From NCBI GenBank assembly GCA_018105865.1, contig CM030840.1:7136006-7200005 (forward strand): a DNA stretch of 64,000 nucleotides. The letters run 5' to 3'. The position numbers and the translations under genes were made by a program. The notes below the pieces were generated by a model, which did not search any database, was not told where the DNA came from, and saw only the letters and a list, made by a program, of their open reading frames with translations. Positions 1 through 64,000 of the stretch are shown piece after piece (the stretch's first letter is position 1; each line of letters starts with the position of its first letter). This stretch comes from Metaphire vulgaris (lineage: Eukaryota; Annelida; Clitellata; Crassiclitellata; Megascolecidae).

Positions 1-483
1 GCACTCTCCTCTCCCACTGCTATGATTAGATGTTATTAGTCAAAAACCATCGACATCAAGCGACTGCTCTGAAATTTCGATCGACGCTAAATAAATTGTC
101 GATATGCTAAATAACTCGGATGAGGTCAATTGTGTCGCAGATGATTGTAATTCTCACTTCTGTCGCAATCATCGATGAGTTACTGCAGCCATAATTTAAT
201 TAATCTCACTAAACGATGAATCTATCTCATGCAAATCGGCGAATGTAAAATTAGCGTTAATTTTCACAGGACTTCGAATTGGCATAGGAGATCATTCATC
301 ACGCGCCTATCTCCGTTAATTTCATTTAACAAATAACTTAGTTTCAGTTTTAAAAATTCGTCGACTTCCACTTGGCGAATTCGATGCAGAAATGTCGGCA
401 TATTTTTTCCCATCAGGAGCCGTAACCATAGTAACCTCTGAATAAAATAACAGGCGCAATATACACTGCATGTAGCTTGGTAC

Positions 484-566
484 AGACATGGACATGGGTC
501 CGGTTTTTAAAACCCAACCCAACCCAACTCACCATAAAATGGAAATTTTCGACCCAACCCATGTCC
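484..566. repeat. Short AACCC-rich inverted element fragment
   Basis: GACATGGGTCC at the left and ACCCATGTCC at the right flank several AACCC units. The composition and ends resemble those of the larger hAT-like element at 7,943-9,189, so this is probably a short relative. No clear target duplication was seen. The AACCC units are too short and too internal to be a telomere. Confidence 0.4.
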
Positions 567-1300
567 GTAGTATCATATTACTATCTCAAATGCGTCAATA
601 TCTAAGAAGCAGAAAAGCATGAAGTCTTGGATGATTTGGAATCGTATGGACTTGTACTCTTCAAAAAATGACAGAAATTCCAGATTAGGGGAGGGGGGCA
701 GCCAACACTTATACAACCGAACATGGTCTGATCCGAATAGGGGCTCTAGGGGAGCGTCGTAGGTTTCCTCGGCAGGGTGTGGGACTGTGGGTGTCATGGA
801 TCGCAGACAGATTAGCTCATTGGTCTTTCTACTGCCACTGCCACTGCCATCAGCCACAATTCATATCCATGGCAACGGATGACTTTCCGTCGTCGTCGTT
901 ATCTCTTCGCCGGACGATTAAGTCTCTGTGGGCATTCTATGGAAGCATTAATCACGGCTCGGAGGCTATCTCTTCTGCCGTCCGTGCAGTTCATTTACTT
1001 TTGCTGGAATTGTGCTGGAAAGCACGGAACGCAGCCGCTTCCATCTGCTATCGCTTTTCCTGTTATTCAGTGGCGTGCATTTTGAATGGGATTTTCCGAT
1101 GAAATAGTAAGTCATCAGCAATCCTCTACGCGAATGCCATTTTCGCAATCCTCTCACTGATGCATCAGTGTTGCACTGCATGTTGTTCGCCAGCCAAATG
1201 CTGTTCGCTTCTATAGTCGCCATTCGATCCGCGAAGCCAAACAGAAAAAATGACATATTCGTATCGCGGGGCTTTTCATCGTAAAGCCGAGGCAGTGTGG
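566..1300. other. No recognisable gene (566-1300; likewise 1-483)
   Basis: Several short overlapping frames occur on both strands around 770-1,250, including one with an arginine-rich start at 879. None shows a domain or paired splice signals. I see no repeat structure in the first 480 bases. Confidence 0.5.
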
Positions 1301-1307
1301 TTTAAGT

Positions 1308-1428
1308 TAACTGTAACTGTAACTGAAATAACAGTTAACTGAGAAATAACAAATCAGTTGACTGTAACTGTAACTATAACTGAAAAATGCCAATAACTTT
1401 AACTGTAACTGTAAAATCACATCACTAA
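1308..1428. repeat. Degenerate TAACTG tandem repeat
   Basis: Roughly fifteen imperfect copies of a six-base unit (TAACTG and variants) run through this stretch. The 115-residue minus-strand frame covering it is rich in Ser-Tyr because of the repeat and is not counted as a gene. Confidence 0.7.
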
Positions 1429-1471
1429 AATATGGAGACTGAATACTTATGTTGCATAGCCATATACAGTT

Positions 1472-1659
1472 CAGGCCCGTAAGAAGTGGGGGTGGACCTC
1501 TGGACGAAGATAGACCTTTTTTGCTTGACAGGAGTATAAGAGAGTGAATTCCGTGCGTGAAGACCTTTTCTTTGCTTGTCAAGGTAAGGTTTTCAAAATG
1601 CGAACTTTTTTTCTTAAGAAAATCTGCACCTCTGCTGAAAATTCGTTCCGACATGTCTG
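1472..1659. mobile_element. Short TIR element, CAGGCCCGTARGAAGT family
   Basis: Begins CAGGCCCGTAAGAAGTGG and ends TTCCGACATGTCTG, matching the termini of the element at 18,024-18,522. Flanks share CATATAC but offset by a few bases, so the duplication is not clean. It contains two copies of the internal poly-T/GCTTGTCA motif seen in many short elements here. Confidence 0.5.
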
Positions 1660-1782
1660 CATATACTAGTCACTTGGTGTTCTATTTGGTGATATAATTA
1701 CTTGATTTTGGCTCTACTTTCTTTACAATGTTGTACCCAAATACCAGCACAGATTTGTGACAACTGTTTCTTTATGGGTGCT

Positions 1783-2175
1783 GAATTACCCGGTACCGAA
1801 TCTTCCACAAGTAAAATTTTGGTACCGAATTCTCCGGTACCGGAAGATTCGGTACCGGAATATTCGGGACGGAAAATTCGGGACGGAAAATTCGGTACCG
1901 GTCATGGAAGATTCGGTACCGAATTTTCAGGACGGCAAATTCGGGACGGAAATGTCGGTAACGGCCCGCATGGGGGGCCGCTGGAGTTAGGGTTAGAATT
2001 AGGGTTAGGGTTAGGATTAGGGTAAGGTGGTGAGGCGTCATTTGATCTGTTTGTCGAACATGTACCGAATTATCCGGTACAGAATTACCCGGTACCGAAT
2101 CTTCCACAAGTAAAATTTTGGTACCGAATTCTCCGGTACCGAATGTTCCGGTACCGAATGTTCCGGGAACCACCG
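1783..2175. repeat. Modular GGTACCGAAT repeat block with a TTAGGG-like core
   Basis: About fifteen-base palindromic modules (GGTACCGAATNTTCC) are arrayed at 1,783-1,950 and 2,062-2,175. A near-perfect 60-base direct copy occurs at about 1,783 and 2,082. Between them, 1,986-2,023 is a degenerate TTAGGG-type run. The layout resembles MULE or foldback elements whose inverted repeats are built from short modules. Termini and duplication could not be fixed. Confidence 0.5.
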
Positions 2176-3133
2176 CATTTTAAAGTTTGGATAGTCCACG
2201 ATGACCTGAGATCAAGTCAAGCAAAATGCAATTGCGGTTCCAGAGTCTATGCTTAAACTCAAGAGACCGAACATTCGTAACATCTGGTCTGCTGCGAAAA
2301 CGTTTTTAATTAATCGTGCTTTATGATAATATATTGTCTAGTAACGCAAGTAAAGATTAGAAACAGAAACGGCTGAATGGCCCGACTGTGATAATTAATT
2401 GTCCTAAATCGCTGCTGTTTCTCTCAACAAAACCAGAGAATTGCGTGATTGTGTCTTACGTCATTGGCAGTTGCGATTATGTTAAATGCTAGACGCCACT
2501 TTGGGTCAAAATTCACCGATGTCAATGATACCCATTGTTCCTCGGAATCAAGTGACAGACGACTAAACGGATATCTATTCCCTAGCTCAGGGGCTTCCAA
2601 AATGCTGCAATCCTGCCCGTGGCAAGAATTAGGAACATGCGCAAATCGCACTAGCTCTAACTTTTTTCAGAATTTCACCAGTTTCACGCATGCTTATCTC
2701 ACAGTATCTAAAAACCATTTCAGTTGCAACTGATAATCTTCAGTCTGCATTATGCACTGCATCATAATTCGGCAATAAATAGTCTTTTATTGACTTTTGT
2801 TCGTCGTATTTTATTAAATTTAGTTTCTTGTGCGTGTGGCCCAATGAGACTCCAGCAGTCAGCAATGGCTCTAACGGACCTGGCTCTAACAATCCTTGGA
2901 GACTCCTACCTTAGCTAGGTGCAGCAATACGAACTCAACCATTACATTAAACGTTTGGGCAGTTGAAATTCTTTATTCTAGTACTGTGGCAATAGAACAG
3001 ATGGATTAGGCTATATCTCTTATGCTCCAATCTCTCTATTTTCATCGTAAATATCGTCATATATTTAGCTTTTGCTTGAAATGTTATGTAATTTCTATCA
3101 CTTTCTATTCCAACGACGATGCATCTCTCTCTC
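2176..3133. other. No recognisable gene
   Basis: AT-rich sequence with only short frames. No domain, repeat boundary or splice-supported exon was recognised. Confidence 0.5.
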
Positions 3134-3425
3134 CGCCAGGATTTCCGGAAAGGGGTTTTGCTTTTGGTTTTGACCGTGACCAACTTTGCAAAAATCCCGA
3201 CAAGCAAAAACAACGGTATCGCGCCTCTAGTTTTTTACGTGACATGCAAAAAAGGTCCTCGCCTCTTAGCCTCTTACTTAAACCTTTACAGTCTATAGCT
3301 CAAATGGGGGTTTTTACCCCCCAAAGTCGCGCCAAAAATAAAAAATGCATGGGGATTCATTACAAATATTTTGCTTTCGGCAGCCAAGAGGGGTTTAACC
3401 CTCGACCCCCTTGGCTACGCCACTG
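3134..3425. mobile_element. Short hAT-like element, CAGTGGCGTAGCCA family
   Basis: The right end reads TTGGCTACGCCACTG. The left end starts inside the terminus (CGCCAGGATTTCC). Both sides are flanked by TCTCTCTC, an apparent 8-bp duplication, though a CT-rich flank weakens that. The internal poly-A/GACAAGCAAAAA motif is present twice. Confidence 0.55.
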
Positions 3426-4260
3426 TCTCTCTCAATCCCATGTCAAATGAAGCGTAGGAATGAAATCTTTGAATATTCCAGAGTGTCTTCTGCTCTTCTC
3501 TGCTTTTCGTTTAGAAGATCAGTCATCAGTTATCTCCAACAAAGTTCCTTTATTTTTGTACACTACTGTATTCACCTATGTTTTAGAATCGGAAATCATT
3601 TACAATCCTTATTGAAATGAAATTACGAAGTATATGAAAGACATTTATGCGAGGCTATCGTCGAGTGAAAAAGGTGTGTGAATTCAAGGCTATCTCAGAT
3701 TTGTTTTTTTTATTCACTTGACTGTCACTATAGCTCATTGTGAAATATAATCTTTAATTAAAGCTGCAGATTACTCCACATTCATAAAGTCTATAAAAAC
3801 TTAAAAGCCATAAAAATTATAAAATTAACATGCAATTTTAAAAATACAAAAATTTCCGGTTAAAACAGATCATCAGAACGTTATAACGGCAGCAAAAACT
3901 ATGGAAGCAAAATGGAGGGCGAGCGCCTGCAGACAAATAATTCCCATCTGTTATTAAGTGAATTATTTGAAACTGCTTGCGGTGAAAATCTTACTTAAGT
4001 TTTATCTTCAATAGTCTTAAGGTAAACTTGCAATCATTGCAAGCTGAAATTCTGGTTTGGCTTCGAACGCGCAGTGTTGAAAAAGAAAAATAGATCCGAG
4101 TTATCTGTGAACATTTAATTCCAGTTTTAAAAAACCTCAAATATCCAGTAACGTCAAGTAGGATTAAAAATCTAAGGGGACCTCGTTGGACGTTGAATTC
4201 AATATTCAACATACATTTAACTGTGGAGGCGAAAATACGGCTACAGCATCCAGGCACGCC
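3426..4260. other. No recognisable gene
   Basis: AT-rich DNA with no frame over about 90 codons and no recognisable repeat ends. Confidence 0.45.
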
Positions 4261-4275
4261 AATCAATCTTCCCTA

Positions 4276-4676
4276 CCTTTGTCAGAATTAGTCGGAGGAG
4301 AGATGTCGATCTTGATCGATGACCTCTGCTGGTGAACTTCGGTGGCCGTTGTCTTCGGCGAAGATTCGGTCTCGGCAAGAGAAGCGACCGCCGCTCCTCC
4401 AGCGCCGGGTGCCGCGACAGACGCCGTCCTGACTGCTACAGAATCAACAGCGCACACGTTTCCCGTCTCCTCGTCCAACTGCCATGAACCGACGACCGAG
4501 CAGCGTCTAAGCGAAGAGGCGCGCTCGTTGCTCTTGCCTGCTCAGCAGCCCTATGGTCGGCTGTCCAGCAGCGACGATTGGCCGCCCAAAGGGAAGGGTT
4601 CGTTGAATCGACGATGCGTTCGGAGGTCGGTCGACAGCCGATGCAGGTACAGTCACTGCGCTCTAGAAGAGTAGGC
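4276..4676 (-). other. GC-rich island with possible minus-strand exon
   Basis: This island is much more GC- and CpG-rich than the surrounding DNA. On the minus strand an open frame runs from about 4,540 to 4,276, rich in Ala, Ser, Thr and Glu. It ends at a good donor-like junction (ACAAAG then GTAGGG). The open part has no ATG in this frame, so it would have to be an internal exon. A plus-strand frame covers the same interval. This could be a promoter-associated CpG island or an exon; no family was recognised. Confidence 0.25.
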
Positions 4677-4749
4677 GATGCTAACGTTGCTAACGCGCGA
4701 GCGCAGTCGGTCTTTATACTAAATTATAGATTGGATAACGTGATTTTAG

Positions 4750-4890
4750 CGTGGCCGGACAAAATGTCCGCGAAACAAAATGTCACGGACAAAATGTCAC
4801 GGTTGAGGGCTAAGGTTAGAGTTAGGGTTACATTTTGCACGCTGAAATTTTGTCCCCATGACATTTTGTCCGCGGACATTTAGTCCTAGC
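4750..4890. repeat. Small foldback-like element with GGACAAAATGTC modules
   Basis: Palindromic modules GGACAAAATGTC are repeated at both ends in opposite orientation around a short degenerate TTAGGG-like core (about 4,813-4,830). This is the same architecture as the block at 1,783-2,175. No convincing duplication was found. Confidence 0.5.
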
Positions 4891-5230
4891 ACCGATTTGA
4901 GTGGTCTAGGACTCTAGGAGCGATGCCATAGTTAACAACGGCATTAGCCGCTATCTGATATGATAATGATAGTTAATAACACTGGTCTACATTTTTAAAA
5001 AAAATTTCTGCTGACCTAGGTATTTTAGCTGATTTTACCCAATTGAGAGGTGCTGATTCCAGATATGAAGTCAAAAATTATGCAATACGTCAAATTTTTT
5101 CGCAAATGAGGAATGCTTAATTAAAGGTGTTAAAGTCAAACATAAGGGAAAATAGGAAATTCTGAAGAACCGATAACACGTAATATTTTTTATTCAGCCA
5201 AAAAAGAGTCTGTCTTCTAACCAAGAGAGC
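4891..5230. other. No recognisable gene
   Basis: AT-rich non-coding stretch; nothing recognised. Confidence 0.45.
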
Positions 5231-5232
5231 AA

Positions 5233-6397
5233 TAAGAGCAATAGCTAGTTGCTTAAATTTAAGTTTTGAGAAAGGAATCTTCTCCAATTTTTGGATGCTC
5301 CGGTATAGTTATGGTCACAGTTGTCACGCTGTAAACACCAGCAGTAGTCTGCCATAATGTTTGAGCTCCATCTGCCTTGATATCTACGTTCCATGGTCTT
5401 GATGTCTTGATGGAAGCATTCTCCTTGTTCTTCACTCATAGCTCCAAGATTTGAAGTTCAGGTAGCTATGAAAGAAATGCAACTTGACACTTATGTTTGC
5501 TCCCAGTCTTCGAAAAGCAATCTTCGAATTTTGAACTGAAAGGTCATAATTCTCGACTCTTAAGTTGCCAAGTAAGTCAGTAATCAGGTCGTAAAAAGCA
5601 TCTTGTCTACAACTATAACATCCCATTGATTCAATAAGTCCTTTGATGTTGATGCAGTATACAAACTCCTCCTCCATATGGAAATATTTCAAAAGATTCA
5701 TTCTCTCTGCATGATACATAAGCGTGGTTCCTGGAGCCAACACTGAACAGGTTCTTTTCCTTCAGTCTTGAACCCAGTAACTCTGCTGACGACTTCGGCA
5801 GATCTAGGTCTCATATTAGGTCATTCAACTCAGCTTGCTTGAATGTTTGGTGCATTCAGCGTCAACTTCTAAGGCCACGAAATCTTCGCAATCGGTGTCT
5901 GTTGACTGACAAAATTCATCGTCAAGAAACTCCCAAAGTAGTGCAAATAGGTACAGGAACTTTGTCACAGTGAGCAACTGGTCTCAGAGCAGAGGGGAGA
6001 TTTGGGTACTGGATGGAAGATTTTGTCTTTGTGGATATGCCTGAAATATTTACCAGGCAGAAGTAGCAGTCATCAACATGGTTTCGAGGCTCTCGCCACA
6101 CCATTGGAACTCCAAAGCTAAGACTTTTTCACTGACCTTTAGTCTTTTTCTCTGACCTTTAGTCAAATTATGAACTGTCTGAGGCTTTCAACACATGTCC
6201 TGCACACTTTATGTGGTGCCCAAGGTTTTCCTGGTGACCCAATTTACCGTAACTGCAAAATATGCATTACAAGCTTTATGCACAAATTCAGACACATCCC
6301 TTCTTTTTTTAGGTGTTGTAAAACAACCACAAATGTAGCAAAATTTGTCAGGATCATTCCTGCACTGCCCACAAAGTGTTCCAGTGCTGGGTGACAT
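5233..6397 (-). pseudogene. Decayed repetitive transposon-type gene (DCYFC / HQDI-RYQGRW family)
   Basis: Reading leftward on the minus strand, broken frames keep the order of a protein family repeated in many invertebrate genomes. First comes a Cys-rich start (CYICG, 6,397-6,209). Next are WREPRNHVDDCYFC and the YPNLPSALRPVAH block (6,104-5,922), then a YHAERMNLLKYF block (5,743-5,432), and finally GECFHQDIKTMERRYQGRW followed by an ADYCW motif (5,439-5,245). At least three frame changes or stops separate the blocks, so the copy is dead. Motif order and high repetition suggest a transposon-encoded protein. I cannot assign its superfamily or biochemical role from sequence, and I saw no terminal repeats around it. 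Confidence 0.6.
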
Positions 6398-7210
6398 ATT
6401 CCACAGGAAGCTATTTAGAAGAGTTAAATTTGCTGCGACTTTTAAGCCTCATGAACGACTGAATGCTGCCGTCGGTTTCACGCTGCTTATATATAGGCCT
6501 ATATCCATAAAATGCTGACGTCTGCAGTTTAAAACTGCCTATTAAACTGTTGTATTATTAAATAGTTATGCCCACTGCATATTAAGCATATCTTTTTGCA
6601 CATCCTTATCGTTTTGCATATTCAATGTAGCTAAAGAATGATAATACATAATGCTACATTATTACAGTAAACAGTAAATCAGTAAACAGCGTTTTGCAGA
6701 AAAACTGGACGTGATAGGAGAAAATAGGTGTGATTTTTGGATTCAGCACATCAAAATACATAAAGATCGCATGTTGTCTTCAAGTCAGCAAAATTGACGT
6801 AGACCAGTGTAATGATTAATTAGGCCTATATTAAATTTCTTCCAAATCGTATAAGCAGAAGTAGCATCTGTGAGATGTGCGTATCTGTCTTAATGTTGTT
6901 CTCTATTCAGGAACCTTGGCGACACCATGTAACATCTGATTAATTATTTAGCATAGATGTAGCAAATACACAATATTTCAAGTACAAGTACCTGGCCTCC
7001 AAGTACAAGTACTGAAAATTTGTACTCGAGTACAAGTACCAAGTACTATATCATTGTTATTTAGCAACCACGAGGGCACATGAGAACTTTTGATATAAGG
7101 TGTAGTAGGGGAATTGTCGTAAGCCATCACGTAGTCTAACAAAATTTTATATAATAATAATTATTAATCAATTGACAGTCACAATATAGAATTGGCTGCA
7201 CGGAATATTT
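6398..7210. other. No gene; short AAGTAC repeat cluster
   Basis: Non-coding AT-rich DNA. At 6,979-7,047 a cluster of AAGTACAAGTAC units in both orientations surrounds a palindromic CTCGAG, possibly a short foldback end. No coding signal. Confidence 0.45.
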
Positions 7211-7216
7211 TCATTT

Positions 7217-7850
7217 TTGAACTCAGATCATGCTTACAGAGAATCCAATGCGATTGTTGTCCGGCGATTTCTCCTTGCATCCGGAGTGGTACACTTGGTA
7301 CAGGCCTTGGTACTAACGAGGATTGACTATTGTAATAGTGCCCTGTGGGGCCTCCCGGTCAACAGACTGGATCGCCTGCAGTCTGTTCTTAATCTGTCGG
7401 CGAGAATCGTGTGTTTGGATGTCGCTGGTGCGAGCACGTAACTCCACTTCTCAGGGATCGCCTTCATTGGATTCGAGTCCCTAGCGGATTGTGTTTAAGA
7501 GATGCTGGTTGACGTACAGAGCGCTGCATGACCCGTGCTGTCCCGAGTACCTTGCCTCTCTTGTAAGAGACCGCGGTGTAATGGCAGGAGATCTTCGCTC
7601 CGCTCGATTCGTGGTGCTAAACTTTATGTTCCTCCTCCGTCCAAGACTGCTAAGTTTGGTGAGAGATCCTTTACATGTAGCAACCCTATCTTGTGGAACT
7701 CTCTTCTTAATGACGTCACCACGGTTGATACTCCCGAGCATTTCATCAAGAGCTTAAAATCGCATCTGTTTGGGTCGGGGTATAAGTGAGGTGTTAAAGC
7801 GCTTTTTTGTGGGCCTCAGCCTGTTACAGCGCTATAGAAATCGTCCATGA
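7217..7850 (+). pseudogene. 5'-truncated L2/CR1-like retrotransposon, 3' end of ORF2
   Basis: This is the C-terminal, post-catalytic part of a non-LTR reverse transcriptase. The frame at 7,217-7,441 carries TRIDYCNSALWGLP followed by RLQSVLNLSARIV. After frame changes, 7,535-7,789 carries the typical tail with a 'lWNSL' box and IKSLKSHLFG. Catalytic motifs are absent, so only the last third or less of the RT is present. The 3' UTR ends near AGCGCTATAGAAATCGTCC, as in many L2/CR1-type tails. 5' truncation is usual for target-primed insertion. Confidence 0.75.
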
Positions 7851-7942
7851 ATGAAATGTTGAAGGTGACAGTAGTTCCGACTAATTCAATAGGTTATTCT
7901 AGCTGAAATTGTTCTTCGAGAGAGGCGCATACTAGTATTGCC

Positions 7943-9189
7943 CAGAGTTGTCCATGGGTCGGTTTTATCAACCCAAACCCAACTCAACCCATCAAATTTC
8001 CAACCCAACCCAACCCAAACAAAATTCATGTTTTCTGACCCAAACCCAACCCAACCCATCCATACAAAAACGTGAAAGTACAATCGCAATTTTAAAAACA
8101 TACATACATTCAAGCACATAAATAGTTATTTGCTTATTTTGAGTTGTTATTGCAACAAACCGGAAATTCATCATTCTCATAATTGAGAAACAATGATTGT
8201 ATTAATGCCAGCGTCGCCGTGATGTGATGCATTTAATTCAATGTATGTATGTATGTATTCGAAACAACTTCCATAGTGCAGGAACATAGACTGGTCAAAG
8301 AAGCACGTTGCGTCGGCAGCCATGGGGGGTTTGACCCCCCCCCCCCAAACCGCGTCAGAAAGTTAAAAATAGATGGAACCACATTAACAAAATTTTTGTC
8401 GGTAGCCAGGGGTAACCCCCTCCCTCTTGGCTACGCTGCAGGACATCGATTCGCTTGATCAGTTTTTACAGACAAGAATAGTTCACTGTTATAAGACTGG
8501 ATGGAACACAATTACAGTTACTGAGAACACACACACAGACACACACAGACAGACACACACATACACAGCTCTAAAAGGAAGAAAGCAATGACAAATATCA
8601 TGAAGAAAATCTATAATTATATAGTAGAGATAAGGCATCCAACCTGTCTTTTGCATAGTTGTTCTGATGGAATTTCGATCAGAACAAAGCGACTGATTAA
8701 TACATTTATTAAACTAGATCGCAAAATATTTGACTGAGAAACATAACAGGTAAAACTGTTTTGCCCCTTCCCTCATGGAGCCATAAGCACGTGCTTAATT
8801 TGCTTAATGGTTAATCCAGCCCTGCTATTGTCAACTGGCCGTGGTCGGTTTATAAAAGGAATGCGTTAAAACAAGTCAACAACAGCCATTCACATGATTT
8901 GATCTATCTGAATAGCTATTGTCCACTGTTTACTACAGACTTCTGAATGCACTGCCTACGATGGAATGTAGGCTAACGTATATGGCGCCATTTTAATGAC
9001 ATAATACAAGAATCTAATACTTTGTCAACGCAGAAAACAGAAAACCTATATTTAACGTGGTTAACAGAATAACTGGTGAAGATTTACGAAACCTAACCCA
9101 ACCCAACCCAACCCATCATTTTTTTAAAATCTCGACACAAACCCAACCCAACCCAACCCATGGGTTAACCCAACCCATGGACAACTCTG
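7943..9189. mobile_element. Nonautonomous hAT-like element with AACCC-rich ends
   Basis: The termini are CAGAGTTGTCCATGGGT and its inverted partner. Perfect 8-bp flanks GTATTGCC lie at 7,935-7,942 and 9,190-9,197, as expected for hAT. Subterminal DNA is packed with ACCCA/AACCC units at both ends. No transposase frame is present. The interior holds a (CA)n run at 8,528-8,567. A CAGTGGCGTAGCCA-type fragment at about 8,280-8,445 (left portion rich in C, right end TTGGCTACG) is likely a later insertion. Confidence 0.85.
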
Positions 9190-9552
9190 GTATTGCCCTA
9201 GAACTCTAACTAGACAACAATTGAAATGGACGTAAATGTGAACATTATTATTGTAACTTCTAGAAATAAAATTAATAAAAATAGATATGGGATCTGTTTG
9301 CTAGGACTTTGAATATGCCTTGATTATCTGATTGGTCATTTTAAATTTTACATTGTTCAGCAAGAAAAATGGAATTCTGATAATTGATTAGTGTTAGTGA
9401 TAGGCCCTATATTGAATTTTAAATTGATGCAATGTGATGATGTGGTGGATATAAAATGCAGTTATAGAAATAAGACCAGATGAATTTCATGAAATTTCGT
9501 AGGTGGCTAATCTTAAAAATATTAAAAGTTTCATTTGAGCAATGATTGTCTG

Positions 9553-9624
<72 letters not shown>

Positions 9625-10425
9625 CATCAGCAACAGACATAAGCTCAGGTCTCTGTGCAGGTATATCTTTATCTAAAAGGTATTTTATTGATTGTTCTAT
9701 TGATAAACTTTTCTTTGTTTAATGTACGGAGCCATTCACCCACTTCAGCCACCGGCTGTGATCTGTCACCTTCTGTCCAAGGTCGTCTGATTTCTTTCAC
9801 TCGACATTCGAAGACCTTGTGACGCGAGGAGCACATGAGCAAACATTGAATTCTCTCAGCCATCAAAGGATCGTTATTTTATAATAACGGATTGATTATG
9901 AATGGCAGTTGGTCTTAGTTCAAGTCCCAGACAGAGTCTGACAGACCCATTTGGACTGATGACCGTCAGTGACTATTTCTCTCTATTTATGATAAGACGT
10001 TTTGCCTCTCGCAGTGGCCGTTAATTTAAAGACCCCAACAAACATTCAGACAGGAGTTCTGAGCATATCAATATTATGAATTTATAAGATTGTACTTAAT
10101 ATGAATCAAATAAATGTGAAAGTAAATATTTATAAATGTCATTGTTACCTCCGTGGAGGGTTTTTTCAACAACACCCAATACTTTGTAGCTTCAGCACTT
10201 TAACAAAAACATCTCAAGACGACCGTGCTGGGCCATGACAAAACCGCGACTCTCTTAATCACTTTGAATTTCTCTCTAAAATTTAAACAACAGCAGACGC
10301 CCAAGACATCGTATTTCATAGGTAAAGTAATGCAGGCTATACAGTAATAATTTTTGTTCAGCTGGTAAACATTTGACTTCAGAAGTTGAGATAATTCGCT
10401 CCCAAAATCGTGAATTTATTAGGAT
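9190..10425. other. No gene; inverted (TAA)n/(TTA)n microsatellite
   Basis: No coding signal. At about 9,548-9,620 a run of AAT units is followed immediately by ATT units, forming a nearly perfect long AT palindrome able to extrude as a hairpin. Confidence 0.6.
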
Positions 10426-10433
10426 ATTTGTAA

Positions 10434-11646
10434 TAGACCTGTGCGCCGACGCTCTGAGGGTCGGCGGCGGCGTGTGACCGCTTTATCACCGGCGGCGGCG
10501 GCGCGCCGAACCAATTTTATCGGCGGCGGCGGCGTGGACTTTATTGGCGGCGGCGGCGGCGTCGGCGGCGTACAAACGGTTAATACAGTACAATACGTGT
10601 GACTACAAAGGACACCATATGACATCGTCGTTTTTGTTCAATCCTCGTGGTTTTTTGTCACCCGGTTAATTTGAAAACAATGTTACAAACTTATAATACT
10701 AGTAAAAATAAAAGTATACAGTTTAAGAAACAGTTTATCAACAGAGCTGTAGCTAGTGTATTCGGCGCTCGGGGCAAGGTACAAATTTTGAGCCCATAAA
10801 TTCCAGTGATGACCTTTTTATGCCTATCTGAGCTTTCACGACATAGCACTCTATAGCCTCTAGCCGCCCCAAAACCGGTGATGACCTTTTTAACTTATCT
10901 GTATTTTCTGTATTTTTCGCCGTAAAAAGTGGATAGTGGTGGTATAAAAACTTAAAAATAGTGTCCAAAATGTGCCCCCTTCCACTAAGACGGCGCCCGG
11001 CGCAGCTTGCCCCGCCCCTAGCTACGGTTCTGTTTATCAAATTATATTGCTTCATTATATATCCCAAATTGACCATAAATGAAAACTTTTAAAAAGTGTA
11101 TGTGCCAACTAAGAAAACAAAGCACTGCCGACATCAGACTAAGAAGATTAATTTTAAACTAAACTAAGAGGATTTAAGCAACAAACGCTCTCAGTTATGA
11201 TGCATAGGTTCACTGCTCGTTTAGTTAACTGTACACAGTTAATTTTAGCATCACTTTACATGTAGCATCATTTTTAGGTCTTCGCGTAATTATCATCGAA
11301 AACGATTTTCTTTGCCGTAGCCATTTTGCAGAATGTAAACAATACAGGACGTCATTCGATAGATGAATGAAGCGAAGTAAATAAGTAACATGTGCTTTGA
11401 ATTGTGCTTTGAATTAGCTAGCACATGTTGACTATACTGTATCGTGAAGACAGTTTTTCCACGTATTACAACAGTGTTGGCCTACTCTGGTTACATGAAA
11501 ATATAATTCCACCAAGGGGACGCCGGCGTCACGCCGATGTTCTCTCGGCGGCGGCGGCGGCGGCGCGCCGATCCTATATTACCGGCGGCGGCGGCGTCAT
11601 GAAAACGTCGGCGGCGGCGGCGCGGCGTCGGCGGCGCACAGGTCTA
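10434..11646. mobile_element. hAT-like element with (GGC)n-rich terminal inverted repeats
   Basis: Ends are TAGACCTGTGCGCCG and its inverted complement, flanked by perfect 8-bp duplications ATTTGTAA (10,426-10,433 and 11,647-11,654). Each end carries 120-140 bases of CGGCGGCGG-type repeats broken by short AT-rich pieces. No transposase is encoded. A second element (10,742-11,032) has inserted inside it. Proline- and arginine-rich frames across the GGC tracts are composition artefacts. Confidence 0.85.
10742..11032. mobile_element. 291-bp hAT-like MITE, CAGAGCYGTAGCTAG family
   Basis: Ends CAGAGCTGTAGCTAG / CTAGCTACGGTTCTG with a perfect 8-bp duplication TTTATCAA on both sides. It is the same family, in opposite orientation, as the disrupted copy at 26,137-30,108. 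It contains two GATGACCTTTTT motifs and GGGGCGCC-like subterminal DNA. It is nested in the (GGC)n hAT element. Confidence 0.85.
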
Positions 11647-11654
11647 ATTTGTAA

Positions 11655-12510
11655 GTGCTGCGCAGAAAATATTTCTAATCTAAAGTTTGCAGATGACGTC
11701 ACTTTGCTTACAGAATCCAGAAAAGACCTACAAAAACCGACAGACAAAGTGAATATCACGAACCAAAGATACGGCCTTACGATAAACGCAGTAAAAACTT
11801 AAACCATAGTGGTCAGCAAAATAGGAGAAGAGAAGATGAATTTAACTCTAAAAAGTACAGAAATTGAACAGGTCAAAAGCCTTACATATGTAGGAGGACA
11901 AATAACAAGCAATGGAAGCCACCAAGCAGAACATAGCAAAAGGACTACAAACAATGGGAAGACTGAAACGCATCTGGAACTCTAAAGAAATTAAAATAGG
12001 CACCAAACTCCAAATCTACAGCACCACTGTCATTTCACAAATACTATATGGATCTGAAACCTGGGTCACAAAAAGAGAAGACGAAAAAAGACTACTCGTT
12101 GCAGAAATGAGCTGCATAAGAAGAATTATTGAAGTTAGCAGACTTCAAAAACTTAGAAATGAAGATAGGCCTATAGGTCAGCGGATTGCGCTAAAGAATG
12201 CCGTCATGGACAAATTCAGAAAAAAAGAGTCCAACATGGTGTGAACATATAAATAGGATGGAAGACTCGAGACTTCCCAAAAAAGCACTCCACACATACA
12301 AGGAAGGTAGGCCTAAAAAGGAAGAGGCAGGACCAGAAAAATGTATAGACAGAATAAAAGATCTCAAAGAAAGACAACTGACAATTGTAGAAGGACGAAA
12401 ACTAACATTTGACAAAAAGCCCGGAAATGTCTTCTGGTTTTATTGCCACTAATTAATTATTGAGTTGGCAGAGAGCAATTATGATGTTGATGATGATGAT
12501 GATGATTTGT
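11655..12510 (+). pseudogene. RTE-like non-LTR reverse transcriptase fragment
   Basis: The frame at 11,647-11,802 has the catalytic-type block KFADDVTLLTES followed by YGLTIN and a lysine-threonine. Later frames give VKSLTYVGGQITSNG, ILYGSETWVTKR and AEMSCIRRIIEVSR (11,912-12,244). The last, KEGRPKKEE, lies at 12,198-12,452. This block order is that of the C-terminal half of RTE-clade and related ORF2 proteins. Multiple frame changes and a stop after KT make it non-functional. A (GAT)n run at 12,484-12,508 sits where RTE elements carry a short 3' repeat. The 5' part is missing; the (GGC)n hAT element adjoins the left boundary. Confidence 0.7.
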
Positions 12511-13229
12511 AAAAGTTATATAGGCACACTGCAGTAAAGGCCGTAACCTTCGTTTTCGGATACAGTATAATAATTTTCTGACTCAGCATACCATTAACGA
12601 TAAAAGGTAATTTAACCTTTGAATTGAGCCAATAAATAAATAAATAATATAGGGCAAATATGCCATCGCCAGGCTTTTATCATTATGTTGAAACTGACCT
12701 GTTGGGTGACAAAATGTACGCAAAAAGTAATAAAAACATATCTTCCAATTTTACAGACTATGGTCGTGCTCGACAGCCATCGAAGTGTGATAACATACCG
12801 ATTTATAATTATAGAAGTATTTAATCATAGACCAACAACGAGATGTGTCTATAGACGAAAACGATAAACGAATGAATAATGACATACATAATTATAGAAC
12901 AAATAACACACACACACACGCACACACATGCTTTACAGTGTAGTTTCCACTTAACTTAATCATAGACCAAGCACGAAAAAAAGATAAAAGTAGGCCTATA
13001 TTATCGATGCCGTGGACATTGGCTTCGTTTCCTATACGGCCACTATTAGCTAATTCGGACATAGACCTTTGAACCAATCAAACCTCGACTCCAGTCGAAG
13101 AGGTGTGTTTATAGGTCGTGATAGTTGTTAGAGAAAAGACGTCATCAAAACACAAGACGCTTTACATGGATATTATCAAGATTGGCTTTATCAGCATCGT
13201 CGTCGTAGTCATCACGACCGACATCAAGC
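12511..13229. other. No gene; (CA)n at 12,905-12,930
   Basis: Non-coding, with an AC/GC dinucleotide run. Nothing else recognised. Confidence 0.45.
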
Positions 13230-13538
13230 CCGAGGCGTAGCGAGGGGGCAGGGGGCATATGCCTCGTGCGCCGAGGTTGGGGGGAGGCGCTAAAGTTGGG
13301 TGTTTGGGTAAGTGAAATGCATAGTAAAATAATAAAGAAGAAATATGTTCGCGGCGACCTTTTTTTGCTCGTCAGCACTATTTCTTTTTTTGCTCGTCAG
13401 CACTATTTGAAGAGGGGCGCCCGTAAGACTTGAGGGGCGCCGAGAACAATGTGACGACCTTTTTTGCTCGTCAGCAGTGTTGGGGGCGCCAACGGTAGAC
13501 TTTGCCCCCGGGCGCCGGATACCCTCGCTACGCCTCTG
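13230..13538. mobile_element. 309-bp hAT-like MITE, CAGAGGCGTAGCGAGG family
   Basis: The left end CCGAGGCGTAGCGAGGG and right end CCTCGCTACGCCTCTG are inverted repeats. Flanks are CATCAAGC and CATGAAGC (7 of 8). The internal palindromic motif (TGACGA, T-run, TCGTCA) occurs three times, once complete at about 13,451-13,472. Confidence 0.8.
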
Positions 13539-13620
13539 CATGAAGCAGGCAGATAGTTAGGATATAATTAGTAAAATGTCCATTTTCTAAAATGAGTTAG
13601 CTTAAATTAAGCTAATTGAT

Positions 13621-14017
13621 CAGGGCCGCCGAGAGGAGGATAGGGGAGCAAATGCACAGGAGCCCGGCGGCCTGGAGGGGCCCGGGCCGATGATGAATAT
13701 ATAATATCAACAGTAACGACAGAAAAGGGGTCGCCATGTGATATGCACAGGGGTACAGAGGTCAGACGAGGAAAAGGGGGCCCGGGCGTCTAGGACATAC
13801 ATAATAAACACCGTGGAAAGCGGCGACAAGTAAAAAAGGTCATCACTAGTCTCAGATAGTTGCATGCAGTAGCAATAAGCGTTAGTGCGTCCGTGGGTGT
13901 CGTAAAAATAAGAATCCACGACAAGCAAAAAAAGGTCGCCAGGAAATTTTAAGACTTGGCAGGAGGGGCCCGTCGACCCTTCTGCACAGGGGCCCGGAAT
14001 TTCTCTCGGCGGGCCTG
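13621..14017. mobile_element. 397-bp TIR element, CAGGSCCGCCGAGAG family
   Basis: Left terminus CAGGGCCGCCGAGAGGAGG and right terminus CTCTCGGCGGGCCTG are inverted. Flanking octamers TAATTGAT / TAAGTCGT match only 5 of 8, so the duplication is eroded. It carries two GACAAG(C/T)AAAAAAGGTC motifs. Confidence 0.65.
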
Positions 14018-14590
14018 TAAGTCGTAACTGATTCTTTGAAATACTGTTGGTGATAGATTTGGCGTACTGTTCCATATTTGCAGTAATCTTATCTCCCGTT
14101 TCTCATTCTTCAAACTATTCTACAGAGTATATTAATCACATATTGTAAACTGCTAATAGATTGCATCACTTAAAATATGGAATATTGCGATGGGCATGAT
14201 CAGATGAAAGCCAAGACTGAACCTGAACCCTTCGTTCCTCGTCCTTGTCTCGCCCCGAAGTTGCTCTGTGACGCCGTTTCAGTTGTCATAGTGACGGATT
14301 TTCCATTCAATTTTTGTTTTGCGAGGGATCTGGGTTTGTCGTTCTCATCACTTTCAGACGCCGCTGATGATGACGACGACGACGACGAGAGACAAAACGA
14401 CGTGTTATCCATCGACCAGGAATCGAAAACAATGTTCCAGGTTCTCATTGTACACGGTGTCTATTATAACCGTTGCGTCAATAATAGCATATTTCAAAGT
14501 AACACTGGAGAAGAAATTGTTTACAACCGACATCGACGGACATCACTGTCACAAAACCCGGTATTACTGGGCAACTGACTACACAATGCT
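14018..14590. other. Overlapping open frames with Asp/Ser runs, unresolved
   Basis: A plus-strand frame (14,177-14,578, 133 codons, Asp run at its middle) and a minus-strand frame (14,448-14,200, 82 codons, Ser run) cover the same GC-richer DNA. Both start with ATG in plausible context. I recognise no family. A (GAT)n or (GAC)n expansion explains both homopolymer runs, so at most one is coding. Confidence 0.25.
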
Positions 14591-14597
14591 TGACCGG

Positions 14598-14598
<1 letters not shown>

Positions 14599-14636
<38 letters not shown>

Positions 14637-14642
14637 GAGAGA
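14599..14642. repeat. (GATA)n microsatellite
   Basis: About nine GATA units followed by GAGA. Minus-strand Leu-Ser-Ile-Tyr frames over it are artefacts. Confidence 0.9.
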
Positions 14643-14760
14643 ATGGATTTTCATACACCTCAAAAATCGTTTCCTCCATAGTTGCAATGTCCCAACCACA
14701 ATTACCCTTTGGATTAAATGACCCTACATGAATGATCCCCACCTTTAGCTGTAGTTACTT

Positions 14761-15016
14761 AAGTGATGTAGCCAAGGGGGATTTGGAGGTTAAACCCCCT
14801 TGGCTGTTCTCAATGTAGCCGAAGGGGGAGTTTTGGAGGTTAAACCCCTTGCCTGTTCGAACAAAAAATGCTTTATTGCGTATATAGTTGTACGGGCTCA
14901 TACACCTATATGATACGCTTATTGAAGCAAAATAATAGTTGGAGCCTTTTTTTGCTTGTCAGGATTTTCCGAAGTTTGGAATCATGTTGATTCGGAAAAT
15001 CCTGGCTACGCCACTG
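14761..15016. mobile_element. 256-bp hAT-like MITE, CAGTGGCGTAGCCAAGG family
   Basis: The left terminus AAGTGATGTAGCCAAGG is a degraded partner of the right terminus GGCTACGCCACTG. Perfect 8-bp flanks are AGTTACTT (14,753-14,760 and 15,017-15,024). The left part holds a local duplication (GTAGCC-AGGGGG twice). The poly-T GCTTGTCAGGATTTTC motif lies near 14,945, followed by an ATTTTCC/GGAAAAT hairpin. Confidence 0.8.
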
Positions 15017-15236
15017 AGTTACTTCATGCTAAGATTAAGCGCATAGGAATAATGAGTTACTCGGTACTGCTGTTGAAAGCTCTCTGGAATTCACGAGATT
15101 TTATTTACTTACTTGCTTAGTGGCAATGTCCGCCACATAAAGCACCGCTTAAAAATGTGCACGGTGCATGTGTGTGTGCGTGCGTGTTCGTTGTCTGATG
15201 TTTGAATGCAAATGATTTCGTCAATCTCCTGAAAAC

Positions 15237-15434
15237 CAGGGTTTAATCTAGGCCGTTTCCGGGGGGAATAAAATTGCCTTTTCCCCCGGAAATTTCAAAT
15301 TCCCCCGGAAATTTCAAATTCCCCCGGAAATTTTGACATACTACATCAACTAACAGCAGCCCCTAGCTCACTTCCCCGGGGTTGTCACTTCCCCCGGCCT
15401 TGTCACTACCCCCCGGAGTCTAGATTAAACACTG
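15237..15434. mobile_element. 198-bp hAT-like MITE, CAGNGTTTAATCTAG family
   Basis: CAGGGTTTAATCTAGGC pairs with GTCTAGATTAAACACTG. Flanks are perfect CTGAAAAC octamers. Near the left end there are about three 19-base tandem copies of CCCCCGGAAATTTCAAATT. No coding sequence. Confidence 0.85.
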
Positions 15435-15507
15435 CTGAAAACAACTCGTAGGATTTTTAGACTCAAGAAATCATGAACTGTACGTTGTACAGTATATGAG
15501 ACAGACA

Positions 15508-15523
15508 GAGTGTGTGTGTGTGT

Positions 15524-15561
<38 letters not shown>

Positions 15562-15565
15562 TAGG
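15508..15565. repeat. Compound (TG)n (GA)n (CAGA)n microsatellite
   Basis: Three adjoining simple runs. Confidence 0.9.
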
Positions 15566-17076
15566 GACAGAGACAAAGACAGCTTATCAGTCAGTGTCGG
15601 CTATTATCTATCCACGCGGTCTTTATCGCATACACGTAAGAAAGCCAACAGCTAAGTCTTAACGCAATCGATAAGGGCGTTGAGCTTCTCGTCAATATAT
15701 TAGACCAACGGGTCCATTTCTGAATAGACCCAAAGGTTTCGACTGTCTGTTGTAGACCCACGTGGCTGAGTCTAGTCCGAGCATTCGTCCACTGAACCCT
15801 CATACAATACCACTTGGAGTGGTCTAAAACTGTCGACGAAATGTATGTTATCTGGCCGAAAGAGAAGAAAAGGAAGGACATTTTGTAAGATCGAGCAATC
15901 AGTCGAGACATGTTATCGTGATTTTTATTGCAATGTTCAATGCATTCAGAGGTGCAAATCACGCTTAGACATCGGCCGGCATTTTGCCGATGAGAGCTTT
16001 TAACGATTCGAAATTGTTGACCGGTTCAAAATTGGTGAGTTCTTAAATTTATGGTATATTTGCTTTTAAATTACGTGGATTGGTGCATATATAAACGATG
16101 CTCGGAATCGGTAGAATTTCTCTGCTTTAAAAACTAAACGCAGTTTATATGTCTAATGTGTCATCATACAAAATTTGGCTATATTGGAGACCGTCTTTCT
16201 CACTGGCGCATCCAGAGTTTCGGAATAGGGGGGACACCAAGGCATATCGCCTACCTAAACAGTATAGTTTCAACTGTTACCTAGGCTAGCTAGATTAATA
16301 AGGAATAATTATATTCGTGCTGAGGCAATATGCTGAGGAAAACAACCACTATCCACATAACAGAACCACATTGGAACCGAAGTATTCCAGCCTAATTTTA
16401 AGGGTGAAATTTTTCTCACTAACATTGCAAACCCCACTTCTTAGACCCACCGGCCGCCACTGCTGAATCCCCAAACAAGACCACTTGGAGTACGTCCTGA
16501 GCTTCCCAATGGAGTTTGGGGCGGAACAAATCAGAGAAGCATAAGGGCAATGTTCCATTCCAATCTGATAATACCGTCAAATATAACTGACTATGACATA
16601 ACAGCATATCGGCAATGATGAAATAATTTCGTCGCTTTGCATGAATTTTACGACCAATCCAAGTCCCAATATGGAGCCCGCCCTTGTGTGCCACTCTTGG
16701 CTGCGTCATTGGCTTTATTAGCGGAGTCTGGGGCTGTAATACTAGATTCAAGTGATGAAATTGTGGGCAAATTTGCAACTATCCGACAACCACCTTAACA
16801 CCTTGCCCCATTATATAAAAATTGTCTTCACGTTTCTTCAAGAACCTCACGAATAGTTTTACCTGGATCAGAGGGCACTCAAACCGCTGGCCCTGTTATG
16901 GCTACACTAATGGACATCAAGACTGACACGCACAGATTTAGTATGACTAGAGTATTTGGGGAAGCGACGTGAGCTTCCCCTCCAAACGATCTGGGTCTGG
17001 AGCGGAACCTCAGCCGCAGAAATTTTGAGTAATATTAAAGTAAGACCGTGAACTATTTTAATTGTGAAGTAGGCCT
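15566..17076. other. No recognised gene; open minus-strand frames at 15,591-15,962 and 16,419-16,778
   Basis: Two minus-strand frames of 123 and 119 codons are uninterrupted but show no domain I recognise. Nearby stops and absence of matching splice signals leave them doubtful. At about 16,200 a CACTGGCGCATCCAG sequence resembles a MITE terminus, without a visible partner. Confidence 0.35.
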
Positions 17077-17084
17077 ACTATTGA

Positions 17085-17295
17085 AAGAAACGGAGCTAAG
17101 GGGGTACATATGTCCCCGGCCGGGCGCCAAGACGGGGTGAGGGAGAAAATCGGGTTTAAGGCAGCAAAAAACATAGTTGCATAGGCCGTCCGTGCTCACG
17201 TATCTAGCGCGAACTGACGACTTTTTGCTTGTCAGCATTTTCGGGAAGTAATGTTGTTTTGTCTCCCGGCGCCGGACACCATAGCTCCGCCTCTG
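17085..17295. mobile_element. 211-bp hAT-like MITE, CAGAGGCGGAGCTA family
   Basis: The right end is TAGCTCCGCCTCTG. The left end is eroded (AAGAAACGGAGCTAAGG). Flanks ACTATTGA / ACCATTGA match 7 of 8. The complete palindromic motif (TGACGA, short T-run, TTGTCA) lies at about 17,216. Confidence 0.7.
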
Positions 17296-17303
17296 ACCAT
17301 TGA

Positions 17304-18015
17304 TGATTATTATTATTGATTGGCTGAAAGCAACTAAGATTGTGTCGACAATCACCCTAACATCCCCGCCTCGAAAACGTTCTCGCCGGTTTTGTACAAA
17401 TTCCACGGCTGGTCCCAGTCCGAATAGAGGGCCGGCCACCCAGTGCTCTCGTGCCAAGGTCAGTGGTCCTTTCGCTCGAGTGCGAACGGTTTTCTAATCG
17501 TCTTTTTCTGCACTCTCGAGTCTTTCAGTAAAGTTCTGATGAGTTTTAAATCTAGCCAATTATATTGCAATATGCCATGATCTCCAAAAACAAGTCACGT
17601 AGACATGACATGATAAATGTACACGTAGATTAAAAACTGAAAGGTCTGTTCGCAGGAGTCGTTGCATTGGATCTTAAACTGTGTCTTGTGGAAGAACAAA
17701 GCTCTCTTAACCAAAATGCAGGGCGATGCTTTTATGAGAAATCAAAGCTGACGAATCAAGGTCTTTCGAGGAATTTAAAAATAAATTTTTGTGTTCAATT
17801 TTCTCTACGCCCTACTAGCCTATAAAATAACAGCTCTGTAAATATAAATCAAAGTAAACTAATCATCATATAGGCCTAATTAATCAGCAATATTAGTTAT
17901 TATAATATACTGTAGTATGGAAACGGCGAATTATGTAGTCTACGCCACTGCATCCACTGTGCTTCGTTTTACGAAAGTGCTTTGACTCGGCGACAGATTA
18001 TGCGTGAAATATAGA
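17304..18015. other. No recognisable gene
   Basis: Short frames only. TCTACGCCACTG at about 17,941 looks like a stray MITE right end, with no visible left partner. Confidence 0.4.
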
Positions 18016-18023
18016 TTATATGG

Positions 18024-18522
18024 CAGGCCCGTAGGAAGTGGGGGTGCAAGGATGCAGGTACATCCCTGGAAAAATTTAGGGGGTGCACTGCACCCGCTGG
18101 AAGATGAAGCTGTTTTCTGCTTATCAAGATTTTGAAGACATGATATAGGAAGGGTGATAACCTTTTTTTGCTCGTCAGGTTTTAACTACGCCCCTGAAAA
18201 ATTGCGCCCCCTCAGGGACGTCATTTGGAGGGAGCAGGGGGGCATTTTCCCCCCTGATTTTGAGGAAAAAAAATTTTTTGCCAATGTTTGTGTTATTTAG
18301 ATTTTACACGCCCTAAAGGAGTGCTTGATGATGTCGAGTAATTTGGTAATTAGAAGTAACTACTTTAACTAACCGTGAAAATTGGCTGACAAGCAAAAAA
18401 AAGGTCGTCAGCTTTTTCGCAAACTTGTAACTTGTCAGGTCGAAAGTGTTTTGCCTCCCCCCTGAAAAACAGTGAAATGACGTCTCTGCACCCCCTGCTA
18501 AATATTAGTTCCGACGTGCCTG
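18024..18522. mobile_element. TIR element, CAGGCCCGTAGGAAGT family, interrupted
   Basis: CAGGCCCGTAGGAAGT at the left pairs with TTCCGACGTGCCTG at the right. Flanks TTATATGG / TTATATAT share 6 of 8. A second element (18,213-18,488) is inserted in it. Poly-T GCTCGTCAGG motif near 18,160. Confidence 0.7.
18213..18488. mobile_element. 276-bp hAT-like MITE, CAGRGACGTCATTT family, nested
   Basis: CAGGGACGTCATTT pairs with AAATGACGTCTCTG. Flanks CGCCCCCT / CACCCCCT match 7 of 8. It contains GCTGACAAGCAAAA at about 18,382, the start of a complete copy of the shared palindromic motif. Confidence 0.8.
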
Positions 18523-18737
18523 TTATATATGGATTTCTAAAAAGGTGCTAAAGGTGATCTAAATATAAGCAAGCAATTAAGAAAAGTTTGGTGAATTTAT
18601 ATAGCGCTTCTGGAAACAGGTACCGTAGCAGTGCGCATTTAGAGAAAGCACATTGAGGGCACATTTAGAAAGAGAACTTTTAGGAGGGCACATTTTGTGA
18701 AGGCACATAATTGTGGCCAATGCACATTTATGTGCAA

Positions 18738-18738
18738 G

Positions 18739-18836
<98 letters not shown>

Positions 18837-18838
18837 AA
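18738..18838. repeat. (TA)n followed by (GA)n microsatellite
   Basis: About 25 TA units run directly into about 23 GA units. Tyr-Ile and Arg-Glu frames here are artefacts. Confidence 0.95.
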
Positions 18839-19177
18839 GGTGCCATTAGTGATTAAACTCACCACAGAATTCCTACCGAAAAATACAGGACGGATGTGCA
18901 CGTGCCTAAGATAAGAGTCAACTCGTGTATCATACTTCGCTGTCGACATCCTGCTTGTAAGAGAACAGTATTAAGGACTTGTAGCCTGCTTCGCCGCCCA
19001 AGCCTGAGGTATTTCATTATCGAACGTCTTTTATTGAATGTATCCTTGTGTTCCTAAGTTTCTGAACAGAAGAACATGATTTGTAAAGTTATGAGATTTT
19101 TAGAAAACTGTTTTCCCGATTTACAGGTTCGACTCAGAGCGTAAGAACTTCTTCTATCTGCACATCATCGATTCATC

Positions 19178-19720
19178 ATGAAGAAATTCGGCAGAGGCTT
19201 CGTTCTTGATTTTGCGGCTCTTATGGACGAAGTCCGCCAGCCACCGGAAGGAGTCGACAATCGCACCCCCTCCTCCGCCACTCCCACTTCCTTTGAATCG
19301 AGTGAAGGAACGCCGACAGCGTGCATAGGTGATATGCGATCGACCAGCAGCAGTTCCGGCGATGCTGGAAACCAGAGCGCAAGAAGTCCGGTCGATCCCG
19401 GGTCTCCAACGGAAGACGAAAGTCCGGATTTCGGAGCAGAGACCATAAAGCGAATGCCGACTCGAATGTCCGTCTCGAGGACGGGACGCTGCAAGAACCG
19501 AGACCGCCAGCGTCTGACCGTACTTCAGACCGACCATTTCTATGCAGTCCCCTCTCCGTCAGACTTAGACAAAGTCAGAGCGCCGTCGCCTCCTGAAAGC
19601 GCAAAACGAAACCAAACCAGGGATTCAACCAACGACGAAACGATCGACTTCGATAGCGCCATAAACGCGCTAGACAGCAGCACTCAAGCTCCAGTCGTAG
19701 ACGAATGTTATAGTTTCTAG
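19178..19720 (+). CDS. Candidate host exon: 180-residue Ser/Pro-rich protein
   Basis: An uninterrupted 180-codon frame starts at an ATG in good context (ATCATG AAG) and ends TAG. It is GC-rich and codon-like, unlike the AT-rich surroundings. A good acceptor (CCCGATTTACAG) lies about 50 bases upstream at 19,125, suggesting this is the coding exon of a gene with an intron in its 5' UTR. The protein begins MKKFGRGFVLDFAALMDEVR, then is low in hydrophobics and rich in Ser, Pro, Thr, Asp and Glu, with a basic patch (residues about 95-115, RTGRCKNRDRQR) before VLQTDHFYAVPSPS. There is no signal peptide or membrane segment, and it looks largely disordered. I do not recognise the family. The reverse strand is also partly open, which lowers confidence. 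Confidence 0.45.
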   Translation: MKKFGRGFVLDFAALMDEVRQPPEGVDNRTPSSATPTSFESSEGTPTACIGDMRSTSSSSGDAGNQSARSPVDPGSPTEDESPDFGAETIKRMPTRMSVSRTGRCKNRDRQRLTVLQTDHFYAVPSPSDLDKVRAPSPPESAKRNQTRDSTNDETIDFDSAINALDSSTQAPVVDECYSF

Positions 19721-19936
19721 TCTGCCTGGGATTTGACGAAATGAACCCAGGTTTCACGCTCGCTTTACTTCTAATCAACATCTGTGCACGACTGCTTGAC
19801 ATTTCTTGCCATAAATACAGCACGCCTCCCGCCTCTGGGCCACTGAAAAGTTGAGTCGCGCTGCATACTTCTGAATTAGCTCCGCCGCTGCGATTTCGCT
19901 TCCAAGCTGACGCTACCTGAGTTCATCATCATAAGC

Positions 19937-20330
19937 CAGTGTTTATTATAGGCCTTCTCTAAGGGGGAATTCCCGCCCCAAGTTAGAAATCTTCCCCCCA
20001 AATTTTGATATTTTGGCTTGGGGTGAAATTTTCCCCAAAAATTTGACGACGGGGTTTTTTGGCACTTGGAGAGGGGAAAATATAAGGATGACTTTTTTCT
20101 GTTTGTCAGGCGCTTCGAAAGGTAAAAATACAATGGTAACCTTGTTTGCTTGTCAGGTATTTCGGGAAGGAAAAATATATAAGGATGACATTTTTTGCTT
20201 GTCAGGCATTTCCAGAGGGAAAAATATAAGGATTACCTTTTTTCTTGTCAAAGCTTGTCAAACATGACAAAATTTGTCCCCCAAACATGTCAAACTCCCT
20301 CCAATGTCTAGGTGGCTAGAATAAACACTG
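19937..20330. mobile_element. 394-bp hAT-like MITE, CAGTGTTTATTNTAG family
   Basis: CAGTGTTTATTATAGGCC pairs with GCTAGAATAAACACTG. Flanks ATCATAAGC are identical on both sides (8 bp plus one chance match). The middle (about 20,070-20,250) is an imperfect tandem array of three to four units of 55-60 bases. Each unit contains GGATGAC, a poly-T run and GCTTGTCAGG. Confidence 0.85.
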
Positions 20331-20605
20331 ATCATAAGCTACTGAACTATGTTTAGTTGAAATCGAATTAATCTACGCATTTGCTGTAATTTCTTAAAGC
20401 TGTGAAGACCACAAATGCAAAGCTCGCACTTGAAGACCGAAGAAGCCAAATTCGATATTTCACCAGACGAACATGTCAAACAATATACATGTAGGGCTTT
20501 GTTGGCCCACCCTAAAGTACAGTGCTTCCCAAGCTTTTTCCAGCCACGGCAAACTATTCAAGAAACAACGGCACACTGCAGCCGACAACCAAAAAACCTC
20601 AGCTG

Positions 20606-20775
20606 CAGTGGCGGCTCCACCGGGGCGGGGCCTGTGCCCCTATTGAGTGCCTGCCCCCCCCAGTTGGGACCCTATACTTAATGCTACATACATTAAACAA
20701 CAAATGGTTGGGCCCCCATGATTAGAAGTTGCCACCCCAACGGCCCCCACTTGCCAAATCCTAGAGCCGCCACTG
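20606..20775. mobile_element. 170-bp hAT-like MITE, CAGTGGCGGCTCC family (copy 1)
   Basis: CAGTGGCGGCTCCACC pairs with AGAGCCGCCACTG. Perfect octamer flanks CTCAGCTG. A second copy of the same family is at 31,658-31,841. Confidence 0.9.
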
Positions 20776-21380
20776 CTCAGCTGTGGTGGTGATCTCTTCC
20801 TTTTCCCAAGCTGACATGCAAAAAGGTTGTCTACTTATTTGCATTAGCTGTTAGATCAGATTCTAGGTGTAAGAAAAAAATAATTTTCCAACATTTTGCC
20901 GCGGCACACAGGCTGGAAAGCACTGCCCTAGTACGTATTACTACTGTATCTTTGGATTCGGTATCTAGTTTGTCCAGCATTCAGTTGTTAGGTCTAACTA
21001 AAACCAGTTTGCACGATAGTCTCTTAAAATCACAGTCTATTTAAAGGAAACAAAATTTGTATAGGTCTATAACAGGTTATTCGCGTCGATCTGTACTTTA
21101 AAAAATAATACTTAGGGCCTACAAATGATGACTAAAATATAATCGTAAATCGAGTGCATATGACTAGCACGTCAATTTTCATAGGCCGTTATGATTTTGC
21201 AAGTTAAACATTTTGTCGACCACTTTTACGCTGACAGACTCAACCAAATTTTAGAAATTAAAGGTTCGTTTTAGATTTTGTGCACGAATTCCGATCTTAG
21301 AATATATGACTAGAGGTCAATGAATTTAATAGGGATTTACTAGATACGAAAAATATATAACAAAACTACAACTTAGAATC
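20776..21380. other. No recognisable gene
   Basis: AT-rich, no coding or repeat signal recognised. Confidence 0.45.
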
Positions 21381-21414
21381 ATTGAACATTGATCGATATC
21401 GATCAATGTTCAAT
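21381..21414. repeat. 34-bp perfect palindrome
   Basis: The sequence from ATTGAACATTGATCGAT to its exact reverse complement runs without a spacer. It sits just before the first recognisable codons of the L2/CR1-like element. Confidence 0.95.
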
Positions 21415-21416
21415 CA

Positions 21417-24254
21417 AACCAGACGATACCGAAGCCTTTCTTCGTGATATTCCTCCTTCTTGGTGAACCGCGTCTGTCCAAAAAAGGAGGAGGAGTTGCT
21501 TTTATTTATCGCTCTCATATGGCCTTTAAGAGGATCGAATTACCTATGCCCAAACCAAATTCTTTTGAAATGATCGCTGCGTCATTAACCATTGGGAACA
21601 AATGTATCAAGATGATAAATATCTATCGGCCGCCAGCACTCTCGATCTCGGGGTTCTTGTCGGAATTCCAATCACTCATGGAGTTCATTATCTCTTCCCG
21701 GATATTATTATCACGGGTGATTTCAACACACACCTTGATGTAAAAGATGCCACCTCTGTAGCATTCTCTGAGCTCCTAGCCACTTTTGACCTCAGGCAGC
21801 ATATCAGCTCACCAACTCATGACAAGGGTCATACGCTTGACGTATGTATTACTCGGTCAGACTGTCTGCTTCTAGAATCAACAAAAACAATGGAAACATA
21901 TTTGTCAGATCACCTCGCAATCATTGTTGAACTGACTCTTAATCACACTTTTCCTTCAGCATTCTCTTATATTACTTCTAGGCCTTGGCACAAACTTGAT
22001 CACGAGTGCTTCAAAAATGAATTAAGATCATCTATCTTATTCACAGCACCAGCACTTTCTGCAGCAGACCTGGCCGTGCAATTACAAACAACTCTCGTTA
22101 GCATTCTTGACAAGCACATACCCAGAGAAGTTAAGGAAAGTCATATCCCGTCAACCCAAAGCGTGGTATAACTCTGAGATCCGCGAAGCCAAGCGGAAAC
22201 GGAGCCAGCTTGAGAGATGCTGGCGCTGTTCTAGACTTCCAGGAGACAAAATCCGCTTCAAAGCTCAATGCAAAGTAACCCGGAAACTGATCTCTCAAGC
22301 TAAATCAGATTACTTCACAAAGTTAATTGCTGAAAATTCATCAAATCCAAGAACACTATGGAAATCTTTGAATCAGGTTCTGCATAGAAACACATCGGCT
22401 GGTTTACCTAGTAATGTAGAATCGTCATCTCTTGCAGCAGCATTCCTTGATAAAATTGCCAGAGTGACGAAGTCTTTCTCTGATTCTGGATCTGACGATC
22501 TATCCTTACCCGACCACCATGTGCTCACTCTTGACACTTTTGCTCCCGCAACCATTGATGAAGTTCGGTCGGTTATTTTTGCTTCATCAAATAAACAGTG
22601 TCTTTTGGATGCAGTTCCTGCTTCTCTTTTGAAACAATGCTTTGATGTACTTGGACATTTACTCACCTCTTTAGTAAACCTATCTTTGTCGGAAGGGACT
22701 TTCCCTCCATCTTTTGCACAAGCTATTGTTAAGCCGCTTCTCAAGAAAGCATCTCTCGATGTGGAGAACTTAAACAATTATAGGCCAATTTCTAATCTAC
22801 ATTTCATATCGAAACTTCTTGAACGTATAGTTGCACGAAGGTTGGAGAACCATCTCTCGTTAAATTCTCTTTATACACCTCTTCAATCGGCATATCGTAA
22901 GCTTCATTCCACAGAAACAGTCTTCTTACTGTTCAAAATAGCATCATAACCGCTATGGATCAGGGCAAAGTCACTGCTCTTGTCATCCTGGATCTCACCG
23001 CTGCATTTGACACGGTAAACCACTCGATACTCATTCACCGGCTCGAAAACTGGTTTGGCATTACCGGTGCTGCACTAAATTGGTTCAAGTCTTATCTTCA
23101 AAATCGTATGTACACTGTAATCTGTGTGTGTCAAGAACTGCATGTCAGAATCTTGATTGCGGTGTCCCACAAGGCTCTGTTTTAGGACCTCTTCTTTTTA
23201 CACTCTACACTGCCCCTCTCAGTCACCTTCTCACCATGCAAAATGCTGCTTATCATTTGTACGCAGATGATACCCAAATTTTCCTGAGTTTCGACCAACC
23301 ATCTACCTTACCATCCCTGGAACGTCTGTCAAGCATTCTGGCTTCTGTACACACTTGGATGAATAAAAACAAACTCCTCCTAAATCCAGGAAAAACCCAA
23401 TTTCTACTGATAGGAACACCACCTCAGCTTAAGAAGATTGACTTGTCATCAACATCTCTTTCCTTTGGCACTTCTCTGATTCGTCCCTCTCAGTCTGCTC
23501 GAAATCTTGGAGTTATTTTTGATAATCACCTCTCATTCTCAGAACACATTGCCTTCGTCTGCCGTTCTGCTCACTATAACATACGAGATGTAAGTAGGAT
23601 TAGACACCTCATCCCTTCCTCTGCACTTATTCCTCTGGCCAACGCTTTGGTATCGAGTCGTCTCGACTATTGCAATTCACTGTATACTGGGATTTCAAAA
23701 TCTGACTTAAACCGCCTGCAAAGGATTCACAATTCATTAGCCAGGGCTATCACTGGAACTACCAAATATGAGCTCATCACACCGATCCTAAAATCACTTC
23801 ATTGGCTACCTGTCAAACAAAGAATTGAATTCAAGATAAGTCTCATTGTGCAGAAGACGCTCCACACAAATCAGCCAATGTATCTCCGATCTTTACTGAC
23901 TGCTCAAGACAACCAGCACTCAACGAGGTCATCTGATGCTACTACTCTTTACATACCCTATAGCAGGACTACTACTGGAAAACGTGCTTTTTCTGTTACC
24001 GGACCCAGACTTTGGAATTCTCTGCCGGTACAGGTCCGCCAAACTGATTGTCTTACTACCTTCAGGTCTAGACTTAAAACACATCTACAGCTGTATTCCT
24101 GACTGCATATCCGTCTTAACCTGGAATCTGGAAGTACGGACTGACCTTTGGATTACAACTCGATTCACGACGGACAATGATTCACGACTACGATTATTCA
24201 CTGAAGCGACCATCGACTGGTGCAGATGTACTACTACAATGGCGCTAAAGAAGT

Positions 24255-24297
<43 letters not shown>

Positions 24298-24298
24298 A
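21417..24298 (+). mobile_element. L2/CR1-like non-LTR retrotransposon, 5'-truncated
   Basis: About 2.9 kb. It starts within the apurinic-type endonuclease domain, runs through the reverse transcriptase, and ends in (CTA)n at 24,256-24,298, where L2/CR1-type elements carry a short 3' repeat. ORF1 and the start of the endonuclease are missing, as expected for 5' truncation. No target duplication could be fixed. Confidence 0.85.
21444..24102 (+). pseudogene. Endonuclease-reverse transcriptase ORF2 of the L2/CR1-like element
   Basis: The endonuclease blocks are GGGVAFIYRS, INIYRPP, ITGDFNTH and SDHLAIIVEL (21,470-21,940). The reverse transcriptase follows from about 22,600: NYRPISNLHFISKLLERIV, then [12 protein letters not shown] (first catalytic Asp), [13 protein letters not shown], and the catalytic LYADDTQIF near 23,260. 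The post-catalytic [14 protein letters not shown] and a final LKTHLQLYS complete it. The last 340 codons (23,080-24,102) are open. Frame changes near 21,470, 21,720, 22,140 and 23,150 and a stop at 22,949 inactivate the whole. The domain order matches the family, with the N-terminal part of the endonuclease lost. Confidence 0.88.
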
Positions 24299-24627
24299 TC
24301 GATATGAATGATATAATTGAAGTTCATGAATATGAAAATAAAACGTTCTATCACGGATATTTAGGATACTTATTTATTTTGTCTTTAAAGTTTATGATTA
24401 TGAAAAGACAACATACATTTCTTCACTCACTCAGTCAGTCAGTCACTCATTCAGTTCTCTCTGTGGACCTCGCATTCAGTTAAGAAAATACTTTTATTTT
24501 AAATCGTGACTTTTAGGCTATGTCCTTAATAGGCCTACAGGTGCATCCCTGTTCACTGTGGTCAAATTCGCAAACATAAGGAGCTATATGTACTGTATAT
24601 AACGAAACTAATATATTCGTAGGCCTA
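24299..24627. other. No recognisable gene
   Basis: AT-rich with a short (CAGT)n-like run at about 24,430. Confidence 0.45.
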
Positions 24628-24770
24628 CTCTCCCATTATATCGAACCTCAAGGGACCGCGCTAAAAACTTCGATATACAGTATCCGAGTTTCGATATACT
24701 CAATTCCGGGTCATATAAAGCCAAAATTTCGTTTTGGACAAATGTGCATGTCTGGCTATTATACCGTCTA
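24628..24770. mobile_element. Fragment of a pogo/Tigger-like short element
   Basis: TCCCATTATATCGAACCTC followed by TTCGATATAC units resembles the ends of the element at 26,047-32,222 (CCCGTTATATCGAAC). Only one end is clear. Confidence 0.4.
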
Positions 24771-25129
24771 AAATATCGATTTTATGTCAAAATATTAAGA
24801 GCTACGTCAACAAGTGTTAAAAATAAGGTTTATGACTGCATAAACTATAGGCTGATCAAATGAAAAAGTATAAACCAGATCAATACTTTAATTAGACTTA
24901 TCGCCTAAGCGATTCCGTGACGTCATGCATCTAATTAAAATAAATAGGTCAAACTGCGCTCAGCTGTTTATGCAAATGTGGACAGCGAAGAGCTAGTGGA
25001 CATGGCGTCAAGCACTGCAAGCAGCGCGTTTTTCGAAATAAAGCTGTTAGAATCAGACAAATCTTAGGCATTTTTTGCAAATTTTGGGAAATTTTAGGCA
25101 ATTTTGGCAAATGACGCCACTCCGTTTGG

Positions 25130-25498
25130 CTAGTAGGCATCAAACTTAACAGTTACTGAACGTATGCCCTGTGCCCCGTCCATGAAAATATGCAATTTGA
25201 TATTATTTGAAGGTAGGATTGCATGATGTGTGGAGTTGGCCTGTAGAGGATCCGGATTCATCTGAGTTGGCCCAGTTGGATCTAAGAAGTGCTTGTTGCA
25301 AATGTATGTCCATCTGGTAATGTTCCCGATAGTAAAGTTCTCTCGTCGACATGCTACAGCCCACCTCTCTGCTTTTGCTGTCAGTCGACGACTCGACGGG
25401 CCGGGGAACTGTATAAAACGAACCCCTTCTTTCAAACAAATGTCAGATTTCCTATTGTCATTTGCACATGTTCCATAACAACAGTGTTTGATGGGCAC
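25130..25498 (-). CDS. THAP-type zinc-finger domain, partial or start-less gene
   Basis: The 122-codon minus-strand frame starts KHCCYGTCANDNRK and continues with FIQFPGPS, RWAVACRRENF and TRWTYICNKHF. These give the THAP order: first two Cys near the N terminus, the FxxFP block, a Trp, then C-x2-H followed by F. The domain fills residues 1 to about 80. THAP domains bind specific DNA and occur in P-element-type transposases and in host regulators. The codon where the initiator Met should be is GTG, so either the start has mutated or an upstream exon supplies it. No coiled coil or transposase domain follows in frame before the stop at 25,130, so this is an exon or a broken copy. Confidence 0.65.
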   Translation of the reverse strand: MPIKHCCYGTCANDNRKSDICLKEGVRFIQFPGPSSRRLTAKAERWAVACRRENFTIGNITRWTYICNKHFLDPTGPTQMNPDPLQANSTHHAILPSNNIKLHIFMDGAQGIRSVTVKFDAY

Positions 25499-26046
25499 AC
25501 TTAATTTTATCGCGGAACAAATTAAACTTTAAGAAATCTATTTAGTAATTCACACAATACCGCGTGAATTCAACTATCTAATGGCCACATTTGCATACGC
25601 ATGCGTAGTGAGCGTGACCTCCTTTAGGACCGATTCTAATTTTAGTTCTGCGATAAGCCTAATTAAATTATGAAAATCTCTTTCTCTAAAATCCTTGTGC
25701 TTTTGTTTATCGGTCGGTGGCAATTAACAAGGTCAAGGTGGCCGACCAAGCGAACTGATTGACCTTGTGTACAAAGTAGGCTACAGTAATTAGAGTAAAC
25801 TCAGGTGAAAAAGGAGGACCCAACTTCTATGCCTTCCCCTTTCCTAGTCTACCCTCTCAAAGCGGGGAGAAAGCTCAACCCTAAAGGCCTAATAGATGTT
25901 TACGCCCATGTGTCCAGCGGTCAGGAGAATACCCCTCGAGGGACTAATGAAACAGTTCTCGGTAGTACCGGCGGCAAAGTTTATGGCGGAGGAGACAAAG
26001 ATTATACAAAGATTTCCCGGGGCCGTCGACCAAAGTCAAATATTTA
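25499..26046. other. No recognised gene; one 87-codon open frame
   Basis: The frame at 25,805-26,068 has no recognisable domain and its extent is weak evidence. Confidence 0.4.
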
Positions 26047-26302
26047 CAGTAAATTCCCGTTACCTTGAAGCTCAAGAGACCGTAATAATACGTAACTTCG
26101 ATATATCCGACTGGCTTCTTTTCGACAGGGATTGAGCAGAGCCGTAGCTAGGTGGGGCGGGGGGGAGCTGCCCCGGGCGCCGTCTTGGAAAAGGGGCGCC
26201 AAAAGCCAAGATTGTAACAAGTTAAACGTCCGTCGAAGGTATTGCCACCATTATGACAAGCGAAAAGAAGGTCATCACCCGCTTTCTGCACTACTTTACC
26301 AC

Positions 26303-26390
26303 TGAGACGCCGGGGTCCGGCTACAGGCATATACACGTGGAGGGGCAGGGCAAGGGAAGATCGGTAGCGCACGGATAAGGGCCCCCCCGG
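26303..26390 (+). repeat. Truncated left LTR of element 3
   Basis: Nearly identical to 29,671-29,745, apart from about sixteen extra bases (CAAGGGAAGATCGGTA). Similarity ends soon after AAGGGCCCC. Confidence 0.75.
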
Positions 26391-26464
26391 GAGCAGCATT
26401 ACAGACGCTTGCTTGATTCGCGAAAATCTTTGCATACGCTTGTTTGACTTTGCGAACCGACAGT

Positions 26465-27208
26465 ATGATGCAGAGAAAGCAAAACATGGAGGCCTGCTTC
26501 CGATGTGGGAAATGGTTTGGATCCAGGCAGATGCTGTGGGAGCACAGACGTGCGATGCATCCGGAGTCTCTGTCGATGGACCTGGGAGCCAGAACGCGGA
26601 AGACATCCGCGGCGACTCCTATCTCTGGTATGGCCATCCAACCACTTATGCAAAACCCACGATCTCGCATTCTGTCAGTTAATGTGGGACCGCGACCCGT
26701 GAATAACCAGCCGATGGCAGCAGTGAAGGAAGAACTACCAGCAGTGGCTAATCTACAGCTGGAGCCTTCCACCTCGAGAGGAATGACTCGAAGCGCATCG
26801 GTGGAACCAGCTACCCCAATCCGTCCTTCCTGCCTTTTGGATCCGAAAGTCATGCGCTGCACCGACATGATTGAAACATGCTGTCGGTGGAGCAGAAATT
26901 TCACTACCAAACAAGTCCGGGCCATGCTTACTGCCACCTTTCCGGATGTCGCGTTGGAGATGCGAGAGGCGGCGGCCTTCGGAGTGGCGCGCGGGCGACA
27001 ACCGGAAACCGCGGTCACTCTGGCGATGGAGGAGCAGAAAATCAAACCAGAGATGGAGATGTCGAATTCGAGAGATGGATTCGCTCCGGCGGAAGCTTTG
27101 TCAGATGCAGACTTCCTGGAACTTCTGGATAACTGGACGGACCCCCCGATGGATTTCGAGCCCATCACCCCTCCGGAGGCAGCAGGAACTCCAGATGTTG
27201 ACGCCTAA
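26465..27208 (+). CDS. C2H2 accessory protein, copy A (element 3)
   Basis: Open from ATG 26,465 to TAA, about 247 codons. I chose this start, or the ATG one codon on, because it places the finger as in the other two copies. N-terminal finger CFRCGKWF...HRRAMH (C-x2-C-x12-H-x4-H). A linker rich in Pro, Ser, Ala and Thr follows. The helical module (about residues 135-185) has CCRWSRNF, QVRAMLTATFPDVA and AAAFGVARG. The acidic tail has DADFLELLDNW and a final PITPPE. It shares all four parts with the genes at 43,625 and 60,592 but is clearly diverged. Neighbouring gag-pol is absent. The layout resembles a small transcriptional activator; the function is inferred and I do not recognise the family. 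The CRE/TATA array of the other copies is absent upstream, where LTR sequence lies instead. Confidence 0.75.
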   Translation: MMQRKQNMEACFRCGKWFGSRQMLWEHRRAMHPESLSMDLGARTRKTSAATPISGMAIQPLMQNPRSRILSVNVGPRPVNNQPMAAVKEELPAVANLQLEPSTSRGMTRSASVEPATPIRPSCLLDPKVMRCTDMIETCCRWSRNFTTKQVRAMLTATFPDVALEMREAAAFGVARGRQPETAVTLAMEEQKIKPEMEMSNSRDGFAPAEALSDADFLELLDNWTDPPMDFEPITPPEAAGTPDVDA

Positions 27209-27298
27209 AGACTAGATGTGGAGTATGGATGATCTAGGGCTATAGGTGACTTTTTTGTAGAAGTAGAAATAGAGGAACATTATAGCTTGTGAGTTAAA

Positions 27299-27336
<38 letters not shown>
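27299..27336. repeat. (TA)n microsatellite, insertion target
   Basis: About 19 TA units. The right remainder of the same run continues after 29,540. Confidence 0.9.
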
Positions 27337-27339
<3 letters not shown>

Positions 27340-29539
27340 CAGGTCAAAAAAATTTTTGTCACGGAACTGAGAAAATATTTGCATTTCCATCTGATTTGAA
27401 AGAAAATCACAAAAAGAACTACTTTGGAACATGTGGAAGTGCCCCATTTTTAATTAGGAAAGTTTGTACATTACTTGAAAATCACAAAAATTTGTATGCC
27501 ATCAATGAATGATCAATAGACGATCGGCATTTCACAGTTACTCACTCAGTAAGTGTTTATTACAAGAAGTTTTCACAAAAATCTTTTTTTACTCAAATAG
27601 GGGCATTAGATTTCGATAATTGACTCGGGCGTGAATAAAACCGTCTCTTGCATCAAAGCAATGAACTGCTGTTGAAGCATCTGTTACTAGTTTTATGCAA
27701 CGCTCCACTCCTTGTGTGTGATTCTTGTATTCCAAAGTAAGTGGGACAATTCCTAGCTTGGCAATATCTTCATCTAATACGTCTTCACTCAACTCTGGCA
27801 TATCGTGGTCACATGTGGTATTTTCAAAACGAACAAGGAATTTACTGTACTTTCGCAGTGCTGCAATTCATTACACAATGAGGTCAGAGAAACTTGAGGG
27901 TCCATAGGTGGATCCATCCAACCAACGTTTTAAACAGATTTCTCAAAGGCAATTAATTCATTTGTATGCAGCATACATATAAACCAATTGACTGAATGTT
28001 GCAGCATGCAATTGTGTAATTTGCTATGACGAATCCACAAAACAAATCAGCATATCTTGCAAACATGTGTCCTAATCAGTTCAATCTGATGGATTACTCC
28101 AGCTTTACAGCCTGTGTTATTGTATGTACCATCGCAGCCTACTTCTGAGACGCAATCGCCTGCATCTGAATTCTGCATCTCTGTTATTAATTTCAGAATA
28201 CTACTGGCAATGCCAGCACTTCTTCCTGATGAAGGTGTAACGTGAGTTAGACAACGAGAACATAGTGATCTTCAACAATAGTATCACCACACCACTTGCT
28301 ATTTCTGTTTACTTTGACTAAAGTGGCATTCCATCTCCCATCGACGTAAATACCTGTTATGGATTTGTGTGACTGTCTTACTTCATACCTCGCTGCCAAT
28401 GTCTCTTTAATTTATGTCTCTTGCAATGTACTTTGTTCTTATCAATTACAAAGCTTTGATCTTCTTTGCTTACAAGGCCAAAATCGATAAGCACTGTTCG
28501 TTTCTTTTGCTAGGTGCAGAAGAAGTAATCGCATTTGATTTTATCTTATTTTTTTCTGCAAAAGAGTTCAGCATCGCTATCAGAAAATACCTCACAGTTG
28601 CTTTCTTAATCACTCCCTTCACTATCATTGACTTTGTCTTCACTAAGATCTAATATTTATTATCACTATCCGATGTTTTCGTTACTCTTTTAGTTTTGTC
28701 TTCTTCATTGTGCTTTCGTTGCATCCTTTTTCATAACCGCTTTGTTGATTTTACGTCTAACCTTCCAATAAACATTTTCCTTGAGTTTCTTTAATCCAAT
28801 AAGAACAACTGTTCCTGTTGCGGGACTTTCAAATGTTTAGGACACTTGCAAGATGTGCTGATTTGTTTTGTGGATTCGTTATAGCAAATGACACAAGTGC
28901 ATGCTGCAATGTCAAACAAAGAGTTCAAGCTACTCAAGAAGGTGGTTTGACGTGTTGAACTTGACTTAGAGCGACATAGTTCTGAACCAGTGGAAATTAG
29001 TGTTTCGACACATTTCAAGACAGACGGAGAGTGAAGTGTTGGAATGAAAGCCTTGTTCCAGAGATTGATGATAGCCTCTGACACAGCTATTTTATTGTCT
29101 TTGTGTCATTCTTTTCTGTTTTGATGTGCAAGAAGTGCTGTCCAACTTGTGTATTTGTCGGCATCATATTGAAAGTAATTCCTATAACATTACCGAATAT
29201 AGCATGCCATGTAATGTTTCTTGTTCTCATGTCGAAACCACACTTTCCAACATTTATAGAATCAATTATCGAACAGTGTACCGTTAAAACAAAGAGGCAA
29301 TCAAATTACAGTCGAAAGTTAGGTAGATAAAAAAATCGTATGCCAAAATAGCAAGCAATAACAATTCTGTAATAAATGAGCAATGCTGATAAATACTACA
29401 ATCTTTAGGGCCAAAAATGGGGCGTTTGCAATAGCACAACTACCATTTTATTAGTTGTTTCTATCTTTAGACTTCATTTCACAAATAATTACCAAGTTCC
29501 GTAATGAAATTCCAAAATTTTTTATGTTTCGACCCGCCC
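27337..29539 (-). mobile_element. Unclassified DNA transposon inserted in a TA repeat
   Basis: GGGCAGGTCAAAAAAATTTT at the left and, read inward, GGGCGGGTCGAAAC at the right form imperfect inverted repeats. TA lies on both sides, but the (TA)n target makes the duplication uninformative. The interior holds a decayed minus-strand gene. I cannot assign a superfamily. Confidence 0.65.
27589..29084 (-). pseudogene. Decayed transposon protein (VGCDGT / KLVTDAST family)
   Basis: In minus-strand order the blocks are MSEAIINLWNKAFIP with FDIAACTC and CPKHLKVPQQEQLFLLD (29,084-28,791), VGCDGTYNNTGCKAGVI (about 28,150-28,090), NWFICMLHTNEL (about 27,980), and CIKLVTDASTAVHCF with ARDGFIHARVNYRNLMP (27,801-27,589). 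I know this block order from an uncharacterised family repeated in many invertebrate genomes. Many stops and frame changes separate the blocks. An inverted copy of the CTCVICYNESTK segment has been inserted at about 28,002-28,072. Confidence 0.6.
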
Positions 29540-29670
29540 TAATATATATATATATATATACATATATATCATTCGCCCAGAATACATAATACATAGAAAT
29601 AATATTAACAGCTATACTAAAAAAACAAGGGAAGGGTAAAGTTATGGGTTGGGTCTTGCGAAGAGAGGTA

Positions 29671-29988
29671 TGAGACGCCGGGGTCCGGCTACAGGCATAT
29701 ACACGTGGAGGGGCAGGGGAAGCGCACGGATAAGGGCCCCGCGGAACGCTATGATAGCAGCCGGATGCGCTAAGGTATATAAGGAAGAAAAAGCGGGAAT
29801 GTGGGGCTTTTTCGGTTCAGGAGCTAGGAGAGAGCAGGAAGAGAAGTATCGACAATGAGCGTGGCCGAGGACTGATTCTCCACCTAGTGGCAAGCCACTA
29901 GGCGGACCCAGGGACATAGGAGAGACCAGGGAGGGAGGAAGGGGACCAGGACGGAGGCAGACCCCTCACCTGAAGGTGAGTTGTCACA
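29671..29988 (+). repeat. Complete right LTR of element 3 (318 bp)
   Basis: Starts TGAGACGCC after a purine-rich GAAGAGAGG (candidate polypurine tract) and ends GTCACA. A TATA-like AAGGTATATAAGGAAG lies at about 29,773-29,788. Confidence 0.75.
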
Positions 29989-30779
29989 CCACTCCAACGC
30001 CATAAAAATCTGGTAAGGAAAAAAGGTCATCAATTTTTCTGTTTTTAAACTGTTGGGGTGAAAATGTTTTCCTTGCCCCGGGCGCCATTTACTCTAGCTA
30101 CAGCTCTGGGATTGAGAGACAGTTTCGATATAACCACGATTTCGAAATAAGCGAGTTCGATATATAAGGGTATCTTTTGTTTATTAGCAATTTTGCTGGG
30201 CGAGATGGGTGCCTAAAATTAGGTACAAGCGGTATTTCGATTTAACCCTCAAGCGACCAGCTGGGGTCCTTTGGGACCCCAGTCATGGTTTTCATTGCGC
30301 AACTTTTCGGCTATTGATGATATTCAATAACGGTTTAGTGAATTTGTAGCTTGGCTACTGCTTCAGGTTTGGGTAAAATAAAATCGATCTTATAATATGT
30401 GTACTTTTTAAAAATTGTCATTTCGTGTTGGGGTCCCTTGGGACCCCATTCGAATTTTCGCACAGAAGGTTGATTTAGCCAATGTGTTTGCTTTATTAGA
30501 CTTGAAATGTTCATAGAATTTCCAAATATCAATGTATTTTATTGTGTGACAGGGACCAGTGGATCATTGTGTAGTGATTGTCATCAAGTAGGACTATACA
30601 CTATACAGTATACCCAATCTATTAGCCTACCGTATTAGTCCAATATGTGCCTATTGTTATAAGCACATTGTAATGCTACTATACCTGTTGGAATATGAGA
30701 GTCCTGACCAAATTAGACATTTGTAGATTCTGTTGTATAGGTTATATGTCCGCTGTAATTCGTGTAGCTAGGTACAGTA

Positions 30780-31560
30780 TAGTGCAAGCTGTACAACAGC
30801 TACCGGCAGCTGTTGAAAGTGACAATGACTGCAGTTCAAATGAAAGTTCTGAGAATGAAAATCACGTATCAGAAGTTTCTGAGCAAAGTGACATCGAAGG
30901 CACTTATGAGCAAAAGAGTACAGAATTCGCACCGGGTATTGACACTCCTGTCACTTGCCGTTTGGACACCACTGAGAAAGGTAAAGGTCGCGGAGGTGGT
31001 CGCCGGAGTAACTCATCTTCATCCGGAACATCAGGATCTGTGCGACAGCAACACGACGAGGATGGCATATCCTCTGATGCAACATTCATTGGTAAAACGG
31101 CTTCATTTATTGGAGAAATCCACTACCAACTAGGAGACACTTCAACCAATATATCATATGTGCTATGCCTGGTGTACGGGTAACTTCTGGATCACGATGC
31201 AATACAATTATGGAAAACATGCAGTTCTGGGTAACTCCAAACGTCATTATCAACATTATATTGCAAACCAAATGAGAGGCAAACAGAAGGATACGCAAAT
31301 AGAATGAAACTAACCATGATGAGATTTGATGACAAATCGACTAGACAACTAAGACAGAAGGATGGCAAGTTAGCTGTTTTCTGTGACGTTTGCCTAATGT
31401 TCATGTCTCAGCTGCCAAAGGTTTTTTCCAGGGCCAGACCTAAGTGTTGACGAACAACTGGTGACATATCGTGGCAAATGTAATTTTCGCCAAAATATCC
31501 CTTCAAAACCGGCTAAGTACGGGATTAAAAGTTGTTGGTGCTGTGATTTTGTGACATCGT
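30780..31560 (+). pseudogene. piggyBac-type transposase remnants
   Basis: The plus-strand frame at 30,695-31,183 gives an acidic Ser/Glu-rich N-terminal part. Then MRFDDKSTRQLRQKDGKLA appears near 31,320, followed by the catalytic-domain block LSVDEQLVTYRGKCNF and PSKPAKYGIK (31,445-31,530). This block order is diagnostic of piggyBac DDE transposases. Stops, frame changes and the absence of a C-terminal Cys-rich domain make it non-functional. Confidence 0.75.
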
Positions 31561-31648
31561 AACCACTTACTGCAGATATATGCTTAGGTAGGCAGAAGAA
31601 TGCAGAAAGAGAGGTTGAACAGGGTGCGCGAGTGGTTAAAAGTCTGAT

Positions 31649-32031
31649 ATGTGGGCGCAGTGGCGGCTCCACAGGGGGGCCGGGGGGGCCCGTGCCCCCT
31701 ACTGAGTGTCTGGCCCCGCAGTGGCCCCCTGTTGAGACCCTATACTTAATACTAGATACCTAACAACAAATGGTTGGCCCCCCATGATTAGAAGTTGCCA
31801 CCCCAACGGCTCCCACTTGCCAAATTCTGGAGCCGCCACTGTGTGGGCGTCCGCAGAAATTTTTCCAGGAGCTGCAAAACAGGGTCTTGTGACGAAAGAA
31901 ATGACTAAAATTTCCAGGGGTGCAAAGCAGGGTTATGTGACGAAAGAAACAAGGAATTTTACCTATTTCGTAACTTCGCAATTTTCCCGGGGGTGCTGTT
32001 GCACCCCCTTGTCCCCCCTCTGAACGCCCAT
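31649..32031. mobile_element. Short hAT-like element with AGTCTGAT duplication
   Basis: Bounded by AGTCTGAT at 31,641-31,648 and 32,032-32,039. Ends ATGTGGGCG / CGCCCAT are inverted. It is interrupted by the element at 31,658-31,841. It lies inside the piggyBac-like element. Confidence 0.7.
31658..31841. mobile_element. 184-bp hAT-like MITE, CAGTGGCGGCTCC family (copy 2)
   Basis: CAGTGGCGGCTCCAC pairs with GGAGCCGCCACTG. Perfect octamers TGTGGGCG flank it. It is closely related to 20,606-20,775. Confidence 0.9.
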
Positions 32032-32222
32032 AGTCTGATAGGGCCTTCTTTTATGATAATTGTGAATTGAATGTTATACAAACTTCATTTAGTTGTGCTT
32101 AAGATCGCTAGTTTTCAGTAAAGGTAAATGGGGTCCCAAAGGACCCCAGTTGGTCAGATTAAGGCGTAAAATATGTCGGTCGCTTGAGGGTTAAGCGAGT
32201 TCGATATAACGGGATTGGACTG

Positions 32223-33340
32223 TACATGTTTGATAATTACGATTCACTCGGTGCGACTTATTGTGTTGCCATCTCCATCTAGCGTCCCATCTCAGCCAAT
32301 AAGGATGGGAGTACCCACGGCCACATTGACATTCGCAGCTCGGACAAGGAGGAGAGGAACCAGGATGGCGGATAGTAACCTCCCCAGACCAGGAAGGACA
32401 GTAAAAACGCCGAAAAATTACCCAGAACACTTAGCCTAATTAGATTTTCTGATTCATTACTCGAGGTGCATGAAATTTCTCCATTTTTCGAAACATATAA
32501 TTAGCTCTGCACGTTAGTGTCTTTAATGGTTATCTGCAGCGGCGTAGTGACAAGAGGTACATCGGTATATATACCCCAAAAAAAAAAAAAAAAATCAGCC
32601 TACCTTAAAGTTCTTAAACTTCTTATCTTTTGTTCATGTGGGACATTAACATATGCTTTGATTTTGAAATAGCAAAGACTAGTTAAGATTCATAACCTCC
32701 CCCATGAAATTCCTGGTTACACTTCTGTTTGCCTGTGTATAACTCATTGTTATAATTTTGCATAATCAGTTTAATTAAAATGCTGAAGAAATAAATATCT
32801 TATGTAATGATTGTTTATGAACATAAGAAGTGAATTTTATTATAGCCTATATGCATAATAAAAATGCACTTTGCGAGTAGGGCCTACATGATACGGGATA
32901 TAGGCTATACACATACATAATATATAGGCCTATATATAAGCCCCTATATTATTATCCTGGACGATTTTTATAGCGCCGTAACCGTGTTAATACTAAAATA
33001 AAAAGCGCTTTGACAGCGCTAACGTGTCAATGAAGGTCTATCTACAAGTGTTTCTACTTTTGAGCAGCACACCAGAATAATGAATATGAATGGAACCATT
33101 TAGTTCTTCCTTTAATGCTGGGCAAGGAAGATTATCTTTGAATTTCAATCTCATGTTTTAGGCCTATACTTACATATTCTAAACATGGGAACCATTCAGA
33201 ATCAAATACAGTAGATGTTTTTAAGCATCTGTGGATATTTCACAAGAGGATTAATGCCAAATTGAAGCTGTGAGTCTGAGTCGATTCCAGATGCGTTACA
33301 TTTCTTTGGCTGTCGAAATGGACAAACGATATTAACCAGA
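32223..33340. other. No recognisable gene
   Basis: Includes a poly-A run at about 32,578-32,594 and AT-rich DNA. No domain recognised. Confidence 0.45.
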
Positions 33341-33343
33341 TTG

Positions 33344-33475
33344 TAATAGTCTATTATATCACATCACAGAAACTCAATTGAAAAGACTGCAGTCTGTGCA
33401 AAATGCCGCAGCTCGGCTCATAACGAATACACCTCGCTAGATTCATATCAAGCCTGTGATCACTTCACTGAATTC
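33344..33475 (+). pseudogene. Short internal fragment of an L2/CR1-like reverse transcriptase
   Basis: The stretch encodes DCNSLLYHITETQLKRLQ and VQNAAARLITN, the post-catalytic block of non-LTR reverse transcriptases, interrupted by a stop. Both ends are truncated. Confidence 0.6.
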
Positions 33476-33485
33476 CGGTGCAGAG

Positions 33486-33560
33486 GTTCCCAAACTTTTT
33501 GACTCGCGGACCCCCTACTTTGCTCCCAGCTTAGCTCGTGGACCACATTATTTAACAAGT
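33486..33560. mobile_element. Left end of a hAT (Charlie-like) element
   Basis: GCAGAGGTTCCCAAACTTTT followed by GACTCGCGGACCCCC matches the terminal pattern of many hAT elements. The right end was not found. The Harbinger derivative is inserted just inside it. Confidence 0.5.
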
Positions 33561-33877
33561 AAAGCGGGTGCCTCACTGAACGATTTAGTCATCGGATTTA
33601 GTCGGCCAACTTATCGGCGACAGAATCCGCCTGAATGATAAGCCAGCTGCAAAGGACAGCTGCCTCACTGGCTGACTTTGTCAGCGGGACGTTCGGGGTG
33701 GGGAGTAAACGTCCGCCAGATAATCTGAATACACGATCTGGCCGACTTCGTCGTCGGATTTTCTGACTTGTCAGCCAATCAGATTTCAGTCAAAAGGTCA
33801 GCGCGCGAGTTGACAATAACAACAGCGAAACGAGGACACACTTTGTGGAAAATTTGGGCGGGAATAGGACAAGAAAC

Positions 33878-34057
33878 ATGTCGAAGAGTGAATTCGACTT
33901 GAATCTCCTTAGTGAAGTCGCGGCACAACCCATTTTATGGGACTGTCGCGACGATCTATACAAGGAAAGTGATAAAAAAAACCGGCGGTATGGCTTGAGA
34001 TCGCTGAGAAAGGCCTGTTGGTCTATCTCGGTGAGATCCTGGATTAGGGTATGGTAA
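33878..34057 (+). pseudogene. MADF-type DNA-binding protein, N-terminal fragment
   Basis: From ATG 33,878 the frame reads MSKSEFDLNLLSEVAAQ, PILWDCRDDLYKESDKK. This is the first helix and Trp region of a MADF/Myb-like domain, the second protein of PIF/Harbinger elements. After about residue 38 the frame runs into DNA antisense to the transposase, so the junction of an internal deletion lies near 33,990. Confidence 0.6.
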
Positions 34058-34209
34058 GCTCCCTTTAGTTCCCTACACCGTATCCAGGGTCTCACCCAGA
34101 CCTTTCTCTTTTTTCGGAATTTCCTTTGTGCGGATAATGCACGTGCAGATGCAATAACCGTCAAAATTAATCCACATAATAACAAAGAGTCAAATTCCTC
34201 GTCAGCCAT
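33990..34209 (-). pseudogene. Harbinger transposase, N-terminal fragment
   Basis: The minus-strand frame begins MADEEFDSLLLCGL at 34,209 and contains KRKVWVRPWIRCRELKGAYH with LIQDL. This is the N-terminal block that precedes the DDE domain in PIF/Harbinger transposases. The DDE domain itself is gone and the frame runs into MADF antisense DNA. Confidence 0.65.
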
Positions 34210-34351
34210 CTTAAAATGTGAGCTACATCAGCGTTTGTAGGCGTGGTTTATTTCTTGTTTCCAGACAAGACTAAACGTCGGTGGATTGGTTTGCCGACAA
34301 AATCAACGACTGAGTCCTCTGACTAAATCGTTAAGTGAGGCAGCCGCTTAA

Positions 34352-34794
34352 ATGTTACAGTTAATATTTAATTAAAATAACTCGCAGACTATTCCCATAA
34401 CACCAACGCTTTCCCTAAGACGACATAGCCTACTACGATACGGACAATCATAATATAGGCCTACAATTAAACGCTGAATAAACGTTGTTACATTACAGAT
34501 AGATTGAACACGCTTATTTATTTCCAGAATCAGCTACTTCGTCATATTCTCTTACATATAATTTCTGTTAATGAGATGGATGTGCTTGCTTTTTTGCAAA
34601 CTGTCAATTCTTTAGGCCTATTGTATTTTGACAAACACGCACGCAAGCAAATCAATTTCAACGAAAAGTCTCGTTTTCATTTTTTTAAACTTATATTTAA
34701 TATGGCTAAGAGACTAAAATCATACGAGGATTTTATTTGTGTTTTTTATGTGATGTACTGTGCCGCATGGGCACAAGTTCCTAGTGTGGATCGG
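34352..34794. other. No recognisable gene
   Basis: AT-rich with one 110-codon frame lacking domains. Probably residual hAT (Charlie-like) and flanking DNA. Confidence 0.4.
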
Positions 34795-35196
34795 TGTTGT
34801 AGCACTTACAGTAGGCAGAGCAGTGATCATGGCTGATTATGAGCTGCTGCGGGAGAGGGGAAGACGCGCGGCCGACCGAGGAAGGCCAAGCGTCTATAAA
34901 AGGAGGGACACAAAGAAATCAGGAGCGGTGTTCGCCGGAACTTTTGATGGGGAAGAGGGAGAGGAAAGGAAGACGAACTCTCGACGAAATTGGGGGAAAA
35001 GGTACTTCCTGCGAGTGAGATTAGCCGGCTCCAACTGGTAGGTTTAATCTAATTAATCGCTAATATCGAGATTGTATCTTGTGACAGTTTGCTGATGATT
35101 ATATAACTGCTGAGGAGCTAATAAGGAAACTATCTGACTAATATAGTAGAATCGACACATTGATTGATGCATAAATGTATGATTGTCTGTGCTGTT

Positions 35197-38100
35197 CAGA
35201 GCCGGATTAACCATGTTGCATATGTTTCAATTGAAACGGGCCTACTCAGAAATATTTCTTATTTTTCTTATTATTTCCAAAAATGTTCTGTCTGTTTAAG
35301 ACAAGATTGTTTACTTTTAGTGTTTTGGGACTTAAACTTAATCCGCTAGGAGCGCTGATGCTTGTTTTCTGGCCTTCGTACAGTGTGAGGCCGTATTCAG
35401 ACTTACGGCACTGTGACGTCATATCCGTTACCGATTGTGGCATTTGTTGTGCTGTGAATTATAGTGTTACGGTATCTGAAATTAAACTTAAAGTTTAGTA
35501 TTATAATATAGTTTAACGAAATTAAATACTAAATAGTTAATTAATAAACAATTACAAATTGGAGAAAATGAAAAAATTTGAATCTGGCGCACAGAAGCGC
35601 AAAAAGATACGTCTTTTTGAAAAGGCAGCACAGTCACAACGTGGATCGATTGATCATTTCATTAAGAAATCGGACCCTTACAGTGATTCTATAGGAACAG
35701 AAATCCCCGGCAGCTTATCGCCAGATCCATCACAACCATCAGTAGCTGTAAACTTGTCCCTGGAAGAAAATGTGATTGATGAAGATATGATTGCTCCATC
35801 AGAAGGACTATCCCTACCGCTTGCAGTGGCTGAATCAAACTCTTTGGAAGATATGCCACCATTGATGGACATTGCTAGAGATGGGGACATAATACCAGAA
35901 ACTGATCCCGCATTATGGAATGTAAGTAGCGATATGGTGAACTATTGGCTACAAATTGGGCCCAAATCTTGTGCTAATCGAGATGGCATATATGCCAATT
36001 CGTTAAGGAAATATGTCAACAGTAACAGAAAACTGAACGATTCAGCATTTTACTCACAATCTCACAATGGAGAAAAACTGGAAAGGCATTGGCTTTTGTA
36101 TGCGCCATCATCTGGGTGCGTTTTTTGTTTTGTATGTAAACTGTTTTTGATAAACAGTAAGTCTGCACTTGCAACCACAGGATTTGACAGCTGGAGCACC
36201 ATGAACAGACTTGAACAACATGAAAAATCATCTGAGCACAGATGCGCTCTTACCACGTACTCCACTCGTTTATCCAAAGTTAAGACTTTGGACAAAACAA
36301 TTTCCGAGGAAGCTGATAAGGAAAGGCACTATTGGAGAGAAGTTCTAAAGAGAGTTGTCTCAACAGTTAAGTTTCTCACATCACGTGGATTATCACTCAG
36401 GGGATCTTCAGAAACCTTTGGTAGGTCAGATAATGGAAACTTCTTAGGTTGCTTGGAGTACCTAGCCGAATACGATTCATTTCTTGCTGGGCATATTGAC
36501 AAATATGGAAATGCTGGACGTGGCACTACATCATACCTATTATCGACCACTTATGAAGAATTTGTGGGTCTTATGGCGAAGCAAGTTATCAACGTTATTG
36601 TGCATGAAGTAAAACTGGCAAAGTACTTTTCTTTCAGTGTTGACTCTACACCTGACATATCACACACTGATCAATTGACTTTCACCGTTCGTTATGTGAG
36701 AAGTGATGGTCAACCTGTTGAACGTTTCTTGAAATTTGTGCAAATTTCGTCACACACTGGTCTTCATCTTTTTGATACCATTGTGGAAACATTTCGTGAT
36801 TTTGAGATCGATATAAAAGACTGTAGAGGTCAGACATACGACAATGCCAGCAATATGGCCGGGCAATACTCTGGCGTACAAGCGTGAATAATTGGAATCA
36901 ACCGAGCAGCCTCCTACATTCCTTGTATGGCACACTCACTGAACCTGTCTGGAGTTGCTGCAGTTGATACGTGCACGGAGGCAGTTAAATTTTTCGGTGT
37001 TGTTCAGAAAATTTATGTTTTCTTGTCTGATTCAACATACAGATGGAATCTTGTCAAAGATGCTGTCAGACAAAGCGTCGTCGGAACAGAAAAGTCAGCA
37101 CTTCTCCCAAAACGTTTGAGTGACACACGGTGGTCTGCTCATGCTGTTGCACTTCGGAGTATGTCTAACCACTATAAAACCTACCAATCTGTTTTGCAAG
37201 AAATCGGAAACAACAATTTGCAAAAGAAAGAGACAAGAGCAGAAGCAATGAACTTAGCTAAAACAATGGATAAGCTGGAAACTGTATTCTTAGCGTGTTT
37301 CTGGAATATCATTCTTGAACGCATAAATGATGTCAGCCAGCTGCTGCAGTCAGAAAAAACGGATCTTTGCATTGCGGCAGGACTCATGAAGTCGCTGTTG
37401 CAATTCTAGCATCTCAGAGGAACAGGTTTGAATTTTATCGAGATAAAGCTTCTGAATTGTGCCTTGGAAAGCAATTTGAAAGAAAACGTGCACGTCAACC
37501 AAAACGCCAAGCGGATGATAGCAATGAGCCAGCTGTTGTTTTAACAGGTGAAGAAATGTTCAAAGTCGAAACCTTTTATGTTATAATTGATTCCATTGTT
37601 ACCGATCTTAGCCGTAGAATTGCAGCATACAAAGCGATTGACGAGCGTTGTTATTTTTTTATGCCGATGATGAAAACAGCACTGCAGTAATGGAATCTTT
37701 AAAATTGTTTGCGGAATTTTACTCTGAAGATGTCACTGATAGCCTCTGTGACGAGTGGATTCAGTGGCGAATATTTCTAAAAGAACTGCGATCAATACAG
37801 ACAAAAAAAAAACACCAATGCAAATGTTGAAATTGATGAATGAATTTAATCTTAATACCGGATTTCCCAATGTGTATGTTGCTCTGCGCATTTATCTAAC
37901 TTTGCCGGTCTCCAACTGCACAGGTGAACGATCCTTCAGTCATCTCAAACGCATCAAAAATGCTGTTAGATCAACAATCGGTCAAGAAAGACTAAGTAGC
38001 TTAACATTGATGGACATTGAATCCGAAATCGTTCAAAGCCTTGACTTTCAGAATATTATCGATGCGTTTTCAGCAATTAAATCACGTAGGAGAGATTTTT

Positions 38101-38224
38101 GACAATGAATAAATCCATCCATATAATTATTAAATATTTTAAGACATTTTTGTTCCAAGGTATCGCCATGTGGGGCCTATAATTAATTTGTGAAACGGGC
38201 CTACAAAACCTTAATCCGGCTCTG
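35197..38224 (+). mobile_element. hAT element with intact ends and duplication
   Basis: CAGAGCCGGATTAA begins the element and its exact inverted copy ends it. Perfect 8-bp duplications GTGCTGTT lie at 35,189-35,196 and 38,225-38,232. At 3,028 bases it contains one transposase gene interrupted by frame changes. Confidence 0.95.
35568..38102 (+). pseudogene. hAT transposase with TTF-type zinc finger (ZMYM1-like)
   Basis: The first segment (35,568-36,887) opens at ATG after a TTG. It has a basic N terminus, the TTF-type finger around LYAPSSGCVFCFVCKLF with EQHEKSSEHRCAL (residues about 165-230), then the RNase H-like core with VDSTPDISHTDQL and CRGQTYDNASNMAG. A frame change near 36,887 leads into 36,927-37,409 (MAHSLNLSGV, LSDTRWSAH). 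A second leads into 37,367-37,690, and a third into 37,755-38,102, which holds the C-terminal dimerisation block LPVSNCTGERSFSHLKRIK. All domains are in order, so only indels separate it from a full-length copy. The element is probably immobile now but fairly young. Confidence 0.9.
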
Positions 38225-38292
38225 GTGCTGTTGATAATAATAACAACTGCTAACAAAGAATGATTGTCTTGTGCATTGCCACTGCCTCTGTC

Positions 38293-40395
38293 CGAAGCAG
38301 GACGATTTGGTCCCGCCGTTTTGGTCCCGGTCGATTTGGTCCGGACGCTTCGGTCCCATCCGTTTCGGTCCCCGTCCGTTTCCGTCCCCTGAAAAAATGC
38401 TCAACAAAATATACTTGTGACCCAGGTATACAGGAAACGGAAATGAAGTTAAAGGGAATTTACAGACAGGTGTGGCGTGTCCTATACAGGTGTGGCGTGT
38501 CCTCTTGACGGTATGTTACCTTATTTATTTCAGTTTATTAATATTTCTGTTTGCGGGTAATATTAAATTATAGATTATTATATATAAATATATATTGGAA
38601 AATGCACGAAAAAACAGCTTCACCAAAAAACCTCAACAAAAAGTGTCAGAATTTTTGACCACCCTGTATGTATTTGCTTACAGAGGTCATTAATATGGAC
38701 GAAATACAGACGAAAAGAAGCCGAAAATTGTTGGAGGACGGAGGTTATCTTTTTACCTTCCACAAACAGAGCGCTGATCCCTCTAAGAAGTTTTGGAGGT
38801 GCCAAGGGCGAAGCGACGGGTGCAAAGCAAGACTTCATACGGATATTAACGATGTTGTTGCTTCACGAACTGGCCTTCATACACATGGAAGCAATGCAGC
38901 GAGGGTGGAGGTGGCACGAGTCAAAACCGCTATGAGGAAACGAGCAGTTGAGACAATGGAGCCGCCGTCTCTGATCTTGAACAATGTAATCCAGGGATTG
39001 GATCAAGCGACAATGGGACAAATGCCTAACAAAGACGCTACGCGTAAAATCATTGGAAGGGCCAGAATCAAAAATGCGAAAGCTCCACCTATGCCAACAA
39101 GTCTGGCTGATCTTATTATACCAGAAGAGTATCAAACCTACAAGACACCAGAGGGGAATAGCGAGTTATTTTTACTTGGAGATAAAGGTCCAGATGCTCC
39201 AAACCGGATTCTTGTTTTTGGACGTGCGAGTTTTGCGGCCTGGAGTGATCAGATGAAAGACGTTTATATGGATGGCACATTCAATCTGGCTCCACCTCTT
39301 TTTGAACAAGTATACGCAATTTTGAGCAAACGCGCCAACTTCGTATTTCCCATTATTTACGCTCTCCTCCCAAATAAACAGCAATGCACATATGAAGCCC
39401 TGTTCACCCTCATAAAAGAAATCTGGCCTCAGTTCCATCCGGATTCTGTCTCCGTAGATTTTGAAAAAGCTGTTATTAATGCGGTTGGTCAAGCGTTTCC
39501 AAATGCGGAAGTCCGAGGCTGTCTATATCATTTGATGAAGAATTTTAGAAGACACTTGGCCGATGCAAAAATGTTGCAGAGGTATAATACGGAACCAGCG
39601 TTTTCGCTTAACGCTAGGATGATTGTTTCGTTAGCGTTCGTTCCCATTACCGGTTTAGACGAGGCCTTTCAAGCTCTCTCGGAGACACTATCGGACGATT
39701 TAGGACCAATGCTGACATGGTTCGAATATTATCTGGGAAGACGCGTTGGAAGAAACCGTCGTCGTCGCGATCCACCCTTTTCGCCGGCATTATGGAATGT
39801 GTACGACCGTGTTATAGAAAAAGAAGACAGAACAAATAACCATGCTGAAGCTGCGCATCGCCGGCTGCAGACGGAATTTAACATACAGCACCCATCGATA
39901 TGGCGCTTCATCGATGGTTTGCGCCAGATACAAAAAGGTCGCGATTTGGTCTACGAACAGTATGTGCGAGGTGAACGTGCACCAAGAAAACGACAAAAGT
40001 ATCAGGATGCAGACGAGCGCATATTAAACATTGTGTCCACTTATGCTGACCGCCCGATAATTGAGTATCTTCGAGGTCTAGCTCACAATTTCCTGATGGA
40101 ATAACACTTACTAATAAAAACTCAGATTTTAAAACTCTCTGGACAATTAATAATTGCTATTAGCCACTGTTTATTTTAGTCTTACAAAAATTATATCATT
40201 TTACCATTACACTTGTCTGGACAATTGATAATTGCTGTTAGCCACTGTTTATTTTAGTCTTGCAAAAATTATATCATTCTACCATTACACATAAAATTGT
40301 TATATTTCGTCCTCCTTAGTCTTGGGACCGAAACGGAAGGGCAAAGGGACCTAAACGTCCAGGACCAAATCGGCGGGACCAAAACGTAACGGACG
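38293..40395 (+). mobile_element. MULE DNA transposon with 9-bp duplication
   Basis: GCCTCTGTC lies at both sides (38,284-38,292 and 40,396-40,404), a perfect 9-bp duplication as usual for Mutator-like elements. Both ends are about 100 bases of short modules (GATTTGGTCCCG, GTTTTGGTCCCG and variants, period about 15) in inverted orientation. Inside are a 16-base tandem pair at 38,469-38,504 and a 78-base tandem pair at 40,138-40,293. Confidence 0.9.
38695..40104 (+). CDS. MULE transposase with FLYWCH zinc finger, open
   Basis: The uninterrupted frame runs 469 codons from ATG 38,695 (478 from an in-frame ATG at 38,668). I prefer 38,695 because TTTGCTTACAG just before it looks like a splice acceptor. 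The N-terminal FLYWCH-type finger has GGYLFTFHK, FWRCQGRSDGCKARLHTD and HTHG (residues about 15-70). The MULE transposase domain follows: VYMDGTFNLAPPLF (first Asp), SVDFEKAVINAV (second Asp), and EVRGCLYHLMKNF with the C-x-x-H pattern. The C-terminal part carries TNNHAEAAHRRL (candidate third acidic residue). With recognisable ends and duplication, this could be an autonomous copy. It would cut and paste the element using its modular ends. Confidence 0.88.
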   Translation: MDEIQTKRSRKLLEDGGYLFTFHKQSADPSKKFWRCQGRSDGCKARLHTDINDVVASRTGLHTHGSNAARVEVARVKTAMRKRAVETMEPPSLILNNVIQGLDQATMGQMPNKDATRKIIGRARIKNAKAPPMPTSLADLIIPEEYQTYKTPEGNSELFLLGDKGPDAPNRILVFGRASFAAWSDQMKDVYMDGTFNLAPPLFEQVYAILSKRANFVFPIIYALLPNKQQCTYEALFTLIKEIWPQFHPDSVSVDFEKAVINAVGQAFPNAEVRGCLYHLMKNFRRHLADAKMLQRYNTEPAFSLNARMIVSLAFVPITGLDEAFQALSETLSDDLGPMLTWFEYYLGRRVGRNRRRRDPPFSPALWNVYDRVIEKEDRTNNHAEAAHRRLQTEFNIQHPSIWRFIDGLRQIQKGRDLVYEQYVRGERAPRKRQKYQDADERILNIVSTYADRPIIEYLRGLAHNFLME

Positions 40396-40498
40396 GCCTC
40401 TGTCTGACCTGTCCTCAACTCAGACCGCAAGGCAGAGCGAACCGAGAGCGGAGATAGTGTCAGGGAGAGTAACACTCACAAGGGGGGGCGTTACAAAG

Positions 40499-40510
40499 TG
40501 GTACCAGAAG
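40499..40510 (+). promoter_or_regulatory. Candidate primer-binding site, gypsy-1
   Basis: TGGTACCAGAAG lies three bases after the LTR end and is identical to that in gypsy-2. It would pair with the CCA end of a tRNA whose acceptor arm ends in CTTCTGGTA; a leucine tRNA is plausible. Confidence 0.6.
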
Positions 40511-40602
40511 TTTTTTTTTCTTCCTTCAGGGAAGAGAGGACAGGAAAATACAGAGTCAGTGACAGCGTTAGAACTGTATAGCCTGAATACATCATTATCA
40601 TT

Positions 40603-42717
40603 ATGGCGTCGCGAAATACCAGATCGTCATCGCAATTATCTATGCCGTTGTTAACATTGGACGGGGTCCGTGATGACCCTGAGATAAACTTTAATGACCA
40701 ACACCGACATAGCCCACATCTGCGAGGGAGGGGTCCGCGAGAATAACCACTTCGGCTCCGTTGATGGGGACCATCGGGGGAGGCATCGCCCGACCGAGAA
40801 GCACCACACGCCCGAAGGAGGGCAATGACAGGAGACCCGTTGAGACTGCCTACCCCTTCACCGCCGATGGGGGACGATCGGGGGGAGGTATCACCCAACC
40901 GAGAAGCCCCACACGACCGTCGAAGGAGAGAAGTGATCCAGGGCCCGACAAATCTCTACGCCCCGTCAACACAGATGGGTCAGCTAAGGCTGACTACCCC
41001 TTTGCCACCACTGGGGGGGAGGTTGGGTTAAGCACTACCCGATAGAGATGCCATCCATGGCCGAATGACAGGGGAGAATCCGGACACACACAATAATATA
41101 AGAGACCAGTACCGGAATGAATATCAACCCCAGGGTCCGATGACACCAAATACATTCAGACCCATTCCCGACCGATTCACAGATCCGGGGGAGGGGGACA
41201 GCGTGTACAACAACCGATGAATAACAGGGACACTGTGGATACCACCACATTCTACCCCAGACCGACCACTATCAATCCGGTTAAGCGACATAACCGTCCC
41301 AATCAAAGGAGTGAAATTAATATTGATCATGATTATGATCGCAGGGCAGGGACCAGTCATGAACACTTGAGGGCGCCAGGCACCATGACCGCAGCCCATT
41401 GCCCGTACGGCAACGAACGACCGACCGATTATAACACATTCTACCGCCATTCGCCAGACGTTGGACCGATCAGAACTAATAATTCCGATCGCCAGAGGGC
41501 GAGTGCCAGGGATGACCGCGTGGGGACGGCCAGGTATATGACCACTGGGCCATGTCCGATGGAGGGGGATCTGGGCCATTACCATGACCAATCTGAACCC
41601 GCTTACAGACAGGTAAAAGGGGAAGACCGGCCCAAACAATTTATGAAACCGGGAAAGTACAATGGGTCGACCCCAATAGACGCGTTTTTGAAACAATTTG
41701 AAACATGCTGTAAACATAATAAATGGTCAGCAGAAGAGAAATGTGACTTTCTGCAGTGTGCTTTAGAAGGTCCCGCCACTGAAGCCCTTTGGAACTTATC
41801 TGCCATGGGGGATTTATCTTATGAAAACCTCGCAGACCGCTTAAAACAACGATTTGGCCACCAAGGGCAAGCAGAAACCTATCGTACGCAGCTTTACAGT
41901 TGTAGACAGAAACCCTCTCAGACGCTTAATGACCTTCTATTTGAAATCCGCAAACTTATGTCACTGGCTTATCCGTCCCAAGACAAAGACCCCAACCCCG
42001 TTATTGAAGATATCGGACGGGATATGTTCGTAGAAGCCATAGCGAACCCGGATTTGGCAATAAAGGTGAGGGACCGAGACCCCAAAAATCTAAATGACGC
42101 CTTCCGTATAGCCCTCCGGTTAGAAAGTTTTATGAAAACAGATCGTGATAATTTAAACTCATGCAAGGAGGAACCGATACAGGGGGCAAAAGGGGGCAAT
42201 GATACAGAATTAATCCTGAGGAAACTAGACGAAGCACTGAGTAGGCAAACCTTAAAACAAGAACAATTTAATCGATCAATAACGGAGCAAATGCAGCAAC
42301 TGGCCATGATACGAGAAAAGACATCGAATATTCGATCACTGCCCACACCACCCCCAGTAGAAAGACAGGTCCGATTTGAGGGGGATAATGGCCGTAATAC
42401 AACCCAATCCCCCCACACCGAGGACTGAGGTAACAAGTTTTAACAGTAATAACAATAATTGGAGGAACAGACCTATGGGGGAAAATTATGACCGGCCGAC
42501 ACCGAATTATAATCCACCCAGACAACTTAAGGAACCCCCCCCCCGCTGCTTCAATTGCGGGTCATTGGACCACCTTAGACGCAATTGTGGGGATCCCAGG
42601 CGCTATAACAATTCAAGACCCCAGATAAACCAGAGCCTGAACAGAGAGGGGGCACGGAGGGGCCAACAACACTATATGCCCGAACGCAGATCAATGGTCG
42701 ATCATTGCTATCAATGA
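40603..42717 (+). pseudogene. gypsy-1 gag polyprotein, frameshifted
   Basis: The N terminus (ATG 40,603) has PLLTLDGVRDDPEI, matching the start of gypsy-2 gag, then a stop at about 40,743. Disordered Arg/Asp/Pro-rich DNA follows in other frames. The capsid-like core is open at 41,217-42,428 with FMKPGKYNGSTPIDAFLKQF, KCDFLQCALEG and ENLADRLKQRFG. A frame change leads to the zinc knuckle CFNCGSLDHLRRNC (C-x2-C-x4-H-x4-C, about 42,547-42,588). The knuckle would bind the RNA genome in the particle. Confidence 0.85.
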
Positions 42718-43073
42718 CTGACTCTGGAGCCACCGAAAATCTTTTACCCAGTAGATTTGCGGGGGGAGTGACTCTCAGACCGTCTTCTTGCCAATTCTAC
42801 GCTGCCAATGGAAGTCTAATTTCTACAAAGGGAGAAGCCACTGTGTCCGTTCGATTAAGCCCCACCTGCACGAGAAGGGTAAAATTCACCGTGTCTGATC
42901 AGATAAGTGAAATACTACTTGGAGTGAATTTCTTAAAAAATGAAAACTGCAGAATAGACTTTATAGGCCTAAACGACATACTACAAATTGACAATGAAAA
43001 AGTGCCACTAATATCCATACTACGCCCAATGAAATCCTGTTCGGGAAAGAAAATCTCATGGCAACAGATCTAA
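42705..43073 (+). pseudogene. gypsy-1 retropepsin
   Basis: An aspartic protease domain with the catalytic DSGATENLL near its start and the flap-to-C-terminal ISEILLGVNFL. It is in a different frame from the preceding knuckle. The frame ends at the deletion that joins it to the pol C terminus. Confidence 0.8.
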
Positions 43074-43370
43074 TGTACGGCACGGCACCACCAGAACCAG
43101 ACCTGACCCCTAGCGAATACATTCGGAAAATTAGAAGCGCTATGGAAAAATCACATGCTTTGGTCCGCTGCCACCTCCAAACGTCCGCAAAACGCAGGGC
43201 TGACAAATACTTCCCCACTGTCAATTAGTGTCAAAGCATGTACATTTGCACCGGGACAACGGGTATGGTATTTCACGCCAAGACGGAAGACAGGACAAGT
43301 GGCCAAGTGGAACCTAGAATAGTCTGTGTAGAATCAATTTCAAAATTAAGGGAGGAGCTATGTTGGGGTT
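43025..43370 (+). pseudogene. gypsy-1 integrase C-terminal remnant
   Basis: The stretch encodes PNEILFGKE, DLMYG and AKRRADKYFPTVN, colinear with 58,630-58,850 of gypsy-2. A stop and frame changes follow. The catalytic integrase core is absent. Confidence 0.75.
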
Positions 43371-43455
43371 TGCGAAGAGGAGAGGTAGGATTATAATTGC
43401 GGGGGGGGGGGGTAACTAACCTCTGTATCTAGTCTATGTGACAGGTCAAAGAACG

Positions 43456-43554
43456 TGACGTCATTGGAAATAACAGAAGGAACGCTTATGGGATTGGTGA
43501 TCAGAGACGGAGAGGGGCGGAGACACATTCGTCTGCGACTCCATAAGATATATT
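43456..43554 (+). promoter_or_regulatory. Candidate internal promoter of accessory gene, copy B
   Basis: In order: TGACGTCA (43,456-43,463), ATTGG (43,463 and 43,493), GGGGCGG (43,514-43,520) and GATATATT (43,547-43,554). The initiator ATG of the gene is about 75 bases further on. The same four boxes in the same order precede the copy at 60,592. Confidence 0.55.
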
Positions 43555-43624
43555 GTATGAGGTGAAGACGTCCGGATGCAGACGAAGAATACTATCGACC
43601 TAGAAGCATCTCGAATCCGAAAAA

Positions 43625-44449
43625 ATGAGCAGAGCGGAAAATGAAGTATGTTTTAAATGCGGATGTTGGTGCCGCGACTGGGACGCCCTTGTGCGCCATC
43701 GCAAGCAGGCGCACGGGATGGAGGAGGGGAGGAGGAGGAACGCTCCTCCGTCGAACACTGTAGCGAGGGAAAAAGTAAGACCTGTGGTCCCTCTGATGCA
43801 GGTCCAGACGTTGAGTCCTCGCACAAGTCCGGCAGTCTCCACGCGCGGCATCCGGCCTACGTCGATCGGGGGCGCGATGGCAGGCCCCAATCCAGGTCTC
43901 AATCAACCGGCGTCCACTGAAGTAAAACGGGCTCAGGCACCGGCCGCACTTCCTACACCAGAAGGACCGACCGTGGAAAGGCCTCGAGGAACTCCATCGT
44001 CTGCCAGTCCACCATCCGCCCAGCAAGAATCACGGCCACCTACACACCCCCTCGCCGTACAGCAGGGCCGCCTTGAACTTCTGGTTGAGGTGGCGGGCCG
44101 TTGGAACCGCAAATTCTGTGTGGCACAAGTACGAGAAATGCTTGAAGCCACCTTCCCGGATGTAGAGAGGATGTTCAGAGACGCAGTGGCCTTCGGTTTG
44201 GCCCGCGTCAGACCACTAGTGGCCCCGGCGGCGGCCCTTGGATCCACTGTGACTACCTTTCCCGACATCGGGGCTGCGACTTCGCCTCCACTGGTCAATT
44301 TTCAGCCTCTGCAGGACTCGGGAACAGGACAGAATCTCGAGGAGGATGAACTGATGCACCTGCTTGAAGAATACTCGGAACTCACGTCTGCGCTGGGAAC
44401 CAGCCTTGTCCCACTGGAGGCACCAGCCATCATCAAGGATGAACAGTAA
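43625..44449 (+). CDS. C2H2 accessory protein, copy B (gypsy-1)
   Basis: Open for 274 codons, MSRAENEV start. Finger CFKCGCWC...HRKQAH at residues 9-30, of C-x2-C-x12-H-x4-H type. The linker (30-150) is rich in Pro, Ser, Thr and Arg. The helical module (about 150-198) is RLELLVEVAGRWNRKF, QVREMLEATFPDVE, RDAVAFGLAR. The acidic tail has LEEDELMHLLEEYSEL (about 238-255). It lies 250 bases after the pol remnant, in the env position, and has its own promoter-like array and an AATAAA at 44,761. Gag-pol of this element is broken and deleted, yet this frame is intact. Likely a nuclear DNA-binding regulator; this is inference from layout, and no family is recognised. Confidence 0.8.
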   Translation: MSRAENEVCFKCGCWCRDWDALVRHRKQAHGMEEGRRRNAPPSNTVAREKVRPVVPLMQVQTLSPRTSPAVSTRGIRPTSIGGAMAGPNPGLNQPASTEVKRAQAPAALPTPEGPTVERPRGTPSSASPPSAQQESRPPTHPLAVQQGRLELLVEVAGRWNRKFCVAQVREMLEATFPDVERMFRDAVAFGLARVRPLVAPAAALGSTVTTFPDIGAATSPPLVNFQPLQDSGTGQNLEEDELMHLLEEYSELTSALGTSLVPLEAPAIIKDEQ

Positions 44450-44760
44450 GACTGGGTACATTTGTAGAAAAGGAAAGATACTGACTTGGGATTTTCCCCA
44501 CTGGTAGTTTGATCTTTTTGTAGCTCTGTAGGATGTTTCTCTTTGTCCTTTTTTGCTTTATTTTTTGAGTACTGTGGAAGTCAGGAGATATGACAGCAGA
44601 CGTTTGATTACATGTTTCAACTCGTTGACCTATGATATGATTGTGTTGGCATAAGGCTTGAAATGAGAGATTAAAGCTGCGTGTATTAATTGTGTGTATG
44701 AGCAGGAGGCTTAGAGGTGATCACATTAGAGTGGTTTTCCTTCTGTTATTGTTCATGAAC

Positions 44761-44766
44761 AATAAA
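44761..44766 (+). terminator. Candidate poly(A) signal for accessory gene copy B
   Basis: AATAAA about 310 bases after the stop codon, with ATTAAA at about 44,671 as an alternative. Confidence 0.4.
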
Positions 44767-44787
44767 ACTGAGAATGTTATCGATTTA

Positions 44788-44944
44788 CTCGGGTCAGTAC
44801 AACTGGGTACCGCCGATTGGGCCCCGGACAACTGGGTCCGGCAACTGAGTAACGGGACATCTGCGTAACGGGACCTCTGGGTAACGGGACATCTCGGCCC
44901 CGTATAATAGAGAAAGAGAGAATGGTGTTGATGAATGGTGTTGA

Positions 44945-44999
<55 letters not shown>

Positions 45000-45440
45000 T
45001 GATAGGCGTACTTTGCAATTCGAAAACATGATAGGCCTAATGAGCGTAGCATCATAAATGCCTGCGCGTACAAAGAATAGTACTCAATTTTTAGCCGATG
45101 ACAGGGGTTGAAGAAGACTTCCCGCAGTTATTCACTACTACAGGGATACAGCGAAGTCTCAGTTCTTCTTAAGTCCATATAAGCCCGTAGTAACTATACG
45201 TTGCATTTACGATCATAGAAATAGCACTTTCCATTAAGAATTTGTACTCAATTTGTAGCCGATGATAGGCTTAAAGAAGACCGCCCGAAGTTTTACAACA
45301 AACCCTCAGTTATTATTTGGCCTAAAGTCCAGTTCGATGGTGCGGGGCCGATATGTCCAGGACCCAGATGTCCCGTTACCCAGTTGCAGGTCCCAGTTGT
45401 CCGGGGCCCAATCGGCGGTACCCAGTTGTCGCGGACCGAG
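44788..45440. mobile_element. 653-bp TIR element with modular ends
   Basis: About 100 bases at each end are inverted and built from modules (CAACTGGGTACC, CAACTGGGTCCGG, GTAACGGGACATCT). ATTTA lies just outside both ends, a possible 5-bp duplication. The middle holds (TA)n at 44,947-44,998 and a direct pair of about 50 bases (45,083 and 45,246). No coding sequence. The end structure recalls the MULE at 38,293. Confidence 0.75.
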
Positions 45441-46873
45441 ATTTACTAGACGAATCGAACATTGACATTATCTCACTAGTAGAAACTTGGCACGGTGACA
45501 CTGATTCCGTCTCACTAGGTCGCCTTTGGGGCTACGGCTTTAATGTCGTCGATGCTACCCGCAGGCGCCAAGAAAGGGTCAAGCATGACCTGTCCACGAA
45601 TCACGGCGGAATAGCAATTGTGTCTAAGCCAGGTCTCACACTTCTGTGATAAATCTAGGATACTCACCGACGTCTTTCGAGTATCTCTGCTGTCGAGTAA
45701 CTTCAGGCAAGCGTCAGTTTATCCTGGCTACCGTTCATCGACCTGTCTCCAAAACACCCTCCAACGAGTTCTTCTCTGAATTCGCCGAGCTGCTTACCAC
45801 TCTCGAGGCCATAAAATCTCCTACGGTCCTTACCATACATTTCGAGCGAACTGACGACCTTCTCACTCGTAAGAAGAATGACCTTCTCGAGACGTTCTCC
45901 CTTACGCAGCATGTGTCGTCGCCGACGCATGAAAAGGCGGTACTCTCAACGTCGTTATCGCATCAGATGATCTCCAAATCATGAATGTTGCAGCAACAGA
46001 AGCCGGCCTTTCAGACCACAGTCTGGTCTCTTTCACCATCCCACCTCTACTCGCTGCAACTGTCTACACCACTGTTGAGAGCAGAAACTGGCGCAGCCTT
46101 GACGTCGACTAGTTTATTCTCACCACTGAACAATCTATTCTGCGCAGCCGATTTCGCCAAGTGATGATGCCACCGTTCTAGCCGATCGATTCCAGCGGAC
46201 CATAACGGACCTGCTCGATCACTTTGCCCCGCTCACCACCAAAACCATCCGCATACGCCCTCGTCGACGGTATTATGATGCAGACTGTCACAAAGCACGC
46301 CGAGCAGCACGAAAGCTGGAGCGCCGATATAACTAGCAACGGTACTTCGACAGAACAGACGACCCATCAACAATGGCGCCAAGCTCTTAAATCGAGCCGG
46401 GCCCTAGTACTCCAGAAAGCTGCCGCTCTCTTGAAAGCAGAACTAGATGCGTCAAATGGTAACCCTAGACAACTCTGGAAGACTCTAGAAAACATCCTTG
46501 GTTTCCCGTCTCAAAAATGACCTTGTCTTTTAGCGCCATGGACTTCCACGCCCATATTGAGACGAAAGTCAACAAAGTTCGCGCCGAGACGACGACCGTC
46601 GGTCCCCCATCGTTCCTTCTCAACACCACTACGCAGAAATTCACCACCTTCGGTAAAGTCAATATCGCCGATGTCACTCGATTAGTCCGCGAGGCACCTC
46701 TGAAGCAGAGTCTCCTCGACCCACTCCCGACCTGGCTGCTACAAAAGTGCATTACTCCACTCGCTCCCTTCGTGACAGATCTGTTGAACGTCTCACTTGA
46801 GTCCAGTCACTTCCCAACGCCTTGGAAGTGTGCAGTTGTCAGACCTCGTCTGAACCGGCCCGTTATAGACCTA

Positions 46874-47852
46874 TAGGGTGTAAAAGTGAAAAGGGCACAA
46901 CTTTATGATACTTAATATCTCGGCTGCATGTATAGCGATTTCAATGAAATTTATAGGCCATATACCTGGGAATGTTTTTGATGCAATTGCCAAATTTCAT
47001 GCTGATATCTTTAGTTTTTGTTGAAATATGGCCAAAAAACTAAAGAGCCCCAAATTTTAAAATTGACAAACAGATTATAACGTCATAGTAAAATGTATCG
47101 TTTTTAAGTCTAAAATAGCGTGGTTGTCATCGCGCCAGACAAGGTCAAGGGTTACTTACGGCCAACAGATAAACACAGCAGCATTATGATTGGCTGCAGG
47201 ACTGTCATGATTTGCTTGGAGAAGATTTCATATTCCAGCAAGACGACCTGCCCACTCTGCTCTCAGGACCCAGAATTTTCTGGAGCAAAATTGTCCAGAT
47301 TTCATCAAGAAAGATGACTGGCCACCCAACTCCCCAGATATCAATCCACTTGACTTCCACGTCTGGGGAATCATGCTCGACAGATATCAAAAGTATCAGC
47401 CAACGCCACAGAACATCACGGAGTTGAAGACTGTGCTGAAGAATATCTGGGAGAGTTTGCCTGAGGACCAGATCAAGAAGTCGATATTGTCAGTGAAGAA
47501 GCGCTTGTCGGCATGTGTGAAGGCTAAGGGTGCATGGGCATTTTGAGCACCTGCTCCCGTAGCAAATCATCTGAAATCCCCTCTAAAACGGCACTTTTCA
47601 GGGCCAAATGAATAAAAAATTAATTTTTTATCACTTTATTATGACGTTATATTCCAATATCAATTTCAAAATGTGAGTTTCTTTAGTCTTTTGGCCATAT
47701 ATCAGCAAACACTAAAGATATCAGCAATAAATTTGGCAATTGCTTCAAAAACATTCCCAGGTATATGGCCTATAAATTTCATTGAAATCGCTATACACGC
47801 GGCCGAGATATTAAATATCGTAAAGGGGTGTCCTTTAAACTTTTACACCCTC
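46874..47852 (+). mobile_element. Tc1/mariner element with about 190-bp inverted repeats
   Basis: The left 190 bases (from GGGTGTAAAAG) and right 190 bases are close inverted repeats sharing ATAGCGATTTCAATGAAATT. TA lies at each border. At about 980 bases it is shorter than a complete mariner-type element, so internal coding sequence is deleted. Confidence 0.9.
47200..47546 (+). pseudogene. Tc1/mariner transposase C-terminal half
   Basis: The stretch encodes FIFQQDD (second catalytic Asp region), then with a frame change DFIKKDDWPPNSPDINPLDF and HVWG (third acidic region), then NITELKTVLKNIWESLPED and a stop after GAWAF at 47,546. The N-terminal DNA-binding domain and first catalytic residue are missing. 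Confidence 0.8.
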
Positions 47853-48559
47853 TACATCGTTTCTGTCTAAACTGCTTGAAAGGATAGTCTCCGGACAAAT
47901 AGTAGCCTACCTGACCGAAAACAATCTCCTGCCTGAGTTACAGTCGGCCTACAGGAGTCACTACTCGACCGAGACCGAACTGCTAAAAGTCCTCAATGAC
48001 ATCATTGAGTTTGCTGCCGACCATAAACTGGTTGCCCTTGCGAGTTTGGATTTCACGGCCGCGTTCGATTCGGTCGACCACACCATCTTTCTGACCAGAC
48101 TGGAAAAAACCTACGGCATCGAGGGCCCTGCCCTAGCCTGGTTTCGCAGCTATCTTAGCGACCGTCGCCAGTTCGTGGTCATAAATCTGGCCACATCCGA
48201 TCCCACGATGTTGATCAGCGGGGTCCCACAAGGCTCGGTGGTCGCCGCGTCTGGTATCCTCCGCCGCAGGTCGTCGACTCGTTCGACGCTACTCTGGCCG
48301 CCGACTTGACCTATCGCGACTCCCGTCTCCGTGACCAGACGACGCCGTACAGATCCCCGTCCTGATTGACCGTGTCTCCCGTCTTCGTGACCGGACGACA
48401 CCTCTGCTGAAACCACTGCAGATCTTGGAAGCCTCCCGGCGTAAGAACACTTCCGATATCAAGCGCCTTCCCCAGCATCGCTTCCCCTTCTTCGACTATT
48501 ACGTAGAACTTTTTTGAAGAATTACTATGCACTCGCGCAGCCGAGGCTAAAACCCTTCG

Positions 48560-49860
48560 TTAATGAACTAATGAAATATTCGAAGCAAGATTGGCATTCG
48601 TGAACACTTGCTTTCCCCATTCATATTTAAGTTTTCACTGTGTATAATAAAACTGATTATAACTGAAACGAGTGTCTTTGATTCGCAAAGAATCTAACTG
48701 CCCAAATACAAGGGCAGAGCCCAAGTAAAAATTTATTGTAAGACGATATCTCTCTTGCCGAGTAGGACCCCTCTAAAGAATTTCGTAACAATTGGAGCGG
48801 CGGATAGGGGCCGCCCGGCCGCCACTGATTCTAATCAGGTAGCGATTGTAGTGGCAAGCATAAAACGAGAGAGACGAAAGAGAAGTAGTAGTAGTTAACT
48901 CGATTTGGAATGGTGCGCCATCGGCTGATGCCCTGGACATTATGATAGTGGCGCCAAATAAGAAAAAAACATCGAATTTTCATTAATGTGTACAATGGCA
49001 ATTAACTGAAAATAACTGAAAAAGAACTGAATACCCCCGGTCCACCCTATCTACCCCCTACAGCACCCAGAGGCATTTCACACTGCCCCCAATCATTTCA
49101 CAACAAACCAGCCGCTTCAAAATCAGAATCCTGGCTACCATCGACGAGCACAAAGGCCGAAATCAAATGAAATTATACCACAACAGGGGCACAATACCAT
49201 GTCCAGTGATCTCAGCGATCCTCCCCTAAATCAAATCACGAGGCACGGAGCACCCCCGGAGCCGCACCCCCACAAGAGAAAGAAATCTAGAAGACAGAAT
49301 AACTCCAGGTAAGCACTTTACGCTACATCCAGAAAATTACGATGGATCAACGGAAGTGGAAAGCTTCATTAGAAAATTTGAAATCGTCGCCAACCATAAC
49401 CAGCGGGATTCAGGTGAGAAACTTGCTTTTCTTCAATGTAGTCTTCAGAAGGAAGCTCAATTTTTATTATGGGAGTATGGTGCTAGCTGTGGGAACAACC
49501 CCTAGAAACCCTTCCATAGCCACTAATGATCTCAGTATACCCCGTCCGTCCAAACCCATCACACAACGACCTCTAGCGAAGTCAGAAAGAGACACCCAAA
49601 AGCGTCAGAGAAAGCCCCCCGCCAGATATGGCGTCTAATTTCATCTAATAGCCCAAACCTCAACGCCGCTCTCACTTATCCATTAGCATATGCGCCACCC
49701 CAAGCCCTCCCCTGCCTCATCCTTAAAATCCCGTGTACATCTCCCAGAACACGCTCACATTAGAACAGATCTAGTTCTTATTCGACTTCTGGTCGCTTAG
49801 AGACATCGACTATATTCACATGCTTAGCGATATGGCTACTCCAGGACGTGGGTAAGCACA
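48560..49860 (+). mobile_element. gypsy-3: gag fragment joined to pol C terminus
   Basis: TCGTAACAATTGGAGCGG near 48,786 looks like an LTR end followed by a primer-binding site. At 49,310-49,490 a gag core segment is readable (ENYDGSTEVESFIRKFE, EKLAFLQCSLQKEA), colinear with the cores of gypsy-1 and gypsy-2. It then joins directly to a pol-type C-terminal end (RQRKPPARYGV, stop about 49,638). About 4 kb is therefore deleted. No accessory gene was seen. LTR boundaries are not resolved. Confidence 0.6.
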
Positions 49861-50300
49861 TTTCCTTATACATTACAAAAAAATATATACACTGTTACAA
49901 ATTTCTGTAGATTTACGGAAGATGTTGCCGTATATTTCCGTATTTCCGACGGAACTCGTTCCGTCATGTGTTTTTCCGTTCATTTACGGTACGCAATATA
50001 TGCTGTTGGATCGCGCATGCGTACTCATCGAAATGATACTTCCTATGTGTTACAACGGCTTTTTTTGAATCAATAACTAAGCTTATACAACATTAATCTG
50101 CGTATCGACAGTTGAAATATTGTTTCTCTTTGCCGTTCGACTCACTTCTCGCGGTCGTCGAACTGTCGAACTCCAGCTTACAACGTCGGAAATACGATAA
50201 CAGGTATACAAGCTTGGTCGTATCGGAGCCTCGAGAGACCCGTAAGGTTAACTACATTTGTATAGTGCCTAGTTAGAGTGGAGTGGCAACCAGTTGTATC
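49861..50300. other. No recognisable gene
   Basis: AT-rich DNA with TTTCCGT-like short repeats at about 49,930-49,980. Confidence 0.4.
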
Positions 50301-50760
50301 TGTAAGTGTTGGCACTGATGGGATGAAAGCTTTTCTCAATGAGCAGAACTTGCTTGTCAGAAGCCAGCGTGATATGCTGAACATTTTTCAAACCATGGAG
50401 GAAACATAGAGTTTATAGAGGCAGGACATCAATAATACTCTGCCAGTGGAAGAATTCCTCAAGACATGGCCACTGTTACGGGAACAGGAGTTCTTGATTA
50501 GACATTTTGAGAAATTAGCAGGTGTTCGAATGTCAATGCTACTCAGTTCAGTCGAAGAAAAACTTGAAAAGTTATTTGTCTTCTGCAAAATTAACCATGC
50601 CAAGAATGCAGAAGTAATTAAAATTGTTCGTGAAGCTGAACTGACAACAACAGAGTCCGTTAGAAGTCTTTGACCAATGGTAGGCAGTTTCATGCTGCTG
50701 ATAGCGGCCACATTTCGAGAACAACAGAATCATCTTTTGGTATTTTTGATGTAAGTTGTG
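50300..50760 (+). pseudogene. Possible decayed exon (PLLREQEFLIRHF frame)
   Basis: The plus-strand frame reads through TDGMKAFLNEQNLLV, two stops, then EFLKTWPLLREQEFLIRHFE and LEKLFVFCKIN (50,446-50,673). The 'WPLL...HF' pattern loosely recalls C-terminal parts of SAM-domain proteins amplified in some animal genomes. Identification is weak. Confidence 0.3.
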
Positions 50761-52375
50761 TGCATTATAATATGTGGATAATATAATTAGTCATCCAAAA
50801 GTAGCTGTAGACTGTTCATTTTAAAGGTTTAATTTGTTGTTTTAAGGCAGCATTAGTTTGTGAATGACTCGCAACTCGCAAGTTAATAGTTCCTATGTTG
50901 ACTGCTTCAGACAGTACAAGACTTTAAACACAACTGTCCTCTAGTTCTGCACATTATTGTCAATAAAGACTAACACAGTACTTAATAAACTGGAACATCT
51001 GAGACTTTTCTGGAACCTTGCCTGTGCAGCCATGTGTGTACAGCTGTCTTATATAATGCAGATTTTAAAGGTTCGTGGCATATATATGTCAAAATGGGTA
51101 TACAACAGGTAATTGTGTTTGTTAACTTGTTGTTTCAGGAGACAACTGCATTGTCTGAAGAAATGTTATCAAGTGTGCCCATGACGCCAATCATAATAGG
51201 ATTAGGTAAGTGCAAGACGCCATATTATAACAGGAAAGAACTTCTATAGCGCCATGAGGAAGTTGACAAGTGTCTAGTAGTTGTTTTTCGGGAATTGTCC
51301 TAGTTTTAAGCGATGTAAATACCTTAGGTTAGCTATAGATTTTAACCCGGACTTCTTGACATAGGGAGTAGTAGAAGTGGCAGGGGTTAGGTTAAGTGGA
51401 CAGTAGAAGATGTTGTTGGAAACCTTATAGCACCATATATGGTAATGGTGTGGGTTGTTGCCAACATAAACTCAGTCAGGTGGTGAGAAAACCACGGGGA
51501 GTAGGCCTACACGTCAGCAACCGGGTACAACTGAAGTGGAATCAAGAAGAGCAAGAGTCAGGGGTTGACCGTCAAATGACCAGAAAATGCAAAAATAAGA
51601 GACAGCCTTTAAATATGAAACGGGGCAGTCGACGAGAGGAGAGAGAAGAAAGTGGACGTGACCGTTGCGGAGTCGTGGTCGGAGTTGAGAAGGAAAAGCA
51701 TTCCCGCGGTCGTGAGTTGGTTTGGAGGGTACGAATTTCCGGAGTTCGAGCAACCGAACGAGCAACCGATCGCCGGGTGGAACAGACGATAGGGATTGCC
51801 ATCCGATGAATTGGGAAGTAACCGGTTTTGCTTGTCATAAAACTTACTCAAAGATTGCTTAACATAAGTGGTTATTCGCAATAATATCGTCTTAACGTGA
51901 GCTATAAGTGGTTTGATTAATCTAGATTCTAGTATGTCATGTTTATTGCCCAATTGTACTTGTAGTGTTGAAACTATATTCGTGCAATCCACCAAGCAGA
52001 TCAACTTATCATGCTCACCTGTGACTTGACCCTAGTCCCCATTATAGCTTTATAATAATGTGGTAACCATCGGCCCTTGATTGATACCGTCCCATTGCCC
52101 ACCGTCCCAATGGTTACAATATAACGTAGTCTATTTTTTTGGATAGACTGGTGCAGAAATCAAGAAACAAGGGCATGCATTAATGAGTGCCACGAGACAC
52201 TGCATGCATTTTGTAATAACAGAGTCTACTTTAATATTGGTGAACAGGTGTATATGGTTTGAGCCAGCTTTTCATTCGTGATAACAGTAACAAAATAAAG
52301 AGATCGTTTTTAACACAACTCTAGTTTTGTTGATCAACCTATCATACCCAACTTGTTCATTTCTTTGTCAAGCAT
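50761..52375. other. No recognised gene
   Basis: The frame at 51,396-51,809 and its antisense counterparts are open but lack any domain, and the sense frame is Arg/Glu-rich by composition. Confidence 0.4.
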
Positions 52376-52463
52376 CGAATATACTACAAAATAAAAGTAA
52401 TAAAAGACAGGGTCTTAGCCTCGAGGCCAAGTGACGCTGTCCTTGTTCTTGGCCTCGGCATAA

Positions 52464-52470
52464 TTGAACG

Positions 52471-52557
<87 letters not shown>

Positions 52558-52924
52558 GGCAGGACGACGGAAAGGCTGACGCAAGTGAAAGGGAGAGCCA
52601 GGAGGAGAGGAGGACGCCGGAGAGCGGGATATATAAAGAAGGAGCGCGAGAGAAGAAGGAAGAAGAGAGGAGGATTGCGAAGCGGAGACTGGATGTGGAG
52701 AGCAAGGGAGCGAAAGGAAAGGGGACGTCGGAGCAGCGGAAAGGATAAGGTGAGAGTGTTGTATGTTGATTGTATGTGTGTTGCGATCAGATTATATTTA
52801 CGTGTTTGAAACTCATGCGTCTTGTACACGTCTTCTAATAGATTCAGGGTGGGAACCGCGGACATATACGACAGAACAGGGGTAAGGGGGGAAACGAGGG
52901 TAATCCCCCCGGAAGGTCGTTGAA
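52464..52924 (+). repeat. gypsy-2 5' LTR (461 bp)
   Basis: Starts TTGAACGATATAG and ends GGTCGTTGAA. A (GA)n tract of about 38 units occupies 52,476-52,553. A TATA-like GGATATATAAAG lies at about 52,628-52,639. Apart from GA length and a few small differences it equals the 3' LTR. Confidence 0.9.
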
Positions 52925-52925
52925 C

Positions 52926-52939
52926 TGGTACCAGAAGTG
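52926..52939 (+). promoter_or_regulatory. Candidate primer-binding site, gypsy-2
   Basis: TGGTACCAGAAGTG, one base after the LTR. The first 12 bases are identical to the site in gypsy-1. Confidence 0.65.
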
Positions 52940-53058
52940 ATTCTATAAATTTGATTTTATGGTGCTGACGCTGCGATTTTGACTCGCACATTGATTCTTT
53001 TCGTGACTGCATACGATTATACTGCATAATAGTGATTGCAGAACATTGATTGCATAAA

Positions 53059-55895
53059 ATGTCGGAGATAAATGCGATGTCGAGGCAGACAAGAGCTCAG
53101 ACTAGAGCACAGTCGAGAGCGTGTATGCCTTTATTTACTTTGGATGGGGTCCGTGATGATCCAGAGATTAGCATTGCACCGCTATACCGGTCACCGACAG
53201 CCGACGTAACACCGCAAGGGCCCGAACTAATCAGATCGACCACACCGCTGACGCCCGGGGGAGATAATCGGGGAGACACACCGCCCGTTAGAAGAGACTG
53301 TGATGACCGTGAGGGGCGAAACAATACCGATGACGCGGGGGGTCCGAATCTAGATAATGGCCTTCTGCGAAGCCCGTCTCCGCGGCGGATATACAGACCG
53401 ACACCTCGATACCCCAGGGACCAGCAGGGGCGAGGCGGGGTCCGCGATAATGACCGACCGATGGAGAAGGGGAACGACCCGGTGATAAGTACCGATTATG
53501 AAGCACAGTCGCTTGGCTTCAGCCCGATCATACGAGGCAGAGGGGATGAAAACAGGCATAGACCCGCAAACGACCAGGTTTATGACCGTAGAATTGGGCC
53601 CGGAAACAGGGACGACCGATGGCCGGGTACCGACACTTATTACCCAAACAGGGACCGTTTCACGACCGCAGAGCGAATACCGTTAGAAAGCGACCATGAA
53701 CAATGTTGGGTCAACACAAACCGCCCAATACCGGAGACACAAATGAGGGGTCCGATTCACCGAAACAGAAAAGAGGTAGGGTAGAGACCTATTGCCACGA
53801 CACCCTGGGCCAGAGAGTACCGAACAGGGGCCCAAGGGAAGTAAACGACCGAATGGAGGGCGATGATCGTGATGGTCGCTGGGGTCCGATTAATGCAGAA
53901 GGGGGACCAGAAATACCAGGGCCAGAACCAGACCGACACCGCACAGGCAGGATTCTGCCGTGGAACTCGAATAATGGCCAGGATTACGGGGGAATAGATT
54001 TAAACCGGCCAGCACCCGAGACACAGAGGATGGGCCCGGTTAATAGAGGCAATCGAAGGACGGGGACCGGAAATAATGGCTCCGAAAACCAGGACCAGGG
54101 ACTACCGAGTAGAGGCCCGACCGTGATAAACGATCCACTGGGTTATGAAGACCGCAGATATCACTACCCCCCTAGGGAACCGAGGGGACCAGATAGGCGA
54201 TGGCCAGAATCCGTTTATAACCGGATAGGTCCAGACATAACGGGACCTTTACCGATAAACCCGGGCCAGGCATATGATGAATTAGATCAGAACCGACCGC
54301 AACCCGACAAAATAAATGATAGGTCCGAAAAGCCTCATAGACAATTCATGAAACCGGCGAAATACAACGGTACAGGCCCGGTAGAATCATATATCGCGCA
54401 ATATGAAATTTGTGCACGGCACAATAAATGGACAGCAAGGGAAAAATGCGATTTTCTTCAGTGGGCTCTGGATGGTGTTGCCACTGAAATTTTGTGGAAT
54501 TTGCAAGGGACAGGGGACCTCACCTATGAAAATTTGGTGGACCGGCTAAGACAACGATTTGGCTATCAGGGCCAGTCGGAAACGTTCAGAGCACAGCTTT
54601 TCCGGTACAAACAGAAGCCAGCCCAGTCGCTTAACGATTTAGTATTTGAAATCCGGAAGTTAACCTCTTTGTCCTACCTCAACCAAAAGGACAATGAAAC
54701 AGTCGAAGGAATAGCCCGAAACATGTTCATTCAGGCTATCGCGGATCCCCAACTAAGATTGAAGGTCCGAGAGCGCGAGCCCGTGTCACTGAACGATGCT
54801 TTCAAACTAGCACTCCGATTGGATAGTTTCTCAAAATTAAGTGGGGCCGATTTCACACCACACCCGAGTCTACCGCAATTCAATGGAACCGATTTCTCAC
54901 CACACCCTAGTCAAACCGCAGAAAGGGTTAGAGGGGGGCCGGAGACCGAATTCATATGCCGTAGATTTGAAGAGGCTATGAGAGCACAGACTATAGCGCA
55001 AGAGGCCTTCCAGAAGTCTGTTAACGATCAGATTCAGAGAATGAATGATAAAACCGATCAGAGAACCAGCCATTCCCCAGGGCTAACCACAGAGAAGCAG
55101 GTTCGATTTGAAACAAATAATCGACCCCCACCGTCTCCAACACCGACACAGAAGCAATATTTTCCGCAAAAGCAGGAAGGGTCCGGATTTAATAATAATT
55201 GGCGCTATAGATCCGATCAAAATACCCGCGAAACACCAAGTAGACCCTACAACCAACCCTATGACCAGCAGAACAGATCAAAAGAAGCACCCCGCTGCTA
55301 CAACTGCCAGATGCCCGGTCATATCCGAAGGGACTGCCCCGAAAAATGGCGCAACAGAAGTCAACGGCCGCAAGTTAATCAGAGTATAAATAAAAAAGGA
55401 GACAGAGAGGGTCCGAAATCACTTTATGTGAGACCAAAGATAAATGGACGGCAGTTATGGTCCCTCATTGATACCGGCGCCACAGAAAATTTAATTCATA
55501 GTCGTTTTACTCGAAATGCTACAATCAGGCCCACTACAGTCGATTTGTATGCGGCCAACGGAAGCAAAATAAATGTGAAGGGAGAAACGGTTTTGACCGT
55601 AAGATTTAGCCCCAGATGTGTATCTAAAGTCAGATTCATTGTATCCGATGAAATAAGCGAGATACTGCTAGGAATGGAATTTCTCAAAAGCGGGAAATGT
55701 AAGCTAGATTTTCAGACTGACACGCTGCAAATTGGACGGGAAATAATAAATTTAACCACATTTGTTGGTCAGCGTTGGGCCAGACGCGTTCAAATAGGAA
55801 GAGAAATCACTCTACCGCCCGAATCGACCAGCGAAGTACCGGCTAAAATGTTAATAGGAAACGCCGAGGAGAGGGAGGGGAGAATGGTTGCTTGA
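53059..55895 (+). pseudogene. gypsy-2 gag-protease, one frame change
   Basis: The ATG at 53,059 gives MSEINAMSRQTRAQ and PLFTLDGVRDDPEI. A long Arg/Asp/Pro-rich, probably disordered region follows. The first frame stops at 53,784 and continues in another frame, open to 55,895, so one indel lies at about 53,700-53,784. Next are the capsid-like core (FMKPAKYNGTGPVESYIAQY, KCDFLQWALDG, 54,340-54,830), zinc knuckle CYNCQMPGHIRRDC (55,296-55,336), and protease IDTGATENLI (55,467) with ISEILLGMEFL. Pol overlaps its last few codons in a different frame, which suggests frameshift or restart translation of pol. Confidence 0.88.
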
Positions 55896-58800
55896 ACACA
55901 AAGAACTTACCCCAGGCGTGCATTTAGCCCGAGCGGTGTATGAAGGCCGGGGAAGGGAGGCAGTGATACAAGTGACTAACACAAACCCGACGGCCGCTAT
56001 TATTAGAGCCAATGAAGTATTGGGCGAACTGACACCCGTGTCAGTCCAGAGCCAAAGCCATCAACCCGACCCCGTAAACAGCGAAGTATGGAAAGCCGCT
56101 GTGGCCAAAATACTCAACGAAATTCCACCCGAAGTAACCAAGGAGGAAAAAGCACTATTAAAAAATGTTCTGTTTAAATACCGAAATGCATTTTCCTTAG
56201 ACGATACTGATTTAGGGTGCACCGATTTAATAGAGCATTCTATCACAACAATAGATGACTCACCCATACGCCAAAGTCTTCGGCGCCAGCCGATGGCTTA
56301 TCAAGACGCCATCGATGAGCACACGGACCTATTGTTACAGCAGGGCGTAATAACCCCCTCCCAGAGCGAGTGGGCGGCAAATGTTGTTTTAGTGAGAAAA
56401 AAAGACAATAAACTTCGATTCTGCATTGATTATCGCGCGCTGAATGCGAAAACACGTTTCGATGCGTATCCGGTCCCGTTGACAAGAGTTTGTCTTGATT
56501 CGCTAGGGGGCAGCACCTATTTCAGCGTTTGCGATTTACGCTCTGGTTTCCATCAAATTCCGATTAAGGGCAGACGCCCAACCGTACAGCCTTCAGAACT
56601 CGTAAAGGCCTCTTCGAATACAAACGAACAGCCATGGGGCTACGGGTGCCAGTATCACATGTTGCCGACTTATGGACCTAGTTCTAAAAAATTTGAACCA
56701 CATTTCTTGTTTGCTTACTTAGATGACGTCATAATATTTGCTGCCGACCCCGTAACGCATATTCAGAGGCTCGGTGAAGTATTAGAACGCATGGAACGAG
56801 CCGGCCTTAAATTTAGACTGGACAAATGCAAGATCATGAAAAGACAATTAATATTCCTCGGGCACTCCATATCAGCAGAGGGAATTTCCCCTGATCCTGA
56901 AAAAGTGCTTAAAATAGAACAATGGCCGATACCCAGAAAAGTGAAACAAGTAAGGAGTTTTTTAGGACTCTGCACCTATTACAAGTTATTAGTACCTAAA
57001 TTCGCAAAACTGGCGTCACCTCTGACGGAACTTACAAAGAAAGGAAAGTTATTTGTATGGAGCGCCGAATGTCAATCCTCATTCGAAGCGTTAAAAGTGG
57101 CCCCTCACATCCGAACCGATTGTAGCCATGCCGAATGACCATGACCCTACGTACTGGATGTGGATGCTAGCCTTTTTGTATAGGCGGCGTATTAGCTCAA
57201 ATATCAGGGGTAAAGAAAAAGTGGTGGCATATTTTAGCCGGAAGCTTACTCCTGCCCAGCAAAATTACTCGACTACGAAAAGGAATTTCTGGCGTTGATT
57301 GAATGCGTTAAATACTTCAAACATCATTTATTAGGCAGAAAATTTTGGCTCGTTCCGATCATCAGGCCCTCACATCGATATTTAAGGCCCTGAATTGTAT
57401 GGACAGTACGCCCGCTGGATTGATTATTTGGCCCAGTTTCAGTTGACCCTGACCCACAGAAGTGGCAGTTTGCACCTAAACGCCGATTCCATGAGCCGGC
57501 GGGGGGCAGCAGAAACTGAAGATAAGGCTACAGAGAATGGGGAAGGAGCAAGATACAACCTGTCCGAAGGGGAAATGGGGAAAACCCAGCCCCTAAAGAC
57601 CCGCGAATTTGACCCAGAGCAGGAGCCGGCGAACAAACAGAGACAAGAACAGACGGAAGACGACGAACGAACGGACACAGACAGAGACAAAGACGGTGAC
57701 GAATTTATCACACGTGAAGTGCACGCTGTGAACCCACGGCCGATCAGCGTAAACAGGTCTTTCGAAACGCCCGCCGCCCGAATAATAGCAATGCAGAGGG
57801 CCGATCCAGAATTAAGCCGCGTCATAGATTGGGTGGAAAATGGAGCCGCAGAACTTGCTGACATATTGTCTGATGGACCCGAGATAAAGACCTATTTTTT
57901 CAATTGCATCAGATGGAAATCACGGATAACGTGCTATACAGGGTCAATCCAAGAAAAATCAAACAGCTAGTTATACCGAAGGCCCTGCAAAACGAATTCT
58001 TGACCCTGGCCCATGCAAATGCAGCGTCCGGTGCGCATTTAGGCATTCGCCGCACCCGATTAACCGTTAGAGCCCGAGGGTATTTTCACGGCTGGTCCAA
58101 ATATACCGAACTCTTCGTAAAGAACTGTGAAAGATGTCGGCGTTATATTAGGCGACCATTGCCCCACCATGGACCACTCCAGACGCACCGATGCGGAGAA
58201 CCGTTTGAGATTTTATCAATAGACCTGACAGGCGCTCACCCCTGCACCGAGGATGGGAACCGCTATGTACTTACGATGTTATGTTGCTTTTCAAAATGGA
58301 TAGAGGCCATTCCCGTAAAGTCGATGACAGCCAGTTGTGTGGCTAGGAATTTAGTCAACACGGTAATAGTGCGTTACGGCGTCCCTAGGGTAGTTTTGAC
58401 AGATAGAGGCCCGGCCTTCGAAAGCGCCCTCTTCAGCGAATTATGTAAGATTCTTGGGGTGCATAAAACACGTACCACAAGCTACTGGCCTCGAGCCAGC
58501 CCCGTAGAATGTTGGCATAAAACGATGAATTCAATGGTCGCTAAATGTGTGGGCAAAATCACAAGAGATGGGACGAAACTATTCCCCCTCGTGACGTCAG
58601 CATATCGGGCCTCAATCCATGAAACAACGGGGTTCAGTCCCAACCGGATCGTCCTAGGAAGAGAAACGCGCCTCCCCTGGACCTAGTGTATGGCCTGCCA
58701 CCATCCGAAAAAAGTAGCGACACCTGTCGAGTATGTCACTAGAATGAGAGATGAAATGGAAGAAGCTTTTAAAATAGTCAGAGAACGGTTGCAGCAAAGC

Positions 58801-59288
58801 GCTAAAAGACGTGCAGATAAGTATTTTCCTACAGTCAACCCGAAAACATTTTTGCCCGGAGACAAAGTCTATTGGTATACCCGCAGAAAAAGAAAGGCTC
58901 ATATCCGAAATGGCAACTCTGCTACGAAGGCCCGTATGTAGTGACCAGGCAGACGTCACCGGTAAATGTAGAGATTCGGAGGTTAGACGCCAGAGGGCGT
59001 ACATTTATTTCTCACATCGATAAGCTAAAGACATGTAGAGAGGAGGAGACAGAAGACTTAGAAGAGACCCAGGAGGAAAGGGACCACGAAGAGATTGATC
59101 GGGAGATAACAGAAAGGGAAGGAAGTCAAGAGGAAGGAGGAAATGATATGAGAGGGACTGAAATGGACGAAGAAGGAGGTGAGGTAGTAGAAAAAGACAC
59201 GGCCATTGCACCGAATGACCCAGACCCCAACCCAGACCGAATGACCCGACCCAGAAGAGCAAGCAAACCACCGGTTAGATTTATGTAA
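55888..59288 (+). pseudogene. gypsy-2 pol (RT, RNase H, integrase), frameshifted
   Basis: RT: RFCIDYRALNAKTRFDAYP, VCDLRSGFHQIPI and YLDDVIIF (catalytic pair at 56,722-56,727). Between them, about 56,570-56,700 is read out of frame, so conserved palm residues are lost. The RNase H region (57,130-57,400) keeps VDAS and AYFSRKL-type blocks in broken frames. The integrase H2C2 finger (58,010-58,150) is followed by the core with SIDLTG, LTDRG and SPVECWHK, giving three acidic residues (58,222, 58,402, 58,507). Spacing of the last two is one residue shorter than usual. The C-terminal GPYVV module and an acidic tail end at 59,288. Frame changes near 57,130, 57,390, 57,900, 58,675 and 58,870 inactivate it. 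Confidence 0.88.
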
Positions 59289-60400
59289 GAAGTAGAAAAT
59301 TAAAATGTAGATAATGACGTTTAATGACGTGTATATAAATGGTATAATGGTCTAAAAGTGGAAAATGCATGTGAAGTAGGCACACAAAAAAAGGGTTAAG
59401 AGACTATGAAATTGTACATACGTATATGAATTACGAGCGCAGGATATTCCTGTAACAGTTATATAGCGCATGGAACAACTCCCGTATATTAATGTATAGC
59501 AGAAGAAAGAGAATGACTAGAAGTGAGTAAATAAGTAAGATGTATAGAGATGTATATAGCAAGAACAAGTGAGTAAGTACGGAAATAGATAGCTAGAAAA
59601 GACGGACGAATGTTTTAAAAAAATGTGGCCAAGCAGGAAGGTCAAAAGAATGCATAGTTGTGTATATATGAAAAGGCATAGAAAACAAATAACGGAAAAT
59701 TCTAGAAACAAAAGGACAGAAGCCTGGGAATGTAAATAATTGGATTAAACAAGGGTAGAATGATGCAGAGGATGAGCAAGGGAGATGAAGTACAGAAGTT
59801 ATATAGCGCCAAGGAAAGTCGCGTATTAAGTACAGAAACTAGCTGAGAACAAGTGAGTAAGTACACAGTAGGCATATAGTGGAACAGAGGTAGCGAACTG
59901 TACATAGGGCTATATAAGAAAAGGGAAGTCAGTAACTTTTAGATGTTTATGTAGCGCATCGAGGAATCCACATGACTGGTAGAAGAGCGGATAAAATTGT
60001 AGAGACGCTCAGCCATTGGCAAAGAGAAGGGAAATTAACCACAAAATAAGAGATATTTAAAATTGACATAGAAAAGAAGGACTCAGTTGACCCTTATAGG
60101 AGAAAAACGGAGGGGTAGGAGACGAACCCTGAGGGAAGAGGACGTTCGAAGACAGACAGCTAGGAACCCTGGGATCTTTGGACGAGGGTTTAATGGATTA
60201 AGGATGAACGCCCTAGGGGCAAGACCAGATTGAAGGAAGAGATAAGGCGGCGGAGAAGCTGCGCCGGAGAAGAAGGAGAAGACGGGTAGGACCACCCGGG
60301 GAAGTTTCTGGAAAAAGGGTAGAGGGGGGGAAGGTAATTTTGTGTCTGCGAGTATGTTGCAGGTAACCACGACGAAGATGGACATGATGGACGTTGGAAA
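59289..60400 (+). other. Purine-rich spacer between pol and the accessory gene
   Basis: No plus-strand coding. The strand is strongly purine-biased. Degenerate direct repeats begin TTATATAGCGC at about 59,459 and 59,799, with a weaker TTATGTAGCGC at 59,947. GAACAAGTGAGTAAGTAC recurs at about 59,563 and 59,849. Minus-strand Ser/Leu/Pro frames are mirror artefacts of the purine bias. Confidence 0.6.
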
Positions 60401-60405
60401 TGAAG

Positions 60406-60498
60406 TGACGTCACGATGCAAGAATGAATGCGCGAAGGCGATTGGCTCGCGGGAAGCAAACGGGGAAAGGGGGCGGCGAACCATCCTGCTGTATATAG
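60406..60498 (+). promoter_or_regulatory. Candidate internal promoter of accessory gene, copy C
   Basis: TGACGTCA (60,406-60,413), ATTGG (60,441-60,445), GGGGGCGG (60,469-60,476) and TATATAG (60,492-60,498). The initiator ATG is about 95 bases further on. Order and rough spacing match the array before copy B. Confidence 0.6.
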
Positions 60499-60591
60499 AT
60501 ACATGCACAGGAAGCGGGAGCGGAAGACGCCGACGTAGTCGATCGCATCAATCCTCGCAGGAAGTGGAAAGTCGAAGACCAGACACGAACA

Positions 60592-61482
60592 ATGCATAGG
60601 GGGAGCGCCGAAGTTTGCTACAGGTGTGGAGCGTGGTTCCAGGACTGGGCCACCCTCGCTCGGCACCGGAAATCCGCGCACGGGCTGGGCGGGGATGGCG
60701 GAGGATCAGAGGGACGGAGTGGGCCGCAGCCGCAGCCGAGAAAGCCGACCATCCAGCCACTGATGGGAGCAGGAGCGACCGCCACTCCCCGGATGCAGAC
60801 GGCGAACGCGAGCGCGCTCTACAGGATCCGTCCCACCACGGTGGTAGGAACCTCTGCCGAGCCGGTGAGGAGGATGACGACCACGGCGATGTCGGTGAGC
60901 ACTCGGGGTACGAGGCCGGCGGTGGACCTGGCTCAAGCGGGGACACCGGCCCCCAGCAGACCTGTGCCTGGACCGGTCGCCACCATGGCCGCCTGCCCCC
61001 CAGCCATCTTGCACGACCTCTCCGCCCGCCGGGGGCGCCTGGAAACTATGGTGGAGGTGGCCTGCCGTTGGAGCAGGAAATTCGCTATCCGGCAGGTGGA
61101 GGAAATGCTGGCGGCGACCTTTCCAGAAATAGAGGCGGACTTCCGCAAGGCGGTGGCCTTCGGGGTCGCCTGGGGACCCAGCCGACGTCAACGACACTTC
61201 CGTCCTCGACGACCTCCACCTCCTCCCCAGAGGACCGCTGGACCTCCGGCACCTGTCAACCCCACCAGCGGGGGAGACGCCGACCCGCGCCACTATCCAG
61301 AAGCAGGACGCGGAATCTTCCTGGATACCCCACTGGCGAGCGGCGACGCCATGATTGGCGAAGACGAACTTTTGCATCTGCTGGGCGACTGGGGTGAGAC
61401 CGTCGCCGGAATCTCGGCAGCGTACGAGGACATCACCCCTCCCGGAGAAGCGGATGTGGGGGAAAACGGCGGAGCTGATTGA
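60592..61482 (+). CDS. C2H2 accessory protein, copy C (gypsy-2)
   Basis: Open for 296 codons from ATG 60,592. Finger CYRCGAWF...HRKSAH (residues 9-30), again C-x2-C-x12-H-x4-H. The long Pro/Arg/Thr/Ala linker spans about 30-145. The helical module (about 145-200) is RLETMVEVACRWSRKF, QVEEMLAATFPEIE, RKAVAFGVAW. The tail has GEDELLHLLGDW and ITPPGEAD, with ITPP shared with copy A. It is GC-rich, with two other frames open in part. It sits between the pol spacer and the 3' LTR, about 470 bases before the LTR. It stays open although gag-pol upstream has at least six frame changes. Likely role: sequence-specific regulator, perhaps of the element's own transcription; inferred only from layout. Confidence 0.82.
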   Translation: MHRGSAEVCYRCGAWFQDWATLARHRKSAHGLGGDGGGSEGRSGPQPQPRKPTIQPLMGAGATATPRMQTANASALYRIRPTTVVGTSAEPVRRMTTTAMSVSTRGTRPAVDLAQAGTPAPSRPVPGPVATMAACPPAILHDLSARRGRLETMVEVACRWSRKFAIRQVEEMLAATFPEIEADFRKAVAFGVAWGPSRRQRHFRPRRPPPPPQRTAGPPAPVNPTSGGDADPRHYPEAGRGIFLDTPLASGDAMIGEDELLHLLGDWGETVAGISAAYEDITPPGEADVGENGGAD

Positions 61483-61952
61483 ACTATTGAACTATCGACG
61501 AATAAAGGACTTCCGGATACAGGACCCCAAGGAGCAAGGCAAAAGTAGTGGACGAGAAATGTGCGACTGGTATGCATGGATGGAATGAGAGTGGGTGTTT
61601 TATATTTGTTTTAACTTGTGCTATAAATTTTGAACTAGTTAAAAAGAACGATTATGTTAGAGGAAATTAGAACACTTAATTGCAGGAATTTGATACGAAC
61701 TCAGAAACTTTTATGTTGACTAAAAAAATTATTTCAACTCTATTTTAACTCCGGAACCGTGGAGGTAACTCAGAACTCGTATACTAAAATCGACCACCTC
61801 GGTTTAAACTCAGAAGTCGACATAGGATAAGGAGAAACTTTAATTAATCATGATTAGGTATTAACATTTATCATAATAATTCATGTGAGCGGTGGGAGTT
61901 GAGAGAGAAAGAAAGGAGAGAGAGAGTGGGTTTGGTTTGAACAAGAGGAGAG

Positions 61953-61959
61953 TTGAACG

Positions 61960-62018
<59 letters not shown>

Positions 62019-62386
62019 GGCAGCAGACGACGGAAAGGCTGACGCAAGGGAAAGGGAGAGCCAGGAGGAGAGGAGGACGCCGGAGAGCGGGATATATAAA
62101 GAAGGAGCGCGAGAGAAGAAGGAAGAAGAGAGGAGGATTGCGAAGCGGAGACTGGATGTGGAGAGCAAGGGAGCGAAAGGAAAGGGGACGTCGGAGCAGC
62201 GGAAAGGATAAGGTGAGTGTTGTATGTTGATTGTATGTGTGTTGCGATCAGATTATATTTACGTGTTTGAAACTCATGCGTCTTGTACACGTCTTCTAAT
62301 AGATTCAGGGTGGGAACCGCGGACATATACGACAGAACAGGGGTAAGGGGGGAAACGAGGGTAATCCCCCCCGGAAGGTCGTTGAA
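61953..62386 (+). repeat. gypsy-2 3' LTR (434 bp)
   Basis: Same sequence as the 5' LTR except for a shorter (GA)n tract (about 61,965-62,013) and a few one- to three-base differences. Followed by ATAA. Confidence 0.9.
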
Positions 62387-62390
62387 ATAA

Positions 62391-63110
62391 AAGTCCTCGG
62401 CCTTGGCCCTGATGTCCTTCGCCTTGGGAGTAGTCTTTGGGCATGTGTTCAGAATGGAATTAAACAAGAAAATCGCCCATTAACACTGTTGGGCTATAAG
62501 GTTACGTCCTGTCGATATTAAGGTCCTAGTTTCGCTTTCAGTGCTGCTGTTCAGTGTGATGACGAAACAGAGATCAATAGCCATGCGCCCTATGTAAGAC
62601 TCTTTGACTCGCTTGTAGAAATCCCACTCCCCACATCTAGAATTTTGTTGCAGATCTCCAATATGGATGTATCGCCTCTATTTTCTTTGAATGTAGTCCC
62701 GGCCCGCCCTTGGCATATGATGCCTCTTGTACATTTAGCGCCCATACTAGTGAGTTCCTAACGCCACAGTAACCGGCAAATCGCCCCTCCTTCCCACCAT
62801 ATTTAGGTTGCATTAGCAGTCGCTATATTGCCCCGTAGATGTATACATCATAGTTCTAGTTTATGGTCCCAGTATAACGAATTAAAATGAATGTCCCTAA
62901 AGATGAATCCCCAGTCATTTTTCTACGTGTAATAAAGACACCCCACCTCTTTATTCTACAAATAATATTAACTCCCTCCGAATTATAATAACTCCCCTAT
63001 AGTGATATGCAGTAAAATATGAATTAATATGAATCACCTCATTATTACAGGTGGAATAATGAACTCCACCTCAGTATTATACGTATAATAATAATGGATT
63101 ACTTCTGCAA
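62391..63110. other. No recognised gene; right half of split minus-strand frame at 62,391-62,467
   Basis: The minus strand at 62,467-62,391 reads NTCPKTTPKAKDIRAKAEDF and is continued on the far side of gypsy-2. The rest is AT-rich non-coding DNA. Confidence 0.4.
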
Positions 63111-63380
63111 CTACTAGGGGGCGTGGAGCTAGCAGATAGCTTGATCAATGATAGACTTTCTCCATCCATTGCAACTCAACTCAAACAGAGATATGCAACC
63201 TTAGCCGAAAATAATATTCTCAGTGTGTTTGTGTTACCGACGCAACAACAGGTTAACGGAGTTGACTGTGGCGTCCATGCTATAGCAACAGCTATTGAGT
63301 TTTTAGCTGACAGCGGTGATCCGTTAGCCTCTTTCGATATTGCACAAATGCGTCCGCATTTGGTATCCTCACTCGAATAG
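63111..63380 (+). pseudogene. Ulp1/SENP-type cysteine protease, C-terminal fragment
   Basis: The frame reads GGVELADSLINDRLSPS, then QQQVNGVDCGVHAIATAIEF and a stop after MRPHLVSSLE. The Q-x6-D-C-G arrangement holds the oxyanion Gln and catalytic Cys of the C48 (Ulp1) fold. Catalytic His and Asp would lie upstream, and only the start of that region (the ADSL block) is visible. Such C48 domains occur both in SUMO proteases and in repeated transposon-linked genes of invertebrates; this fragment cannot tell which. It may be an exon, since an ATG lies at neither a domain edge nor a good context. Confidence 0.55.
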
Positions 63381-64000
63381 GGAACCTTACACCCGCTTCC
63401 GAAATCATCAAATAAAAAACGATGTAGAAAAGGCAAAGTCACGAAAATAGAACTACCGGTACCTATGTGAACATTAGTAGACATAGGCATGCAAATATTA
63501 TATACAAACACACAACGCATATGCATAAATACTGTATTCGTTTACAAATCCTTATATTTTATCCCTACACTTGCATAAATACTGTCTTCGTTAACAAATC
63601 CTTCTATTATATATTATATGTCATGACATTATGTGTGTTTTTATACATTTTACTGCACATCCCTACACTTGCGTAAATCATCATCATCATTGCTTTCTGC
63701 CAACCCATTGGTGGCAATAGCTGGGCACAAAACATTTCCAAGAGGCATCGTCACCATCCTGCCCTCTGCCAGCTCTTCAGCGGCAATAGCGAGACAGAAT
63801 GTTGATCCGCCTCCTGTTCCCGTCTTGTGTCCTTCCATGACACTGTTTTCGCCGAGCACTGGTCATGACTTCTCGGTATATGGAGCTGGCCGCAATGTCC
63901 CATATAGTTGGACACGCGCCCTCTGCTTGCACGACAGCGTACGAAGATCTTCCGCCAGTGATGCTGTTCTTCCATACTCTTCAGTCCTTCAGTTGAATAC
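63381..64000. other. No recognisable gene
   Basis: An imperfect direct duplication (CATAAATACTGTATTCGTTTACAAATCC-like) occurs at about 63,522 and 63,571. Short overlapping frames near the end have no recognised domain. Confidence 0.4.

Follow-up and report, generated by a model that had tools for sequence, protein, structure and literature searches.

According to the available excerpts of the papers cited here, the foamy virus regulator Tas/Bel-1 is encoded in the 3' part of the LTR element and possesses a promoter region of its own, located within env (PMC7390438). Basal activity of this internal promoter starts Tas, which then activates both promoters (PMC7390438); Tas is proposed to act on both of them as a DNA-binding activator (PMC7390438, PMC8670036), and one research paper describes such a promoter as peculiar to foamy viruses within the retroviruses (PMC7390438). 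Among retrotransposons, the accessory gene gene23 of the maize element Grande, located between pol and the 3' LTR, is antisense to gag-pol, has its own promoter and encodes a nuclear protein (PMC7264820). The Gypsy-like LTR element Cer1 of C. elegans encodes CERV, an extra nuclear protein with a C4-type candidate zinc finger, which is made from a spliced mRNA and is involved in genomic-RNA export (PMC10309623). Finally, LTR retrotransposons of bdelloid rotifers carry an extra family-specific ORF after pol, with spliced messages, whose types comprise a GDSL esterase, a DEDDy exonuclease and env or transmembrane proteins; the term "zinc finger" is absent from the text of that paper, and the common assumption is that an ORF3 after pol is env-like (PMC5408684).

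The window analysed here is a stretch of 64,000 nucleotides (G000:C9:7136006-7200005), part of a 728-Mb assembly of the same genome, in which a preliminary description had reported three copies of an accessory gene carried by Ty3/gypsy elements. The genes are called ORF3 hereafter, and their carriers A, B and C. Element A is a Ty3/gypsy element by its LTR pair, its gag, protease and reverse transcriptase (RT), and its integrase positioned downstream of RT; among solved structures its RT is nearest to Ty3 (1.7e-39). ORF3 lies between integrase and the 3' LTR, as a separate ORF that is not fused to integrase:

52464..52924, + strand: 5' LTR of A, boundaries placed by eye
53703..55895, + strand: gag with a CCHC knuckle and aspartic protease of A (ORF, Pfam)
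55888..57138, + strand: reverse transcriptase part of A (ORF, Pfam, solved-structure match)
57904..58686, + strand: integrase of A (ORF, Pfam)
60592..61482, + strand: ORF3 of A, an open frame of 296 aa
61953..62386, + strand: 3' LTR of A, boundaries placed by eye, directly preceded by a polypurine tract (61943-61952)

The LTRs are 98.6% identical over 425 aligned positions, ATAA stands on the outer side of both, and a primer-binding motif is present. Though the LTR element looks complete, its pol is broken up over several frames. The integrase match is separated from the start of ORF3 by 1.9 kb, of which roughly the last kilobase is A+T-rich (GC 0.40).

Element B is a pol-deleted relative of A that has the primer-binding motif in common with it. 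No RT or integrase core could be matched in B with Pfam or tblastn, and a relic of the integrase C-terminus was seen by eye before its ORF3. C is a remnant with no match to gag or pol nearby, in which ORF3 is flanked by LTR-like repeats and nested in a hAT-like element:

41217..43022, + strand: gag and protease of B, which has neither an RT nor an integrase core
43625..44449, + strand: ORF3 of B, an open frame of 274 aa
26303..26385, + strand: LTR-like repeat left of C, with its partner at 29671-29740
26465..27208, + strand: ORF3 of C, 247 aa counted from the ATG at 26465 (the frame begins at a TTG, 26444, in the ORF listing)

Because gag and pol are unmatched and the LTR-like repeats lie within the hAT-like element, C alone is uninformative on a place after pol.

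The hAT-like element around C (26129-30116) shows, by eye, terminal inverted repeats CAGAGC.GTAGCTAG and is flanked on either side by the 8-bp repeat GGATTGAG. Some 155 kb upstream, the contig contains second versions of C, B and another copy, D (window 26465-64000), designated C', B' and D' (G000:C9:7007435-7053937), a recurrence which suggests a segmental duplication. About 2.2 kb of C are absent from C' (L040), where two 87-nt repeats at 95% identity surround ORF3. The window also contains a MULE transposase with a FLYWCH finger (38668-40104), a DUF4371 protein (35559-37409) and non-LTR retrotransposon-like ORFs (21602-24102, by eye).

A tblastn comparison within the window shows the three ORF3 proteins to be homologous (A-B 4.9e-33, A-C 2.0e-17, B-C 9.5e-16), B and C being 37% and 29% identical to A in the alignment. 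In each of them a linker joins a finger to a helical module, and the tail contains an acidic stretch with LL at its end. The corresponding segments in A are:

60616..60681, + strand: C2H2-type finger, residues 9-30, C-x2-C-x12-H-x4-H, from ligand conservation
61018..61173, + strand: helical module, residues 143-194, three predicted helices
61360..61479, + strand: acidic tail with EDELLHLL, from sequence reading and charge

The ligands C9, C12, H25 and H30 (A numbering) are invariant in a 4-row alignment, and their C-x2-C-x12-H-x4-H spacing is within the range of classical C2H2 fingers. The finger of ORF3 A did not reach the Pfam cut-off for C2H2 (zf-C2H2_4, 14.8 bits for a cut-off of 27); 7 of 9 ORF3 members matched zf-C2H2_4, with a best E of 0.0049. 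Exceptions to the spacing are L052, where it is absent, and L003, in which one ligand is changed. The module motifs R-W-x-R-x-F, Q-V-x-x-M-L-x-A-T-F-P and A-F-G-x-A are invariant across A, B and C. Over the last 50 residues the net charge is -12 in A and -10 in B, the two proteins computed, and such an acidic, LL-rich tail presumably resembles activation domains. About 20 residues of the A linker are in a frame that differs from L002, L003 and P0001, yet without a stop. From the open frames, the tblastn matches and the invariant positions, the three genes of the window are real and homologous and share one finger, one module and one acidic tail (charge from A and B), in agreement with the preliminary description.

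Its view that they form an unrecognised accessory family was supported by the database searches. No Pfam family exceeded its cut-off for ORF3, PDB gave weak C2H2 matches only, and the protein collection (in part with the best 8000 candidates scored) gave only three relatives, P0001, P0002 and P0003, all nameless and of one source type; its coverage of eukaryotic retroelements may be thin. No named relative and no known env, gag or host family was recovered in the Pfam, PDB and protein searches.

The assembly was searched with the ORF3 of A, B and C, resulting in 56, 46 and 39 matches, respectively, in overlapping sets. A search with the integrase of A gave 148 rows (147 of 1008 candidates scored), which were crossed with 57 pooled ORF3 rows from the A and B searches over 6 kb downstream. 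Among the candidates scored, an ORF3 match was found downstream in 24 of the 31 rows whose integrase is at least 52% identical to that of A, corresponding to 22 of 29 elements (two were listed twice), and in none of the 117 rows below 52%. The distance from integrase to ORF3 was 1.2-2.6 kb in all rows but one. Three of the seven unmatched elements were read, and all possess an ORF3 relative after integrase, of a truncated type in L050 and L051 and of 286 aa in L052 (module E 7.9e-11 among 629 ORFs). ORF3 was thus found after integrase in 25 of the 29 elements (22 by search, 3 by reading, four misses being unread), i.e. at the same place in most copies, between pol and the 3' LTR, where the preliminary description proposed to look for it; the check was made in the element's own genome. 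In addition, L047 contains an open C-type ORF3 of 301 aa directly after integrase, with a polypurine tract and an LTR start behind it (by eye). ORF3 is a conserved, long-retained accessory gene of one Ty3/gypsy lineage, situated between integrase and the 3' LTR.

No integrase was listed upstream of 32 of the 57 ORF3 rows, many of which are fragments, duplicates or of the truncated type. Eight solitary loci were read (L034, L035, L037, L038, L039, L040, L044 and L045); gag-pol of their own family is absent directly upstream, and L039 contains other gag and integrase pieces. Seven of them, all except L035, were included in a comparison of non-coding sequence. Sequence beyond ORF3 is common with fuller copies at L034, L037, L039 and L045, and the likeness spans about 90-190 nt only at L038 and L040. 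L044 has no non-coding sequence beyond ORF3 in common with other element copies. No clear case of a free-standing host gene was seen at these loci, and L044 might at most be one. With element-type non-coding sequence at 6 of the 8 solitary loci, a family of free-standing host genes, the outcome named beforehand as contrary to a retroelement origin, was not what we observed. At two solitary copies (26395-26464; L038, about 5524, reverse complement), the similarity to fuller copies begins shortly after a TATA-like box, much as transcript 5' ends may; no poly(A) end was seen at either copy.

The truncated ORF3 type, a 145-residue open frame, accounts for 18 of the 56 rows of the ORF3 A search. 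At the truncated loci read (L030, L050 and L051) the finger is missing and the module is cut, and in integrase rows beside this type, open frames reach 1727 residues. L030, L046, L050 and L051 belong to a multi-copy subfamily in which the pol frames are long and ORF3 lacks the finger and keeps part of the module. The spread of this subfamily with a long open pol implies that ORF3 is supplied in trans or dispensable, and argues against ORF3 being essential.

Judged by sequence identity to A, ORF3 divergence broadly tracks integrase divergence (integrase/ORF3: B2 65/40%, L047 60/26%, L052 55/22%), the truncated type being slightly out of order (L030 67/34%). With the NG86 method, dS was above 1.4 or undefined for between-family pairs, dN and dS were 0.071 and 0.248 for C2 vs C3, and dN exceeded dS in the locus duplicates (C vs Cdup 0.015/0.003; B vs Bdup 0.024/0.014). 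The low dN/dS of C2-C3 and the excess of dN in the duplicates suggest constraint while the element is mobile and drift after insertion: ORF3 seems constrained during element movement, a part of the reading based on the single pair C2-C3, and seems not to be retained as a host gene afterwards.

The DNA preceding ORF3 contains a spaced CRE-ATTGG-TATA array which, as a sequence pattern, is new:

60357..60362, + strand: TTGCAG of A, conserved and acceptor-like, from cross-family comparison
60406..60497, + strand: promoter-like array of A, with the CRE TGACGTCA at 60406-60413, ATTGG at 60441-60445 and TATATA at 60492-60497
43456..43552, + strand: promoter-like array of B, with TGACGTCA at 43456-43463, ATTGG at 43493-43497 and ATATA at 43548-43552

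Relative to the ORF3 ATG, the order is TTGCAG (-200 to -229), TGACGTCA, exact or with one base changed (-169 to -186), ATTGG or ATTAG (-132 to -158) and an ATATA-type box (-77 to -119). Of 6 diverged families, five (A, D, B, B2 and B3) possess the CRE-ATTGG-ATATA array, which appeared in none of the 2000 shuffles made of each of these five. The exception, C3, has no CRE, and one of 2000 C3 shuffles contains the array. TTGCAG is found at its position in A, D, B2, B3 and L047, and is absent in B and C3; L047 also has ATTGG and TATATA upstream, with no CRE by pattern. In the window TGACGTCA occurs 8 times for about 1 expected, so the word is not rare here and proves little by itself.

With the start site assumed at TATA + 30, the interval from it to ORF3 is free of ATGs in all 6 families, for 6.9 expected, and 25 occur upstream of it, for 18.4 expected. 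The observed/expected CpG ratio of the arrays is 1.40 in A, 1.16 in B, 1.64 in L047 and 1.47 in L036, and 0.80-1.07 in gag-pol pieces of these four elements; the A LTR reaches 1.17 and the L060 pol 1.27, with piece boundaries that we chose ourselves. A strict TATA precedes 7 of 13 ORF3-type starts vs 104 of 676 ATGs (P 0.0015) and is missing at the other 6, and TATA together with a CRE half-site precedes 5 of 13 vs 17 of 676 (P 1.1e-5), P values which overstate independence in view of the kinship of the families and of their partial use in choosing the motif. U3 and the array of A have no 8-mer in common; foamy-virus promoters likewise share little sequence, according to the available text (PMC7390438). 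The pattern as a whole supports a candidate internal promoter from which ORF3 would be transcribed.

We also read nine sister loci of our choice with an integrase less than 52% identical to that of A. Six exhibit a distant ORF3 relative or look-alike, L056 is ambiguous, and no ORF3-like ORF was found within 2.3 kb at L055 and L058. In clade Y (L053, L054 and L061), the post-pol ORF has a finger of identical spacing, and a splice-acceptor-like polypyrimidine tract and AG directly precede its ATG. Clade Z loci (L057, L059 and L060) each have two tandem post-pol ORFs homologous to each other, with a CxxC-type motif in three of four ORF kinds (by eye) and a module linked to that of clade X by hhalign (E 2.1e-4, probability 46%). 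Upstream, a CRE in L060b and a half-site in L057a are each followed after 21-25 nt by a TATA box at -55/-56; L060a has a TATA at -46, and L057b neither CRE nor TATA.

From its architecture and the promoter-like array, we infer that ORF3 is quite possibly a nuclear regulator of its element with its own internal promoter, in a design like that of foamy-virus Tas. A pol II promoter made of CRE, inverted CCAAT and TATA would start transcription about 50-90 nt before the ORF3 ATG, and host CREB/NF-Y-type factors would turn ORF3 on first. The protein would be nuclear; its finger and three-helix module would bind chromatin, the DNA of the element or a partner from the host, and its acidic LL-containing tail would recruit co-activators. 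It would then boost LTR transcription, and perhaps its own promoter too, as in the two-promoter design of foamy viruses. This reading draws on the place of ORF3 in 25/29 elements, the array in 5/6 families, the CRE or half-site ahead of TATA in L060b and L057a, the TATA and half-site counts over 13 starts, the absence of ATGs after the assumed start, the CpG ratios, the C2-C3 dN/dS, the finger, the acidic tail, the absence of a membrane segment and the precedent of Tas. Against it stand C3 and L047 without CRE, L057b with neither motif, the TATA missing at 6/13 starts, TTGCAG and the donor-like sites, the frequency of TGACGTCA in the window, the lack of a common U3-array 8-mer, the multiplied copies with a truncated ORF3 and the sub-cut-off finger. 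Its extension to an early/late two-promoter circuit of env-less Ty3/gypsy elements, in which CREB/NF-Y-like factors would act on CRE-CCAAT-TATA and the resulting zinc-finger activator on the LTR, with this logic in at least two clades, X and Z, whose accessory proteins share an ancient helical module, and with splicing in clade Y, seems to us somewhat doubtful.

The position after pol would suit an envelope-like gene, but the best 19-residue Kyte-Doolittle means are 0.94, 1.41 and 0.67 for A, B and C, and by hydropathy none of the three has a segment hydrophobic enough to span a membrane; in the absence of hydrophobic segments an env-like ORF3 is extremely improbable. ORF3 may also be expressed by splicing, in view of the conserved TTGCAG and of donor-like AAGGTGAG sites, one at 52747 in an LTR of A and one at 29973 in an LTR of C. 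A nuclear post-transcriptional factor made from a spliced LTR transcript, acting like CERV or HIV Rev through an RNA-binding finger in the export of unspliced genomic RNA, in splicing control or in packaging, would account for these sites, for the TTGCAG kept in A, D, B2, B3 and L047 and for the tract and AG of clade Y, and CERV itself is nuclear, with a spliced mRNA and a candidate zinc finger (PMC10309623, available excerpts). However, between 2 and 8 ATGs would precede the assumed start in a message from TTGCAG (A, D, B2 and B3), B and C3 have no TTGCAG, the L047 stretch has no donor of AAGGTGAG form, and the acidic LL tail is left without a role; we regard such a factor as unlikely.

Finger, module and tail could instead serve integration targeting or anti-silencing, by anchoring the element on chromatin or on a silencing factor, and Gypsy elements offer a known case of added domains in the chromodomains found at the pol end (PMC12440569, available excerpts); since ORF3 is a separate ORF, unfused to integrase, and its own promoter would stay unexplained, we consider this improbable as well. 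That ORF3 is dispensable to its carrier, as a passenger or supplied in trans with a minor present function, would agree with the truncated frames in 18/56 rows, the fingerless cut modules of L030, L050 and L051 beside long open frames, and the free drift of the locus duplicates. ORF3 is nevertheless retained over families with saturated dS, with low dN/dS in C2-C3, and the array is retained next to it, which makes dispensability quite improbable.

Compared with the systems described above, a regulatory ORF3 would be of a known kind and a new variant, Grande gene23 and Cer1 CERV being the nearest retrotransposon precedents in the sources available. Like gene23, to which it is likened by description, ORF3 is an accessory gene between pol and the 3' LTR; since ORF3 of A and B is in sense with gag, unlike the antisense plant gene, the gene23 type was ruled out for it. 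Like CERV, again by description, it would be an extra nuclear protein of a Gypsy-like LTR element with a candidate zinc finger, which in CERV is of another type and belongs to a spliced, RNA-exporting system. With the bdelloid elements the ORF3 lineage has in common an extra ORF after pol, of different protein types. The closest working analogue would be foamy Tas with its internal promoter, a regulator encoded towards the 3' end of an LTR element, next to a promoter-like region. The likeness is one of design: the ORF3 carrier is a Ty3/gypsy element without env, and its array is a candidate promoter seen as a pattern, whereas the foamy promoter sits within env. Regulatory accessory genes are a hallmark of complex retroviruses; if the conserved ORF3 and its conserved promoter-like array are what they appear to be, such a layer of control can arise without env.
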